This document shows positions 1 through 64,000 of a stretch of 64,000 bases of DNA, in pieces. The notes beneath the pieces are model-generated. The model ran no database searches. It saw nothing but the letters and a program-made list of their open reading frames with translations, and had not been told where the DNA came from. The translations under genes and the position numbers were made by a program. Each line of letters begins with the position of its first letter. The stretch's first letter is position 1. The DNA is from Metarhizium brunneum (taxonomy: Eukaryota > Ascomycota > Sordariomycetes > Hypocreales > Clavicipitaceae), in NCBI RefSeq assembly GCF_013426205.1, contig NC_089422.1, forward strand, positions 9,389,001 through 9,453,000, read 5' to 3'.

Positions 1-803
1 CTGCTGCACCTGGCTGCCCATCAAAGTCGCAACAGGCGGTAGGAGTGTTGCTGCGTGGGCGACATGGCATTGCGGAAGTTCTCGTCGTTTTCCATCAGGT
101 CCTTCACTTCCTCCCAGCCACCGAGAAGAGGCAAGAGAAGGGAACCAAGAACACGTCCATCCGGGCGTGGACGTCTGTCCACCACTTGACCTTTTCCCCG
201 GCAACGACAAAAGACAAGGATTCCAATGTCTGACGGGCGGAATCCACGGACAGAGACCAATATGAGAAACCAAGGCATCGGCGGATTCCAAGTTGTAAAG
301 GAACCAATTACACGGTGAGACAAGGTGAGCTGAATAATGCTAGCAAGGGCCTGCCTAGTTTAAAAAGGACCAGACTACTTTGTCTAGTGCAAATCATGAG
401 CCCCTAAACCGCATACTACTTTCAACTTGCACACCTGCTATAGTGCGGCCCTGTGTACCTACGCAGGCTGTATAATACGCACATATGCAGGAGTTGCTTC
501 GTCGTTTAGGCAAACCTAACGGGGAAGTCAATGGCATACACAATCGTCACAAGCAGATACAGCACGTTTACAAGGAGTCTGGTACAAATGTAGCCAGAAT
601 ACAGAGGCTAAATATATTCGTCCACCCGACAAATATACACTGCAACATAAAGCGTGATAACCAGGTACCTGACCTGGTTTAAACAAGTTTGCCTCCCACT
701 GCACACGGCACAGCAGAATGCATCTACTACAAGGGCATCTCTTCAATATGCGCCAAGTCTAAGAATAAGACGATCCAAAACAAATTTACCAGGTAGCAAA
801 CGC
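1..803. other. Left-edge region without a supported gene
   Basis: No coding exon can be defended here. A short open stretch on the minus strand (about 104-307) followed in another frame by about 25-100 could be the end of a gene, but no family or convincing splice pair was seen. A copy of a dispersed repeat lies at 612-678 (listed separately). The right end is the 3' flank of the permease gene. Confidence 0.5.
612..678 (-). repeat. Dispersed repeat, copy A
   Basis: Read on the minus strand, this stretch begins AACCAGGTCAGGTACCTGG, continues TTATCACGCT, and later has GTGTATATTTGTCGGGTGG. The same order of words occurs at 56927-57045 (plus strand), and its first half at 17251-17325. The internal hairpin segment of the 57-kb copy is missing here. 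It carries CCAGGT/ACCTGG inverted arms. No coding capacity; probably a fragment of an old transposable element. Confidence 0.5.
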
Positions 804-2576
804 TCAAACATCCCCTCCAGACTTGGGGCGTCTTCGGAAGCCCACCATCTGGACCATTTCTGTCCAGAAGCCAACCGGCGGCTCGGTGAAGGAGTTCTCA
901 TAGGCCTCAATTTCAGGTCGCTGCCAGACCAGGTCGACCTCCTTGGGCGGGATGTAGCGCGTCTTCTTGAGCAGCTTCCATCCGACAAAGAGCAGCACGG
1001 CCAGGATCTGCATAGAGTAGCTCTGGAAGAAAACCTCGACGTCCCACTTGGGCCGGAAGGCATAGTACCCGTACGTGAGCACGACGAGACCCTGCACAGC
1101 CAGGGCGATGTAGGCGCAGTAGGGCTGGAAGTAGGCGTAGTAGGGCCGCTCTGCTTTTCTGTTGACGCCCTGGACTTGGCACGCCCTGTGGTAGTTGATG
1201 AAGGTGATGGACATGATGAGGTAGGTGATGAGGCCGCCGCCCGTGACGATGCTGATGAGCCAGGTCAGGACCTTGGCCGAGCCATTGGAGACCTGGAGGA
1301 AGGACAGAAACGGGAAGCACATGACGACGCAGAAGCACCAGATGGGGACGCCGCTCTTATTGCAGTAGCGCAGGAACCTGGGCGCGCGGCCCTCGAGGGC
1401 CAGCGAGTACAGCGCCCGCGTGGCGGCATACGTGTACGTGTTGCCGGCGGAGAAGATGGAGGTGAGGATCAAAAAGTTGACAATGTGCGGCAGCACCTTG
1501 ACGCCCAGCGACTCCATGGCAATGACGTAGGGAGAAGCGGCCGCGCTGCCGGCCGAGCCGGTCCCGAACCAGATTTCGACGAGCGTCGGGTCGTTGTAGG
1601 CGCAGACGATCCCGACAGCCAGGGCGCCGAGGACAAAAAAGATGCAGAATCGGTAGTAGACGGTCTTGAAGGCGGCCTTGATGTAGATGCTGGGGCGCTG
1701 GGCCTCTGCCGACACCATGGAGATGTACTCGGGGCCGACGACGCAAAACGAGGCGCTCCAGAGACAGGCGAGGAAGCCCTCGAACCGACCCAGGTCGCCG
1801 TTGCTGAGATATGTGGCAAAGGCTCCTGGGTTGGAGAAGTGCCGAAATCCATATGCGTCGTGCTGGGGGTTGCCGCCGCACATGGTGACAAAGGTGAATG
1901 CGAACAAGATGAAGATGAGGATGAGCTTTCCACCAGAGAGCCAGAATTCAGCCTCGCCGTAGAAGCGGACGGCAAGGACGTTGAGGAGGCTACAAGGAAA
2001 CAAGTCAGCAAAACAGAATCTCGTCAAAAAAAAAAAAATTAAAAAAAATAAATCTGCTGGAAATCAACATGGTGGCCCGTACCCGTAGCATATAATTACA
2101 GCAGCGCAAACGCCGGCTGTTGGACCAGGATGCGTGACATTGGCGTTCCAGAAAGAAATGACAAAGGTCAGAGCCGTAATCTCGAACGGAATAAGCAAGG
2201 CCTCGTAGAGGAAGAAGTTCCAGCCGGCCAGGAAGCCAAGAGCATCATCGACCCAGTACCCAGCCAGCCGGACAAAGCCGCCGGCCACGGGCATGTAGGT
2301 GCTCATTTCAGCAATGCAGTTGTTCACGAGGGACAGCACGATCGAGTACAAGGTGTACGCGATCAGGAGACTGGCAGGGCCGCCCTTGGCGAGGCCGCCG
2401 CCGATGCTGATGAAGAGGGCGGTTCCAATGGAGCCACCGGCGGCAATAAGCTGGATCTGGCGGTTCTGAAGCCGCCGCTGGAGATGGCCCATATCCGCGT
2501 CTTCCACATGCTGCGAGCTGGCGCCGTCGGCCGAGTCGACCTTGGCCTGCTTCTCTTGGCCGTCTCCGAGATGCAT
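804..2576 (-). CDS. Amino acid permease, yeast amino acid transporter (AAT) type
   Basis: Plasma-membrane proton-coupled uptake of an amino acid or related amine is the expected role; the substrate cannot be read from the sequence. Two exons: 2576-2083 and 1989-804, joined by a 93-bp intron with donor GTACGG and acceptor TTGTAG, giving 559 residues. The start at 2576 (MHLGDGQEK) is the first ATG in frame before the conserved core. The core opens with LQNRQIQLIAAGGSIGTALF, the signature first membrane segment of the AAT family, and about 12 hydrophobic segments follow. The join reads CYGLLNVLAVRFYGEAEFW, a classic family motif, which confirms the intron. The C-terminal tail is cytosolic and basic. 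No linked pathway genes. Confidence 0.9.
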
Positions 2577-4155
2577 GGTTGCTGAGTCTTGAGGGGGTAA
2601 AGGAGGCAAGGAATCGAAGCCAAGTGCTTGCTGATGGAGAGACAAGACTGCCACGAAGAAGAGCGAGAAGGACAGTCACGCAAGGCTGCTGCGATATTAA
2701 ATAACAGAGCATCGACTGCATGATGGCTCGCACTCTCCCCCTCCCCCTCTCCCTCCCCGCGCATCTCAACATGTATGGATGTACAGTTCCGGCGGCCAGA
2801 TGGTGGTCGAAAGGCCTTGCCCATGTAAGCCCATCTCAGCTGTTCGGTGGAGCCGGTGGGACAGAATCTTGGGAGTTGTCTGGGGGTGGCAACAGCCGAA
2901 ACCATTGTCAACTCGACCTGTCAATATGCTGCACCAATCCGTCATCTGTCCATGGCCCTCAGCAGCCCACGTCGCCACACACACCGGCCACCGCTTTGGG
3001 TTTAGGCCTTTTGGACGTTGGCTCGCGGGGACGTTTGAAAACCATTAGCCTGGACGCCACATGAGGCATGGGCAGTTGGCCAGATTGGGGCCATGGGTGA
3101 AGTGGCGATGGTGTTGCGAGTGGCAGTTGCATCGTCTGCCCTTGATCCAATCTTCAACGACACGGCGTATCCGCATCCAGAGACAATGAGGCGCTGGCGG
3201 ATGGAAATGAATGTTCATGATGGAAGCCGCATTCGAAGGACTCGCGAGTCGCGTGGGTGCGTTGCGGAAAGTCTGCCATTGGGCCCCGCGCTTCTCCCCA
3301 GACTGCCACCGTGCTGGTGGCTTTGTTGATCTCTCGTGGCTTGTGGGATGACAGGTTTCCTAGTGTCTCGGGACATGTTGCGCCGCAATTTCCCTCATCA
3401 CACGGCGCAGACGCGGCAAATCAAAATGCTGTACCACCCAGCCATGTTTCCCATGCCCAAAGCCAACGAGGTGCGGCTCGGTATCATGGAGGAGAAAGTT
3501 CGGTTTCTGTCGACCTTTTTGCGTGGAATTAGTTTCTAGAACGCACCAAGTTCGGTCATGTCCGTGACAAGTGGTTCAAGGAGATTTCAATGTTGGCTTG
3601 GATCGGGAACGGGCATCGGGTAGTTGGGACGCGGGCGCGGGCGCAGGACAGGAGGAGATGAGAGATGTTCGGTGAGAATGAAGCAGGAGGGGCTCCGTTG
3701 TACGGAGTACGACATGGTACTTGCATCGTGATGAAACAGCCCTTCCTGATGTCCTGGCTGATTGGCGAGATGGGCTGTCCGAGCAGAGCAGAGCAGAGCG
3801 ACTCGAGTCGATTCAACGTTTCCGGCCGCCGATTCACGAGGCCCAACCGTAGTGTGACTTGCATATGCTGCTACAGAACACTCCACAAGCACTTGAGGTC
3901 GAGACTGTTGGTTCGGTTGGCGTGCTGCACCGCGCGATATTTATATCTTCTCCTCTGTGACTGTGAGTCTTGGACTGTTGGGTACGGAACCCGCAAAAGC
4001 AATCATGACGAGAAAGTGGAGCCGAGATTGCGAGCGATTGCGCTTCACCATCAAAGCACGCGACTTTGCCTCAGCCGCACCATGACTGGACATCGAGAAA
4101 CCACTCCATCGTCGACTCGGGACATTCTCTCTCACCACTGAACGCCACTGCCGCC
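2577..4155. other. Intergenic region, divergent promoters
   Basis: About 1.6 kb between the divergent permease and aminopeptidase genes. Open frames here are short and without family features. It holds one copy of the nonamer TACGGAGTA (3701-3709), a short AGAGC microsatellite near 3781-3800, and a TATA-like ATATTTATAT near 3938, about 215 bp before the aminopeptidase start. Confidence 0.6.
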
Positions 4156-5777
4156 ATGCGGACGTCTCTCTGCTCACATTTGCTGCTGCTTCTGGGCAGC
4201 AGCTTCATCGCCGTCGCCTCCGCATCTCGAGACACACCCCGAGACTCGCAAGTCCGCCTCACGGGTCCAATTCGTCATCACCAAGTCGACCCCGTTATTC
4301 TCGATGCATTAAAGAAGCATTCCGATCCTGTCGATGCCCTCGTCTCGCTGCACCCCGAGGCAGCTGATCAGCTTGCCCAGCCTCGCTTGCTCCGCGTATC
4401 TGGTGAGCCGACGGCCAGATGGATGACCGAAGGCGACAAGTTGCGCCTCAAGCGCAAGGGCCACAAGTTTGTTGACATTACCGACCACGAGGACTTTTAC
4501 AAACAGAATGTAAACGCCTTGGCTGGAGAGGCTCGTAAGTTTTCAAATCACTGCAGCGCAGACCAATTGGGTGGGCATGTCACTCACGACTTTTTGTAGA
4601 TTTGCCCAATCTCTCACATCAGCACATTGTAAAGCCTCTCCTCCCCCAAGTCTCGACAAAGAGGATGCGCCATGTGCTGGAACACATGACTAGCTACTAC
4701 ACCAGATACTTTGGTAGTGTGACGGGCGAAGAGAGCGCCCAATGGCTTCATGATCACATCGCTGAGGTATGATATGCCTGTTTCCCAACAGGGACTGAAG
4801 TTGAAAACGTACTGACGCCTGCGCGTAGATTATCAAGGAATCCCCATTCCACACCCACATCTCTCTCGAGGTTTTCACGCATTCTTTCCCTCAGCCATCC
4901 ATCATTGCTCGTTTCGAGCCCAAAGTGCGAAACTTCTCGCTGCCGCTGACCATCCTTGGCGCACACCAAGACTCCATGAACTACCTGTTCCCTCTCCTGC
5001 CCGCGCCTGGTGCCGATGATGACTGCTCGGGGACTGTGAGCATACTAGAGGCTTTCCGCGTGCTGGCAACCAGCGGCTTCATCCCCATCAATGGACCCGT
5101 CGAGTTTCACTGGTACGCCGCTGAGGAGGGCGGTCTTTTGGGCAGTCAAGCTATCGCGCGATACAAGAAGGAGTCGGGCGCTCGCATCGGCGCCATGATG
5201 GAATTTGTGAGTATTTGCGTGCTCGGATGTACAGTTCGACAGACGACTTTTTCTCTAACGCACGGAAACTAGGACATGACAGCCTTTGTTGCCAAAAATG
5301 CTACCGAATCCATTGGCTTCATTGAGACGGAAGCGGATGCTCCTCTGACCAAGTGGGCAGCCGACTTGGCCAGCGAATATGTCTCGATTCCAGCCAAGGT
5401 GTATAAGCTCCCAAGGTGAGCCCAGCTTCCCATCTTTGAGGCCCTCCAGCCCCAGCGACCCCAAGGCTGATGATCAAAAACAGCGGCGCGGGCTCCGACT
5501 ACATGTCTTTTACGAAGCTCGGCTATCCGTCCGCTTTTGCCTCGGAGGGTAACCCGTCGGCTGGTGCATTTCCTGGCGAATTCGACCCTTATGTCCACAC
5601 CGCCAAAGACACCATGGATGTTGATGACGACACGGGCATCTTCTCGCTCGAGGTAAGTGTATGCGAAGTTGTTGATGCGGTTCTCATGCTTACTTGTCAC
5701 AGCACATGGCGCGATTTTCAGAGCTGGCCATTGCGTTCGTTGTCGAGCAGGCAGGCTGGGACAACAAATGGAGGTGA
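4156..5777 (+). CDS. Secreted leucine aminopeptidase, peptidase family M28
   Basis: Extracellular zinc aminopeptidase that removes N-terminal residues from peptides. Six exons: 4156-4534, 4600-4766, 4829-5206, 5273-5415, 5484-5652 and 5703-5777, giving 436 residues; every junction keeps frame and has GT-AG ends. The start MRTSLCSHLLLLLGSSFIAV is a signal peptide, followed by a propeptide of roughly 80-100 residues. All five metal ligands plus the catalytic Glu of the M28 family are visible: H228 in GAHQDS, D246/D247 in ADDDCSG, E281-E282 in AAEEGG, D309 in EFDMTAF and H394 in YVHTAKD. Length is normal for fungal LAP1/Lap2-type enzymes. It appears intact and functional. Confidence 0.93.
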
Positions 5778-6021
5778 AAATAGACTGTATATATGCACTT
5801 CATTTCATGGCTTGGACGAAATCCATCGTCGACGGAAGTGAAAATTCGTAGACATGACAGATAGATAATCTACCATTCTTGACATTTACCAGCTCGTTCC
5901 TCCCCCCACCACAAGATAGATACATTGGCATACAATACCCTTCCTGACGATAGCATCTTTCCATCAAATGGCCCAAGGAACCCTGTGTTTCCTGTGCTTC
6001 CTGTGCTTCCGACTACGCAGC

Positions 6022-6282
6022 CTAGACCTGCTGCTTGTGAACCTCGGCCTTGGCACCGTGCTTTTGCTCGCTGGCCTTGTCGGAAACGGCGTCCTTTGCG
6101 GCGGAAGCTCTAGGGAACAGTTGGCAACTCTTCGTGCAATACAAAAGGGGGGCTATTTACCGCTCGCCGAGAGTTGCGTCAGAGTCCTTGGCAATGTCCT
6201 TGTTGACCTCCTTCGAAGTGCCGGTAGTGGCCTTCTTGGCCTGCTCAGAGACGTAGTTGGCGCCTTGCTTGAGTGATTCCAT
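6022..6282 (-). CDS. grg1: Grg1/Ccg-1-type small stress- and glucose-repressible protein
   Basis: A 69-residue protein. Exon 1 is 6282-6161 and exon 2 is 6109-6022, with a 51-bp intron (GTAAAT...CCCTAG). It starts MESLKQGANYVSEQAKKAT, then has KEVNKDIAKDSDATLGER, AAKDAVSDKASEQKHGAKAE and ends VHKQQV. This Lys/Ala/Glu-rich, cysteine-free helix-forming layout and order of motifs matches the glucose-repressible gene 1 family of Neurospora (grg-1/ccg-1), which is induced by glucose starvation and the clock. Biochemical function in the family is unknown. The gene is convergent with the aminopeptidase, their stops 244 bp apart. Confidence 0.88.
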
Positions 6283-7688
6283 GATTTGTCTGTTTTTGAA
6301 ATTATATGCTTGTGAGATTGGGTTGATTTGCAGAAACGGCAGTGAGACGAGCGGCCGCGGGCTTATTTAAAGCAAGGTACAACGTAGGGAAAACATCAAA
6401 TGGATTTAAGTGGCATGACGTTGTGAGAAAGCTTAACGTTGGCGGCGACGTGGGCCGGCGGATTTGCTCCGGTGGCGAAGCGGTTGCGAAATGATGACGC
6501 CGGCGGATTTCGGTGCTGTCATTATGATGCTGCCATTTTTGGTGGGCTGCGCCTTTTGAGTTTGCGCGACCTGTTGAAAGACATGTGCGATTTGCGGCGT
6601 TGGACGATGGACATATTTTGTTTGGCTGGGATGTTGATGGTTTGCTGGGGCTGGTGGGAAGAATGGGCGTCGCGTCAAAGTTTGTGTCAATGTTTCATTT
6701 TGACGGGCATGGCACCGAGTTGGCCTGATGTGTTGCGTGGGCGTGCCTCTACTCCATTTGTCAACGGGTGAAATACAGGGCATCTATAACCAAGAGGTAT
6801 ATGCGGTTCAGCTATAACGGGCACTAGTGGAATTCCCTTTTGTTTGTGTGGTCAAACGGTGATGCCATTCTTGTACAGAGAAATGATAGGCTTCCTTTTG
6901 CGTCCGAATTTCCTAATTGTTGATACAGGACGTTCTAGCTAAAGAACCTATTGTTGCTGGGCTTGGTCTATTGAATGCAGCGTACAAATCATGGGGCGAA
7001 TGGCAGGACGTGTGCAAACCGACTAGGCCGGCATAACGCTGCCACAATATTTGTTACGGAAATGGCCCAACAACTTGGACGTCCAACAAAGGGGCCTCAC
7101 CGACAAAGGACCCAGAGGTTACACAGACTGAACACATGACCAGCCAGGAGTCTTGGGCAGAGACGATTTTTTCATGTATGTATGCTGGTCACTGATTCCT
7201 CCCTTCCTCTTGGAAAACCAAGCATCTTTGTCACCCGTCGAGATTATCTTGAATTTGAGTCTTTTGCTCCAAGCATTGTACATCGAACTCTTGTCACAAT
7301 ATTCTTCCAGCATACTCGCCCCCTTTTCTTGGCATTTTGCCAGAGCGTACAACTTGCGTTCCCACCTATAGGCTCATTATTGTAACTGGTCATATTCTTT
7401 CTCTGCTTGTCAAAGGGCCTTTTATGATTAATAGACAGGGGCCATGAAGTTACTCTTTCATCACCCGCCTTTATAGTAGTCTGACCAGGGCCAACGGGGC
7501 ACATGTCCCAAATTGTCATGACTATGGTTGTGCTCTTTTCATGGTATTCCGATGGACAAATTCGCCCAACACTTTATTGCTCATGTGGTACACTAGACAC
7601 TTTTGCCTCAAAGAGCATCTATCCGCGGGAAAGTTTCACACACTCGAGGCATCAGAGCACACATGGAGCATGAAATGAGTCAAATACA
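6283..7688. other. Intergenic region upstream of grg1
   Basis: About 1.4 kb with open frames on both strands around 6430-6780 that show no family features and mirror each other. I see no supported gene, RNA or repeat apart from the TATA-like element. Confidence 0.55.
6361..6373 (-). promoter_or_regulatory. TATA-like element upstream of grg1
   Basis: GCTTTAAATAAGC on the minus strand, about 80-90 bp before the grg1 start codon, is a plausible core promoter element for this normally highly expressed gene. Position and composition are the only evidence. Confidence 0.4.
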
Positions 7689-8108
7689 CTAGCAAATACA
7701 ATCCATGCCGGACAAACAGAAAGGATCTGCGTCCCCTCCACTACAACACGAGGGCATCGACTCTCTGCTGCGAGCCGCCCGCGGTTCCCAAGAAACACCC
7801 GTCCCAACACGAACTGGCTGGTAGTAATATCTGAAGCCAAGAACCGACGAAACCGCCCCAATGATGAACCCGGACATGATGTCCAGCCCATGATGCTGAA
7901 AGTCGTACCAACGCGTCGCACAGATGTATATCGCCGCGCCTAGAGACACCGTGTCGTGACCTTTGTAAGGGAGACTGATGTCGGGATTGTGCAGGCTGAA
8001 GGGCCGTTTGTTGGGTGGGAATCTGCCTGCGATGAATCCCGCCACGGCGAGACCGATGAGGATGGCCCAGTCGACCGTGTAGGAGAAGACGGTGCCGGAG
8101 GATGGCAT
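7689..8108 (-). pseudogene. PAP2/Dpp1-type lipid phosphatase with the catalytic middle deleted
   Basis: A continuous 139-codon frame from ATG 8108. Residues 1-50 match the N-terminus of fungal diacylglycerol pyrophosphate/lipid phosphate phosphatases: a first membrane segment, then RPFSLHNPDISLPYKGHDTV. Residues about 56-105 match the C-terminal part: AAIYICATRWYDFQHHGLDI, then two helices and YYYQPVRVGTG. The two pieces are joined directly. Roughly 150-200 residues that carry the KX6RP and PSGH catalytic motifs are absent; only the third motif (R...H...D in TRWYDFQHHGLD) survives. The last 30 residues are unlike the family. An in-frame internal deletion is the simplest reading; a noncatalytic short protein is possible but less likely. 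Confidence 0.7.
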
Positions 8109-9903
8109 GGTGGGAATGGCGGGCGGATGGTGAGCGTAAAACAATGCCGAGAGTAAGGTTAGTGACCTGGAGTAGGAAAGGGTAAAACGAGGGGGAAGGC
8201 GACAAGGCGCCTGAAATAATACGCATATATGCACATTATCGACAAAGCGGCGGTTGTTGAAAGAGGTCCTTTTGCCCTTGTTTGCAGGGAAGAATGGAAT
8301 ATCGCACAGGCACGGCATGTGAAAATACAAAGGTAGAAGCAACAAACGGAGCAGACAAACACAGACATTCATCAAATTCAAAGGCACCTGCAGCGTGATA
8401 TTGTGAAATTAGTATAATCGCAGATAGGCGTCGCTACCGATATGATGCCAATGTATTTAAGCAGACGCCAGCCACGAGCTCAGAAAGCGTAAATACACGG
8501 CGCCAGAACGTCGAGTTGATTATCTACGTGTTGCTTTTCATACGTGCGCGATATTCATGAGCCAACAGGTTTGATGGCAAGGAGTTGCCGCCTAGCCCTC
8601 GGCACAGCATTTTGCGGAAGGAGGGAGGTTGCAAGCTCCAAGGACATTTTCCGGACCAAGGTGTATCACATGCGCATTGATGGTCCCAAGACGTCATTTA
8701 TGGCTTGTACAAAGATCAGGACAACTTTTCTTGGAGAGACGGCGAGGCTAGGTAGCGGACCTCGTGTTGGGCCAACTTTACGACACCACGGCCGCCCATG
8801 AAGTAGGTGATCAGTCAAGTCTGGTGCAATGGTTGGCAATTCTTGGCAACGAATACCATGCAAGGCCTTTTAAGATTCAAGCGCACGTCACCGCGGTTGT
8901 GCGGCTGCTACGGGCCGTCCAGTAGAAAGGGAGGTTATTTCCGTTGCTAGACTCCGTGTCGAGCCAAAGCGTCCAATATTAACATGACCACGGACCAACA
9001 TCAAGACATGGAGGCCCTTTCAGACCATGCAAGTGTCCGGTTACCAGCTGACGTCTCCCCTCGCTTCTGATCGTGTTAATTGGGCGTGTGTATGTATCCC
9101 CGCCTGTCAGTCGTCTAGGCTTGCGCAATGTAAGTTTCACGTTCGAGGGAATGGGAAGTCCAAGGCAACCGTCAGGCTAGGTCCTGAGGGCCTGAGCTTG
9201 ATCTCATGGTGCTTCTTGTCACCGTTGTTGGCCCAACAACCTTTGTTGGTAGCCTCGACGGTGTCTTTGAAGTCAATTGAGCCTGCGACCAACCAGCCTC
9301 ATTGTCTCCCCGAGTTGACGGGCGGCTACAATGCTCCGTATGTAGAGAAATTAGTCTCATGTCCCCATGCAAGTGCTTCCCTTCGAGTGCTTTCTAGCTT
9401 CAGAATCTTTCCATCCGTGGCGGGTTTTGAGTTTGCAAATAAGCAATGCTAATTCTCATCGCCATCCGTTACTCCGTACTCCGTCCTTGAATGCTGGGCA
9501 TCCAACAAGAACAAAGCCTGAGCTTTGCGGTTGGGTGATTCCTGGTGGCTGCTGGACCGTGTCGATGCATGTTGGTTGTTTGCAGGCTGTACGCTCAGAG
9601 CCATGCCGCTCACATCCCGCATACATACGGAGTACCTGTCAATATGATGTCTCACTTGGGGGCGCAGCTGTTGCACTGCTGTTATCGGACTCGACCACGC
9701 TGAGAGATGATTGGGAAAAAGGCATGCGGCAATATTGAGACGACTGTTGAAACCACTGTCTTTCAACCAATGCCGTGGCGACTGTGATGACTGCACCCGC
9801 AATCTTCCCATTGTTGAACTAGGCTGTGCAGATCGGAAGCTTTGAGAAAAGGCAAATATCTCAAGACACTACACCTATTACGTACTATGTCATACAACAC
9901 GTT
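8109..9903. other. Intergenic region
   Basis: About 1.8 kb with no supported gene. It holds two copies of the TACTCCGTA/TACGGAGTA nonamer (9470-9478 and 9626-9634), the first followed at once by a second ACTCCGT. Confidence 0.55.
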
Positions 9904-11140
9904 CTAGGGCATGGCGATGTAAAAGAAGTCTTCTATTCTAAACAAGGGCAGTGGTGATGTTGCGTCTATAGACCAGTCTGGAGAGCAAGCAAGTGGTGTA
10001 AGAACATCGATGCCATCTAACCGTGTCAAGGAGGTAGGTTGATGACCCTGTAGTTGCGGGGATACCATATTGTCACACCGTAGGTTCGTCTCGCTCTCGG
10101 AATCGTTTCTCGGCTTCTTCTTGGTGTTACCGCACTCAATCTCCGGCTTTCGCTTCCTTACTATCAGCGAGTCTAAACCTTCTAGAGTGGTACTCGGAAG
10201 CCAAAAAAGATTTTGGTGATAGCCAAGTAGAATCTTGGCGGTTTGATTTGCCCCATACTCTCTGGCAGCCTTGGACAGCCCTGCCTCGGACAATTGCTTA
10301 ATGTATTGTTGCTTGCCAGATCCGAAAAGGCCATTTGACCCGAATCTGCCCAGTTATTAGCACAGACAGGCAATTTATACCGAGTGACGCAGACGTGGAC
10401 CAACAAAAAAAGAAGGGAAAGGAAAAGAGAGAAGAGCAAAGCCAGCACCTGGGGATCGTACATGGAGTCATCAATGCTGCAGACAAATAGGGGTCCGTAG
10501 ATGCCAGGGCTATCGAAGGAAGCAGCGTGCAAAGTATCGCCAGCGGCGCAGACACTGGGACTAGGGGGAGGACTCTGCATGTTATGGGATTCGATTTCAT
10601 GTAGTCGGCTGCAAAATAGAACCCAGTCACGGCCACGTCGAACCAGGCCGGCGTACTTTTTCCTGTCCTCGGAGGGCGCTTGAAGGCCGATTGCAATGAG
10701 GAAGTCGGCCATTTGCTTAGCGGAGATTCTTTCCCGCGCCCTGGGAACGATGCGTAAGAAGAGCTCGTGGGCAGAAACGGCAACAAATCTTTGTAGAACG
10801 CGTAGTTCCGTGGTCTGGGAATCCAGCTGAACGGCACTGGGAGGAATAGCTGTGCCCGGCGTGGCTTGTCCTTATGGATATACGTGGATGGTGTCTCCCA
10901 GAACGACTCGGGGTTTTGGCGCCAGTGTTGAAAATGACTTGAAAGGTCTTCGAGGTCCTTGGATGGTGAAGTGACCGTCGTCCTGTACACGCGGAGTTTG
11001 GGAGGCAAACCATATACTACATGAAGCTGTTGGTATATCTGGCGTAGCCAGTCAGGGTTTCCGCCTTGACCGAAGGGTTCATCGGGCGGAAGTGTCTTGG
11101 TAGTTTGCGCAACGGCTCCGTTTGTCAGAACTAGGGACAT
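9904..11140 (-). CDS. Unrecognised protein, gene apparently broken by a frameshift
   Basis: Protein-like sequence runs through three segments. Frame 1 goes from ATG 11140 to about 10771 and includes WETPSTYIHKDKPRRAQLFL and YAFYKDLLPFL. At about 10770 the sensible reading shifts to another frame (AHELFLRIVPRARERISAKQ, then MADFLIAIGLQAP), with no room for an intron. That frame runs to a donor after 10462. A 117-bp intron (GTACGA...CCCAG) leads to the exon 10345-9904, which reads FGSNGLFGSGKQQYIKQLSE and onward to a basic stretch KRKPEIECGNTKKKPR and the stop. Total would be about 370 residues. No domain or signal peptide was recognised. Either a recent frameshift mutation or a base error in the sequence. 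Confidence 0.5.
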
Positions 11141-11592
11141 GGTGTGATAAGTGAGAATATGGACGAAAAAGATGAGAGCGATGATGGCCGGTCACAACAT
11201 AGCCAGTCTGACATCCAGTCAGCAATGCACAAGGACTGGTATAACCACGATCACGGGCAGCCAAATACTGCTTTTGCAGGCAAGTGCAGCAAATTACATT
11301 GGCTGTGCTTGTTATATGAAACCAAAGAGCGGATTTAGAACAAAGAGAAGGTCTTAATTTGGTGTATGGGAATGGTCTTTGATAAGTCATGGCCGGATTG
11401 AGAAGCCTTTAGCGACGCAATACCATCTCGCGACTGGGTGTTGATCATTCATAAAAAGGGGTGGTGAGAACTCAAGAACTTGTCACAGACTCGGACGACC
11501 TATTCTTTCATATAGCAACCCAAGGGGCCCAAAGCACACGCACACATACACCGCACATTCCATCCTTCTTCCAAAAGCCAAAACGGACCAGC

Positions 11593-12488
11593 ATGAGCTC
11601 TTCACGATATCCAGGAGATGCGAGAAAGAGGAAGGACAAGGACAAGGAAAAGGAACAGGAAAGGGACGGCAAAGTGAACAAACGCACGCATGTATTTCAC
11701 ACTACAGAAGGCGAGGGAACTCCTGAAGAACCAACTGTAGGCACACATATTTCCCATACCATGTAACCCTCCCCCCAGAAAGGTCATTAACTTGGAAGTA
11801 TGTTTAGGTCCACTGGATCACGCAACGTTCAAAAAAGAACGGTCCGGCCTATGAAGAGATTGTTAAGAGCATAGCTTCAAAAACTAAAACTGGAGTTTGG
11901 CATATCAGGCATGTTGGCTTAACAGCACATTTTATAGGAAAGAAATATAGGCTAATTAAAATATAAAGGGCAACAGCGCATGCCACAACATCGCTTGGCG
12001 GTGCTCAAGTGAACGATGATGTACATTTCACAATTTTCACGGATTATAAGCCAGGAAACGCCTCGGGCCATTATGACTTCGCGGGTCATGTCTATGTGGT
12101 AATGGATGACGATTATCCCGAGTATCCCGTACGTCTGCTTCATCCTAGCGAATTCGAATTGAGGCGAGCGCCTGAGGAGATAGCATCTGCTATTCTATGG
12201 GATCAAAAGACGAAAGAAAGCTCTCTCTATAACATGGACGACGAATACTACGAGTATTTCTGTGGGGGCGAGGAGCAAGAGGAGGAGACAGAATACCACG
12301 AGGAAGAAACATCAGGATATAGCCAGCAGTACGGCTCCGAACATGGTCCAGAGGGGCAGGCTGCGACTTATTCGGCAGCAACTGCCGCCGCTGGAGATTC
12401 GCCTGCAGATCCTCAAGACAAGAAGAGAAGAAAGAGGAGTAAGAGTAAGAGAAGGCCCAAGGGAAAGGAAACAGAACGCGGCGAGTAA
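11593..12488 (+). CDS. Unrecognised charged protein, gene structure partly unresolved
   Basis: Exon 1 is 11593-11736 (MSSSRYPGDARKRKDKDKEK, very Lys/Glu rich). A 71-bp intron (GTAGGC...TTTAG) leads to exon 2 from 11808, which reads VHWITQRSKKNGPAYEEIVK and onward. The frame meets TAA at 11964-11966. The same frame then reopens and reads convincingly from about 11970: SLGGAQVNDDVHFTIFTDYK, SGHYDFAGHVYVVMDDD, RLLHPSEFELRRAPEE. It ends with an acidic stretch and a basic tail KKRRKRSKSKRRPKGK that looks like a nuclear localisation signal. A second intron removing the stop would need an unusual donor, so the gene may be intact with an intron I cannot place, or may carry a nonsense mutation. Confidence 0.5.
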
Positions 12489-13264
12489 TGTAGGGCATCG
12501 TGTGTAGTTACTCATGTCAAGTCGGTCATGTATGCTTTTCATGAATGAGTCAAAGAGTCTGGAAGCAGAGAGTTATGGTCCTAAACAACAACTGCAATGC
12601 GCAACTAGAGACGTGGAATTACTTGGGCAGTTGCGACAAGCCCGGGTCATAGTTATTGACACCTAGATTGAGAATGAAATTATGCAACTTTTATCCCATC
12701 GCCGTCGACAGACTTGGTCCCCGAACTGGAAACTATCTATAGGGCCAAATAGACCATGTATTTATGGCTTAACATGGGATGATTACAGTTTTTTTCCACA
12801 ACACAGCCGCATCCACTGTCGCAAATCTGCCAACGTAGATTGATCCTCGTTGACAGTATCTCTTCGCTGCTGGTCGACCCAAGCCTTTGCTATTGCTGAG
12901 AGTGTCACACAAGCATTGTCACTGGCAAAATTGCAGGACGAGCAGGCACAGGTGCCAGGATGTCCTGTGAACTGGCCGCTGGGTAACGAGAGACGTCAAT
13001 AGCATCTTGGTAAGGCAGGCAGTAGTTTACTCTATGTGCCGAGTCCCAAGCAATAATTCACTGTGCTTGCAGGGAAGGAGCACAAAGAAACTTGGCCAGA
13101 CTCACGTGATTGGAGCCTTGGTCTGTGAGCCTGTGACGGTCAACTGGTATTTAAACTTGACAGCACAAAAATCGCCAGCCTTGATGCAACTTGCCGCCTC
13201 ACTGCACTTTTCAGATCGCACCTGGCACTCATCACTACAGCGCAGCTCCCACTTCGAAGCCCAA
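12489..13264. other. Intergenic region upstream of the kinase gene
   Basis: About 0.8 kb. The kinase reading frame stays open upstream to about 13007 without family similarity, so an earlier start or a 5' exon cannot be excluded. No other feature seen. Confidence 0.5.
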
Positions 13265-14551
13265 ATGCCTCCGCAGGTTGGCGAACGCCCAAAGCCTGTT
13301 GTGGGTTCACCAATAAGACGGTATCCCCAACATCCCTCGCGACTATGGAAACGGCTATATTATGAGGGGTGGCAAGACGATCATTTTCTCTTCGAGAAAC
13401 TTGTTTACTATCAACCGAACGGCCTTCACCCCATCGATCTTGGCGACGAGCTGCACGACCACCGATTCCGCGTCATTCATAAGCTAGGCTATGGGGGATC
13501 ATCAACTGTATGGCTCTGCCGTGACCAAAGTAAAGACAGACCAGTCTACGTGGCAGTCAAGATCTTCCACGCGGGGTTCGCGGAAACCGAGTGCCGCGAA
13601 CTACTCATGTTCAAAGTTAAAGACGAAGGCATTGATCATCAGGAACATTACCTATGTCTCCCCAAGGAGCGATTTATTAGCGAAAGCCCCAACGGAACGC
13701 ATCTCTGCCTAGTCTTCCCAGTACTCGGGCCTACAGTGGACAAGGCCGCCTCAATCTTTGAAGAAGAGCAAAATAGTAGTAGTATTCTTCGCACAGTATC
13801 TCGCAGCATCATTGAAGCTTTGGCTATTCTACACCGTCGGGGCATCTGCCATGCAGGTATGTTCTGTGGGTATGCTCCCATTGCTGTCCAGTTTATTGAC
13901 TCTTGGCCAGATTTCCGCCCGGCAAATATTCTTCTAGGGCTGCAGAGCCTCGACGGCCTGCCGGAAGAACAAGTACTTGCTCAACTTGGCGAGCCAGAGG
14001 AAGAAATCATCCAGATCCGAGAGGATTCTCTGCCGACTCCAGACATTCCGTACGCGCCCAAGTACCTCGTTTACCCTGTTGACTTTCACGATACCAGCCC
14101 ATCGTTTATCCTGCCGCGGGCCGTGGTTATCGACTTTGGTCAGGCTGTCGAAGCCGCGGCGGAGAAGGCACCGCCCGGCATACCGGCCAACTACGCAGCA
14201 CCAGAGGTGATTCTGCAAGGTGGTGGCGGCCAAGAAATGGATCTATGGTCTCTGGCTTGTACCCTGTACGAAGTCCGAGTCGGTAAACAGTTATTCGATG
14301 TACCTCAGCTGATTGGAGTCGATAAGGAAGACTACGAAGAGGAGATTTCCACTGTCTTGGGGAAGCCCGGACATGGTAGGTCTGACCGGGACATGGCACG
14401 CGAGATCGGCAAGAGGGCTTTTGGCGATGACATGACGCTGGAAAAGGAGCAGTGGGCGGAGATGCTGGTGGGCTTGCTGAGGTACGAGCCGGATGAAAGG
14501 TTCAAGGCGCAGGACCTGCTGAGCAACGCATGGTTTGGGCTTGACTCCTAA
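13265..14551 (+). CDS. SRPK-like serine/threonine protein kinase
   Basis: Two exons, 13265-13856 and 13911-14551, with a 54-bp intron whose length is a multiple of three, so it could be read through by mistake; the spliced protein has 410 residues. Kinase landmarks in order: glycine loop KLGYGGSSTVWLC, lysine in VAVKIFH, the catalytic loop HADFRPANILL made only after splicing, and VIDFGQA for the DFG motif. These and the APEVILQGGG activation segment match the SRPK-like kinases that are expanded in filamentous ascomycetes. The first part of the loop is HAD rather than HTD, within the range of this group. Substrates unknown. ATG at 13265 (MPPQVGERPKP) is chosen as the start nearest the conserved region; an upstream ATG at 13034 is possible. 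Confidence 0.82.
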   Translation: MPPQVGERPKPVVGSPIRRYPQHPSRLWKRLYYEGWQDDHFLFEKLVYYQPNGLHPIDLGDELHDHRFRVIHKLGYGGSSTVWLCRDQSKDRPVYVAVKIFHAGFAETECRELLMFKVKDEGIDHQEHYLCLPKERFISESPNGTHLCLVFPVLGPTVDKAASIFEEEQNSSSILRTVSRSIIEALAILHRRGICHAGMFCGYAPIAVQFIDSWPDFRPANILLGLQSLDGLPEEQVLAQLGEPEEEIIQIREDSLPTPDIPYAPKYLVYPVDFHDTSPSFILPRAVVIDFGQAVEAAAEKAPPGIPANYAAPEVILQGGGGQEMDLWSLACTLYEVRVGKQLFDVPQLIGVDKEDYEEEISTVLGKPGHGRSDRDMAREIGKRAFGDDMTLEKEQWAEMLVGLLRYEPDERFKAQDLLSNAWFGLDS

Positions 14552-15142
14552 CAAAGCTGAGGAAAGTGTCGGTTGTCGTGTAACATTGAATATGATTTTC
14601 CAAGACTCAGGTACGCGTGCACCCCGTCCTTACCGCTGCTGAGGTTCACATGACGATGGCTGGCAACTCGACGTTGGTCCTTGGACGTTAGACCGACACA
14701 GCAATGAGGAAAAGGGCCATCTTGACAGAACGCAAAGGCAAAGTGTTCACATTGACTTTATTCTGCTCAGATTTTAGTCAGCATGGGCTGGATCATCGGG
14801 TAGATCCAAGTATTACCCCTTTGGAATTTAGAGTTTGAGTAAAAACAGGGTTCATCCGATGCTAGTCCCGATCGTCGTGACCTCAAGGCTGCTGCGGATA
14901 AGAATGTAAGTGTCTTGGATTATTTGCTACTGGCCGCAACTGCCTCTTTCTTGCTTTGTTTCCGGCTCTCTCGATACTGCAGAGTCAGTCAGTTTGTTGA
15001 GCTAGGGAAGCAGTACTTTGTTTGAAAGCACGTAACGACATGGCTGTCGGGCGCAAGAACAGCATGGCAGAGTGAAATGGTCAATTTCAATACCATAAGT
15101 CCATGACGCTTCATGTCATCATGTGTTATAGCAGAATGGCGA

Positions 15143-15174
15143 ATACTCGGTGGTGGGAAAATATATCCTGCCTG
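15143..15174 (+). repeat. Dispersed repeat, partial copy D
   Basis: ATACTCGGTGGTGGGAAAAT then ATATCCTGCC closely resembles the right end of the copy at 57028-57059 (ATACTTGTCGGTGGGTAAAT then CTATCCTGCC), about 25 of 31 positions alike. Short and therefore tentative. Confidence 0.35.
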
Positions 15175-16445
15175 ACTTTAAAATGGCCCGGGGCCAAGGA
15201 GTACTAGATCTTCCATGTCTTCAAGGAGCCCATCGATTCATGCATCGATTCGCGCCGAAGCTCCGAGGCCACAGCTTCGTGAATCGTCAACACTCCCTAG
15301 TCCGGAATGGGCGGATACAACGTCGCGCAACCCATTTGGATGAGGACGGCTGAATCATGAATATGGCATCTAAGAAGGCACTTTTGCTGAATCAACAAAG
15401 AGTTTTCACTTGGTACAGGTCCTCAATTGACTCTGCGCATTATCCATATCCGCTCGGTATGTCGCCCGAATCCGCATGATGCCCAGTTTTGCTCATTTTA
15501 TGGACAATGGGTAGCTTTATTACAGGGTTGTTCCCAGTCGCTTTCCTCTGACAAGGTGCACGGGGAAATGTTTATCGCTGTTGGTGGCACTTTTGAACTG
15601 GACCATGCGTCACTTTAATCCTAGTGACGTGGAATCTGAAACGTAGGTGGGATTAATTCTCCGAGCCACGTTCGCAACGATTCATGAAGTTGCCATGATT
15701 ACCCTGGTGGGATCTTGCGTTCTGGTGGTAACTTGCCAAGCATCGCACCGCCTGTTGCCTTTATCAAGAAACGACGGGATATCATTATAATTTCAGTTAA
15801 TCAGACGATCACTGGCGATTGGGTTCAACAAGACTAATATACTGAGTGTTTCTGGAGAACTTGAGAGACGTGCAGACAACACCTGGTATAACGCGAGACA
15901 TGCGTCAAAGTGTTTAATAGTTGTCTAAAGCTCATGGATCGCTGACCATGGCACTCGGCCTACTGTTCACCATAGCTAGTGACTGTTCGACCACGTAGTA
16001 TCGTGGTATAGAACCTTGTAGAAGCACCCGTTAGCCGCTGTCTGCGACAAAAAATGAAATCCTCAAGCCATGACATGCATGTGTAATAAACCATCAGTTG
16101 AATCAAGGGCCCAAATGAGGCGATGAAATTGTCAAAAATAAGGAAATTAGCAAGGAGCATTAATCAAGCGGCAGTGATTCGAAAAGAAGAAAGAAAAGGA
16201 ATCTTCACCTGATTCCGAGTCACGGTAGCTTCGTTGCGCTTGTTTCACTGTTTCATCCGCTGGCAACGTTGCATGCAAAACAACTCTCTTGCCACTGCGC
16301 CAGGGTATTCCACTCGAATTTTATACGCATAGAAATATACAGATGCATGAGCGCGACTACGTATACGGTGGAGGCATTTGTGGAAATAATGCGCAACGAT
16401 AGTACCAATTTGCCAGACGAGGCACACACGAGTGCGCGCACACTC

Positions 16446-16459
16446 ATATATATATATAT
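16446..16459 (+). promoter_or_regulatory. AT-dinucleotide TATA-like run
   Basis: Seven tandem AT dinucleotides about 107 bp before the start codon of the repeat effector gene. It can serve as a TATA element; it is also a microsatellite. Confidence 0.4.
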
Positions 16460-16565
16460 GCCTCGACGTTGACAATAACTTCGTGGATACAACACATCAT
16501 CTCATCATTTCTCACACAGCCTTTTCACGGTCAAACTTTCCACTGCAAACACCGTCTTTTACAAT

Positions 16566-17231
16566 ATGAAGAGCTCTCTTATCTTTGGGCTAATCAGCAC
16601 GGCGGCTGCCGCTGCCCTTCCCGCTCCCGCAGATGGCTGCGAGTCTGACTCTGTCCCTGCCGTTGAACAGACAAAGCCTGTGGGAGAGAACAATGGGAAG
16701 CTGCCTTGGCTGAAGCCGGGTCAGTATGCCAGCCTTTGCGGCTCGAGCAAGTTCACCGACGAGGACTGCGGCACCGACATGTACTGCAAAGCCTTCGACG
16801 ACATCAAGAACGTGACCGACCGCAAGTTTACTTCTTCCAAGCAGTGCTTCGCAGCTCACGAGCCCGAGCCTTTGCCTTGGCGCGAGCCAGGTCAGTTCGC
16901 CAGCCTTTGCGGTTCGAGCAAGTTCACCGACGAGGACTGCGGCACCGACATGTACTGCAGAGCCTTTGACGACATCAAGAACGTCACCGACCGCAAGTTC
17001 ACTTCTTCCAAGCAGTGCTTTGCTGCTCACGAGCCCAACCCGAACCCGAAGCTGCCTTGGAAAGAGCCGGGTCAGTTTGCCAGCCTTTGCGGCTCGAGCA
17101 AGTACACCGATGACGATTGCGGCACGGAAACGTACTGCAAAGCCTTTGACGACATTAAGAATGTCACCGACCGCAAGTTTAACTCTTCCAAGCAGTGCTT
17201 CGATGCTCATGACCCGAAGCCCAAGGCCTAA
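16566..17231 (+). CDS. Secreted cysteine-repeat protein, effector candidate
   Basis: An uninterrupted 221-residue protein. Residues 1-20 (MKSSLIFGLISTAAAAALPA) are a signal peptide; a short linker with one cysteine follows. The rest is three tandem repeats of 57-60 residues. Each has the cysteine spacing C-x9-C-x5-C-x19-C and the landmarks GQ[YF]ASLCGSSK, DCGT, a NVTDRKF glycosylation sequon and SSKQCF. Short proline-rich linkers (EPLPWREP, NPKLPWKEP) separate the units. The first two units are nearly identical, which points to recent duplication or gene conversion. No known domain recognised. A small, secreted, cysteine-rich, repeated protein fits the profile of fungal effectors or adhesion/surface proteins; that role is inference. 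Confidence 0.85.
   Translation: MKSSLIFGLISTAAAAALPAPADGCESDSVPAVEQTKPVGENNGKLPWLKPGQYASLCGSSKFTDEDCGTDMYCKAFDDIKNVTDRKFTSSKQCFAAHEPEPLPWREPGQFASLCGSSKFTDEDCGTDMYCRAFDDIKNVTDRKFTSSKQCFAAHEPNPNPKLPWKEPGQFASLCGSSKYTDDDCGTETYCKAFDDIKNVTDRKFNSSKQCFDAHDPKPKA
16700..17219 (+). repeat. Three tandem coding repeats of 171-180 bp
   Basis: The word TCAG[TA]..GCCAGCCTTTGCGG recurs at 16721, 16892 and 17072, giving periods of 171 and 180 bp. Conservation is visible at the DNA level, including most third codon positions between units one and two. Confidence 0.9.
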
Positions 17232-18543
17232 ACGACGACGAGCAGATGTCCTTGGTATTTGACTAAATCAGGTGCCTGGCCATCGCGCTCCATACTATGA
17301 TATACTATGGGCTATTAGTGTATCTTGGGAATGCCTCCGTCTTCCAGGAAACAGAGGGGCGCAGGACCGGTTCCTTGTTGGGAGTACCCGTGGTAACCAG
17401 GGCAGAAAGATGCGGTTATCAGCGCGTCGTTTGATCATGTATCATGTTTTGTATTCTTCTGTATTTAGACTTTTAAGCTAGACGCGCGGTACGATTGTCG
17501 CCGAGAAGAAAGAAAGAAAATAGACGTACCTTTTGTTTGATAATTCATGATATTCTTCCTTCCGCACGATCGCTCAGGTAGTGTGAATAGTAGTATATCG
17601 ACAGTTGTTTCGGAAGGCCACTTTAACCAAGCTACTTGTCATGCCTGTTTCACGACTGCTTTCATTCCCCATGACACATCTAGACAAGGTCGATTCAGCC
17701 AGTGACTCGGTCGTGCTCAATGACGCTACTTGCCAACATCGCGCTATGACGCGCCAATCTGGACAAGCATTTGACGTGGCCTTTTGGCCTTTTCCGTGAG
17801 GCTTCAATAGTCTGTGACGGCACAATGCCAACGGCAACCACCTGTACACGAACGGCGGCGACTCCTTTTCTTGCGAGTTTTGCCTCATTACGAACGTTAT
17901 CGAAGCCAGGTCATTGCTTTGCAGCTTGGCCGGGCGGCCAAGGGTGACTCGTTGGCCACCTCTTGCCATGGCTGTGATTAAGACTACGCCCACATGCATG
18001 TAGGAGCGATGGTTTTGGAAAAATGCATCGCGTGCGGCGTGGCTTCAAAATCCTGTAGCGCTAAATAATTGAACAGGACATCGGGCCAAAGGCAGCCAGT
18101 CATGACTTCATTATGATCGGTCCGTCGCTGCGCGGACTTGCAAATAGGGGGGCCTCGCACACAGAGCGGCTAGAAGAGGACACAGAGAAGTAAGAGCACT
18201 GAGGTTTGACAACATCTTGATGCAAAGACTCGACTGCGGTGCGTCGTTTCCTGGGCAGTTCGTTCAGTGTGCCCCTCGACTAACCTGCACATGCACATGC
18301 ATTTTGTTGCAAGGAAAACCAGAGCATCTACTCCGTACCAAATTGGCACTTGAGAGATTCCTGACTAAGCCGCAGCCGGACCCGCGATACACGCGATACT
18401 AGGCGCCTCTTTACGCGCCCCTTTCTCAACCTTTAGCGTTTCTGCAGTGACGCTCAATCTCCTCGTTACGCGGCACTTTGTTGCTGCCAAGTTGCTTTAG
18501 GAATACCCCGTTTCCTTTGTGGCCCGCGCATGTAGCTGGCTCC
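17232..18543. other. Intergenic region
   Basis: About 1.3 kb with no supported gene. It holds a dispersed-repeat copy starting 20 bp after the effector stop codon and one TACTCCGTA nonamer at 18329-18337. Confidence 0.6.
17251..17325 (+). repeat. Dispersed repeat, copy C
   Basis: TTGGTATT, then AAATCAGGTGCCTGGC, CATCGCGCTC, ATACTATGATATACTA and ATTAGTGTAT follow in the same order as in the copy at 56921-57035. The central hairpin part of that copy is missing. It overlaps the probable 3' UTR of the effector gene. Confidence 0.5.
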
Positions 18544-20295
18544 ATGTTGGCACGGGCTTTCCTTCGCAATGGCTTCGGCCTCTTGGTCCCCTTGGCCGTC
18601 GCCTGCTCCATCTACCTGTACTTGTACCCCGTCTTCAGCAGATGCGCATTCCCCCTGCCGTCCAGAGACCCCGATGCTGCATTTGAGGAGACCAAGAAGC
18701 TGCATTGGCCGTATGCCGACGCCGAGACGAATGCGCAGGCCCATGCATTGCCCACCAAGCAGGCGCCATTTCGGCTCTTGGCCCTCGGTGATCCCCAGCT
18801 CGAGGGTGATACGTCCATCCCAACAGTCTACTTGGGCATTTTCCCCCACGTCAAGACCATTTTCCAGCGGCTTACTTTTCAAATATGGCACGACTCTCTC
18901 CGGGATCGAGTGCGAGTAATACTACACGACATCATCGACATTTTTTTCGAAGATATCCCCTTTATTTTCGAGTCGTGGCGCAAACGCTTCGACCTGTTCG
19001 GCAACGACTTCTATCTCGCGCACATCTACAGAACCTTGCACTGGTGGACGCAGCCTACACACGTTACTGTGCTGGGGGATCTCCTGGGCAGCCAGTGGAT
19101 CGAGGATGACGAATTTGAACGTAGAGGCCGACGGTTTTGGAACCGAACCTTTCGGGGCGGTGAGCGCGTACCTGATGATGTAGCCATGTGGCCCAATATC
19201 GAGTACAATCTGTCCGGCATATTGGACGGTTCTGCGGCCGAAGAAGTCTGGAGAAGAAGAATAATGAATGTGGCCGGAAATCACGACATTGGCTACGCTG
19301 GCGACTTAACCCCCGAGCGCATTGAACGGTTTGAGCGAGTATTTGGCAAGGCAAACTACGAGCTACGATTCGAACTTCCCGTCACCGACCCTGAGACCAA
19401 TGCTACAATTCAAGATCCGGAAACAAACCCTGCCTCCGTGCGACTACCCCCTGAGCTGCGAATCATTGTATTGAACGACATGAACTTGGACACACCCGCA
19501 AAAGACCAAGGCTTGCAGGACGCTACGTACAACTTCATCAACGCAGCCATTGGTACGGCATGTGCTGTCGAATACAAGGGCCAATTCACCTTGATTTTGA
19601 CTCATATTCCCCTCTATAAGCCTGCCGGCATCTGTGTCGATTCACCTTTTTTCGATTTCCATGGCGACCATGACGGGGGAGGCGTCAAGGAGCAATACTT
19701 GCTCAGTTCAGATGCCAGCAAAGGTATTCTTGAAGGCATTTTTGGTGTTAGCCGCGATCCCCAAGCCGCCGGACAAGGTATGGGCCGCCCTGGACTTGTC
19801 CTCAACGGACACGACCATGAGGGCTGTGACACGTACCACTTTGTTAACCAAACAAACGGCACCACTCCCGATGAACGATCCTGGGAATCACGCAAGTGGC
19901 AGGACGTGAGGGTGTCCAACATTCAGCAGTTGCAACAGCATCCCGGACGACGAGAGATCACCGTGCGCAGCATGATGGGCGACTTTGGTGGTAATGCTGG
20001 CCTTCTGAGCATGTGGTTCAACCACGACACTTGGGAATGGGAACACGAATATGTCGACTGTCCCCTTGGGCGACAACACTTCTGGTGGCTGACACATTTT
20101 ATAATATTTGGCGTAATACTTTTTGGATCTTCTTACGTGGCGGTCGCAATTTTGGAATCCAAAGGCGTCGATGTAGATGCTCGTCTTCGTCAAGCCTTTG
20201 TTTGGGCACAACAGCAGTTGAAGGAGTTGGAGAAGAAGCGACAGGCGCGTAAGAACGCGGCGGTATCGAACGGGAAGCCCGGGGGGAAGTCATGA
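18544..20295 (+). CDS. Ted1/Cdc1-type metallophosphoesterase of the ER
   Basis: A single-exon gene for 583 residues. The start at 18544 gives a first membrane segment at residues 9-28 (FGLLVPLAVACSIYLYLY); a second lies near the C-terminus (HFIIFGVILFGSSYVAVAIL), and the lumenal domain sits between them. Metallophosphoesterase motifs are in order: ALGDPQLEG, VTVLGDLLG, NVAGNHDIGY, LTHIPLYKP and LNGHDHEGC. This layout is that of yeast Ted1/Cdc1 and mammalian PGAP5, manganese-dependent enzymes that remove ethanolamine phosphate from GPI anchors so that cargo can leave the ER. Ted1 is the closer guess by topology. The C-terminus is lysine/arginine rich and cytosolic. All metal-binding motifs look intact. 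Confidence 0.88.
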   Translation: MLARAFLRNGFGLLVPLAVACSIYLYLYPVFSRCAFPLPSRDPDAAFEETKKLHWPYADAETNAQAHALPTKQAPFRLLALGDPQLEGDTSIPTVYLGIFPHVKTIFQRLTFQIWHDSLRDRVRVILHDIIDIFFEDIPFIFESWRKRFDLFGNDFYLAHIYRTLHWWTQPTHVTVLGDLLGSQWIEDDEFERRGRRFWNRTFRGGERVPDDVAMWPNIEYNLSGILDGSAAEEVWRRRIMNVAGNHDIGYAGDLTPERIERFERVFGKANYELRFELPVTDPETNATIQDPETNPASVRLPPELRIIVLNDMNLDTPAKDQGLQDATYNFINAAIGTACAVEYKGQFTLILTHIPLYKPAGICVDSPFFDFHGDHDGGGVKEQYLLSSDASKGILEGIFGVSRDPQAAGQGMGRPGLVLNGHDHEGCDTYHFVNQTNGTTPDERSWESRKWQDVRVSNIQQLQQHPGRREITVRSMMGDFGGNAGLLSMWFNHDTWEWEHEYVDCPLGRQHFWWLTHFIIFGVILFGSSYVAVAILESKGVDVDARLRQAFVWAQQQLKELEKKRQARKNAAVSNGKPGGKS

Positions 20296-21162
20296 TTGGA
20301 TGCGGGTAGGCATTTTAGAGCATTTACATTAGCCTAATTTCTTTTTGTACAATATGTTGGCAGCGTTGCCATTTTGGGACTTGTTTGCATGGTTTGAGGC
20401 GTCCGTTCATGAAGGGTCCATGGTTTGCTTCTCAGGCGTGTGCAACCCCGACGTGGTGTAGGCATTGATTGTGTTGTCGTTGTCTTTTCCCTCTTTTTCT
20501 TTTGAATAAACTGGACTTGATGGGCAAAACGGTTGCACACAGATCACGGCCAGTTAGCTTTTGGTTGGACAGAAACTAGCACACAAGCAGGGGAAGGGTT
20601 CGGTCTCTGTGAGATGGTGACTCCGGAAGGCGGTACAACGAGGAAACGGAAGAACGGCCGGTAAGCCGATGAACTGGTTCGATTATGCGTCCTCGACGTC
20701 GTACCCCGTAACATCGCACGGCTTCCAAGAGGCCGCAACGCTAGGGTTCGGGGGCAAGAGTTCGCGACAGCTACCTGCCTCCCTACCTGGGTAGGTATGA
20801 AGCAGCTATGCCAGCCAGCATTGCCCATCATATCAACGGAGCCGACTGTCAAAGGCAAACGTGTCAAGTTGGTTCTTCTATACATTGCATTCCCAGCATA
20901 CAAAATGTTACAGAACCTCATGTTTGCTCTGACGACACGCCGCGACACACTCCGTGATATGAAGCACAAAGTTGCGATGTGGCCATTCATCTCTGAGCAA
21001 CGGGGGAGAGACTACGAGTCTTCGTCTTGACCAACAGGGAAACAACTATAAAGCGAGATGCCTTCTCTATTCTCTAGTCTCAATATCGAAGCTTCCTCGT
21101 CAGTTCAACTACGTTGCAAAATAGATCTTGTCTCCATCTCGTCAAGTCGCCAAACCGCCAAC
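20296..21162. other. Intergenic region
   Basis: About 0.9 kb. Contains a CCTACCTGGGTAGG-type inverted stretch near 20783 but no supported gene. Confidence 0.6.
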
Positions 21163-22232
21163 ATGTATCTACCCAGCCTTCTAACTTGCATCATCTCCAT
21201 CTTCACCCATGCCCACGCCGCCCCGAGGCCCGACTCACTCGCAGTAATATGCCCCAAGTCCAACACAAGCTCCTCACCTTGGCCAGGAACCACCCCCTTT
21301 ACTGCCATGCCTCTCCCAACTCTCCCAAGCGCAGGCGACTGCGCTCCCGGCGGCGTCTGTGACTGCTCTCGAATACCCGACAAGAATAGCAATGAGTTCG
21401 TATCATCCACCTATCCGTACTTACCTAGGTACATAGCCACACTAACCCCGGCTAGATACTTTCAATGTGTCACCAATCCCAACTGTGAATACTGCTGGGT
21501 CGGCAGATCAACCACGTCGACGTCCTCGTCGTCCAAGACCCTCGTCGCCAATTCCACCAGCATCTCCATCACCGACTATCACACCATGTCGCCCGGCACC
21601 TACACCATCACTACCAACGGTACCGTGATCAATATCGTCGTCACACAGGAAATCGCCACTCCTACTTCTTCTACGCAGGTCTTTGTAACCATGACGGAGA
21701 CAGTGGTAGTTACCGTGTCGTCCGCATCTACTTGGACTGCAGGTAAATCCAGTTCGACTGCGACGGTAGATGATGATTGTTATGGACGGTGTAACTGCTC
21801 CAAGGTCGAGGATAAGGACAGTAAGGGGTAGGTCTTATTTCATTCTTTTTTCCACATCTTCCTACAAAAAGCTAGGATCATCTTGTCAGGAGGCGATGGC
21901 AGGTAACCAGGAGCAGATTCTTCGAGTGCCTCACCAACCCCGACTGCGAGAAATGCCACTCCACAAACGCAGCGGCCTTGGCTACCGAGACGGCTGCCTC
22001 GAGCAGGATTTCCAAGAGCTCTGCGTCTAGCAGTACGACGACGACTTCATCTTTTGGCGCCCCTACAGACGCTTGTCCTTTCTTCTGCGACTGTTCGGGC
22101 ATTGAAGATAAAGACAGCGAAGAGTAGGCTGCCTCGTTTACTTTACATGTGGGCGTACGGCTAACTGCAGCTAGGTATTTCCAATGCATCACCAACCCCG
22201 TCTGCGAACAGTGCAAAAGCCGCCGCTGGTAG
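21163..22232 (+). CDS. Secreted protein of three six-cysteine modules, each split by an intron
   Basis: Four exons: 21163-21395, 21456-21827, 21917-22123 and 22175-22232, giving 289 residues. A signal peptide (MYLPSLLTCIISIFTHAHAA) is followed by three modules with spacing C-x3/5-C-x1-C-x13-C-x5-C-x2-C. They read CDCSRIPDKNSNE-YFQC, CNCSKVEDKDSKG-FFEC and CDCSGIEDKDSEE-YFQC, each followed by [VLI]TNPxCExC. Serine/threonine-rich linkers join them, likely O-glycosylated. Every module is interrupted by a phase-2 intron at the same codon, between the acidic half and the YFQC half; introns 1 and 3 show CTAAC branch sites. The protein ends a few residues after module three. I recognise no named domain; surface protein or effector is a guess. 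Confidence 0.82.
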
Positions 22233-22553
22233 ACGCTGAGTTGAGTCTCGAGAGCCACGAAGTCAAGTACCTGGAGGATGTGGCGAGCGGATCAAGACTA
22301 GCTATGTGTAATTGGTATGATAAGTAGTAGCTTCTTACGGCATAGCTAGATAATAAAGAGGTGTGCGCCGCAGCATCGCAGCTGTTTTGCTTGAACGAGT
22401 GAGCAGAGAGAGATGTCAGGAATCCATACGGCTATCCTACAAGATACAACTCCCAGCATCCATTCGCCATTCCCATCCCGAATCCTAATCATTAAGCGAA
22501 CGTGTCCATTTACATTCATGAATCAACGCAACAATAGTAATCGACGCCATGCG

Positions 22554-23516
22554 CTACGCTACAACCAGCATATTGTGAGGTGCATAACCTTCCCTAGGGA
22601 TACCATCGAATAACTGAGCCGCAGCGTCAGCGTTGCGCTTCTCCTCCTTCTCTGGCCCATCCGTCCATCCTCGTTCAGGACCCCAGAGGATCTTCCGCTT
22701 TGACTGAGCAGCAACCTCGAGCAGGCCCCTCATCATGGCGCCCGACTTCTTGACGCCAGGGTAGCCCTCAAACTCAATGGCGACGTGGCCGGGGATTTCG
22801 CCGAGCACGTCGCCGAGCAAGTTGCGACAGAAACCTTCGTAGAAGCCTTCCGATCGACGGAACCCTTCGTAGATGCCGTCGCTCGGGTCGCATTCAACAT
22901 ACACGGTCAGTTTGCGAAGATTGCTGCAGTCCTTGAGGCCCAGGGCGTCGTTGACCACCCACCCCCGCGGGGGAGCGTTCCAGCCAGGCCCGAGCCGCAG
23001 CTCCAGCGACGTGATGCATCGGCGCTGGCTCGGTTTCAGGCGCGCCAGGAGCGGCTTTCTCGACTTGAAATATTTGCCGGGAAAGGTGGGGAACAGGCGA
23101 ATGGCCCGGGAGCTGAAGAAGAAATGAGTCGCTTCTGCCCGAACCTGTTTACATGTACGGACCAGACCCAGCGCCCTGTGGTATCTTTTATGGTTGCCGG
23201 GGTCGAGGTCCAGGACCTTTTCGGCATTGCTCCAGTAGTGCTCGTAGACCTTGACGCGCAATTCAGAGGGCAGGTCAAGGAAGCGAAAGGGCTTTTCCGG
23301 GACGCGGCTCTTTCGCCTTAGTGGTATGAGAGGCGTGTCGAGGGTCAGGGAAGCAATCGGGATGTTGCCGACGTCGTCGACTTCGGCTTCGGACGCATGT
23401 GTTGACGGATACGCCGAACTTGCTGGCGTAGTCATTGTGGAAGATGCTGGCGTCGCATTGCGCGGCGTCAAGCCCGTGGGAGGCTTCGAGCCTCGTCTGA
23501 CAGGTCGTCTGGGCAT
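22554..23516 (-). CDS. 2EXR/F-box-like domain protein
   Basis: A 320-residue protein from ATG 23516 (MPRRPVRRGSKPP). After a low-complexity Ser/Thr/Pro-rich N-terminus, FRFLDLPSELRVKVYEHYW begins the 2EXR (F-box-like) domain; CKQVRAEATHFFFSSRAI marks its second half, near residues 80-160. The remainder resembles the poorly defined C-terminal part of these fungal proteins. The family is large in ascomycetes; some members may be ubiquitin-ligase adaptors, but the substrate is unknown. It converges with the six-cysteine-module gene; the 321 bp between them hold nothing notable. Confidence 0.75.
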   Translation of the reverse strand: MPRRPVRRGSKPPTGLTPRNATPASSTMTTPASSAYPSTHASEAEVDDVGNIPIASLTLDTPLIPLRRKSRVPEKPFRFLDLPSELRVKVYEHYWSNAEKVLDLDPGNHKRYHRALGLVRTCKQVRAEATHFFFSSRAIRLFPTFPGKYFKSRKPLLARLKPSQRRCITSLELRLGPGWNAPPRGWVVNDALGLKDCSNLRKLTVYVECDPSDGIYEGFRRSEGFYEGFCRNLLGDVLGEIPGHVAIEFEGYPGVKKSGAMMRGLLEVAAQSKRKILWGPERGWTDGPEKEEKRNADAAAQLFDGIPREGYAPHNMLVVA

Positions 23517-24740
23517 TGCCGGGTGGTAGTTGTGGTATTTGGTGTGACTGCTCCGCTTAGAAATAGGCCGTGGTATGTGGCGACTGTAGGCGCAAACACG
23601 AACCGCTGCCAATGTCGGGGTGGATATGGGAAACAAGTAGTTTCTTTAAAAAGACGCTAGAGCGAACGAGATGAATGTCGTTGCAGATTGGCGCTCGTCA
23701 AATATTCAGCGCGATAGGGTCGACTGTGATGTGTGGAAGGCTCGGATCGCGAGTTGGCTCACAGAGGGTGGTGCCATGGTGAAGTCGCAAAGACTGTCGG
23801 GAGACCACCCTCTAGAATGCAGCACACGCATGCATAATGATGCCGGGCGATGCTCAGTGGTGTATGGAGAGGGGTGATGGATACAGAGTCCAAGTCAATG
23901 GCGACTGGAACGAGTCCTAGGAAGGGTGATGTGGTCTCGTGATGTTTGAATCAGGGGTGAGGGGAGGGGAAGCCGAACAGGTGCAGGGTGTGTTGAGGAA
24001 CGCCCAGCCGCTTGTTGCATCTCGACGAAGATGCCGTCATCCAATGGGAGAGACGGCTGCCAAGACAGTCTGAAGGACCAGCCTACGCCACACTGTCCAC
24101 TAGGAGGCCATGTTGCTTGCCTAGCAGTCTAGAGTGGCATACTTGGTACACAAAAGATAGTTTGTATTGGGGCGAAATCGGCTGACGGATGGATACCTTA
24201 GCCTAGGTGCCTTGTGGTAGCAAGCGAGCCTCCTCTTCTCTAGGGTTTGAACTACAACTACCCGAGGCTGCCCGGTTTCAATACAGCCAGTGAGAGAGGC
24301 AAAGGCATGCGCAGGAAACTACCGAGGACTTGGCCTTCGTGTTATTAATTGAATTCAATTAATACATGCATATTACTGCGTAGAGACGGCGAAATCGGGT
24401 CCCACAGACATCCGAAATAGGACATGGGAGCCCGTTTAAACACCGGCTAATCATTTGCGGGTCGCGCTTCCATAAAATTTCAGTGAGCAGAGAGCCGCCA
24501 TGTCATCGCGCGCGCACACATGCCCGTCATTTGACCTAAGCAGCTCCCGGTCTAAGCTGGAAAAAAAAAGGGACATTCTCGACTTCTCTCAAGCTCCCCG
24601 GCTCTTGTCACCAGAGCTGCTCATTTCCGGCATCACACAACACGACAATCAGGTCGCCCATGGGATGCTAAGCTTATAAAATTCGATTATACATATTATC
24701 CATCTACGCATTGCGCTCCTTGCGATATCAATCCGTCAAG
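23517..24740. other. Intergenic region, divergent promoters
   Basis: About 1.2 kb between the divergent 2EXR and TIM50 genes. No gene seen. It contains a perfect 22-bp palindrome (separate entry) and a nine-A run near 24561. Confidence 0.6.
24343..24364. repeat. Perfect 22-bp palindrome
   Basis: The half-site TATTAATTGAA is followed directly by its exact reverse complement TTCAATTAATA, centred on GAATTC. It lies about 380 bp before the TIM50 start. It could be a dimeric regulator site or a cruciform-prone stretch. Confidence 0.6.
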
Positions 24741-26407
24741 ATGCTGTCGAGAATAGCCCGCGCCCCGCGCCTGGGCATGTTGGCTGCTCAATTGTCACAG
24801 TCCGCTGCATCGCCGGCTTTACGAAGTAGACAGACAGCCGTATTCGTCTCCCCCTGGATGCGGTCGTTTGCCAGCAACAACAAAAATATTGGCGGGGGCG
24901 AAGGCCAGAGTCGTCCAGAGTCGTCCACGCAACCGAAATCCGACTCCAAACCCTCTGCTTCGCAGAACACTCCGCCCTCCAATGAAACCGAAGCCGAATC
25001 ATCCCAGCCTTCAAAAGAGGCTGAACCGATCCCTTTCCACAAACTTCCTGATTTGACACAGGGTATTCCATCGACCCTCGACGCAGAACTGCGCAAACAG
25101 TCGGGCCAGGCCACGTCTGCTCTTGAAGCCGTTGAGCAGGAAGAATCCGAGGGCCGTGGCAAGCGGGAGCGCGCCGAGTATGTGTCGACAAGTGACCGCA
25201 ACCGAAAATGGTGGGCGCGATTTATGCTGGCTGCCGCCGCCGCCGGAGCATCCTTTGGGGTTCTTTACATGGGTCGTGACTGGGATGATGCCATCGAAGT
25301 CGAGCGCCATAGTGATATTCCCAATGGCTGGAGTCCCACGCTGTGGTGGCAGAGGGCCAGAGCCCGTATGGGCGAGTCGGTGTCCTATTACCAAGATCCG
25401 GCATTCGACAAACTGCTTCCAGACCCCGATCCCAGCTTCGAGCGACCCTACACTCTCTGCCTAAGCTTAGACGACCTCTTAGTACACAGCGAGTGGACCC
25501 GAGACCACGGCTGGAGAGTAGCTAAGCGACCGGGAATGGACTACTTTGTTCGATATCTCAGCCAGTACTACGAGCTGGTTCTTTTCACGACTGTTCCGTT
25601 TGCTATGGGCGAACCCATTGTCCGCAAGTTGGATCCCTTCCGTTTCATCATGTGGCCGCTGTACCGCGAAGCCACCAAGTTTGAAGACGGCGAGATTGTC
25701 AAGGCAAGTACAAAGACAAATGTTTCTACAGGAGCATCAACTCATCGTTTAAACAGGACTTGTCGTACCTCAACCGAGACCTCTCCAAGGTCATCATTAT
25801 CGACACTAAGGCACAGCACGTCCGCAAGCAGCCGGAGAATGCCATCGTGATAGATCCTTGGAAGGGGGACCCCAAGGACAACGATCTGGTTGGGTTGATC
25901 CCTTTCCTCGAATACATCCACACGATGCAATACTCGGATGTGCGCAAGGTCCTAAAGTCGTTCGAGGGCAAGCACATCCCTACCGAGTTTTCCCGACGTG
26001 AGGCTATTGCAAGGAAGGAGTTCAACAAGCAGCTGGAGCAAAAGAAGAAACATTCCAAGGGATCCGGCGTCGGGGCACTTAGCAACCTTCTCGGACTGAA
26101 ATCCAGCAACATGAGCATGACAATGGCTCCCGAAGGCGAGCAGAACCCATCAGAGGCCTTTGCCCAAGGCAAGATGTTGCAGGACATTGCCAGAGAGCGA
26201 GGGCAGCGCAACTACGAGCTTTTGGAGAAGGAAATCCGCGAAAACGGCGAGAAGTGGCTCAAGGAAGAGCAGGTCGCTTTGGAGAAGGCCCAACAAGAGG
26301 CCATGAGCAGTATGATGGGCTCCTTCTCCGGCTGGTTTGGACCCAAGCCCGGCGACGTAGCTGGCGCCGGTGCCAGCGCCGGTGCTGGTGCTGAAAAGAA
26401 GGCATAA
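24741..26407 (+). CDS. TIM50: Mitochondrial import inner membrane translocase subunit TIM50
   Basis: Receptor subunit of the TIM23 complex that hands presequence proteins from the TOM complex to the inner-membrane channel. Two exons, 24741-25703 and 25757-26407, give 537 residues. The N-terminus (MLSRIARAPRLGMLAAQLSQ) is a mitochondrial presequence; a membrane segment lies near residues 158-177 (ARFMLAAAAAGASFGVLYMG). The FCP1-like domain follows, with LCLSLDDLLVHSEWTRDHGW and KRPGMDYFVRYLSQYYELV; as in other TIM50 proteins its phosphatase motif is degenerate. The exon join reads EIVKDLSYLNRDLSKVIIID, exactly the family pattern, and requires a GC donor (AAG|GCAAGT). A C-terminal coiled, Ala/Gly-ended extension is typical of fungal TIM50. 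Confidence 0.95.
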
Positions 26408-27047
26408 AACCCAATTGCCTGCCTACTTGAACAGCACGGCGTGTCTCCCCTCTCGTCATCTAACTTGTAATTGTAGCACGCCCTGAGAAAAATATCTATA
26501 TATAGCAGAGGTTAGGACTCCCACAGATGTTGAGAGATGAAAAAGGAGGTTCAACTTGAAAAACATATGTTTTGTTTACAAGTTTTTTTTTAATCATTTA
26601 TCGAACAAAGTCATGCGGTGGGCATTCCGCACATAGAATTTTCTCGCATTTTGTTAGCCAGGGGCGGACAGAGGGAATGACTGCACAGGCAATGAATGAA
26701 GATAGATAATTTGTATAGTAGGTGTATGAATCAAAAAGTGGTGTTGGCAACGAGACTTGACGCTTTCTGGGTGTTTTAATAGTGTGAACGGTGGGTGCAT
26801 CCCTCAATGGTAGAGATGTCACCTTGTCCAACAACTTGAATATACCTGTAACTCTGCCTAGACTACCGAACCTACTACATCTGCTTGATAAGGAGTCTAG
26901 TATGGTCCAGTTGAGAAGATTCATTGCTATGGATAACATTTATCACTAAAGTCCGCATGCTCTACCACATAACGTATTCCAAGGGCCCGGTTGGGCAAAC
27001 AAAAGCCGGCAATCACTTGCAATATAAACCTAGTCTACCTCCCCGGC
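26408..27047. other. Intergenic region between convergent genes
   Basis: About 0.6 kb between the convergent TIM50 and VTA1 genes: 3' UTR sequence, an eight-T run at about 26584, and no supported gene. Confidence 0.6.
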
Positions 27048-28310
27048 TCATTGAGCACCCAGCATCCCTAAAGCATTTCGTAATTCTTGGACCGCAGTAG
27101 GCACATCCTCAAAGTTCAGCGCTGATATGGCCCATTTGGCGTGCTTTTGCGCTTGCTCAATGCTCTTATGATTGGGCGCGAAGCCCGTGGGCGCACTCGG
27201 CGCTGGGGGGCCCGCCTGGCGAACAGGAGCTGGCGCTGGCGCAACAGTAGGCGGCACATATTGGGGAGTAGGCGCGGAGGGAGGAGGTGCACTGGGTACG
27301 TTGTTCCATGCCGAGGGCGTGGGAGCAGAGGGCTCGGGCGGCGGTAGTTTCGTGGGTATCTGAGGAGATTGTTGCGGAGGGTGTACGTCTGGTGATGGCG
27401 CAGGCGATACCTGGGCCGGCGGAGGATGCATTACTGAAGCTGGCGGACCGGGACTCTGAGTCAACGGTGAAGGAACAAATGGTTCCGGTTGGGCAGTGGT
27501 CGGTGGGAAGTAACCTTCCTGGACTGGCGCAATAGGAGGCTCCCCGTCATCAGGAGCGTCTTCTACAGACGCAACTGGCGGGCTCATTATTTGCTGAACT
27601 GCCGGGTCGGTAGGGCTAAGAACTGGTTCGGAGCCCTCGTCTTCTTGAACCTGGGGATTGGTCTCGTTGGGGTCTTTGCCCTCCCGTATGGCTTTCAGAA
27701 TGCGCGCGGCATTCCATTTCGCAAACTTGATCTTTTTGATGATTTCGGGTTCGGGGGTACCCCACTCATGGGTAAGGTCAAAGAAGGTGGCGGCCGCATC
27801 AAACGTATCTGCCGTCTGTCTACGCTTGGTCAGCCCCATCGCTCTCGGGGTACAGTCGTGATGATAGAATATATAGTCTAAGCGGCTACACGTACCTCGA
27901 GACCTTGTTGGCTCGCAGAGTCCTCTCGGCTCGACTAAATGTTTCCTGAGCAAACTGCTCGACGTATGCCTGGCCGGCAGTGTTATCCACGATGGCCTCG
28001 TCATCTGCGCGCTCGGTCTTGGTTGCCTCCAAGCGCTCAATCAAGCCTTTTGTGTATGCAAAGCAATCGTCGTCGGTAGTGTGGAGGCTCTTGGTAACGA
28101 TTTGGTTGACCGCATGGTACTCGCCTGGGACAGGTGTCAGCACGTCTTATTTCTCGGGCGATTTATGGCTATACGGATGTCGCGCATGCGAGAGAGAAGC
28201 TTACACCAATATGCTATAGCAGGTTTAATTGTGCGCAGCTGGTTTGCGCGGTTGATAAACCGGCTGACCTCGGGGATCTTGAGAGGCGGGGGCAGAGGCT
28301 CGGCGCTCAT
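27048..28310 (-). CDS. VTA1: Vta1/LIP5-type regulator of the ESCRT ATPase Vps4
   Basis: Promotes Vps4 assembly during multivesicular-body sorting. Three exons: 28310-28205, 28124-27896 and 27819-27048, giving 368 residues. Splicing yields AIAYWCEYHAVNQIV at the first join and ANKVSRQTADTFDAAATF at the second, both characteristic of the paired MIT-like N-terminal domain. Then come FFDLTHEWGTPEPEIIKKIK and FAKWNAARILKAIREGKDPN. A long proline-rich linker (about residues 170-320) leads to the C-terminal helical domain, SIEQAQKHAKWAISALNFED, which dimerises and binds Vps4. All parts look intact. Confidence 0.93.
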
Positions 28311-29027
28311 GGCTGGCTGGGTTGGGGGCTCTGGCCAATTGCAGAACCATGCAAAAGAAGACCAGGATTAGAGGCGAGTGAAAGTCAAGTCAAATTATGT
28401 CTCTTGCCACAAGTCAGTGTCAGTAGCGGTGGGAAAAGGGAGACAATCGAGGTGCTTGAGTTCTGCGTGTTCCGAGCATATCAGGCGTCTCGAGCTGAGC
28501 CTGCCCCACCAGATTAGATGTGCACACTGCACAGTCCGTCAATATGCGGCCGTTGATGCCCGGTGCCTGAGCAGAGAAGTGACGTTAGTGCTGCCTGCTC
28601 CTGCCTGCGCATGTGCCCCTCTGGAGCTCGCGCCACAGCACCTGCCATTCTGCCATCGAGCTTCGATGTTGCAGCAGCGGCTTGCTTTCCCCAGGTGGCG
28701 GGGCCACTGACCACATGTGCACCTTCCGGCCACGTGTGGCTGGGCACTTCGAGTGCTCCTGCCACTATCGACATTGAATACTGGCAGGTGCCTCCAGACA
28801 CCAAAACCACCACCACCGACAGCTACACCGTGGCCTTTTTCCCTTTCATGCCACGGTGTTGCATCAGGCCATATTGCTTCATCATTTGCACACAACATAA
28901 ATACCAAGCCCTGCCTCATCTACCAAATTAGCCAGGGTCTGCTCTCATTACGACATAATTAATCTTTTTTTCTCTTTTGAATTCTCCTTCGCGCACTCGT
29001 ATCTTTTCATCTGCCATTCACGCAACC
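28311..29027. promoter_or_regulatory. Shared promoter region of VTA1 and the PDI gene
   Basis: A 717-bp divergent intergenic region. It includes a CACGTG box (about 28730) in GGCCACGTGTGGC and a CT-rich stretch before the PDI start. No gene seen. Confidence 0.45.
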
Positions 29028-30527
29028 ATGCTTCCTCCCGGTTCCGTCGCTGGCCTGACAGCCCTGCTGGCCGCAGTTCCCAGTGTACACGCCATGTACA
29101 CCTCAAACTCCCCAGTTCTCCAGGTCAATGCGAAAACGTATCATACCCTGATTGCTAAATCAAACCACACTTCTGTGCGTTGCTCCCCTTGTCCTCCAAT
29201 GGCGTTTGCTGTCGCCCGAGCAAACCCCGTTTCCCCTCTCGTATAAGCCTGCTCACATTTCCGACAGATTGTCGAATTCTACGCACCCTGGTGTGGCCAC
29301 TGCAAAAATCTCAAGCCTGCCTATGAAAACGCCGCCAAGAAGCTTGATGGGCTTGCCAAAGTCGCCGCTATTGATTGCGACAATGAGATGAACAAGCAAT
29401 TCTGCGGTGGCATGGGCGTCCAAGGCTTCCCCACCCTCAAGATCGTTCGTCCTGGGAAGAAGCCTGGCAGTAAGCCCGTCGTTGAAGACTACCAGGGCGC
29501 CCGAACTGCCAAAGCCATTGTGGAGGCTGTCGTAAGCAAGATCAACAACCATGTTACCAAAGTCACTGATAAGGACTTGGACGCCTTCTTAAAGCCTCAG
29601 GGTCCCAAGGCAATCTTGTTCACGGACAAGGGAACCACCAGCGCCTTGTTGCGAAGCCTTGCCATTGACTTTTTAGATGTCATTTCTGTTGCCCAGGTGC
29701 GCAATAAGGAGGCAAAGATTGTGGAAAAGTTTGGAATTACAAAGTTTCCTACATTTGTGCTAGTTCCGGGTGGCGACAAGGAACCCATCATCTATGATGG
29801 CGATTTGAACAAGAAGGACACGGTTGCCTTCCTGAAGCAGGTTGGACAGCCTAATCCTGATCCTGCCCCGGCCAAGCCCAAGGTCAAGGGTGACAAGACA
29901 AAGGCCCCCAAGTCAGAAAAAGCTCAGAGCAAAAAGACGAAGGCCTCTTCCTCTGCCTCACCCGACACCGAGGACTCGGCCACAACTCCAGAGGCTTCTA
30001 CCCAGACAACCGCAACCGAACCCGCAGCCTCGACTCCTGATGTCATCTCCATTACCACCGTGACTACCAAGGACACTCTTGTCGAGAAGTGTCTCAGTCC
30101 GAAATCTCACACCTGTGTCCTGGCCTTTATCCCAGTCGATGCCTCCGAAAACAGTGCTAAAGTCACCGACTCCCTGTCACAGCTCAACACCAAATACGTT
30201 CACGGTCACCGGCAGCTATTCCCCTTTCTCGCCATCCCCAGCAATATTGAAGGGTTGGATTCGATTCGACAAGCCCTCGGTCTGGAAAAGGACGTGGAGC
30301 TCATTGCAATTAATGCCCGACGCTCTTGGTGGAGACATTACGATGGTAACTTTGATGTTGAGAGCGTTGAAGCATGGCTTGACGCCATCCGTATGGGTGA
30401 AGGATCCAAGAAGAAGCTGCCCACGGAGATTATTGCCGTGGAGGAAGTTGTCGAAGAGGACTCTGACAAAAAGACGGACGCCGAAGAACAGGCGCCAGCA
30501 GACGAGGTCAAGCATGAAGAGCTCTAG
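29028..30527 (+). CDS. Protein disulfide isomerase, Mpd1/Erp38-like, ER lumen
   Basis: Catalyses disulfide formation and shuffling of secretory proteins. Two exons, 29028-29174 and 29268-30527, give 468 residues. A signal peptide (MLPPGSVAGLTALLAAVPSV) is followed by a thioredoxin domain with the active site WCGHC at residues 57-61 (CGHC 58-61) and GFPTLKIVRPGKK. A second, redox-inactive thioredoxin-like fold follows (KFGITKFPTFVLVPGGD), then a Lys/Ser/Thr-rich linker and a third fold. The protein ends in HEEL, an HDEL-like ER retrieval signal. One active CGHC and this length match the Mpd1/P5-like group rather than the two-site Pdi1. Confidence 0.9.
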
Positions 30528-30688
30528 TAAACAGCAACCGTAAATCTGGAAATCCGGATGCTTTTGATGTCAAGTTAGTCCCATGGCAGTCTAGTATAAT
30601 TATGTATTAGCGTTATACCAACTTGCTTCCTGTGCTTCCGCATAAAGGACGGAAAATTTCGCAGCTTGATGTGCCTTGCGCACACCAT

Positions 30689-31575
30689 TTACTCATCCAA
30701 CTCCATGGCCACGGTATCGCTTCGTTGTACAGCGCCTTCCCTGATCATCTTGACTCCCCTGTCCTTGATAGCTTTGTCGAGAAGCATCTTGACCTGCTTG
30801 CACCCGTCCAAGCCAACGACGAGCATGCCCTCTAGACGGCTGACCTGGACGCGGCTCTCGCAGACAAGAGCGACAACACGATCACTGTCGCCGAGCGACG
30901 CTACCGTGAGGAAGGGAAGCTCCTGCTCCTCCTGGTTGTTGAGGTCCAGCAGAGGATCGGCGGAATCGTCACCGGCGGCATAAGAAGACGTCGATCCGGC
31001 GGTGCAGGCAGCAATATAGTCCGTCATCGGGATGCCGGCGTCAATGACGGCAAGAGTGGCGGCGTTGATCAGAGCGGCAAGGAGAGAGCCGTCCTGTGAC
31101 AGGACGTGCAGCGACACCGTGATGGAAGAGTGCGGGAAGAGATGCGTATGGACGGTGGAGGAAAGCGCCTTGGCAATGGTGATTTCAATCTCTTGAGTGC
31201 GTCTACCGTACCGCTCGCCACGTCAGCGCTCGATAATTAAACAAGACATTGGGGTTTCGGGACTCACTTGTCGCTCCGCGCGCGCTTCTTGCGGTCAACG
31301 CTGGAGAAGCCGGCAATGACGACGTTGACAATGATGGAGGCGGCGTCGCGGCCTGGCGCCTGTCCGCCTCGCCGTTGCGCTTGGGCCTGGGCCTGCTGCT
31401 GCTCCGACGGGCCGGTCACGACGCACATTACTTTTGTGTGGCCCATTTCGAAGTAGGACGATCCGTCGGCGGCATCTTGGGTGCGGATCTGGGCGTGGAG
31501 GCGGCGGAGTTCGTTCCAGCGGCGGCCGTCGACGCGCAGGAGGGCGAGGGAGTATGTGGATGTGTCGAGGGGCAT
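30689..31575 (-). CDS. RRP41: Exosome complex subunit Rrp41/Ski6 (RNase PH fold)
   Basis: A ring subunit of the RNA exosome, which carries RNA to the Rrp44/Rrp6 nucleases. Exons 31575-31268 and 31202-30689, with donor GTGAGT, give 273 residues. It starts MPLDTSTYSLALLRVDGRRW, with the RRLHAQIRTQDAADGSSYFE and MGHTKVMCVVTGPSE motifs of the RNase PH family, then SSITVSLHVLSQDGSLLAAL and a C-terminal DGCKQVKMLLDKAIKDRG. A Gln/Arg/Gly-rich insert (about residues 58-76) sits in a loop that is variable in fungi. The gene is convergent with the PDI gene, 161 bp apart. Confidence 0.92.
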
Positions 31576-32514
31576 GGCGCTGACACGGGGGTGTGTCTGT
31601 CGTGAGTGAGGAGGGGGGGATCACCCGCGTGAAAGAAGGATTTTAAGGTGCGAAAATGGTGCTTTGAGCTGGACTTGTATGCTTGTTGGATATTTCGAAT
31701 TGGGGTTTTTTTTCTTTGGAGCTCCAGTGAGAGGGTGTGGCTTGTGTGGCGTGTACTGGTGCTTCTGGGTGTGGCTGAAGGTCACTTCCCGAACCAATGT
31801 AAGACAAGGTCGAGCTGTTAATCTGCCTTAAGTACTTAAGTACTGAAGTAGGTATATATTGGTTAGGTCTACAAAGTTCGCTGTCCCTAATATGAGATTG
31901 GGCAACAAGGTTACGAGGCTAACTGCAGCGTTCCATCATGGCCTTGCAGTGTCGAGTTCCGATACCCGTCAGCCAAATCTGCGGGCTCCAGGCTTCGCGA
32001 TTGCTCGGGTGTATCCTCCTGAATTGATCCTGGCATGAAACTACTTGTAAAATGACGGAGAGAAAGATGCTAGTGACGAGTTTCCACTCACGCTGGTCAA
32101 GAGAATCTTGCTAGATTAATTACCTACCTAGGTAGGTAGGCTTAGACTGACATTACCCTCGGATCTGGGGAAGACAGAACTGCCTACCCGGTAGTTAAGT
32201 AGATGCTCCGTGTAGTGCATGGTATAATTCCAATGTCTACGTTTTCGTTGGCTGGTTGGGGAAAAGCAGGGCAATACTGGAACGACTAAAATGCTCATGA
32301 TTGTGACTCTCCAACTCTATCAAAGAGGCCGAGGTGGCCTTTGTCGGTGCATCCATGTCCAAGGATTATACATCAACATTTATTTTACGTCAACAGCAAA
32401 AGAACCTACAAGAATGTCACCCATAGGCCCAAATCCAGAGTACAGGCGGTTGCCCATAATCTGCCCACCTTGGTCCTTGTGCAAAGCAAGCAAAAGGCAT
32501 ACTCAACCGCCTGC
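31576..32514. other. Intergenic region with an 18-bp palindrome
   Basis: About 0.9 kb with no supported gene. TACCTACCTAGGTAGGTA at 32121-32138 is a perfect palindrome; related ACCTAGGT words occur at 39497 and inside an intron at 21423. Short AAGTACTTAAGTACT repeats lie near 31841. Confidence 0.6.
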
Positions 32515-33921
32515 TTAGGCAAAACGAGCATCACACTCCTCTTTGTAGGCCTTCAGCTGCTCCATCTTTGTCTGCGTGAACTTGTTCATCTCTTCAATGT
32601 CCTGGTGAGAAAATTCAGCACTCCCGTCATGCAACACGGCCCAGTAAATGGCATCCAGCTCGAAGCTTTTTCTTGCTGCATAATTGAACCAGAACCCGCC
32701 ACTCCTCCACGAAGCACGCATCCGAGCAGAAAGCGGCGGTCCGGTTCGCTCCGTGCCTTTAGATAGGGACGCGCCTTCGACCTGTTCCAAGGCTCGAAGA
32801 AACTGCTCCATCCTGGGCGTATAGAGGGTGCGGAATTCTTCTATAGAACCGCGATCAAGCCACACCTCTGGACCAGATATTAGTAGCCACCACGGCGGAT
32901 CATATGTGAATTGCGCCGGCATTGCATTTGTAAACTCGAAATCGAGCATTGCGGTTATTTGAAGGGTTTCTAGATTGACGAGCATGTTGGACGGCCGCAT
33001 GTCGTCGCAGAAGAGTAGAAATGGCCCCGTGTCATGAATGCAGTACTTTGGGATAAGACGGGGTAGCTGACGCCGAGCAATAAACCGCGCTTGGGCGATT
33101 TCTGGGTCGTCCGCGATGTTGCGCTGAGCCCAAACGTGGTCCAGGTGCTGCCTTGCGACGGATTTGAGATAATCGCTTGTGCTATCAAAGGTGGTTGTTG
33201 GGAAATGGTCATCCGGGCAACCCGAGACAGTTGCTAGTTCATTCATGTTGTACGTGAGGGGCCGTTTGGTAACAGACCACGTATTTGAATCGTGATCCTT
33301 GGAGATGGCGCCGATGCGGGAGAAGGATAGATGAGAGAGCTGAAAAGTGTAACTCGCGATTTGGAGATAGATGGTATCTAATGCTTTGCTATCGATGTCT
33401 GGATTCAAAATTGGATCCTCTTGGTCGCTCTGAGTGGGTTGTTTGAGGACCGTCGATAAGACGGTTCCCTCGACGTGGTCCATTATGATGAACGGGCCAA
33501 ACTGCTGCGGACTCTCGGCGGTGAGGCCCCAGCTATGAACACGAGGGATAGGAATCGCGGTGTTTTGGCGGATATATTCCATGACCATGGCCTCATTTGC
33601 GACCTTTTCATCTCTTAGGGCCGTAGCCGTGTGTCCGGGCTTTGGGAATCGAATAATGGCGTCTGGGCCTCCGTCGCCGAACCTAAACTGGAAGCTGAAG
33701 TTGAAGGATCCTTTGAGAAAGCCGACATACTCTGTGGCTGGACCTCCTTTCCGACGGCTAGCGACGAATGCTGCCAATTCGGCCTTGGCATTAAAAATTT
33801 TGTCTAGCCAGGCTCTGCATTCGTCGTCGCCGTTGGTCTCTTCAATTTCATCAAAGTATGTCTTGAGCTGGAGTATCTTTCGCACATCGATGGATGATGC
33901 AAATGTGGAAGTAGATGACAT
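32515..33921 (-). CDS. APH-family (aminoglycoside phosphotransferase-like) kinase
   Basis: A single-exon gene; ATG 33921 (MSSTSTFASSIDVRK) gives 468 residues. The fold is that of the APH/choline kinase superfamily: a nucleotide-binding lobe with DAIIRFPKPGH and VMEYIRQNTAIPIPRVHSWG, the hinge FIIMDHVEGTVLS at about residues 145-156, the catalytic loop FCDDMRPSNMLVN at 304-316, and the metal-binding LDFEFTNAMP at 326-335. The usual loop histidine is replaced by cysteine (C305), which is frequent in the large fungal branch of this family. The real substrate is unknown and drug resistance should not be assumed. Confidence 0.83.
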   Translation of the reverse strand: MSSTSTFASSIDVRKILQLKTYFDEIEETNGDDECRAWLDKIFNAKAELAAFVASRRKGGPATEYVGFLKGSFNFSFQFRFGDGGPDAIIRFPKPGHTATALRDEKVANEAMVMEYIRQNTAIPIPRVHSWGLTAESPQQFGPFIIMDHVEGTVLSTVLKQPTQSDQEDPILNPDIDSKALDTIYLQIASYTFQLSHLSFSRIGAISKDHDSNTWSVTKRPLTYNMNELATVSGCPDDHFPTTTFDSTSDYLKSVARQHLDHVWAQRNIADDPEIAQARFIARRQLPRLIPKYCIHDTGPFLLFCDDMRPSNMLVNLETLQITAMLDFEFTNAMPAQFTYDPPWWLLISGPEVWLDRGSIEEFRTLYTPRMEQFLRALEQVEGASLSKGTERTGPPLSARMRASWRSGGFWFNYAARKSFELDAIYWAVLHDGSAEFSHQDIEEMNKFTQTKMEQLKAYKEECDARFA

Positions 33922-35153
33922 GGCGGCAAGAAGAGGGTAGCGTCGGTGCAATCACTCACTCTGCACAATGAGAGACTTGATTAACGGACTTTGGTATCTT
34001 GTTCCTCGACATCGACATGGCGGTGGACGGATCGGATCAAAGCATGGCCGGGCACGGCTATGGGCGACCAACACAACATTGAACCTCCTAGAAGTAGGCA
34101 GTCGCGTGAATGAATACTTGGACCGATAGTCATTATTGATGCCCGAGCCTGGTCACGCCTCGGAGGGTCAGGCAGGCAGGGAACACCTCCGTCTGTCGTC
34201 TATGGAGTAAGCATGCCTCTGGTCTGGTGGGCGGGAGTTGAACGAGTCAACATTGCGAATTTGCATGTTGTCACATGATGGTCGCAATCGGCCGTCGTGG
34301 GGGCAAAGTTCTTTGGTGTTGTACTTTGATCTGTGTAGGAACTCTCCACCAACGTCACGTTTACAACGAGAGAAATGGTTCTTCTGCCTGAGATGGCAAT
34401 ATTCTGGATGATCTGTTTTGTAAGTTGACATGGTTCAGTTGGAGACTCCTTCGTTGCACAAGGCAATTTCGTTGGCTGACCAGAGTTTGCATGCGGAGTT
34501 TCTGCATCTCAACGTCGCAGTGCGCAGTTGAGCCCTAATTAATGAGAATAAAAGCTTAAGTGGATGGCAGCCGTCACTGTTGGCGGCAGCTTTTTGGATT
34601 TGAGAACTTGTAGCCGGATGCCAGGATTGGACGACAATCTTTGGCTTTTGCAGGGAACACCTTGCAGAATTTCACCGTAAAGCCGTGAGCAAGGAGGACC
34701 CCGCGTCATCATCAAGGGAATTTATTCAGCTATGCCGTCAAAAGGGCAGGATATAACCTTGGGAGTAGCCCGTCAAGGGTGAGTGTAAATTGCCTGGTTG
34801 ACAAAGCAAAAGACAAAGCCGTGGAGATCCCCAGTTGTGCTATGCTATTATATTAGCTGCGATGCGGATAGATTTGATATGTCAAGGCTCGCACCGAACC
34901 CTTACATTCATTGAGTGAAGCCTTTGTCAACTAGCGGTCAATTGGGTAATCGTGGTAGAGAGGCTGAGTTTGTGAATGGACTGGGCCACCACAAGGCAGA
35001 TAGTAGTAATATTTTCAGAGACTCCCCGTGTATACTCCGTTATAGAAGCCGCACGCTGATAACGACAATCAAGCTGGACGCTCATGAATCCCGGAATCGC
35101 TGCCTCCAACTTGGGTCCGGTATGTCTCGAAAGGACAGCTTCAATTGGTCTCT
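33922..35153. other. Intergenic region
   Basis: About 1.2 kb upstream of the APH-family gene and downstream of the Zn2Cys6 gene. Only short open frames; a near-match to the intergenic nonamer (TACTCCGTT) lies near 35033. Confidence 0.55.
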
Positions 35154-36884
35154 TCATTGACTATTATAGAGAAAGTCCAGACCCAACGGCCAATTCTCAA
35201 AGTCAAATGCCTCATCCATCGACGGCCAGTTTATACCTGTGTTGTATGGACAATCTCCCAACGCATCCGTCTTGAGTTTTGCCTTGGCTTGGGTGTTGTC
35301 CCTAGACAGGGCGACCAACTGCTGAGCAGTGCACAAGGCTTCTTTTGTAAGATGCGTATCTAGCTTCTGCGAAAGATTGCGTAGAACTCCCATAGCCGTC
35401 GGCAGCAAGGTCAAATAGCTGTCCGTATCAAATTGCAGGATGATGCAAACAGTCTGGAACGGAACGCTCAGCAAGTTCCACCAAAATTGGTGCGCAGATA
35501 ATAGTCCGTCGATGCTGTCCAAGGCCTTTTCCAATATAGCAATAGACGACTTGGTAATTGTTTTGCTGGGGCGAAGAGCTGCGGACACGTACCGCCTCAA
35601 AATGCCAACACAGACCTCCGCTTTGAAGAGGCAGACCAACGCAGACTCACTGGCTATACTTTGAAGTTGCAGGAAACAGTCGGCCATGGCTTGCGTATTC
35701 AGACAGTTTTCCACTTCTGTCTCGACCGAGTCTAGAACCTGCGCGAGGGACACGAGGTGCTCGATATAGACACCGGGGCTAGACGAAGGAGGCGAGCAGG
35801 TAGCCAGCGAGAGCTTCACTGAGCCAAGTCCATACTCGACACTAAGCAGGCAATTCAGGCACCAGGCCACCCAGTAATGGCGTCGACGGCTTTCGAGCTC
35901 GTCTTTGCTGAAGAGAGCCTCGCGAGAAGAGGTGGTGGTTGTGTGTCTTTCGGAGATGTCGCGGTGCAGGCTCAGAATCTCGGCAGCATGCATGGCCGTC
36001 TGACTAGCCAGACAAGCCACAGCGGGTCGGGTGGTGAGACGAATATACAAGGTTCGCAGTATCCATCCTGCGACTGAGTCCATATCTAGCAAGGATATGG
36101 GGGTGGATAGTCCCATATCCAGAATGGAGAATGCGTAGTCAACCAGGGCTTCTTCCTTGGGGTGACTAGGATTTGCAAAGAACGACCCGAGCGCGGCCAC
36201 AGCTGCGACGACGGCCGCAAAGTTTGGTCGGGACTCTAGCGAGCCCCAAAGACTGGATAGTCTCTGGGAAAAGGATTCCTCGGCCAGGAAGGGGAACATG
36301 GGATGAACAGCATTGAAGTAGACGGAAGCCAGGCGCTGACAATCCGCCAAGGTCGTGAAGCTTGATAGGGGGGTATGGATGGCCCATTTTCGCTCTGGTC
36401 GAGTGCCCAGATTCCAGGCAAAGGAGTGAAGGCGTGGCGGCACCTCGGCACCGAGACAAGAGCCGACAAGATGAGGTAGAGCAACGGCGCTGTGGGCGTT
36501 GATGTATCGGCCCTTTTGCTTGCTGACAAAGACTTCTGTTGAGCGAGGCTCCTGCGCCGGCGGCGGCTTGGACGGTGATGGGCGTGATGGGCGTGATGGG
36601 TATAGAGGCGGAAGGCCGTCATGGGCCATGGCGCGGCCAAGGGTTGTGTGAGTGACGTTGCTGCTGCTGCTGCCCTCAATGCTGCCATTTGCGTCGTCTG
36701 CGGAAAGCGCGGAATCGGAAGCGACGTGATAAACGCAGGTATAGCCGTATCCATGGCACGACGAGCACGGCTCTTTGCCATCACATTTCCGCTTGCGCCG
36801 CCGGCATTCGGTACAGGCTGCATATGCCCTGAGCCGGTTCTTGGCTGCGCCCTGTTGCACAGCGCCGTAGCTTCGTTTTGGCAT
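35154..36884 (-). CDS. Zn2Cys6 transcription factor with fungal-specific middle domain
   Basis: An intronless gene for 576 residues from ATG 36884 (MPKRSYGAVQQ). The binuclear zinc cluster is complete, with spacing C-x2-C-x6-C-x5-C-x2-C-x6-C in CTECRRRKRKCDGKEPCSSC, starting near residue 25. An Asp/Ser-rich linker follows. The fungal_trans region begins about residue 185 (LADCQRLASVYFNAVHPMFP) and includes GWILRTLYIRLTTRP and RRRHYWVAWCLNCLLSVEYG. It binds CGG-type sites in the nucleus; target genes are unknown. The FMN-reductase gene lies just upstream on the same strand and is a possible neighbour target. Confidence 0.92.
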   Translation of the reverse strand: MPKRSYGAVQQGAAKNRLRAYAACTECRRRKRKCDGKEPCSSCHGYGYTCVYHVASDSALSADDANGSIEGSSSSNVTHTTLGRAMAHDGLPPLYPSRPSRPSPSKPPPAQEPRSTEVFVSKQKGRYINAHSAVALPHLVGSCLGAEVPPRLHSFAWNLGTRPERKWAIHTPLSSFTTLADCQRLASVYFNAVHPMFPFLAEESFSQRLSSLWGSLESRPNFAAVVAAVAALGSFFANPSHPKEEALVDYAFSILDMGLSTPISLLDMDSVAGWILRTLYIRLTTRPAVACLASQTAMHAAEILSLHRDISERHTTTTSSREALFSKDELESRRRHYWVAWCLNCLLSVEYGLGSVKLSLATCSPPSSSPGVYIEHLVSLAQVLDSVETEVENCLNTQAMADCFLQLQSIASESALVCLFKAEVCVGILRRYVSAALRPSKTITKSSIAILEKALDSIDGLLSAHQFWWNLLSVPFQTVCIILQFDTDSYLTLLPTAMGVLRNLSQKLDTHLTKEALCTAQQLVALSRDNTQAKAKLKTDALGDCPYNTGINWPSMDEAFDFENWPLGLDFLYNSQ

Positions 36885-37194
36885 GGCCGATACGGGCAGC
36901 AAGTCTCATGAGCTGGACTGGCGATGTCAATGTTGCCATGCAGCGGCGAGAAGTAAGATCGACGCGACCAAAGCTGGGGAGAAAACATTGCATGTCAAAC
37001 TGGCTGCCGTCAGCAATGCAAGGAGCCTGATCTGGTTTGGCAGGAGCGATCGACATGTGTGGGCCTTCAATGTTGCCGGGTTCCATGTTTCCAGAAGCTC
37101 TTCTAGAAGCTCCATCATGTACGTTCAACTGTTCAACACGTTCATATATATTTGTTTTCTCAATTATACGCCATCTATTTGTTGATTCGCCATC

Positions 37195-37818
37195 TCACTG
37201 TCCGCCCTGTAGCATATCTACCAGCTCTTTGAACGCACTCTGCAATTCAGCTTCCATCCCATCCTTGCGCCACCGTTCTGTGTCTGCCCCATTGATCTCA
37301 TCGAGCCTTAGACAGTCCTCCAAAGTTTTCGAAGTCACAGTCAATTGCGCCGTGGATTTCGCAACGCGCATCTGCAAACCGGTAAGGATTTGTCGCAGAT
37401 GGTCGGCTGCCTTGCCGCCCCCTTTTCCACCGTACGTCACCACAGCCGTTGGCTTTCCCTTCCACTCATAAAATAGATAATCGAGAGCATTCTTTAAGCT
37501 CGCAGTTATACTCCAGTTGTATTGAGGAGTGACGAAGATGAATGCATCGTAGCCGCGGACAGTCTCTGACCACCGCCTGGTGTGCTCGTTCCTGTAATAC
37601 GGTGTCGGGTCATCCGGGGGTAGGTGAGACGGGATCTCGGGCTCGTCACATAGGGGCAATGCCTGGTCCTGGAGATCTATTGTATTTAGAGCGATGCCAG
37701 TTGGAGATGGCGAGATCGTGTCGCGAACGTATTGCGAAATGAAAGGGTTGAGACGCGGTGCTCGCACACTACAGGTGACAATTGCAATGCGGTAGACTCT
37801 GCCGGTGGTTGTGGCCAT
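37195..37818 (-). CDS. NADPH-dependent FMN reductase, flavodoxin-like fold
   Basis: A 207-residue cytosolic flavoprotein from ATG 37818 (MATTTGRVYRIAIVTCS); ATG 37848 would add ten residues. Family landmarks are YRIAIVTCSVRAPRLNPFIS (phosphate-binding loop, somewhat diverged), FVTPQYNWSITASLKNALDY (the flavin-contact TPQYN motif) and GKPTAVVTYGGKGGGKAADH. It reduces FMN or quinone-like compounds with NADPH. The stop codon lies 310 bp from the start codon of the Zn2Cys6 gene on the same strand, with nothing else between. Confidence 0.88.
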   Translation of the reverse strand: MATTTGRVYRIAIVTCSVRAPRLNPFISQYVRDTISPSPTGIALNTIDLQDQALPLCDEPEIPSHLPPDDPTPYYRNEHTRRWSETVRGYDAFIFVTPQYNWSITASLKNALDYLFYEWKGKPTAVVTYGGKGGGKAADHLRQILTGLQMRVAKSTAQLTVTSKTLEDCLRLDEINGADTERWRKDGMEAELQSAFKELVDMLQGGQ

Positions 37819-39825
37819 CTTGTTCGTAATCTCTGAAGACTTAAACATTATACCCAGCTCCCATCTCCCGAGCATTGAATTTATAGAAAAAAAAATGCAA
37901 TGTGCCTTTTTAGCATTTAGAGTCAAATGCGGATACTGCGGCGGATGGGGCGGATATTGCGGTCCTGCTCATGACATCACCAGACATCAAGGTCTTGTAA
38001 AAGCGTCACAAGGAAGTTATCCACTAAGTCTTGCGAGATCAATCCGTTAAAAGTTAGTACGAATAATCTCTCCGTTGACCGAGCATGTAACCGTTTTGCC
38101 GCCTGGGTGGCATAGTAGTATTCCGAGCATTGAGTATCTTGCGTTTCTGCGGCGTAGCAAAGCAGCCAGCGCACAGTCAACGCGCGAATGTAAGGTTCAA
38201 TAAATATAGAATTCTAATTCTATAGACTGCAAATATTGTCGTGTACGAATAAAAAGTCTTGGGCATGGACAAATGTGGCAACAACTCTCGTGAGCCCCAG
38301 AGATGAGAGTGAAATTTCAGAAGTAGGCCGAGCGTATAAGCCGACAGTCCAATGTTATTATGGCAGTCGGAGTCATTATCACCGTCATAGGATCCAAGCA
38401 AGCTTTTTGATTGGCTACGAGTCGTGAGCATCAAAGCACTCTTGGCTAGTCCGGAACTTCCCATCAGGTCAACGTCGGATATCCATGTCAAATGCGTTGC
38501 AGTCGAATAAAGTAGTACCGCAATACGATTCGAGGGCTTAACTGCTGGTGACTGTACATATGGGTCCTTTGGCTGTTGTACTCACAGCCTTCCTTTTCAT
38601 CTTTTCACGTGAGACTTTTCCCCCACAAATCACGACCCTGAAGAAACTTTGAGCAGCTTCCACAACCCAATTCCGGGGCGCAACATCAGACGCGCATCTT
38701 GGCGCGCGGCTCTTTCCAAGGACAAAGATTCGATATTTCACGGGGCTTTAATGAAGTTTTATGCTGCGGGGACTAATTTTAAGTTGGCGCGGTTTCAGCT
38801 TGCCCGCGGTTGACGAGCCCCTTCATCGTCCACTTGATTGCCAGCGGAGAAGAGCCGGTGTTTGGATGAGTAAGTCTACTGGGAGCTGCACATATACATA
38901 TCGCCGAATACAACTGCTAGCGTAATTACGGAAAATATCTATGTACACCCTTGGGCGTGGCATAGCACGCCCAGTATGTACATATGTACGTAGTTTAGTA
39001 TTTTCGGCTTTAAATCTCCACAGCGTTAAGGACTAAAAGACGTCAATTTGCTGAAGAAGACGATTGTGGTTGTTCTATGCAAGTTGAGAAAAATAGTTCT
39101 ACAAGGCCGGTATCAATCTAGGCTCGATCACAACAACAAACAACCTCATCCTCAACCACCGATGCCGACAAGTAAGGTGGCTCCGCACGCGATTGCACGG
39201 AAAATTTATGAAAAATTTCCGCAGTGGGGATGTGTGTGCATGAATGCGTGGGCCGCAGCGTTATGCATAACAGTCTTGATGGTCTGAATATGAAGAAAGC
39301 GTGCTTGGGTGGAGTGTTATTCATGCACTCTCCAGCGAAATGGCGCAACTATAGTCAGATATTGCAGACAAATTCCAAGTGTTATTGAAGCATTAAAATT
39401 GAAGGGTCTTTGCTTGCACATTTCGCTCCATGTCGGCCTTGGATCCAGGCAGTTGGTAGCTGACGAAAGTAAAGTTTGATGGCACTAGTTCACATACCTA
39501 GGTAGGTTGGCCTTGTCTCTCACAACCCTCGTGGAGTGAGGAAATTAGAAGTCCTATAGTTCGTAGTAAATAGTAATATTGATGAAGATTATGCGTAATT
39601 TCTCACTTTCCTGCACGAGCGGCAGGGACACATTGCACCTTGGGTCAAGGTACCCCAACTGAGCCTATCTCGCAAGCATTTCAACAAGAACGTAGGTTTG
39701 CTAACGTCTTAAATATATCTCGTCTACTCCCCCGTTCTCATGTCCGCAGTCTAGATCCACGTGCTCTCATTCTTGTCACTCTTTTACATTTCTCACACTC
39801 CTTGAACTTTGACATTCTTTTCAAC
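37819..39825. other. Intergenic region, gene-poor
   Basis: About 2 kb, relatively AT-rich, with only short open frames on both strands. A TACCTAGGTAGG word occurs at 39496. I see no supported gene or RNA. Confidence 0.55.
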
Positions 39826-40998
39826 ATGCGAGTCCCTCTTCTTGTTGCCGCGCTGCCTCTTGTCAGTGCTCTGCCTCGAGCTTTGCTGGATAAACGTGCT
39901 GCGGACACGGTTGGTCCTAATCGCGGCAGAGCCGCTGATGTGAGCTGGAATGGACAGAATGACTATTCTAGCTCGCGGGGACGAGATCGTCATCCTAGCT
40001 GGCAAGGCAAAGACCGTGATCCCAGTTGGCAAGGCAAAGATCGTGACCCCAGTTGGCAAGGCAAAGACAATGATCCCAGTTGGCAAGGCAAAGACAATGA
40101 TCCCAGCTGGCAAGGCAAAGACAATGATCCCAGTTGGAACGGACCAGGCTGGTCTGAAGATCCATACCTTCCAGATTTTCCCCAAGAAAATGATCGGCCA
40201 GAAGATAATAATCAGCCAGAAGTTAATGACCAGCCAGAAGATAATAATCAGCCAGAAGTCAATGACCAGCCAGAAGTCAATGATCAGCCAGAAGTCAATG
40301 ATCAGCCAGAAGTCAATGATCAGCCAGAAGATAATGATAAGTCAGAAGACAATGATCTGTCAGAAGATGATTGTCCCCTTGAAAACGACGGTCTGTCAGA
40401 AGACAATGATCAGCAAGAAGACAATGATCAGCAAGAAGATGATTGTCCCGATGAAGACAATACACCCCCGAAACCAAGCGCCACCACCACAAGTGCACCA
40501 GACAAGCCCGTGGCAACGCAAACCGAGCCTGTCGTCTCAGCCACCCCATCACCTACCGAGGTCCCGTCCGGTACCAACAAAGATCTTTATATGCCAATTG
40601 TCGACAAGTGGCTTCGTGCTTTGAGCTTACGCCCACTCAAGTACGACGCTGAGCTGGCCAAGACTGCTCTCCAATGCAGTGAGCTCAGCAACGGAGCCCT
40701 CAAACACCGCGGAAGCAACGCACAGATCATGGCACCCGGCAACGAGACGGCGTTCGAGCATGTCTTTGTAGGTGGCTGGCTTGGCGAGCGATCAGATCTC
40801 TTCCCAGACCAGGAAGTCTGGAGAAACTTTAGCAAGGCATGGAACTACCGGGGTCAGACTGGCCATGCGGACTACTTGGCCGATCAAGGCACATACGACG
40901 ACGGAACACCGCTGAAGCTGACTAAGATTGGTTGCGGCTGGGCAGGGGGCTCGAATGGGGGGCAGCAGTGGAACATGTGGACGTGTGATCTTGCTTAG
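39826..40998 (+). CDS. Secreted SCP/CAP-domain protein with repeat-rich N-terminal half
   Basis: A single-exon gene for 390 residues. The signal peptide MRVPLLVAALPLVSALPRA is followed by a probable kexin site, LLDKR/AAD. Residues about 55-105 are a 9-residue repeat (DPSWQGKDR/N, five full copies and one partial). Residues about 125-210 are an acidic 6-residue repeat (PEVNDQ, PEDNNQ, SEDNDQ variants). After a Ser/Thr/Pro linker, the C-terminal 140 residues resemble fungal SCP/CAP (PR-1-like) domains: PIVDKWLRALSLRPLKYDAE, NAQIMAPGNETAFEHVFVGG, WNYRGQTGHADYL and the ending KIGCGW-14 residues-MWTCDLA. Fungal CAP proteins bind sterols or act as virulence factors; the role here is not known. Confidence 0.78.
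   Translation: MRVPLLVAALPLVSALPRALLDKRAADTVGPNRGRAADVSWNGQNDYSSSRGRDRHPSWQGKDRDPSWQGKDRDPSWQGKDNDPSWQGKDNDPSWQGKDNDPSWNGPGWSEDPYLPDFPQENDRPEDNNQPEVNDQPEDNNQPEVNDQPEVNDQPEVNDQPEVNDQPEDNDKSEDNDLSEDDCPLENDGLSEDNDQQEDNDQQEDDCPDEDNTPPKPSATTTSAPDKPVATQTEPVVSATPSPTEVPSGTNKDLYMPIVDKWLRALSLRPLKYDAELAKTALQCSELSNGALKHRGSNAQIMAPGNETAFEHVFVGGWLGERSDLFPDQEVWRNFSKAWNYRGQTGHADYLADQGTYDDGTPLKLTKIGCGWAGGSNGGQQWNMWTCDLA
39988..40141 (+). repeat. 27-bp coding minisatellite
   Basis: The word CCCAGTTGGCAAGGCAAAGA recurs every 27 bp with a few changes and encodes DPSWQGKD[RN]. In the next reading frame it would give a lysine-rich repeat, which explains a long spurious frame. Confidence 0.88.
40198..40447 (+). repeat. 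18-bp acidic coding repeat
   Basis: Degenerate units such as CCAGAAGTCAATGATCAG recur every 18 bp, some 13 times, encoding PEVNDQ-like hexapeptides, interrupted by two DDCP segments. Confidence 0.82.
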
Positions 40999-41535
40999 AA
41001 TCCAGGCATATTGACGCAACAGTTTCAGAACTGCTACCTTTGGGAATACAGTGTTGTTAGCTTTTCAAGGTATTGGCCTATTATGAAAGGAACGCCGTAG
41101 CTAACTTCCATATTCGATATTTTTCTTCACTGTACGTAGTTTTCTCTTCGCTTTAGCTTCAAAATAAACTGCACATTGCGCAAGCATTGCATCTGTTGGC
41201 ACAATGTATTAGTCGTACAGGTCAGGGAACGGCAATAAACCGCGTAGTACGCTATGAGTACACGCAACGAGATGCCCCAGACACTACCAAGATTGGTGTA
41301 TTATAAATATAGTATACGCTATAAGTGTAGCTATAAGTGAAAGCCTGTCCGAGAATGATATAATTTTACCTAGATACAATCATCGATCACGCTTCTCTTC
41401 TATCCTCGATATCTACTTCTCGGCCGCATGATAGCCCAGTCCATAGACCGGATTGGCAAGAATATGTACTCCGTATGTATGATTGCTATACTCGAGACCA
41501 TATGCAATTACAAAGTAGTACTGTTAAGACAAGAC
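40999..41535. other. Intergenic region
   Basis: About 0.5 kb, AT-rich, with one TACTCCGTA nonamer at 41467-41475. No gene seen. Confidence 0.55.
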
Positions 41536-41817
41536 TCAGTGTCTCTTTGCCAGTGTTCTCCGTGCAGTCTTTCCAAGGTAATAAAGGGTTTCCGCACTTA
41601 TGTTCCGTGGAGATGTTATGGTGTTGACAGCTTTCAACGTCTGGCGATGCTGCGAGAGGCTGTAACGGGCGGCATCAGCTGCTGCGTTGCTCTTAGCCTC
41701 GGAGAGCCTTTCAACAAGGACCCAGGAGTCCTCATCGTCATCGGAGTCCATGAAAGGCACTGCACGGGGATTGGAATCTATCGCGTAGTGTGAGGAGTCA
41801 ATGGCAGCACAGGCCAT
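41536..41817 (-). CDS. Possible small acidic-start protein, unrecognised
   Basis: An open frame of 93 codons from ATG 41817, or 71 from ATG 41751. The second half reads like a real protein: MDSDDDEDSWVLVERLSEAK, then AARYSLSQHRQTLKAVNT and ISAETLYYLGKTARRTLAKR. The D-rich stretch followed by SWVLVE is common near the ends of fungal NLR-like and ankyrin proteins, which may be relevant because the divergent neighbour belongs to that world. No domain was identified and it could be a remnant. Confidence 0.3.
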   Translation of the reverse strand: MACAAIDSSHYAIDSNPRAVPFMDSDDDEDSWVLVERLSEAKSNAAADAARYSLSQHRQTLKAVNTITSPRNISAETLYYLGKTARRTLAKRH

Positions 41818-41995
41818 GGCAAGCACAAAGGCGAGATGCCTGGCTTTGTTCGCCCAAACACTGCACCTGGGTAACACGACCCTCGTTTTCCCACCGTCGA
41901 CACGAGTCTGAACTTCCAATATTTCTCATTACCCGCTAGACATCATTGGCAACCTCGTCCACAGCTCGCATTCAGACTCCTCACTCAGTATCTCC

Positions 41996-43892
41996 ATGGG
42001 GACCCATCAGGATACTCTTGAAAATACTATTACTATTCGCTCCGTCACTCAGGAATGCCGCCTCAGGCTTCAAGAGTGCGTTATTCGGCATGCTGGAGGA
42101 GGCGGGAAAGGAGAAAGCATCAACGCCCCAAATCTTGCCAGGTCTCATTGGGCTGAAAACCGCCTGAGCGACTTCAATTTGTGGGACGCTGGAGTTGGAG
42201 CAAGCGCGGCGGCACCGAATTCTCTCGATATTCGCCTGCGGAAAGATGCTTCGGCCAAGAAGGTCGTCATCAGCTCGTTGAGTACACTAGCGACATGGGC
42301 AACATTGTATCGAGATATTGCAGATGGGCTTGAGCCACAAGCCAGAGGCGCAGGCGAAGAAGAAGACCACCCTATTACTCTGGAAGAAGCAAGGCTCAGC
42401 GTCGAACAGCTGCTTGGAATTCTTGCCAATTTGGGCGTCGCAATTCGGCAGTCTGGCGCAATCTCGCGTCTGGGCAACGCGGACGGCACATTTCAGAAGC
42501 ACAAGCACGAGTACTCCTCGCTGATGCAGCACCTGACATTCATCCTCCAGCTCTCCCATCTTCCTCGTGCAAAAGTCCCCGTGGGCGATGGCGGTGCTAC
42601 AGCAGAAATGATTCAAGTGCCAATCGCCTCAGATGAGCAACAGGGCCCGCTGCGATTCGAACAGCAAGTCCTCATCGATGCAAACGCCAAGCGTCGCCAT
42701 CGATTTGAATTTGTGAGGGAACGCCGGGGTGAATTGAAGATGGCTGTTGATCCACAGGATTCTGCACCAGCTTCATCACCAGACTCGCGTTTGCGGGAGG
42801 GTCTGTCTCAGTCGGTGCCGGCTCCAACTGGCGAGATCCAATATCCTACCATGATGGCCAAGGCGCCTTCAACAGAGGCAGTTGAAAAGCCTCCGCCTCG
42901 CTCACAACGCTCAACAGCCACTACGAATCAATTATCCGAGTTGACAGCTGACATCCCGTTGGATTTACTTGTTGAAGAGCTTCCTGCGGCCGCACCCCCC
43001 ACGGCCATCGCTCTCAAAGCTGACTATCCAAGCCCCCCGAAACCGTCCTCCGATGCCGCCGGACTCGTGTGCCCATATTGCAATTTAACCCTCCCGAGCG
43101 AGACTGCACGGGCGGGGCAGTGGAAGTCAGTTCACCAGACAATAATACCCTGCGTTCTGTATACTAACTTGCTACGCTTGCAGGAAACATGTTTCCGAGG
43201 ATCTGGAGCCCTACACATGCTTCCTTCCGGACTGTCCACAGGACAACCGCTTCTTCAATACCTTCAAGGCGTGGAAAACAAACGTCTTCTCGGACCATCA
43301 AGTTTGCCGGGGATGGACGTGTTTCTTCTGCCAAGAACCTCGCAACTTTGCTCAAGAAAGCGCCTTCAGTGCACACGTAAAGGCGTTTCATCATGATGCT
43401 GTGTCTGAAGAGTACCTGGGTGACCTCTCTACGGCATGCCAGATAATGGATGAGCCCACTCTAGACATGTGCCCCGTTTGCTCGATGCATGAGGCGGCCT
43501 GGACGATAAAAAAGGCCGAATGTACACATTTCGACCCGGGAACTGACTCGTTCTTGGACCATATCGGAAAATGCATGCATGATTTTGCTTTACGGGCACT
43601 GCCGTCTACGGAGCTTGATGGTTTAGTCGACGAATCCAGTGCGGCACCTACTGGCGCGGCATATCTTGATAGTCGCTCGTCCCTTTCTTCAGTCAGCCTA
43701 GGCTCCTCGACTCTCGAGGGGGGTGACCGAGGAAGGAATTCGATCTGCTACATGCTGCTATGTATTCAAGCCACGAGAGAATGCAGGCATGGCTCAAGGG
43801 GCAAGAAAACAAAACCTAGCTCAATCGGCAAGAAGACAAAATCGAGTTTCCGCTTTAACCTACAGGCTGGCTCAGACCACGTGGACCATTGA
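41996..43892 (+). CDS. C2H2-finger protein of the type linked with fungal NLR-like genes
   Basis: Exons 41996-43125 and 43184-43892 (donor GTCAGT, branch CTAAC, acceptor TTGCAG) give 612 residues. The N-terminal third contains FNLWDAGVGASAAAPNSLDI followed by RLRKDASAKKVVISSL, matching the helical region that precedes zinc fingers in a large fungal family. Then come a proline-rich linker and irregular C2H2/zinc modules: LVCPYCNLTLPSETARAGQW, KKHVSEDLEPYTCFLPDC, GWTCFFCQEPRNFA with AFSAHVKAFHH, and MCPVCSMHEAAW with FLDHIGKCMHDFAL. The last 40 residues are basic and unlike family; full-length relatives often continue into NACHT or ankyrin parts, absent here. An upstream exon is possible. Confidence 0.68.
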
Positions 43893-44131
43893 AGCTTATC
43901 GTAATCGAATCTGGTAATCTTCCCATGTGCTATCCAGTTATCCGAGACTTTATTCTGGTCCTAACAACGGCCATTAACCGGCTTCTTCCTTGTTCATAAT
44001 GGGAGGAAGTATGATGCTGAGCAAGTCGTGTTTTCTAAATGAGGGAACCGCTTGAGAGACTGTACATAGCAGATATTTGACTAAATAGACTTTGTCCACT
44101 CCACAAGTCACAACACAGGCACAAGCTACAT

Positions 44132-46310
44132 CTACAGCATAACCTCGAGCAGCATGCCTTTACGCTGCTGAATCACGCGCGATTCCACCATCTCGAGGGC
44201 CCTTTTCAGGTCCGCGACCGTCTTCACTCGGACACCCCTCATCCAGGCTCCGTCGTCGTCAGCCAAACCCCCCCCACCAGCCCCCGACCCGGCCGCCGCT
44301 TCCGCCAAAGCGGCATAGTTTGGCGTCGGGCAAAAGGAAATGTTAATCTCGTCATCAGTAGCGCCGGCAGCAAGGCCGTCGGGGTAGACGAGTTGCGCCG
44401 AGTTGCGAGGCGCCTTCCAGCCTGCAGGTATATTAGCGGACAGCCGTGTGGATTGCCAGTACAAGCACGCTCACCTCCGTTGTTCAACACAATCGTCAGC
44501 ACAGGAATCTCGTATTTGCTCGCAACCCACAGCGCGCTCGAGGGCGCCGCGCACATGAAGCTCCCGTCGCCGACGACCTGGCAAACAAGACTGTGCTGGC
44601 GGGCCTGGTCGCTTTCCAGGTCCGTCAGGGCCATCTTGACGCCGAGGGCGGCCCCGTTGCTCCAGCCGATGCCCGTCGCGCCGCAGTTGATCCAGCTCCC
44701 GGGCCGGCTGGGCTGCAGCTGGTCGGACAGCGTCTGGGCAGCGGTGACGGCCTCAATCACAAACGTCGTCGACTCGGGGAGCGCCGTCTTGAGAAGGCTG
44801 CCAATGTTGGCGGCATTCAGGGGCTCGTCGTCGCCGAGACGAGCCTGGGCCGCGATTTCCGCCAGCCGAGAGGCGTGGACCTTTTCGCGGGCCGCGCCGC
44901 GGGCAGCGTACTCGGGGTCTTGGAGCTGCTTGGCCAGCGCGGCGTCGTTTTTGATATACTCGACAAGCTGGCTGAGTGCGGTGAAGCTGTCGGCCTTCCA
45001 GCGCCCGTGGGCGGGGAAGAAGGAGACGGGAATCTGCTGGTTGAGCGGGTCGCAGTCGACGTGGTAGATGGTGGCGTCGTCGGGGGGCGGGTTCCGGGCC
45101 GGAATCCAGGGCACGTCGCAGTCAAGCAGGAAGACCAGGTCGGTGTCGCGGGTGCACTCGTCGAAGGCGAGGCGGAAGCCCTCGGAGGCGGGGTGCTCAA
45201 AGGGAAAGCACACGTCGCTGCCGCCGGTGTCGTGGACCCTTATGCCGGGGACCAGGTCGGCCAGGGCGACCAGGAGGCCCGGGCAGCGGCGGTCCCGGCC
45301 CGAGTATCCGGTGACGACGAGCGGGCGGCGCGCCTGCACGAGGGCGCGGGCAATGGCGGCGACGGCGTCTTCCGGCAGCGCACCGGGCCCGACGGGCACC
45401 CACTGCGCCTGGTCCAGCGAGTACGGCTGCACCTCCTGGGCGAGCACCTCGCGCGCGCCGGCCACGTAGACGGGGCCCTTGGGCGCGCTGCTGGCGAACT
45501 GCAGCGCGCGCCCGACCGTCTGCTTGACGTTGAGCCCCGTGCGCACCTCGCCCGTGTACCGGCAGTACTGGCGCACAATGGCCTTTTGGTCCGGCGCCTC
45601 CTGCAGCCAGTGCATGTACTCGGTGCGCGAGCCCGTCAGCTCGCCGGCCTCGGTGTAGGGGCACATGCCGGCAAAGATGAAGACGGGCACGCGGCCGACG
45701 CTGGCGTTGTGCACGCCGTGCCCGAGGGCTTGCGTCCCGACGTCGACGTGCACCAGCACGGCTTGCGGCCGACCCGATACGCGCGCGTACCCGTCCGCCA
45801 TGGAAATCGCCGTCATCTCAGCCGGGCATGTGATGATGCGCGGCCACGCGTTGGGCCGTTCCCGCTTGCCCTTGACGATGGCTTCCAGGACCGACGGGTG
45901 GTCGGACCCGACGTTGACAAAACATGCCGTGATGCCGGCCTTTGCAGTCTGGTGTGAGCTATTTCATGTACATGTGAGCCGGTGCGTGGGCGGGGGGGGA
46001 TCTCGTACTTCCCAGAGCGCCTCGAATAGGGCGAACGCGGTCGTGTACCTGGGAGCAAGTGTGAGCCCGTCTGTCCCCCGAGGCCTGCGGCGGTGAAAAC
46101 TGGCACTCACGGCGCTTGCGTCAACTGCGAGGCGGCCATGCTGGCACGGTCCGGGGCCTGGCGCGAATACCGGCTCGTTGAAAAGGGCGCTGCGGGTGGT
46201 GACTCTGGTGAGGGTGGGAGACGTGCGAGTGGGCGGAAGCGACGCGACGCGGCCGAGGGAGGTAGGGGGCGGAAGTGGACTTTGCGTGCCAGGCGAGTGC
46301 GCAATGCCAT
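44132..46310 (-). CDS. Thiamine-diphosphate-dependent enzyme, acetolactate synthase/lyase-like
   Basis: Four exons: 46310-46111, 46048-46009, 45948-44475 and 44421-44132, giving 667 residues. The N-terminus (MALRTRLARKVHFRPLPPSA) is arginine/serine rich without acids for about 45 residues and looks like a mitochondrial presequence. The three domains of this superfamily follow: the PYR domain with the catalytic Glu (E124 in CPAEMTAISMADGYARVSG), a central domain, and the PP domain with GDGS (540-543) followed by WVASKYEIPVLTIVLNNGGW, the metal-diphosphate motif. Relatives include acetolactate synthase, benzoylformate decarboxylase and 2-hydroxyacyl-CoA lyase. The residues that fix the substrate cannot be assigned. 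The gene is GC-rich, so several long false frames overlap it. Confidence 0.85.
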
Positions 46311-46756
46311 GATGGCATCTGCAAAGGGGCAATGGGGTTCTTATACTCTGTGCCGACGAGGTTATGCAGAGTTGGTAACGAGGGAGGGGGAACCGGTGGA
46401 GGAGGCGATGTCGTGTTGGTTCGTGTAACGTCGGCTTTAAGACCGGGCTGTTGGTCCGATGTTCATCTTGTCAGAAACACGGTTACGTGCAAGCAGTGAG
46501 CACAGGCGGGCCATCTTAAGCGAGTACTAACAAGAATCTTGTATTTACAAATCGCACGGTTTTTCTCTCTTTGTACCACCATACTTGCCGCATGAAAGCA
46601 TTCCCAATGGCCAACATGTCGGCGGGCCAAGCCTATTATACAATTCCCAAACCGAGACACGCTCCCAACACGCCACGACGGGCACAATGGCACTGACGGA
46701 TGGACCTACAGAGTGTTTTCACCTTGCCGGTGTTGCTACGATGCTTTGCTACTTTG
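46311..46756. other. Intergenic region
   Basis: About 450 bp between the start of the thiamine-diphosphate enzyme gene and the end of the rhodopsin-domain gene. No feature seen. Confidence 0.55.
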
Positions 46757-47936
46757 TCAACGGTACGGCCTGGCAGGGGTCGCTTTGCAGCTGGGTTGGT
46801 CTTGCAGCTCGACGTACTGTGCGTCCCCGTCGGTGGTGCTAAACATGGTGCTCATGAGGCTCTTGGTGAAGTAGGGGTCCGAGGGCGGCTTCCTCCCGTT
46901 CTTCAGCTCCTGGGACTCCTTGAGCTCCGAGCCCGTCGGGCGGCGAGGCCCGCTGCGCGTGCGGTTCTTCTTGCGGAAGAGGACGGCGAGCTCGGGGAAG
47001 CAGACGCACAGGTTGCCCGAGGCGAGCTCGGCGGCGCCCCAGAGCAGGATCTCGGGCTGCTTCCACGACGAGTCCGGGTTGCCGCTGTTTCGGAGGCGCA
47101 CGACGAAGCCGATGGTGGCAAAGATGGGGGCGCTGCTGGGCGGTCAGAGAGGAGAGAGGCTTCTTCGACTGCCGTCAGTCGATCAATGGCAAAAGGCTTG
47201 ACACGTACCACAGGCCGAACGTAAAGGCGAGCACGACGAGGACCCTCTTGAGCCGGTCCATCTGGAGCTTGCGCACGGCGTGGACGGGCAGCAGCAGGAT
47301 CAGGTAGTCGGTGACGGTGTTGAAGGCGCCGCTCACGTTGAGTATGATGTGAATGTCGACGCACTTGCCGGGCACCGAGGGGTTCCAGATCTTGGCGCGC
47401 GGGTTGCACTCGAAAATCTTGACGAGCGACGTGCTGCCGTAGAAGCCGAAGATGATGACGATGAGGGTGACAATGGTCAGGTCAAACTTGCTCCAGCGGA
47501 TGGGCGAGAAGACGCGGCGGTACAGCCACAGCACGGCCAGCTTGGTGACGCCAATCATGACGCCGTACTCGATGGCGGCCACGTTGAACCAGTAGGCGGC
47601 CTGGTGGGCGTCGTCGATGGTGATGTCCCAGCCGTGCTGGCCGCCGTGGTTCGACATGGTGGCTCGCATGATGCCGCAGTAGGCCACGGTGCCGGCCCAG
47701 GCGGTGGTGACGAGGGCGTCCTCGAACAGCCAGACGCGCTTGATGAAGATGCGGACGTAGCTGCGCAGGAGGAAGAAGACGGTGACGAGCGGGATGCATA
47801 TCGCGATGGTGATGTCGGCGAGGTACGCCAGCGACGCCGGGTGCTCGGGGTTCGACACGACGCCCGGCGGCGGCTTCAGGGCCGGCGTGAAGGTGGGCAG
47901 CGGGCTCGTCGACACGCCCGACAGCTGCGGCGCCAT
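46757..47936 (-). CDS. Fungal rhodopsin-domain (Pth11-like) seven-helix membrane protein
   Basis: Exons 47936-47209 and 47135-46757 give 368 residues. After a short extracellular N-terminus there are seven hydrophobic segments: ITIAICIPLVTVFFLLRSYV, VTTAWAGTVAYCGIM, IEYGVMIGVTKLAVLWLYRR, FDLTIVTLIVIIFGFYGSTS, LNVSGAFNTVTDYLILLLPV and others. WNPSVPGKCVDIHIILNVSG before helix six is the signature loop of the fungal rhodopsin-domain family. There is no CFEM domain. The cytosolic tail of about 75 residues is basic. Some relatives (Pth11) sense host surfaces; ligand unknown here. The second splice acceptor is a CAGCAG pair, so two proteins differing by one residue are possible. Confidence 0.85.
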
Positions 47937-48932
47937 GGAGAGCGTCTGGTTTCAAGACGAGAGAGGCCGAGAGGCGGCAGTCATTACAAATTACACGACG
48001 GGGGGCGATGGCTCGTCGAGCAGTTCCGCAAGTGGACGGGGGAGCAGACACAGCCAACCAGGGAGAGAAAAAAAAAAGTGACCAAGACCAATATAGATAT
48101 TCTTTTCGCTCGACTCAGACTGTACAAACTCCATATATTGCCACTGGTGCGCTCCCTGGGAATCCTTTGGCTCGAAACCCCAGACAGCTGAGAGGCTGAG
48201 GGGGGGCAATACCGTATGCAAACCGCTCCAAGCTTGCCGTGTGTCGTGCCATGGGGAATCGTGTCCCGCGTGGCACGAGTATCAAGGGGAGCATGGAGCA
48301 TGAGCTGAAGACAAGGGCATGCCTTTGAGTACATGGACCGTTTGAGAGTTGAGAGCCGGTGGTGGTCACCCCCAGACATCTCACGTCGTCTCCCGCCCCT
48401 GGAGCCGCTTTCATTGGCAACGACTGCGAAACAGGCCGCATCTGGGGTTGCAGCAAGCCGTCTGCCCTACATGGCACGGTGGTATTTCCGTCAGCCCGCA
48501 TGCCGCGCAGTCGAGACGAGCAGAATACCAGGGGATGGATGCGGCCCGGCCTGCGCAGTCCGTCCGCACGCGAGCGCCAGGAAGGCAACATTGAATTCAT
48601 GAACCGCCTGGCCACGCCACGACCCGCGTCGAGCTTGTTTGCAATATTGCACACTGGTTCAGCTCATACCATGCTCGCGGGGGGGAAACGTCTCCTTCGA
48701 GAGATGCCCTGAATATTGAGCTAGTTGATCCTCTCGAGCAGCGTATTTGAAGGCCACCGCGTCGTTGCTTGCCCTACATATCCCGCTTAAATACCAAACC
48801 AGCACATGGTCTGTACTCGGGTACGACGCCCTACATGACCACCACCTGCTCTTGCTGCTCTACTCTTTCTCTCGGTCTACATACGTTACGCGGTGCCACA
48901 CACGGAGTCGAGCTGTTCGCAGGTGCTCAACG
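47937..48932. other. Intergenic region, divergent promoters
   Basis: About 1 kb between the divergent rhodopsin-domain and MFS genes. Long open frames are by-products of high GC; none has family features. Confidence 0.55.
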
Positions 48933-50585
48933 ATGCATAGCCCAGAGAAACCGCCTGGTGAGGGCCGTCCCTCGCAGCAGGCTCCCAGTGACTCAGAGTA
49001 CGCGGCGACTGAGCCCACTGCGATTGCAACGCTGGCGGACGACGACGTCCTATCAGACGCAGAGGCAGCCAGGCTGATTCGGAAAATCGACTGGCATGTC
49101 CTGCCAATGCTATTTCTGATTTACGTTGTGGCGTTTCTCGACCGGTACGTCGCCCCCCTTTTTCCCCAGAGAAGAGACGCAGAAGCGGTCGACGACGACG
49201 ACGACGGCCGTGTAAGTCGCCCTGAGATGATCCAAATTTGACACCAAATCGCCTGCCTACAGGTCCAATGTCTCCAACGCCCTCACCATGAGCATGCCCA
49301 GGGAGCTCGGGCTGACGGGCCAGCAGCCCAACATCTCGCTGGCCGTCTTCTTCGTCCCCTACATCGTCTTTGAGATCCCCTCCAACCTGCTGATGAAGCG
49401 GCTCTCGCCGCACGTGTGGCTCTCCCTCTGCGTGCTGGGCTTCGGCGTCACGGAGCTGTGCCAGGGCTTCATCCAGGGCTACGGCGGCCTGCTGGCCACC
49501 CGCTTCTTCCTCGGCCTCTTCGAGGCGGGCATCTTCCCGGGCAGCTTCTACCTCATCAGCTTCTGGTACCGCCGGGACGAGTCGCAGAAGCGCTTCACCG
49601 TCTACTTTTGCTCCGTCATCCTGGCCTCGGCCTTTGGGGGCCTGCTGGCCTCGGCCATTGCCAACATGGACGGCGTCCGGGGCAAGAGCAACTGGCGCTG
49701 GATCTTTATCCTCGAGGGCATCCTGACGATTCTGGTGGCCGCCGTGTCCTTCTTCTGCGTCAGCGACTTTCCCCACGAGGCCGCCTGGCTGTCCGAGAGG
49801 GAGAAGCAGGCCGTGCTGAGGAAGACGCGCGCGGGGGACGCCCGGCTCGAGGGCAAGATTACCCGGCGAGATTTAGCAAACTTCTTCACCGACCCCAAGA
49901 ACTACCTGGGCGCCGTCATGTATTTCTGTAAGTGCTTCCCTCCCTCTCTCTCTCTCTCTTCCCCCCCGAGCTGCTGCTGCCGGGAGATGTAACCGCTAAG
50001 CCCCTGCCAGCGGTCGTCGTGCCCGTCTACGCGTTTGCCTACTTCACGCCAACCATTGTCAAGTCGCTCGGGTACGACGTGTTGCAGACGCAGCTCCGGT
50101 CTGTGCCTCCGTTCGCGGCCGCCTTCGGGCTCTGCCTCGTGCTGGCCTACCTGTCGGACCGGACAGACCTGCGGCTGCCCTACGTGCTCGTCTCGGGCGC
50201 CATTCTCATCACGGGCCTCGCCATCCTGCTCACCGTGCACGCCAACTTCTCGCTGCAGTACGCGGGCATCTGCCTCGTCTGTATGGGTGCCCTGGGCGCC
50301 GGCCCGAGCGTCATCTGCTGGTACCTCATGAACCTGACGGGCCACAAGGAGCGAAGCATCGGCTCTGCATGGATGATTAGTTTCGGTAACACGGGCGGCA
50401 TCCTGGCCCCATTCGCCTTCCTGCCGCACGACGCTCCATCCTACCGTCTCGGCTACGCGCTGTGCATGGCAATCAGCGTCCTGGGCATCGTCGCTGCCGC
50501 CTGCTACGCCCTGCTTGTCCTCCGGGAGAGGCGCAGGCTGGCCAGAGACGGCGGGACCAACAAGGCCCATGTCCCGTCGCTGTGA
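48933..50585 (+). CDS. MFS transporter, Dal5/Tna1 (anion:cation symporter) family
   Basis: Three exons: 48933-49144, 49263-49927 and 50011-50585, giving 483 residues with about 12 membrane helices. Family landmarks are RLIRKIDWHVLPMLFLIYV (the ACS-family start of helix one), FLDRSNVSNALTMSMPRELG made by splicing, PYIVFEIPSNLLMKRLSPHV, TRFFLGLFEAGIFPGSFYLI and NWRWIFILEGILTILVAAVS. Relatives import allantoate, nicotinate, biotin or other carboxylates and a few move secondary metabolites. It lies in tandem with a second MFS gene 334 bp downstream and 3 kb from the peptide-precursor locus. Confidence 0.9.
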
Positions 50586-50918
50586 AGAAGAAGCAACGTG
50601 TGTATTTGTCAAATGGTCCGGTTCCGGAAGAGGAAAGGGGGGGAGAGGGGACAAATGCGGAATGGATGTACGTGGTAGCAACAGAGCGTTGCAGTGCGCA
50701 CGTGTTGTGAGGCAAAAGTCGTCGAGTTGTATATAGCAAAGTGACCACTCGCGTATTTATGCAGCAACTATTTATAATCGCCGTGTCAAGGCTCTCTGCC
50801 ACAGCAAGCACAACTGGCAGCGTCACACCTGTGCCTTTTTTTGGTGGGTGAGGTTGTTATTGTACCTGCGCCGTGATACTTTTTCCCATTTGATCGTCTC
50901 TTGCGACCCGCATTCCTA

Positions 50919-52594
50919 ATGGCCGACCAAGGCGGAAAAGATGTCATATCGCGGGATATCGAAGGTACTTTGGCGCAGAGGACGAAGCTGCAGCGTGGGC
51001 TGGACAGTATTGCTGATATCGCATTGTGCCGAGAATAGATGACAACTTGGCGGCCTCGGCCGAAGTAGCATCAAGCTTGTCCAAGGCGAGTTGTCGCCCT
51101 TTTGTGTTGGACTCGTGACCCGAAACGGCTGACTCGACGAATAGGGACGAAAGATATTCATCTCGGCGACGGTCATTCTCCTCAACTTCAACGTCACGCT
51201 GGGCTCCTCGCTCCCCAGCGGCGCGGCATCTACCCTGAATGCCCATTTTGGCATCACGGAAAAGCTCCAAAAGCCGCTGCCTGTGGCCGTGTTTCTCGTG
51301 GGCTATAGTAGGTCCCGCCGCCGGAAGCAGTCTCCAAGCCAGACGACTGAAACCTGACGTCAACGCAGTCTTTGGCCCCATCATCTTTGCCCCCATGTCC
51401 GAGTCCTGGGGGCGCCGGCCGGCCTTTCTGATTTCCTTTTCCATATACACGGCGTTTACCCTGGGATGCGCCCTGGCACCCAACTGGCCGGCGTTCCTCT
51501 TCTTCCGGTTCATGCTGGGGTGCGGCGCGGCGGCGCCCCAGACCGTCTCGGGAGGGCTCTTCTGCGACATCTACGCCGACCTCCGGCCTCGCGGGCTGGC
51601 GGTGACACTGCTGGGCCTCACGAGCAACGTAGGCCCCCTCTGCGGGCCCATCATCTCGGGCTTCACGTCGACGAGGGTCTGGCAGTGGCAGTTTTGGTGC
51701 GCCCTCATCCTCGCCGGCGTCAACTGGCCCATGCTGCTGGCCATGCCCGAGACCTTCCCGCCCGTCCTCAAGGCTCGCCGCATCCGGAATGTCTCGAACC
51801 GTCCGTCGAGCACCCCTGCCGCTGGCAAAGCACCCTTCAACCTTGGGAAGCAGGCGCGGATCCTCGCGCGCCCGATTCGCCTCCTCTCGGAGCCGCTCGT
51901 CTTCTTCACCGACCTCTTCATCCTCTACCAGTACATCATCTTCTTCCTCTACTTCGGGGCGTACCCCGTCATCTTCCGCGGCACGTACGCCATGCCGGAC
52001 GGCATCTCTGCCCTCATGTTCATCCCGACGGGCATCGGCGCCGTGCTGGCCATCGCCATCTTTGTCGCCTGGGACCGGTTTCACAAACGCAGCGCCGACA
52101 GGGGCAAGGCCTGGGCGCTGCAGGAGGAGTACAGGCGGCTGCCGCTCGCGTGCATCGGGGGGCCCCTTTTCGCCCTCTCCGAGTTCTGGCTGGGCTGGAC
52201 CGCTCGGCCGAGTATCCCTTGGGTTGTGCCGGCGCTGTCGGGCATCCCCCTGGGCATCGGCATCGACCTGACCTTTATGGCGCTCAACAACTATCTGACC
52301 GACGTCTACGGCATCTACAGCGCGTCGGCCCTCGCCTCGAGCGTCTTCACCCGCAACGTCCTGGCCGCCGTCATCATCCCCCTGACCACGTATCCGCTGT
52401 ACGAGAACCTGGGGACCAGCTGGGCCTGCACCCTGCTGGGGGGGTTGTGCGTGCTCCTGACCCCGATCTCGTTTGCCTTTATCCGCTGGGGCCCCGTGCT
52501 GAGGGCGCGCAGCCCCTTTTGCCAGAAGCTGGCTCGGGCCGACGGTGACGACCATCGTGGCACCTCGGTGGAAGTGGTGGTGGCGCCTTGTTGA
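50919..52594 (+). CDS. MFS transporter, DHA1 polyamine/drug exporter type (N-terminus unresolved)
   Basis: The conserved protein is encoded by 51151-51307 and 51369-52594, joined by a 61-bp intron (GTAGGT...CGCAG); together about 460 residues. The join reads VFLVGYIFGPIIFAPMSESW, followed by GRRPAFLISFSIYT, the A-motif of DHA1 exporters related to yeast Tpo and Flr1. FRFMLGCGAAAPQTVSGGLF and GLTSNVGPLCGPIISGF are further matches. The 5' end is unclear: ATG 50919 (MADQGGKDVISRDIEG) looks like a typical N-terminus, but between 50985 and 51150 all frames contain stops and I could not place one or two introns convincingly. The region DPKRLTRR near 51115 may correspond to the usual DP..P.NW motif in another frame. 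The gene may be intact or damaged at its 5' end. Confidence 0.75.
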
Positions 52595-53685
52595 CGGTTG
52601 CCCGTGAAGGCGATGGCATCATGGCCACATATCCTGTTGGTCGAACTCGGTTCCAACTTCTCACCGAGGCCCAGCCACCACCGGCTCGACTCACCTGACT
52701 CCCAGACGCGTAACCGGCCATTGTCGACTGTTGGTCGTGGTGCGGTGGTGGATGAATTCAACCGATGCAGAGATACAATAGTGTAACCCCCCCAATGATA
52801 CGGCCCTGCGTCTCGAACGCTCGCCATGATTTCCAGTTTCCTGTTCCGGAAGACTGCATATGCGAACCGACGGCTCATGCATCCGACGTTGGCTCGGATG
52901 AGGGGGCAGCGGCGTCTAGACTGTCAACAAGGCCCGATCTGTCGCGCCCAACGGCCGGCGACTTGGTCACTCACCGTTGCAGTTGTAACCCCCGGACGCG
53001 GGAGGTCATGTCATGTCACGTCAATTTTGGAAACCACCACTCGCCTGCTTGGCTTCCCGAGTCGCTGCGTAAGCCGTACATATTCGATGTCGAGTTATCT
53101 GTGTTGGTCCAACTCTGCTCCGCATGGTGGAGCCATCATTTCCGTCCCGTCAGTTAAACTCCGGACAAAATCCACCAGACGGCTCACTAGCCATGATCGG
53201 TGCCAAGATGGGCAGGGCTATAAAGAACAAGGTCGCAGCAGCGCCCCCAACGCGGCACTCTGCATGAGAGAATCTACCTGTGGCCAACGTTTCAAGTATG
53301 TATGTACACCACGGGGCTTTGATTCGGCACTTGGGACAGAGTGTGGCACGGGACAACCACCACCGCCACTTGGTGCAAGGGGCTCGTTGTGCCAATATGT
53401 AAATGAATTGAATATTCTAGGCGGTACTCCGTACTCGGTAGCCATTGCGGAATCCAAGATTTGGGTCGGTCAGCATGACTGGCTCCGGCGTCTGCCAACG
53501 ACGGCTGCGAGCCAACTTGCACGTTGGTTCCATCATCCATGTTGGAACGTTGAGCACCATGTACCCTGTACGATATAATACCTGCCCCCAGCCTGCATGT
53601 CGCTTACGGCTCGCACCATTTCCATCATTTACCCTCCGAGATCGTCAGTCATCCCAGCCCCATGTGAACCGCTTCACATCGACTG
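52595..53685. other. Intergenic region
   Basis: About 1.1 kb between the MFS gene and the end of the UstYa-type gene. Contains one TACTCCGTA nonamer (53425-53433). Open frames are short and lack family features. Confidence 0.55.
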
Positions 53686-54687
53686 CTACGGGTTCTCGGG
53701 CAGCGGCACAGCATCCGGCGGCTGATGCCACTCGAACCCGTCCGGGATCGGCACCGCTCGCTGCTTCAACCACGACTGCAGAGCGTCCCAGTCGGCGCAC
53801 TTGTGTCGCGTGTTGCCGTCCGGGGTAGGCTGGTTGTGCTGCCTCACCCAGTAGTACGGGATGATGCCCGGGTCAAAGTTGCACATGAGCGTCTGGCGAA
53901 TGTAGTCGATGCAGTGCTCGTAGTGGCGCTCGTACATTTCCGACGCGCCCTCCTTGTTTGCCTGCGTCGTGGGAAAGAAGGCCGCGTGGTGGTCTTGCCA
54001 GATGAAGTGCAGGCAGTGTATCTGGTGTGTTCCCATGGCCACGGCGAGATACCCGCCCCCGGCGGCCTCGGGGAACTGCACCGCCGTGAGATTGTGTCCG
54101 ATGCGGCTGATGTCGTCGGCCGTGACGCGAATGGTTCCGTCTGTGTGTATTGGCCAAATGTTAGAGCGGGAGGTTTGTCAAGAAACAGCTTGTGCCGTCG
54201 ACGTATGTCCTTACATGCCATGAGATCTTGCCACGCTTGTTCGACCTCGGCCGTTGGCGGTCCTTTGTAAGGCGAGTCGTACCACAAGGACCCGTTGAAC
54301 CTGACGTCTAGATATTCCTCTCGTATCGCCTCGTTTATCGGTGCTATGTCATGCAAATGTTAGTAGTTGGGCATGATGGCTATTTCGGCTTTTGTGGCAG
54401 GAAGAGTTACAGTAATAATTGAATTTGGACACGCAGCTTTGTCGACGTTGAATATAAGATGTGGGCAGAATATATGGAATAAGAAGAATATAGGTGGCCA
54501 CAATCGCTCCGTGAAACAAGAGCCACGGAGCTAGGTGCCTCCAATGATGCCTAGGCTCGGCCAGCTTTCGAAGCCGCTGGTCGAGGAGATGGCCACTGAC
54601 CTCTTCATCGTTGTCTTGCTCGTCGAAATCGTGTTTGCGTGTTTGCTCTGGCGTGTGTTGTCGCCAAAATGAGAATGCATGTTTCAT
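53686..54687 (-). CDS. UstYa-family (DUF3328) oxidase, peptide-modifying type
   Basis: Three exons: 54687-54411, 54343-54215 and 54140-53686, giving 286 residues; intron 1 has a TACTAAC branch site. The N-terminal 50 residues are cytosolic and charged; one membrane segment follows (WLLFHGAIVATYILLIPYIL, about 55-75). The first join gives NYYSPINEAIREEYLDVRFN, matching the family's YSPA.EAI motif. Both metal-binding HxxHC motifs are present: HQIHC at 174-178 and HYEHC at 208-212 (in HCIDYIRQTLMCNFDPGIIP). UstYa-type enzymes are oxidases that cyclise or otherwise modify tyrosine- or phenylalanine-containing core peptides in ustiloxin, phomopsin and asperipin pathways; others act on other metabolites. 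It is divergent to a repeat peptide precursor, which supports a RiPP role. Confidence 0.92.
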
Positions 54688-55173
54688 CTTGGAGGCCAGT
54701 ACGTAGCACAAAGGACAATGTGAAATTGTTTCTCATGTCAACATTGCCGACGGCCGGAACACGTACCACTGGGCAAATTTTCGGGCATCGTTTTGCTTAT
54801 ACTTGGTACATGCATGCCGAAACGGGGTCAGTTCACAAATCGCCCGATCCCAACATGTATCTTGACTTTGCGACGACAAAGTCGTGCGTCTTTCTACTCG
54901 ATGCAACCAGTCGGCCTGCAATGTAACTTCGCAACGGGAAGGTCGTGCAGTTGCCTGATTCCGGGTGGCCATGCTACGTAAAAAGGGATATATATGCCGT
55001 GCTTGCGCGGCTTCTTGTGCTACAGCCCAGCAATGGGCATACTGTCGAAATAATAAACTCCACACAATACAAATAACCTTAACCCGTCTGCATAGCCCAG
55101 GACTACTCTTTTCTTGTTGAGCTAGTCTCTCTCTCTCTCTTTTTGTTTTCACAAAATCCCAACGCTGGTGACT
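54688..55173. promoter_or_regulatory. Bidirectional promoter between UstYa-type and precursor genes
   Basis: A 486-bp head-to-head region. GGATATATATGCC at 54986-54998, about 175 bp before the precursor start, is a likely TATA element for the plus-strand gene. CT-rich DNA at 55123-55144 lies just before the precursor ATG. Head-to-head sharing suggests co-expression of the two genes. Confidence 0.55.
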
Positions 55174-55498
55174 ATGCGCTTCATACTTCCTTTGCTCGCT
55201 ACTCTCGCAGCGGCTGCACCAGCAGGTACGGCATCCCCTCCCCTGATGAAACTCGTGCGTGGGTAGCTCTTGACTGACCAATATTCATCCAGGTGTCTTT
55301 GAGAGCGATAAGCTCTTGACTATTGACAAGGATGGTAAAGACAGCTCCTACGATGTCAACAAGCGCAGCCATTTTGTGGCGGACCCTTTGCTCCAAATCT
55401 CCGAGGACGACTCTGCCAGCTCATACCAGCGCAGCAACTTCAAGGCAGACCCTTTGCTAGAAATCTCGGACGACCCCAATGCTTCATCGTACAACTAG
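55174..55498 (+). CDS. Secreted kexin-processed repeat peptide precursor, RiPP candidate
   Basis: Exons 55174-55225 and 55293-55498 give 85 residues. The signal peptide is MRFILPLLATLAAAAPA. The rest is three 20-residue units that align without gaps and conserve F3, D6, L8-L9, I11 and the ending S18-S19-Y20: GVFESDKLLTIDKDGKDSSY, SHFVADPLLQISEDDSASSY and SNFKADPLLEISDDPNASSY. Unit 1 is followed by DVNKR (a Kex2 dibasic site), unit 2 by QR and unit 3 by N and the stop. Signal peptide plus repeats divided by KR is the architecture of dikaritin precursors and other kexin-processed fungal peptides, and the adjacent UstYa-type gene points to the first. It lacks the cysteines of many effectors. Which residues form the final product is unknown. 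Confidence 0.82.
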
Positions 55499-56074
55499 GG
55501 TGCCATGGGTGTCAAAGCTGGTTCACGTCTACAAGCCCCAAACCGTCCGAGGGGCTGGTGATGCGTGATGGAGACGTCTCGAGTACACAGGCAGGTAGAA
55601 CAGTTTAGTATTTATCAAGATTGAAGGAGTAAAATGGTCATTGAACCTGTGTACAAGGCGCGCTTTTGCTGTATGTGATGTAGGGTACATGAATTGTTCA
55701 CACTCTCCCACTAATAGATGGCCGGCGCCTCTGCATCTTCTCACAGATGTGACACCGCAGACGCACCCTTTACTACCAAGGTCTCGCCCAGTCCACGGCA
55801 CATATTTGTTATCGAGCACAGTTATTGTTCAATAGCTGGTACTGTAATTGTGTCGCGTGCAGCAACTTGACAACACCAACCCAATAAGAAGCGAGTTGCT
55901 GTACGCCACTCGTCCATCACTGGCCAGAGGCAAAAAGCCAGCAGCCATCACGACATGCGACCTATAAAGCTCCAGACACCTCCGCATCGTTCTCGAGGAC
56001 TCGACCCCACACGGCAACTCTTGAGCAGGTCCATCCACCAGAAACAAAGAAAGATCAAAGCAACTTTATCCATC
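55499..56074. other. Intergenic region
   Basis: About 0.6 kb between the precursor stop and the next small gene; 3' UTR and promoter. No gene seen. Confidence 0.5.
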
Positions 56075-56366
56075 ATGCCATCCTCGGCCTCGATCAAAGC
56101 AAAGGAAAAGTACGAGGCGATGCTTGCCGCGGCAAAAGGCGACGGGGTTTCTCGTAAGTGCCGTCCACCAAAGCAATGACAGCCACGGTTACCCATGATT
56201 TGAGCTAGACATGTCCAACCGCGTCGTCGCAACGAGGCACCCGTCGACTGGAGGCAGCGAGATGACCAACTCCATCACTCGCAGGTCGAGCCAGAGCAGC
56301 GATGCCTCGGGTCACGGCCGCTTCCGAACCATGATTAGAAACATGCTTTCGCCGCCGGCCTACTAG
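56075..56366 (+). CDS. Small basic protein, unrecognised
   Basis: Exons 56075-56153 and 56209-56366 (GTAAGT...GCTAG) give 78 residues: MPSSASIKAKEKYEAMLAAA, then GDGVSHMSNRVVATRHPST and, near the end, GHGRFRTMIRNMLSPPAY. No signal peptide or cysteines; the N-terminal third should be helical. The clean intron with a proper donor and in-frame continuation supports a real gene. It lies 0.6 kb downstream of the repeat precursor, on the same strand. I do not recognise the family. Confidence 0.6.
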
Positions 56367-57712
56367 GATGAGGACGCGTACGGAGAGTGTAGTACAGTTT
56401 GTGAATATATATCCTTTGAGATGCCTTTGGGAGCCGCCGTGTCACCTTGCATCGCGCCGTGTGTCGGGTACACTAGTTTGCAAGCACTTTTCTACGCACC
56501 AGCTTGACAGGGTAGACACGTTACGTAGGCATCTTTGCTGCCAGACAAGGGGTGACGGAGGAGCGCGTGGTATGAGTCCAAACTGAGACCGTCCCGAGAT
56601 AGCCTAGTGAATGCCTGGAATGGGAAGGTGTAATGGCATCAATCGTTGACTACAGACTAAAGTCTTGCCCCAGCTTTGAAAAGACACGTGGTATGCATGC
56701 GAAATGGACTTGAAGCCTTGTTGCTTGTCCGCGCCCGTGTTGTTGCGTCTTTGCAGTATTGACGTCACGGCGCCTGGTGTCGCAAAAGTCTACATATGGC
56801 TGGTAACATGCCTGTCGTGCAGACAGGACACAATTGACTTTAAATGTCAAGTTCACAAGGCCATGATCCTCCGTGTAACTAGCGCTGTTTCTCATTTTTT
56901 ACAGTGGCAGGCAAAGGGTCTGGTATTAACCAGATCAGGTACCTGGCTATCGCGCTCAAACTATAATATACTAGTTGAGCCGTTGGCAACTAACCCACTT
57001 AGTTGTCAACGGGTAAGGCATATTAGTGTATACTTGTCGGTGGGTAAATCTATCCTGCCACCGACTGTTATTTCACTAGCCTACACCAGATGTAATTGAT
57101 CCATGTCCATGTGGCCCGTGGCAGGTCATATGGAACTCGCGACTCCAACTCGCTAGACGCTCGTGTGCCCCGAGGCAAGACATCAGATCCTCGTGCCCGA
57201 CAAGGCGAATGAAACCACTCGAGCCAACGCAGGAACATTCATCGCTCAGGGACGCATCAGCTAGTCCCTGCAAAACTCCCCCACGAATGGCTGATGGCTT
57301 ACACGGCAAAAGCGACTACGGGTACTCGGCACGCCGTGTGCCTCACGTTGTCACTCGACGCTCCTCGGGCTTGTCACGGGGAGGCAATTGAAGATGGATG
57401 ACACAGCTTCATTCCTGTCCATGCAACGTCTCCTCCTAAACGTGGTGCTGTCTCGCGTGTCTCTCAGCTCGCAATGCCGTTCCACGTGTCGATTTGGGAG
57501 CTTGGTATGTAGCCGGGCTCCTCGTGCGCTGGATGGATGACTCTTGTGAAAATGATATATAACACGCCCAAATCGACCGCGGATGGACGATCGTGTATTG
57601 CACATGGTAGGCGATTGCACGTCAAGTTGGTAGTTTGCACTTGTGTATATTCTCTTCCCTTCTCTGTACATGTTACATCTTTTACCGTCTTTATATTGTG
57701 TATATTATCAAT
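56367..57712. other. Intergenic region with a dispersed repeat
   Basis: About 1.35 kb. It holds the longest copy of the dispersed repeat (56921-57059). A TATA-like GATATATAAC at 57554-57563 lies about 150 bp before the chitinase start, followed by a pyrimidine-rich stretch. Confidence 0.6.
56921..57059 (+). repeat. Dispersed repeat, longest copy B
   Basis: Begins TGGTATTAACCAGATCAGGT, then ACCTGGCTATCGCGCTC and ACTATAATATACTA, then a hairpin (TTGGCAACTAA and TTAGTTGTCAA as arms around a short CCCAC loop), and ends GTGTATACTTGTCGGTGGGT and CTATCCTGCC. Parts match copies at 612-678, 17251-17325 and 15143-15174. Noncoding; probably a small non-autonomous mobile element or the end of one. Confidence 0.55.
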
Positions 57713-59260
57713 ATGCATCATCTACGCGCTCTCGTCGGCGTTGGCCTTGCTGGTCTGGCGGCCGGAGTGCCCTTGACTGACAAGACATCAGTCAAGCCGC
57801 GACAAGCACCCGGAGCGCAAAACGTCGTCTACTGGGGGCAGAACGGCGGCGGTACGATCGAGAATAACGACCTCGCGGCGTATTGCCAACCCAATTCCGG
57901 AATCGACGTTTTGGTTCTTGCATTTCTATATCAATTTGGAAATGGCGGCAACATACCTTCAGGGACTATAGGTCAGTTTTATTTTTTTTTAATTTTTTAA
58001 TTTTTTTTAAATTCACCACTCTCATGGAAGCCGAGAGCGTATGGACTCTGGAGAGGCTACGAATCTATCTATACATGTATAGAAATACGCCGCATCTCGT
58101 AGGCAGCAGGCTACCCCCCTGACCAGCTTTTCTATTCATTTTCCCTTTCCCCTGTTTTCGAATGTCCCAGTTCTAACCTCATACAGGCCAATCATGCTAC
58201 ATCAGCACGTCCGGCCAGGGTCAAAACTGCGAAGCCCTGACCGCAGCCATACACACCTGCCAGTCGGCCGGTGTCAAGATCATCCTGTCCCTCGGCGGCG
58301 CGACAAGCTCCTACTCCCTCCAGACACAGGCGCAGGCCGAGCAAATAGGCCAGTACCTGTGGGATTCGTACGGCAACTCTGGAAACAAGACGGTGCAGCG
58401 GCCGTTTGGCAGCAACTTTGTCAACGGATTCGACCTCGACATCGAAGTCAACGGCGGCAGCAGCCAGTACTACCAGTACATGATTGCCAAGCTACGCTCC
58501 AACTTTGCGTCGGACAAGTCCAACACGTACCTGATTACCGGCGCGCCGCAGTGCCCCATCCCCGAGCCCAACATGGGCGTCATCATCAGCAACGCCGTCT
58601 TCGACCATCTCTACGTCCAGTTCTACAACAACAACAACTACACGGTCCCCTGCGCGCTGGGCATCAACGGCAACGCCCCCTTCAACTACAACAACTGGAC
58701 GTCCTTTATCGCCGATACGCCGTCGGCCGGTGCCAAGATCTTCATTGGCGTGCCGGCCTCGCCGCTGGCGTCGACGGGCACGCCCAGCGGCGCGCAGTAC
58801 TACGCCGCGCCGGAGCAACTGGCCGCCATTGTCGGCGAGTACAGGAGCGACGCCCATTTCGGCGGCATCATGATGTGGAGCGCGGGCTTCTCGGATGCCA
58901 ATGTCAACGACGGGTGCACGTATGCGCAGCAGGCAAAGAGCATCCTCGTCAGCGGAGCGCCTTGCGCGTCGTCGGGGCCTCCGAGTTCTACGCCGGCAAC
59001 AGCTCCGGCCCCGACCGCGACCACGATGCCATCTTCGACTTCGGTGTCCTCTCCGACAGCGTCGCCTACCGGCGGCACAGTTCCCCAGTGGGGTCAGGTG
59101 AGTTTTATCCATGTGCTCTTTGAGGGAAAGAAAAATCTCGCGCGGTAGCTCACACAGTGGCGACGTCTAGTGCGGCGGCGAGGGCTATTCCGGTCCTACT
59201 CAGTGCGTTCCTCCTTACCAATGTGTCAAGCAAGGCGATTGGTGGTCGTCATGCCGGTGA
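57713..59260 (+). CDS. Secreted GH18 class III endochitinase with CBM1
   Basis: Exons 57713-57971, 58187-59097 and 59171-59260 give 419 residues. A signal peptide (MHHLRALVGVGLAGLAAG) and a short propeptide ending KPR precede the catalytic domain, which begins NVVYWGQNGGGTIENNDLAA. The GH18 motif FDLDIE is intact, with D169, D171 and the proton donor E173, and LSLGGATSSY forms the substrate-binding strand. After a Ser/Thr/Pro linker, the last exon adds CGGEGYSGPTQCVPPYQC, continuing to WWSSCR: a complete type 1 cellulose/chitin-binding module, whose first WGQ lies on exon 2. Intron 1 is unusually long here (215 bp) with T-rich runs. It degrades chitin of fungal or arthropod origin. Confidence 0.93.
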
Positions 59261-59525
59261 AGTCGGTCAGTGGGCGCATACTATCTACAAGACTGGTTTC
59301 ATCGTGGAGTCTGGTATGCCGCAGGGCTTTCCCCCCTTTTACTCCGTACATAGCAGGCAGGTTCTATTCGCTTCATATTTGCATAGATAAAGAATTACAA
59401 GTTACCAGTACAAACTCGTCAATTGAATTTCAATGTTCCGATCGGACGCTCCGTCTATCTATGCTCTAGGTGTACACAAGGAAAACTGCTTTTGCCATTG
59501 AAAATGTCCCATGCTCGCCCGTCCC

Positions 59526-60670
59526 TTAGATCTTGCCCTGGACCGCCTGGTCAATCTTGGTGGTCAGGTCCTCGAGCTCAAACTTGGTTCGGTTGCCGGC
59601 GAGGCCGCCGTTCTTGTCGTCGAGGAAGTACTCAATGACGCCGTAGATCTTGTCCTGGATCTGGACAGTGGCCACGGCAAAGCCGCCCTTGTCCTGGGGG
59701 GTGTACGCGCTGGCGATCTTGGTGACAAACTCGGCCGACTTCCAGCCGTCCTTGGAGACGAAGACGTTGGTTCCCTCGGTGCTGAGCTGGGTCAGGAGGA
59801 CCTTGCCGCCGTACTTCTCGGGCAGGTAGACGCCGTCGTCGCCGCTCTCGCCGGTCAGGCCGGTGACGGGGATGACGACGCGCTTGCCCAGGGAGTCGCG
59901 CTTGTTGAAGCTGACGAGCTGCTTGGCCTGGGCGTCGTTGGCGATGAGGAGGTCGCCGCTGGCCACGATGCCCGTGAGGCCGGGCAAGATGGGGCTCGTG
60001 CCGGGCTTGGTGTAGTTGCTCAGGTACCAGGGGATGGCCTTTGTGCCGTCGGCGTTGACCTTGATGATGGCACCGGGGTAGGTGCAGACGACAAAGGTGT
60101 TGCCGCAGGTGTCGTGGACCATGTCCTGGCAGCCCCCGTAGGCTCCGTTGGTGACAGCGGTAAGGTTGGCGTGCCACAGCTCCTTGGGCTTGTCGCCGTT
60201 CAGGTCGACCTTGTAGAGGAAGTTGTCGCCGCTGACATTGGCGCCGGCGGTATCAAAGGCGATGCCGGCGTTGATGGTGACTGACAACTGGTTGGTCTTT
60301 TGGTCAATCTCGACACCGCTGGCGTGGAACTCGGCCACGTCTGTGCGATCAAACGTGATGGTGTCGACGACGCTGTCCTTGGAAACGTCGACGACGGCAA
60401 CGGCGGCGTTGTAGAGCTTGCTAGACGAGGGAATGGTATTAGTTCCACCGACGTTCCCAGCAAGCAACTGCTCTCGCAGACATACCTGAAATAGGTCAAG
60501 CCGTTCTTCTTGTTGAAATCGGCGCTCTCGGGGTAGAGCTGGGGAACGTTGATGATGACATCGGTGCCGGCGGCCGTGTTGCCGTTGGCGCCGTTGGCGC
60601 CGTCGGTAGCCGGCAAAGCACTGGCGACGGCACCCAGAGCAGTCAAGGAGGGGAGGACACCGGCGCGCAT
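59526..60670 (-). CDS. Tri14-like/Mala s 1-type secreted beta-propeller protein
   Basis: Exons 60670-60486 and 60420-59526 give 359 residues. The signal peptide is MRAGVLPSLTALGAVASALP. The spliced join LTYFSKLYNAAVAVVDVSKD and the segments DTITFDRTDVAEFHASGVEI, LSVTINAGIAFDTAGANVSG, AYGGCQDMVHDTCGNTFVVC and YPGAIIKVNADGTKAIPWYL match the family of Fusarium Tri14 and the Malassezia allergen Mala s 1, six-bladed propellers. Tri14 sits in the trichothecene cluster but is needed for virulence on plants rather than toxin synthesis; the biochemical function is unknown. No other trichothecene gene is present here. Convergent with the chitinase, stops 265 bp apart. Confidence 0.83.
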
Positions 60671-62748
60671 TGTGAATATGTGGTAATGAATGGACAAGTT
60701 GTGCTAAAGAAAATGACAATGAGTGGAAAGATGGTGCCAAGGTGTTTGTTGGAGTTGGAGTTGGTGTGATGGTGATGAGGTATATTCCCCGGGTTAGGAG
60801 GAGACATTGTCAACAATATATATCCATTCGATAATATCATCACAGGGTCTCTTGAGTCGCCAACCCGGGCGTGTAAGCCGAGTGGGAGCCAAGAAGTTTC
60901 TAACAGGAAGGCCAGTTGAACCATGATGTGCGCCCAAAGTTGGCGGCTTGAGTCAGCACCGCGCTTGACGATTGCTGAGCCACAACCCGAATCAAGCAAA
61001 TCGCGGCCTTGTGGGGTCCATGGTGTGCGATGAAACCTTGTCCGCAATCGAGGCAGTTACGAAAAGGTCACTGGATGAACAAATACGGCTACTATCAATC
61101 TTCAGCCCCTGCTGCCAAGTGCTCATGCCTCATGGGTCATGGGTGCTCCATGTTCTACGCGTAATGTGTAGCCTTACTGCTATGGAGAATCTTACGATTA
61201 TGCCGCTTGCATAAAGTGCCCCGATGCGCCGAAATGAAGGCAGATGCTATTCATGTTATCAAGATGGAGAGTGACGTGGCAAGGGTAGCACGTTGCCGCC
61301 GCGCAGATTGATTGATGGCATAATATTGACTGCATATGCTCATCATGTAAATACAGTGAGTGGGTCGTAGGTAATTCCGAGCAAACATTGAAGCCCTCAT
61401 CAATAATATACAAGACGTGTCAATCCGGTGGGACTCACTTGTATTAATGAGATTAAAACATCTTTTTCTCTTGGCGCCATATATTTATTATTAACTAGGC
61501 TCTAACATGATGAATAGTCCAGATCAAGGAAAGAATGCGTACACGATTCGTCCACACTCGCAACCGTTGACCCCTTTTCGAGTCAGTGGCCACCAGACCA
61601 GACCGTCTCAGAATTTAGCCACCCAAGTGGGCGAGTTTCAATATACGGCCCGGTTGTGTCGGTCGCGCGCGTTGACTAATGACGGACAGCGCTTGAGAGT
61701 CGATCCTCCGGTGGGATCGGGCGGCCGCTTGACCATTCTCTCCCTTGTTCCGTATTTATGGCAGGGAAGAACATCGTCGTGAGTCTTCACCAGGGGCTGA
61801 CGCGCCGCAGAATGCATCGCAATAGGAGTATAGTCTGTCGCGGAATATTTGCCTACCAACAAGGAGTCAATAGCATGCGCGAATATGCCGTGGTATATTC
61901 TATGTACTAGTATAGTTCCGTGGCCGGGTACCTGCTCCTACTCATGGCGTGCTCTCGGCAATTTGCGAATCCTTCCGTCATCTTGGCGATGCTCACGCTG
62001 CCAGCGGCTCCTTGGGGCTGCATCGAGTCAAGCGACACGAACCACACGGAGATGCAAATTTGGGACGACTGCGCTTTGACGCCACCATCTTGTCGACTCG
62101 CCACGACGCTTGAGATGAGGGAACGGTGGCGCGGGACTCCCGCACAGGAGGAGAGAAAATTGCAAACGTGCACCGGACGTCTCTGGCCGACTCCGTGGTT
62201 GCGCTGCCACCTCGAACCCGTACCCAGGCTGGAACAAGCAGCGCTGGCCCTTTCCCAGTACATGTATAATATTGACCATTTGAAGTTGCATGACGACGCG
62301 GCTAGGCGTAGCGTTTACTCTCATCAGGGACACCCGCTCGCTATTTGGGTGGAGGCCATCGACGGATCTACCGAGCCGTGGAACATGAACTTGATGATCA
62401 AGTCAATTGCCGTTTGTGGACAAATGCCTCGAGTTCATCTTTGTTACTTGCTGACCCTATGTATGATCCCTGCATCCCATCCGTGCAGGCGCGTGCTACG
62501 TAAACATGGTGTTTTGTCATCACGACGGCCAAGAGCGTGCCAACTTGACAAGTTATCCCACAAGCAACGCCGTTGCCTTCACCTGCAGCAGCTTCCTGTT
62601 TCCATCCTCATGGCCACATTGGCTGTTGGCTTCACCTTGTTCTTACATATTGTGAGGCACAAAGTTGATAGATGGGAGGATGACATGTACGCCAGGCAGT
62701 ATTCTCTATCCAGAGCTGTAGATGGGCTCGGCTTTCTTGTCAACTGGT
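60671..62748. other. Intergenic region with a long unexplained open frame
   Basis: About 2.1 kb. An open frame of 296 codons runs 61920-62810 on the plus strand (first ATG 61944) but shows no family features, signal peptide or splice-supported extension and overlaps the hydrolase remnant. I do not call it a gene. No RNA gene or repeat was recognised. Confidence 0.45.
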
Positions 62749-63330
62749 TCAATTGCCTCTGGTACGCAAGCGCATTCCGGACCGATTCTTCGCTTTCGGG
62801 TCGCCCATAAGCTCCCCTAATGCTGCCTCCATGTCATTCCCCATGGTGTAATGAGTGTCTTGGTTAGATTCATACAGCGTACAGCTTGGCATCATTCCCG
62901 CAAAGTGACACATCATGTTCCTATCCCGCACGCCGTGCCGTATCTTGACTTTGGAATACGTGACGCCCTCGAGCCGGAACCCCCAGTCGGCATCTAACAA
63001 GACCTTCATTGTTGGCTTATTCAACTGCCGCTGTGGCGCCCTGCGCCAACGGCTCAGCCGTCAGTGCGCGCACGAGTTGAGCTCATTAACCTGACTGGGC
63101 GATGGAGGGTCGCCGTGGCTGTGGAAGAAACTGTCAGCCGTTGTTGGCTTTTCCTTTGGCGCCGCGACTGGATTCCGCGACTCCTCCGAGGCCTTGAGCT
63201 TCTCTTCAAGCACCCGCTGAACCCATCTCCTCTGCAAAACCATGACGGCGAATCTTTCGAGGCCGATTCCCCTGGAAAATTGCACCACGTCTCGCGCCCA
63301 ATCGAGCAGGCTCCGACTGGGTTGAGGTGA
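62749..63330 (-). pseudogene. Decayed alpha/beta hydrolase
   Basis: Two recognisable ends of one family lie next to each other. About 63330-63235 reads SLLDWARDVVQFSRGIGLER then FAVM, the strand that in relatives leads straight into the GGSGGG nucleophile elbow; here the elbow and following core are missing and the frame continues with a lid-like segment (QRRWVQRVLEEKLKASEESR). That frame stops at TGA (about 63058). The next family-like piece (TAEPLAQGATAAVE) is in a different frame. About 62998-62790 gives the C-terminus: LLDADWGFRLEGVTYSKVKI, RHGVRDRN with the acid residue and DTHYTMGND with the catalytic His. Deletion of the nucleophile region, a stop and a frameshift together indicate a pseudogene. 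Confidence 0.6.
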
Positions 63331-63369
63331 CGACGGCCCAAACCCCGGCCTGTCAATGGCTGTCGTGTA

Positions 63370-64000
63370 CTATGTACAAGCTACTTTGTCCGGCCTCACA
63401 AGGCTGAACGTGGCATCGTCCTGCGGAGTTGCGTTCAAATAGGGTGATACACGGCTGGCGTGCTCGTCGCTCGAATACTTCGCCTTCAATATGGAATAAG
63501 CCAGTCGTCGAGCACCTACGGCTGCATTCCTCGCTCGTCTGACCATTTCGTTGGGCCCGCACAAGCTGACGCCGACATCACATCCAGCACGCTGCTCCTC
63601 GAGTCCCTGAAAGACACTATCAAGATCTGGCCGGCCTAGTGAGATGGTCCACCATGTAGGCATGGACTCGGTGTTTTCTGCACGGCTTGTTTCCTCTTGT
63701 TGGCTCGTGGCTTCTGTGCTACCGGTTTCTGTGTGATGCGGCGAGATGGACAGCCTGACCGTCGACCCTGGCTGTGATGTCACGTCATGGAGGGCTTGAA
63801 GTTCCTTCTTGAACCAGGCTGAGTGCTGAACGCTTTTGACCACCCAGATAAGGTGGATGTCGACAATGCCCGGCGGAAGGGTAACGCTGCGTCTGGTCAA
63901 AGAATGCCGTAAGGAAACGATTGATGACATGGTGCTAACAGCAGGAGTAATACCGATCCCACTCGCACTTAACACGACAACAGAAGACGAATCAAAGTCC
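63370..64000 (-). CDS. Ferric reductase/NADPH oxidase-like flavoprotein, C-terminal part (runs off the right edge)
   Basis: About 210 codons, the frame staying open to the window edge. VVLSASGIGITPAVSTM is the pyridine-nucleotide-binding GxGITP motif of the FNR/ferric reductase fold; VDIHLIWVVKSVQHSAWF is the next strand (the family's W.vR.. motif); VSLCGPNEMVRRARNAAVGA carries the CGP motif that stacks on the nicotinamide. A Ser/Glu/Thr-rich insert lies between the last two. In full-length relatives, six membrane helices binding two haems and an FAD domain precede this part; they must lie beyond position 64000. The likely role is reduction of Fe(III) at the plasma membrane or a related electron transfer. 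The last 25 residues are not conserved in the family. Confidence 0.75.
   Translation of the reverse strand, partial: DFDSSSVVVLSASGIGITPAVSTMSSIVSLRHSLTRRSVTLPPGIVDIHLIWVVKSVQHSAWFKKELQALHDVTSQPGSTVRLSISPHHTETGSTEATSQQEETSRAENTESMPTWWTISLGRPDLDSVFQGLEEQRAGCDVGVSLCGPNEMVRRARNAAVGARRLAYSILKAKYSSDEHASRVSPYLNATPQDDATFSLVRPDKVACT

Follow-up and report, generated by a model that had tools for sequence, protein, structure and literature searches.

Two described systems come closest to the gene pair reported here. Dikaritin precursors are described as carrying core peptides parted by dibasic kexin sites (PMC9769878), and section 13 of PMC7329392 defines a KEP by at least three repeats of at least eight residues lying between KR, KK, RK or RR. 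That survey covers 7878 KEP genes, of which 22% have a DUF3328 neighbour within the nearest 15 genes, most often as the adjacent gene, and Tyr occurs in 65.6% of the repeats of KEPs near DUF3328 versus 38.2% of the others (PMC7329392). The UstYa proteins perform cyclisation and also desaturation of peptide residues (PMC10512285), and they are active outside RiPPs too, in polyketide and nonribosomal pathways (PMC12048977, section 22). The general idea is already covered by two surveys (PMC6339444 and PMC7329392). The locus described here is absent, among the matches listed, from titles on Metarhizium with UstYa or RiPP and on dikaritins, in a literature that is mostly non-subscription and with supplements aside; six locus tags are named in no paper found in the same, mostly non-subscription, literature.

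The locus lies in a stretch of 64,000 nucleotides of the Metarhizium brunneum genome (37.77 Mb in 7 contigs). This stretch, C1:9389001-9453000, is the window, and features within it are given in its own positions. A UstYa-family (PF11807, former DUF3328) oxidase gene on the minus strand (53686-54687) and a gene for an 85-residue repeat precursor on the plus strand (55174-55498) stand head-to-head with their start codons 486 bp apart. The spliced models thereby confirm the divergent pair that an earlier note on this DNA had described. We think it somewhat probable that the two genes form a minimal UstYa-type locus for a modified peptide, a candidate at this level, and we infer the secretion, processing and oxidation of that peptide as well as any bioactivity.

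The oxidase gene has three exons (54687-54411, 54343-54215 and 54140-53686) separated by introns of 67 and 74 bases, both GT..AG, and encodes 286 amino acids. Its Pfam UstYa match reaches 162.2 bits, where the cut-off is 25, for a 287-aa query that is off at the exon 2/3 joint relative to the 286-aa model. Both HxxHC motifs that had been read in it are present, HQIHC at residues 174-178 (54013-54027, minus strand) and HYEHC at residues 208-212 (53911-53925, minus strand). In an alignment of 24 of the 43 relatives matched at E 1e-20 or better, both histidines and the cysteine of the first motif are invariant (24/24), and the second motif is invariant as a whole in all 24. The closest named relative is the M. 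majus protein, which is 95% identical to the window protein and against which the identities in that alignment were taken. The family has a membrane helix near the N-terminus, and a hydrophobic stretch that looks like one is found there by eye. A structure model of the M. majus protein, poor as a whole (mean pLDDT 60.9, pTM 0.43), contains a helix at residues 30-89 with pLDDT above 90 at 51-70 and places both HxxHC motifs on predicted helices. Among solved structures, the M. majus sequence had no match, and the UstYa profile gave a single match at chance level (sizzled, E 0.36). A DUF3328 enzyme is said, in the title of a 2025 paper, to be copper-dependent.

The precursor gene has two exons (55174-55225 and 55293-55498) around a 67-base intron. 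This splice is supported by the database proteins of two relatives, M. humberi and M. album, which are also 85 residues long with the same layout; the window protein is 96% identical to that of M. humberi. Exon 1 (55174-55225, plus strand) encodes an apparent signal peptide (residues 1-17), judged by eye from a hydrophobic N-terminus that ends in APA, and a likely cut after APA would leave unit 1 starting at G18. Three gap-free units of 20 residues follow on the plus strand: unit 1 (residues 18-37, 55293-55351, its first codon split by the intron), unit 2 (residues 43-62, 55367-55426) and unit 3 (residues 65-84, 55433-55492), the last followed by N85 and the stop codon. The units had been said to be parted by KR and QR. 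Both joints are there, with the amendment that units 1 and 2 are spaced by DVNKR, units 2 and 3 by QR, and unit 3 is followed by a lone N. The KR (55361-55366, plus strand) is the only dibasic, kexin-type joint, and the QR (55427-55432, plus strand) is not dibasic.

The best off-diagonal repeat score of the window precursor is 82 versus a shuffle maximum of 43, none of 2000 shuffles reaching 82, and the two relatives score 85 and 66 versus shuffle maxima of 45 and 44. When units were compared with one another in the three proteins, eight of the nine comparisons were reached by 0/5000 shuffles and the ninth by 1/5000. By this score, which is our own and not that of the Umemura 2020 paper, the units are tandem repeats; with the spliced model and the two 85-residue relatives, this upholds the proposed precursor of 85 residues and three 20-residue units. 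Seven of the 20 positions are invariant in the nine units of the three proteins (3 F, 6 D, 8 L, 9 L, 18 S, 19 S and 20 Y), and these include the Phe3 and the terminal Ser-Ser-Tyr that the earlier note had called conserved. Position 11 is Ile in the six units of the window and M. humberi proteins and Val in the three M. album units; since the split runs by species, it appears that the three units change together. The residue right after Tyr20 is D, E, Q or N in 9/9 units. A whole-genome search for a second copy matched only the precursor itself, and the precursor profile had no match among solved structures.

In M. album, the UstYa gene is MAM_06632 and the precursor gene is MAM_06633, and a longest contig of 410266 bases is listed for both. 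Since the tags are consecutive and apparently on one contig, the two genes are very probably neighbours in that species. Precursor homologues without any UstYa gene nearby had been named beforehand as the finding that would speak against a joint pathway; M. album, the one relative that could be checked, has both genes under consecutive tags, so the joint-pathway reading comes through this check. For the oxidase, the 90% cluster carries the name of M. majus alone. Gene order is often kept within a genus, so the M. album neighbourhood may be plain synteny. The shared upstream region of 486 bp between the start codons in the window (54688-55173) contains a TATA-like palindrome (54985-54998) and two plus-strand copies of a 23-base element (54865-54887 and 54926-54948), which are 78% alike and 61 bases apart. 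A pattern spanning both copies, with up to three mismatches allowed, had one other site in the genome, on C6, and the backwards control had none. The duplicated element is possibly a shared regulatory site.

The two genes differ in how far their relatives reach. A single-sequence search for the precursor returned two protein clusters among three candidates, and a profile of the three precursor sequences, which drew 46 candidates with E values as high as 10, returned the same two clusters. Both clusters carry Metarhizium names, and the first has 9 member sequences, for the other members of which the species is not given. Neither search found a relative beyond Metarhizium, although an unannotated small gene in M. 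rileyi or Pochonia would look like absence, and in viral contigs none of 14 pattern matches was confirmed. UstYa relatives are present in M. rileyi, Pochonia, Hypoxylon and many other fungi where no precursor relative turned up. On the earlier note's proposal to look in fungal genomes for the precursor beside UstYa genes, these searches give the M. album pair, a precursor found only in Metarhizium and an oxidase that is widespread.

Identity to the M. majus UstYa protein is 78% in M. rileyi, 74% in M. album, 73% in Pochonia, 65% in Hypoxylon, 60% in Clonostachys and 51-65% in three lichen fungi, and the lowest among the 24 aligned is 46%. The named relatives beyond Metarhizium and Pochonia (Xylariales, other Hypocreales, Elaphomyces and lichen fungi) are 48-66% identical to the window protein, and the paralogues in its own genome are distant, at 25-42% by fragment. 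A tree with 28 rows unites the window protein and the 24 relatives (99/97) and leaves three paralogues from the window's genome outside, on very long branches; each of these paralogues was entered as a single open frame, and the bootstrap values had yet to stabilise. We infer that the relatives are orthologues.

Between units 2 and 3, the window precursor has QR and its M. humberi and M. album counterparts have ER; the joint is non-dibasic in 3/3 proteins. With KR followed by QR or ER, the precursor does not have three repeats between dibasic sites, and it falls outside the KEP rule because of its second joint. By the description of the dikaritins, only one of its two joints is of the dibasic kind that lies between cores; the clustering of a precursor with a UstYa gene is seen in the window and from the tags in M. 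album. The break of the dibasic rule at one joint is why classing the precursor as a KEP and the locus as a dikaritin cluster was rejected. The kexin cutting claimed in the earlier note fits the KR after unit 1, which is found in 3/3 proteins, and not the second joint. The same note had held that the ustiloxin, phomopsin, asperipin and epichloecyclin pathways are built from exactly this pair, which is an overstatement because only one joint fits kexin. There is evidence of Kex2 processing at sites with other P2 residues (PMC2515848), so a cut at QR is possible but cannot be assumed.

At least 13 UstYa neighbourhoods over the cut-off, the window's included, are found in the genome when matches are grouped by position. 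Around 10 of the 12 others, 20 kb was inspected and scanned for KR/RR-delimited repeats, and KR-spaced repeat precursors, read as open frames and not as spliced models, were found at three of these ten. Such pairs are thus a known style in this genome. The first, at C3:177191-177454 (plus strand), has the KR-spaced repeat APQGSFIWDWAKSEAHKNEKR with units APQGSFIWDWAKSEAHKNE, Trp-rich and without Tyr. The second, at C3:123689-123988 (plus strand), has the KR-spaced repeat QVDVDGVATRSGWGYIKARDEKR with units QVDVDGVATRSGWGYIKARDE. By our own grouping, each of these precursors, at C3:177.2 kb and C3:123.7 kb, lies among three UstYa genes. The third, at C1:5227843-5228088 (minus strand; C1:5227.8 kb), has six nearly identical repeats of the DKTVEDYFIGADKR type next to a UstYa gene and is an EDYxIG precursor of the ustiloxin/phomopsin type. 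The window precursor is missed by the KR/RR scan because of its QR joint, and a scan without the KR requirement reports it. Among the upper rows of the scan, those at 16667-16966 and 40316-40552 of the window and those in opposite or shifted frames near C3:177.2 kb were dropped by eye as alternative frames of repetitive coding DNA, and the lower-score rows were dismissed as noise. Two further repetitive frames were seen in the window. One (16479-17228, plus strand) is secreted-looking, with near-identical tandem repeats of 57 residues that bear Cys, and its only Pfam match is a chance-looking one to interleukin-13. The other (39586-40995, plus strand) has the short repeats DPSWQGKDN and then QPEVND before a weak CAP-domain match, at 22.0 bits versus a cut-off of 21.1.

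Leftwards, the UstYa gene lies tail-to-tail at about 1.1 kb with an MFS transporter gene (51239-52594, plus strand; Pfam MFS_1, 89.9 bits). The N-terminal exons of that gene look incomplete by eye, and it may be a truncated or unusually spliced copy. We rejected counting it into the pathway, of which it may or may not be a part. Continuing to the left, Pfam identifies a second MFS gene (about 48934-50585, its domain within 49276-49929), a fungal rhodopsin-domain gene (47190-47480) and a TPP-dependent enzyme gene (44242-45963) about 7.7 kb from the UstYa gene. Further left are an FMN reductase (37198-37968) and a Zn2Cys6 regulator (35157-36905), beyond which the genes are of housekeeping type. 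To the right are a small gene (about 56075-56366) with no Pfam match, a frame with a below-cut-off match to Mala_s_1 (59529-60809) and a ferric-reductase-type NAD domain (63373-63999). At about 57714-59100 (plus strand), the translation (VVYWGQNGGG...) resembles the beginning of a GH18 chitinase; the first open frame there, 57611-57997, taken alone has no Pfam match. No tyrosinase, methyltransferase, peptidase, polyketide synthase or nonribosomal synthetase was found by Pfam among 34 window proteins, which are mostly bare open frames with introns ignored, so that intron-broken genes could escape.

If the two genes work together, the small protein would enter the secretory pathway by way of its apparent signal peptide, which is judged by eye and presumably removed, and kexin would cut after the conserved KR. 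The UstYa enzyme, which is probably anchored in the membrane, would then use its two HxxHC motifs to oxidise one or both parts, as the function of the family suggests. The most plausible site of oxidation is the invariant Tyr20 of each unit. Speculatively, Tyr20 could pair with residue 11, which is beta-branched (Ile or Val) in every unit, or with the serines just before the Tyr. At the Arg that parts unit 2 from unit 3, a protease for which one basic residue suffices might cleave; otherwise the second product would be a 43-residue double unit. The divergent pair, the M. album tags, the invariant Tyr, the units changing together and the precursors at three of ten other UstYa loci all argue for this reading, as do the survey figures on DUF3328 genes near KEPs and on Tyr in the repeats of those KEPs (PMC7329392). 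Against it are the non-dibasic second joint in three of three proteins, the UstYa relatives for which no precursor was found, the possible synteny, the UstYa roles outside RiPPs and the lack by Pfam of a tyrosinase, methyltransferase or peptidase among the 34 window proteins.

A different view of the same facts is that the gene encodes a plain secreted repeat peptide of the signal or effector type, which is processed and not oxidised, and that the UstYa enzyme serves something else. That precursor relatives turned up only in Metarhizium (two clusters), with UstYa relatives widespread (43 matches at E 1e-20 or better), suits this view. It is also suited by the 6120 of 7878 KEPs for which one survey finds no DUF3328 gene within the nearest 15 (PMC7329392) and by the several KEP-derived peptides described as linear (PMC9769878). 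The consecutive tags in M. album and the Tyr that is invariant in 9/9 units argue the other way, and we consider this explanation unlikely, while giving it real weight. More doubtful is a view in which the UstYa group performs an ancient, conserved task independent of the precursor, such as a step in some other small-molecule or peptide pathway, and an orphan gene arose beside it in Metarhizium. That would fit the identity of 48-66% among relatives versus 25-42% for fragments of own-genome paralogues, and the position of three paralogues outside the group in the tree; 48-66% is much conservation for the partner of a fast-changing peptide. UstYa proteins do occur in non-RiPP clusters (PMC12048977, section 22), and the TPP-dependent enzyme gene is a candidate link. 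On the other side, Pfam finds no polyketide or nonribosomal peptide synthase in the 34 window proteins, mostly bare open frames, and the fact that M. album has kept the small gene speaks for a retained function. Finally, a chance origin, in which repeats came about by accident in an open frame neighbouring a UstYa gene, has only the small size of the gene in its favour; it is extremely improbable given the 0/2000 shuffles and is already refuted because two relatives carry the same protein.

Under the preferred reading, in which the two genes cooperate, this would be a very small and easily tested peptide pathway in an insect-pathogenic genus. A standard genome screen, by the rule it applies, leaves out such a precursor, and UstYa substrates would not be confined to cores between dibasic sites. 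For the widespread UstYa relatives, substrates could be sought beside the gene. A bolder generalisation, which we offer as conjecture and think rather improbable, is that an old oxidase, found from Hypocreales and Xylariales to lichen fungi, serves secreted peptides with units of about 20 residues and few dibasic joints. Their precursors, changing fast and breaking the KEP rule, would be missed by screens, and the Metarhizium pair would be the first visible case.

The likeness of the locus to described systems is partial. With the dikaritins (ustiloxins, phomopsins, asperipin-2a and victorin, and the epichloecyclins), it shares an apparently secreted repeat precursor beside a UstYa-family gene and an aromatic residue in each unit, which in the window is Tyr, as in most dikaritins. 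Asperipin-2a also has one UstYa gene (PMC7329392). The window precursor differs from those of the dikaritins in having one dibasic joint only and no YxIx core, and the larger dikaritin clusters differ in having the tyrosinase, methyltransferase or peptidase genes that Pfam does not find among the 34 window proteins. With the KEPs (Le Marquer 2019, Umemura 2020), it shares an apparent signal peptide and similar tandem units, and it differs in breaking the rule of at least three repeats between dibasic sites (PMC7329392, section 13). The loci at C3:119-126 kb, C3:175-181 kb and C1:5226-5228 kb of the same genome differ in having KR at the joints seen by the scan and units unrelated in sequence to those of the window precursor, one of them with EDYFIG, a pattern of the ustiloxin type. 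What they have in common with the locus described here is a repeat precursor that lies at most a few kb from UstYa genes. Two of these three have repeat periods of 21 and 23 residues, close to the 22 of the window precursor, so the idea that a 20-residue unit is of odd length was rejected.
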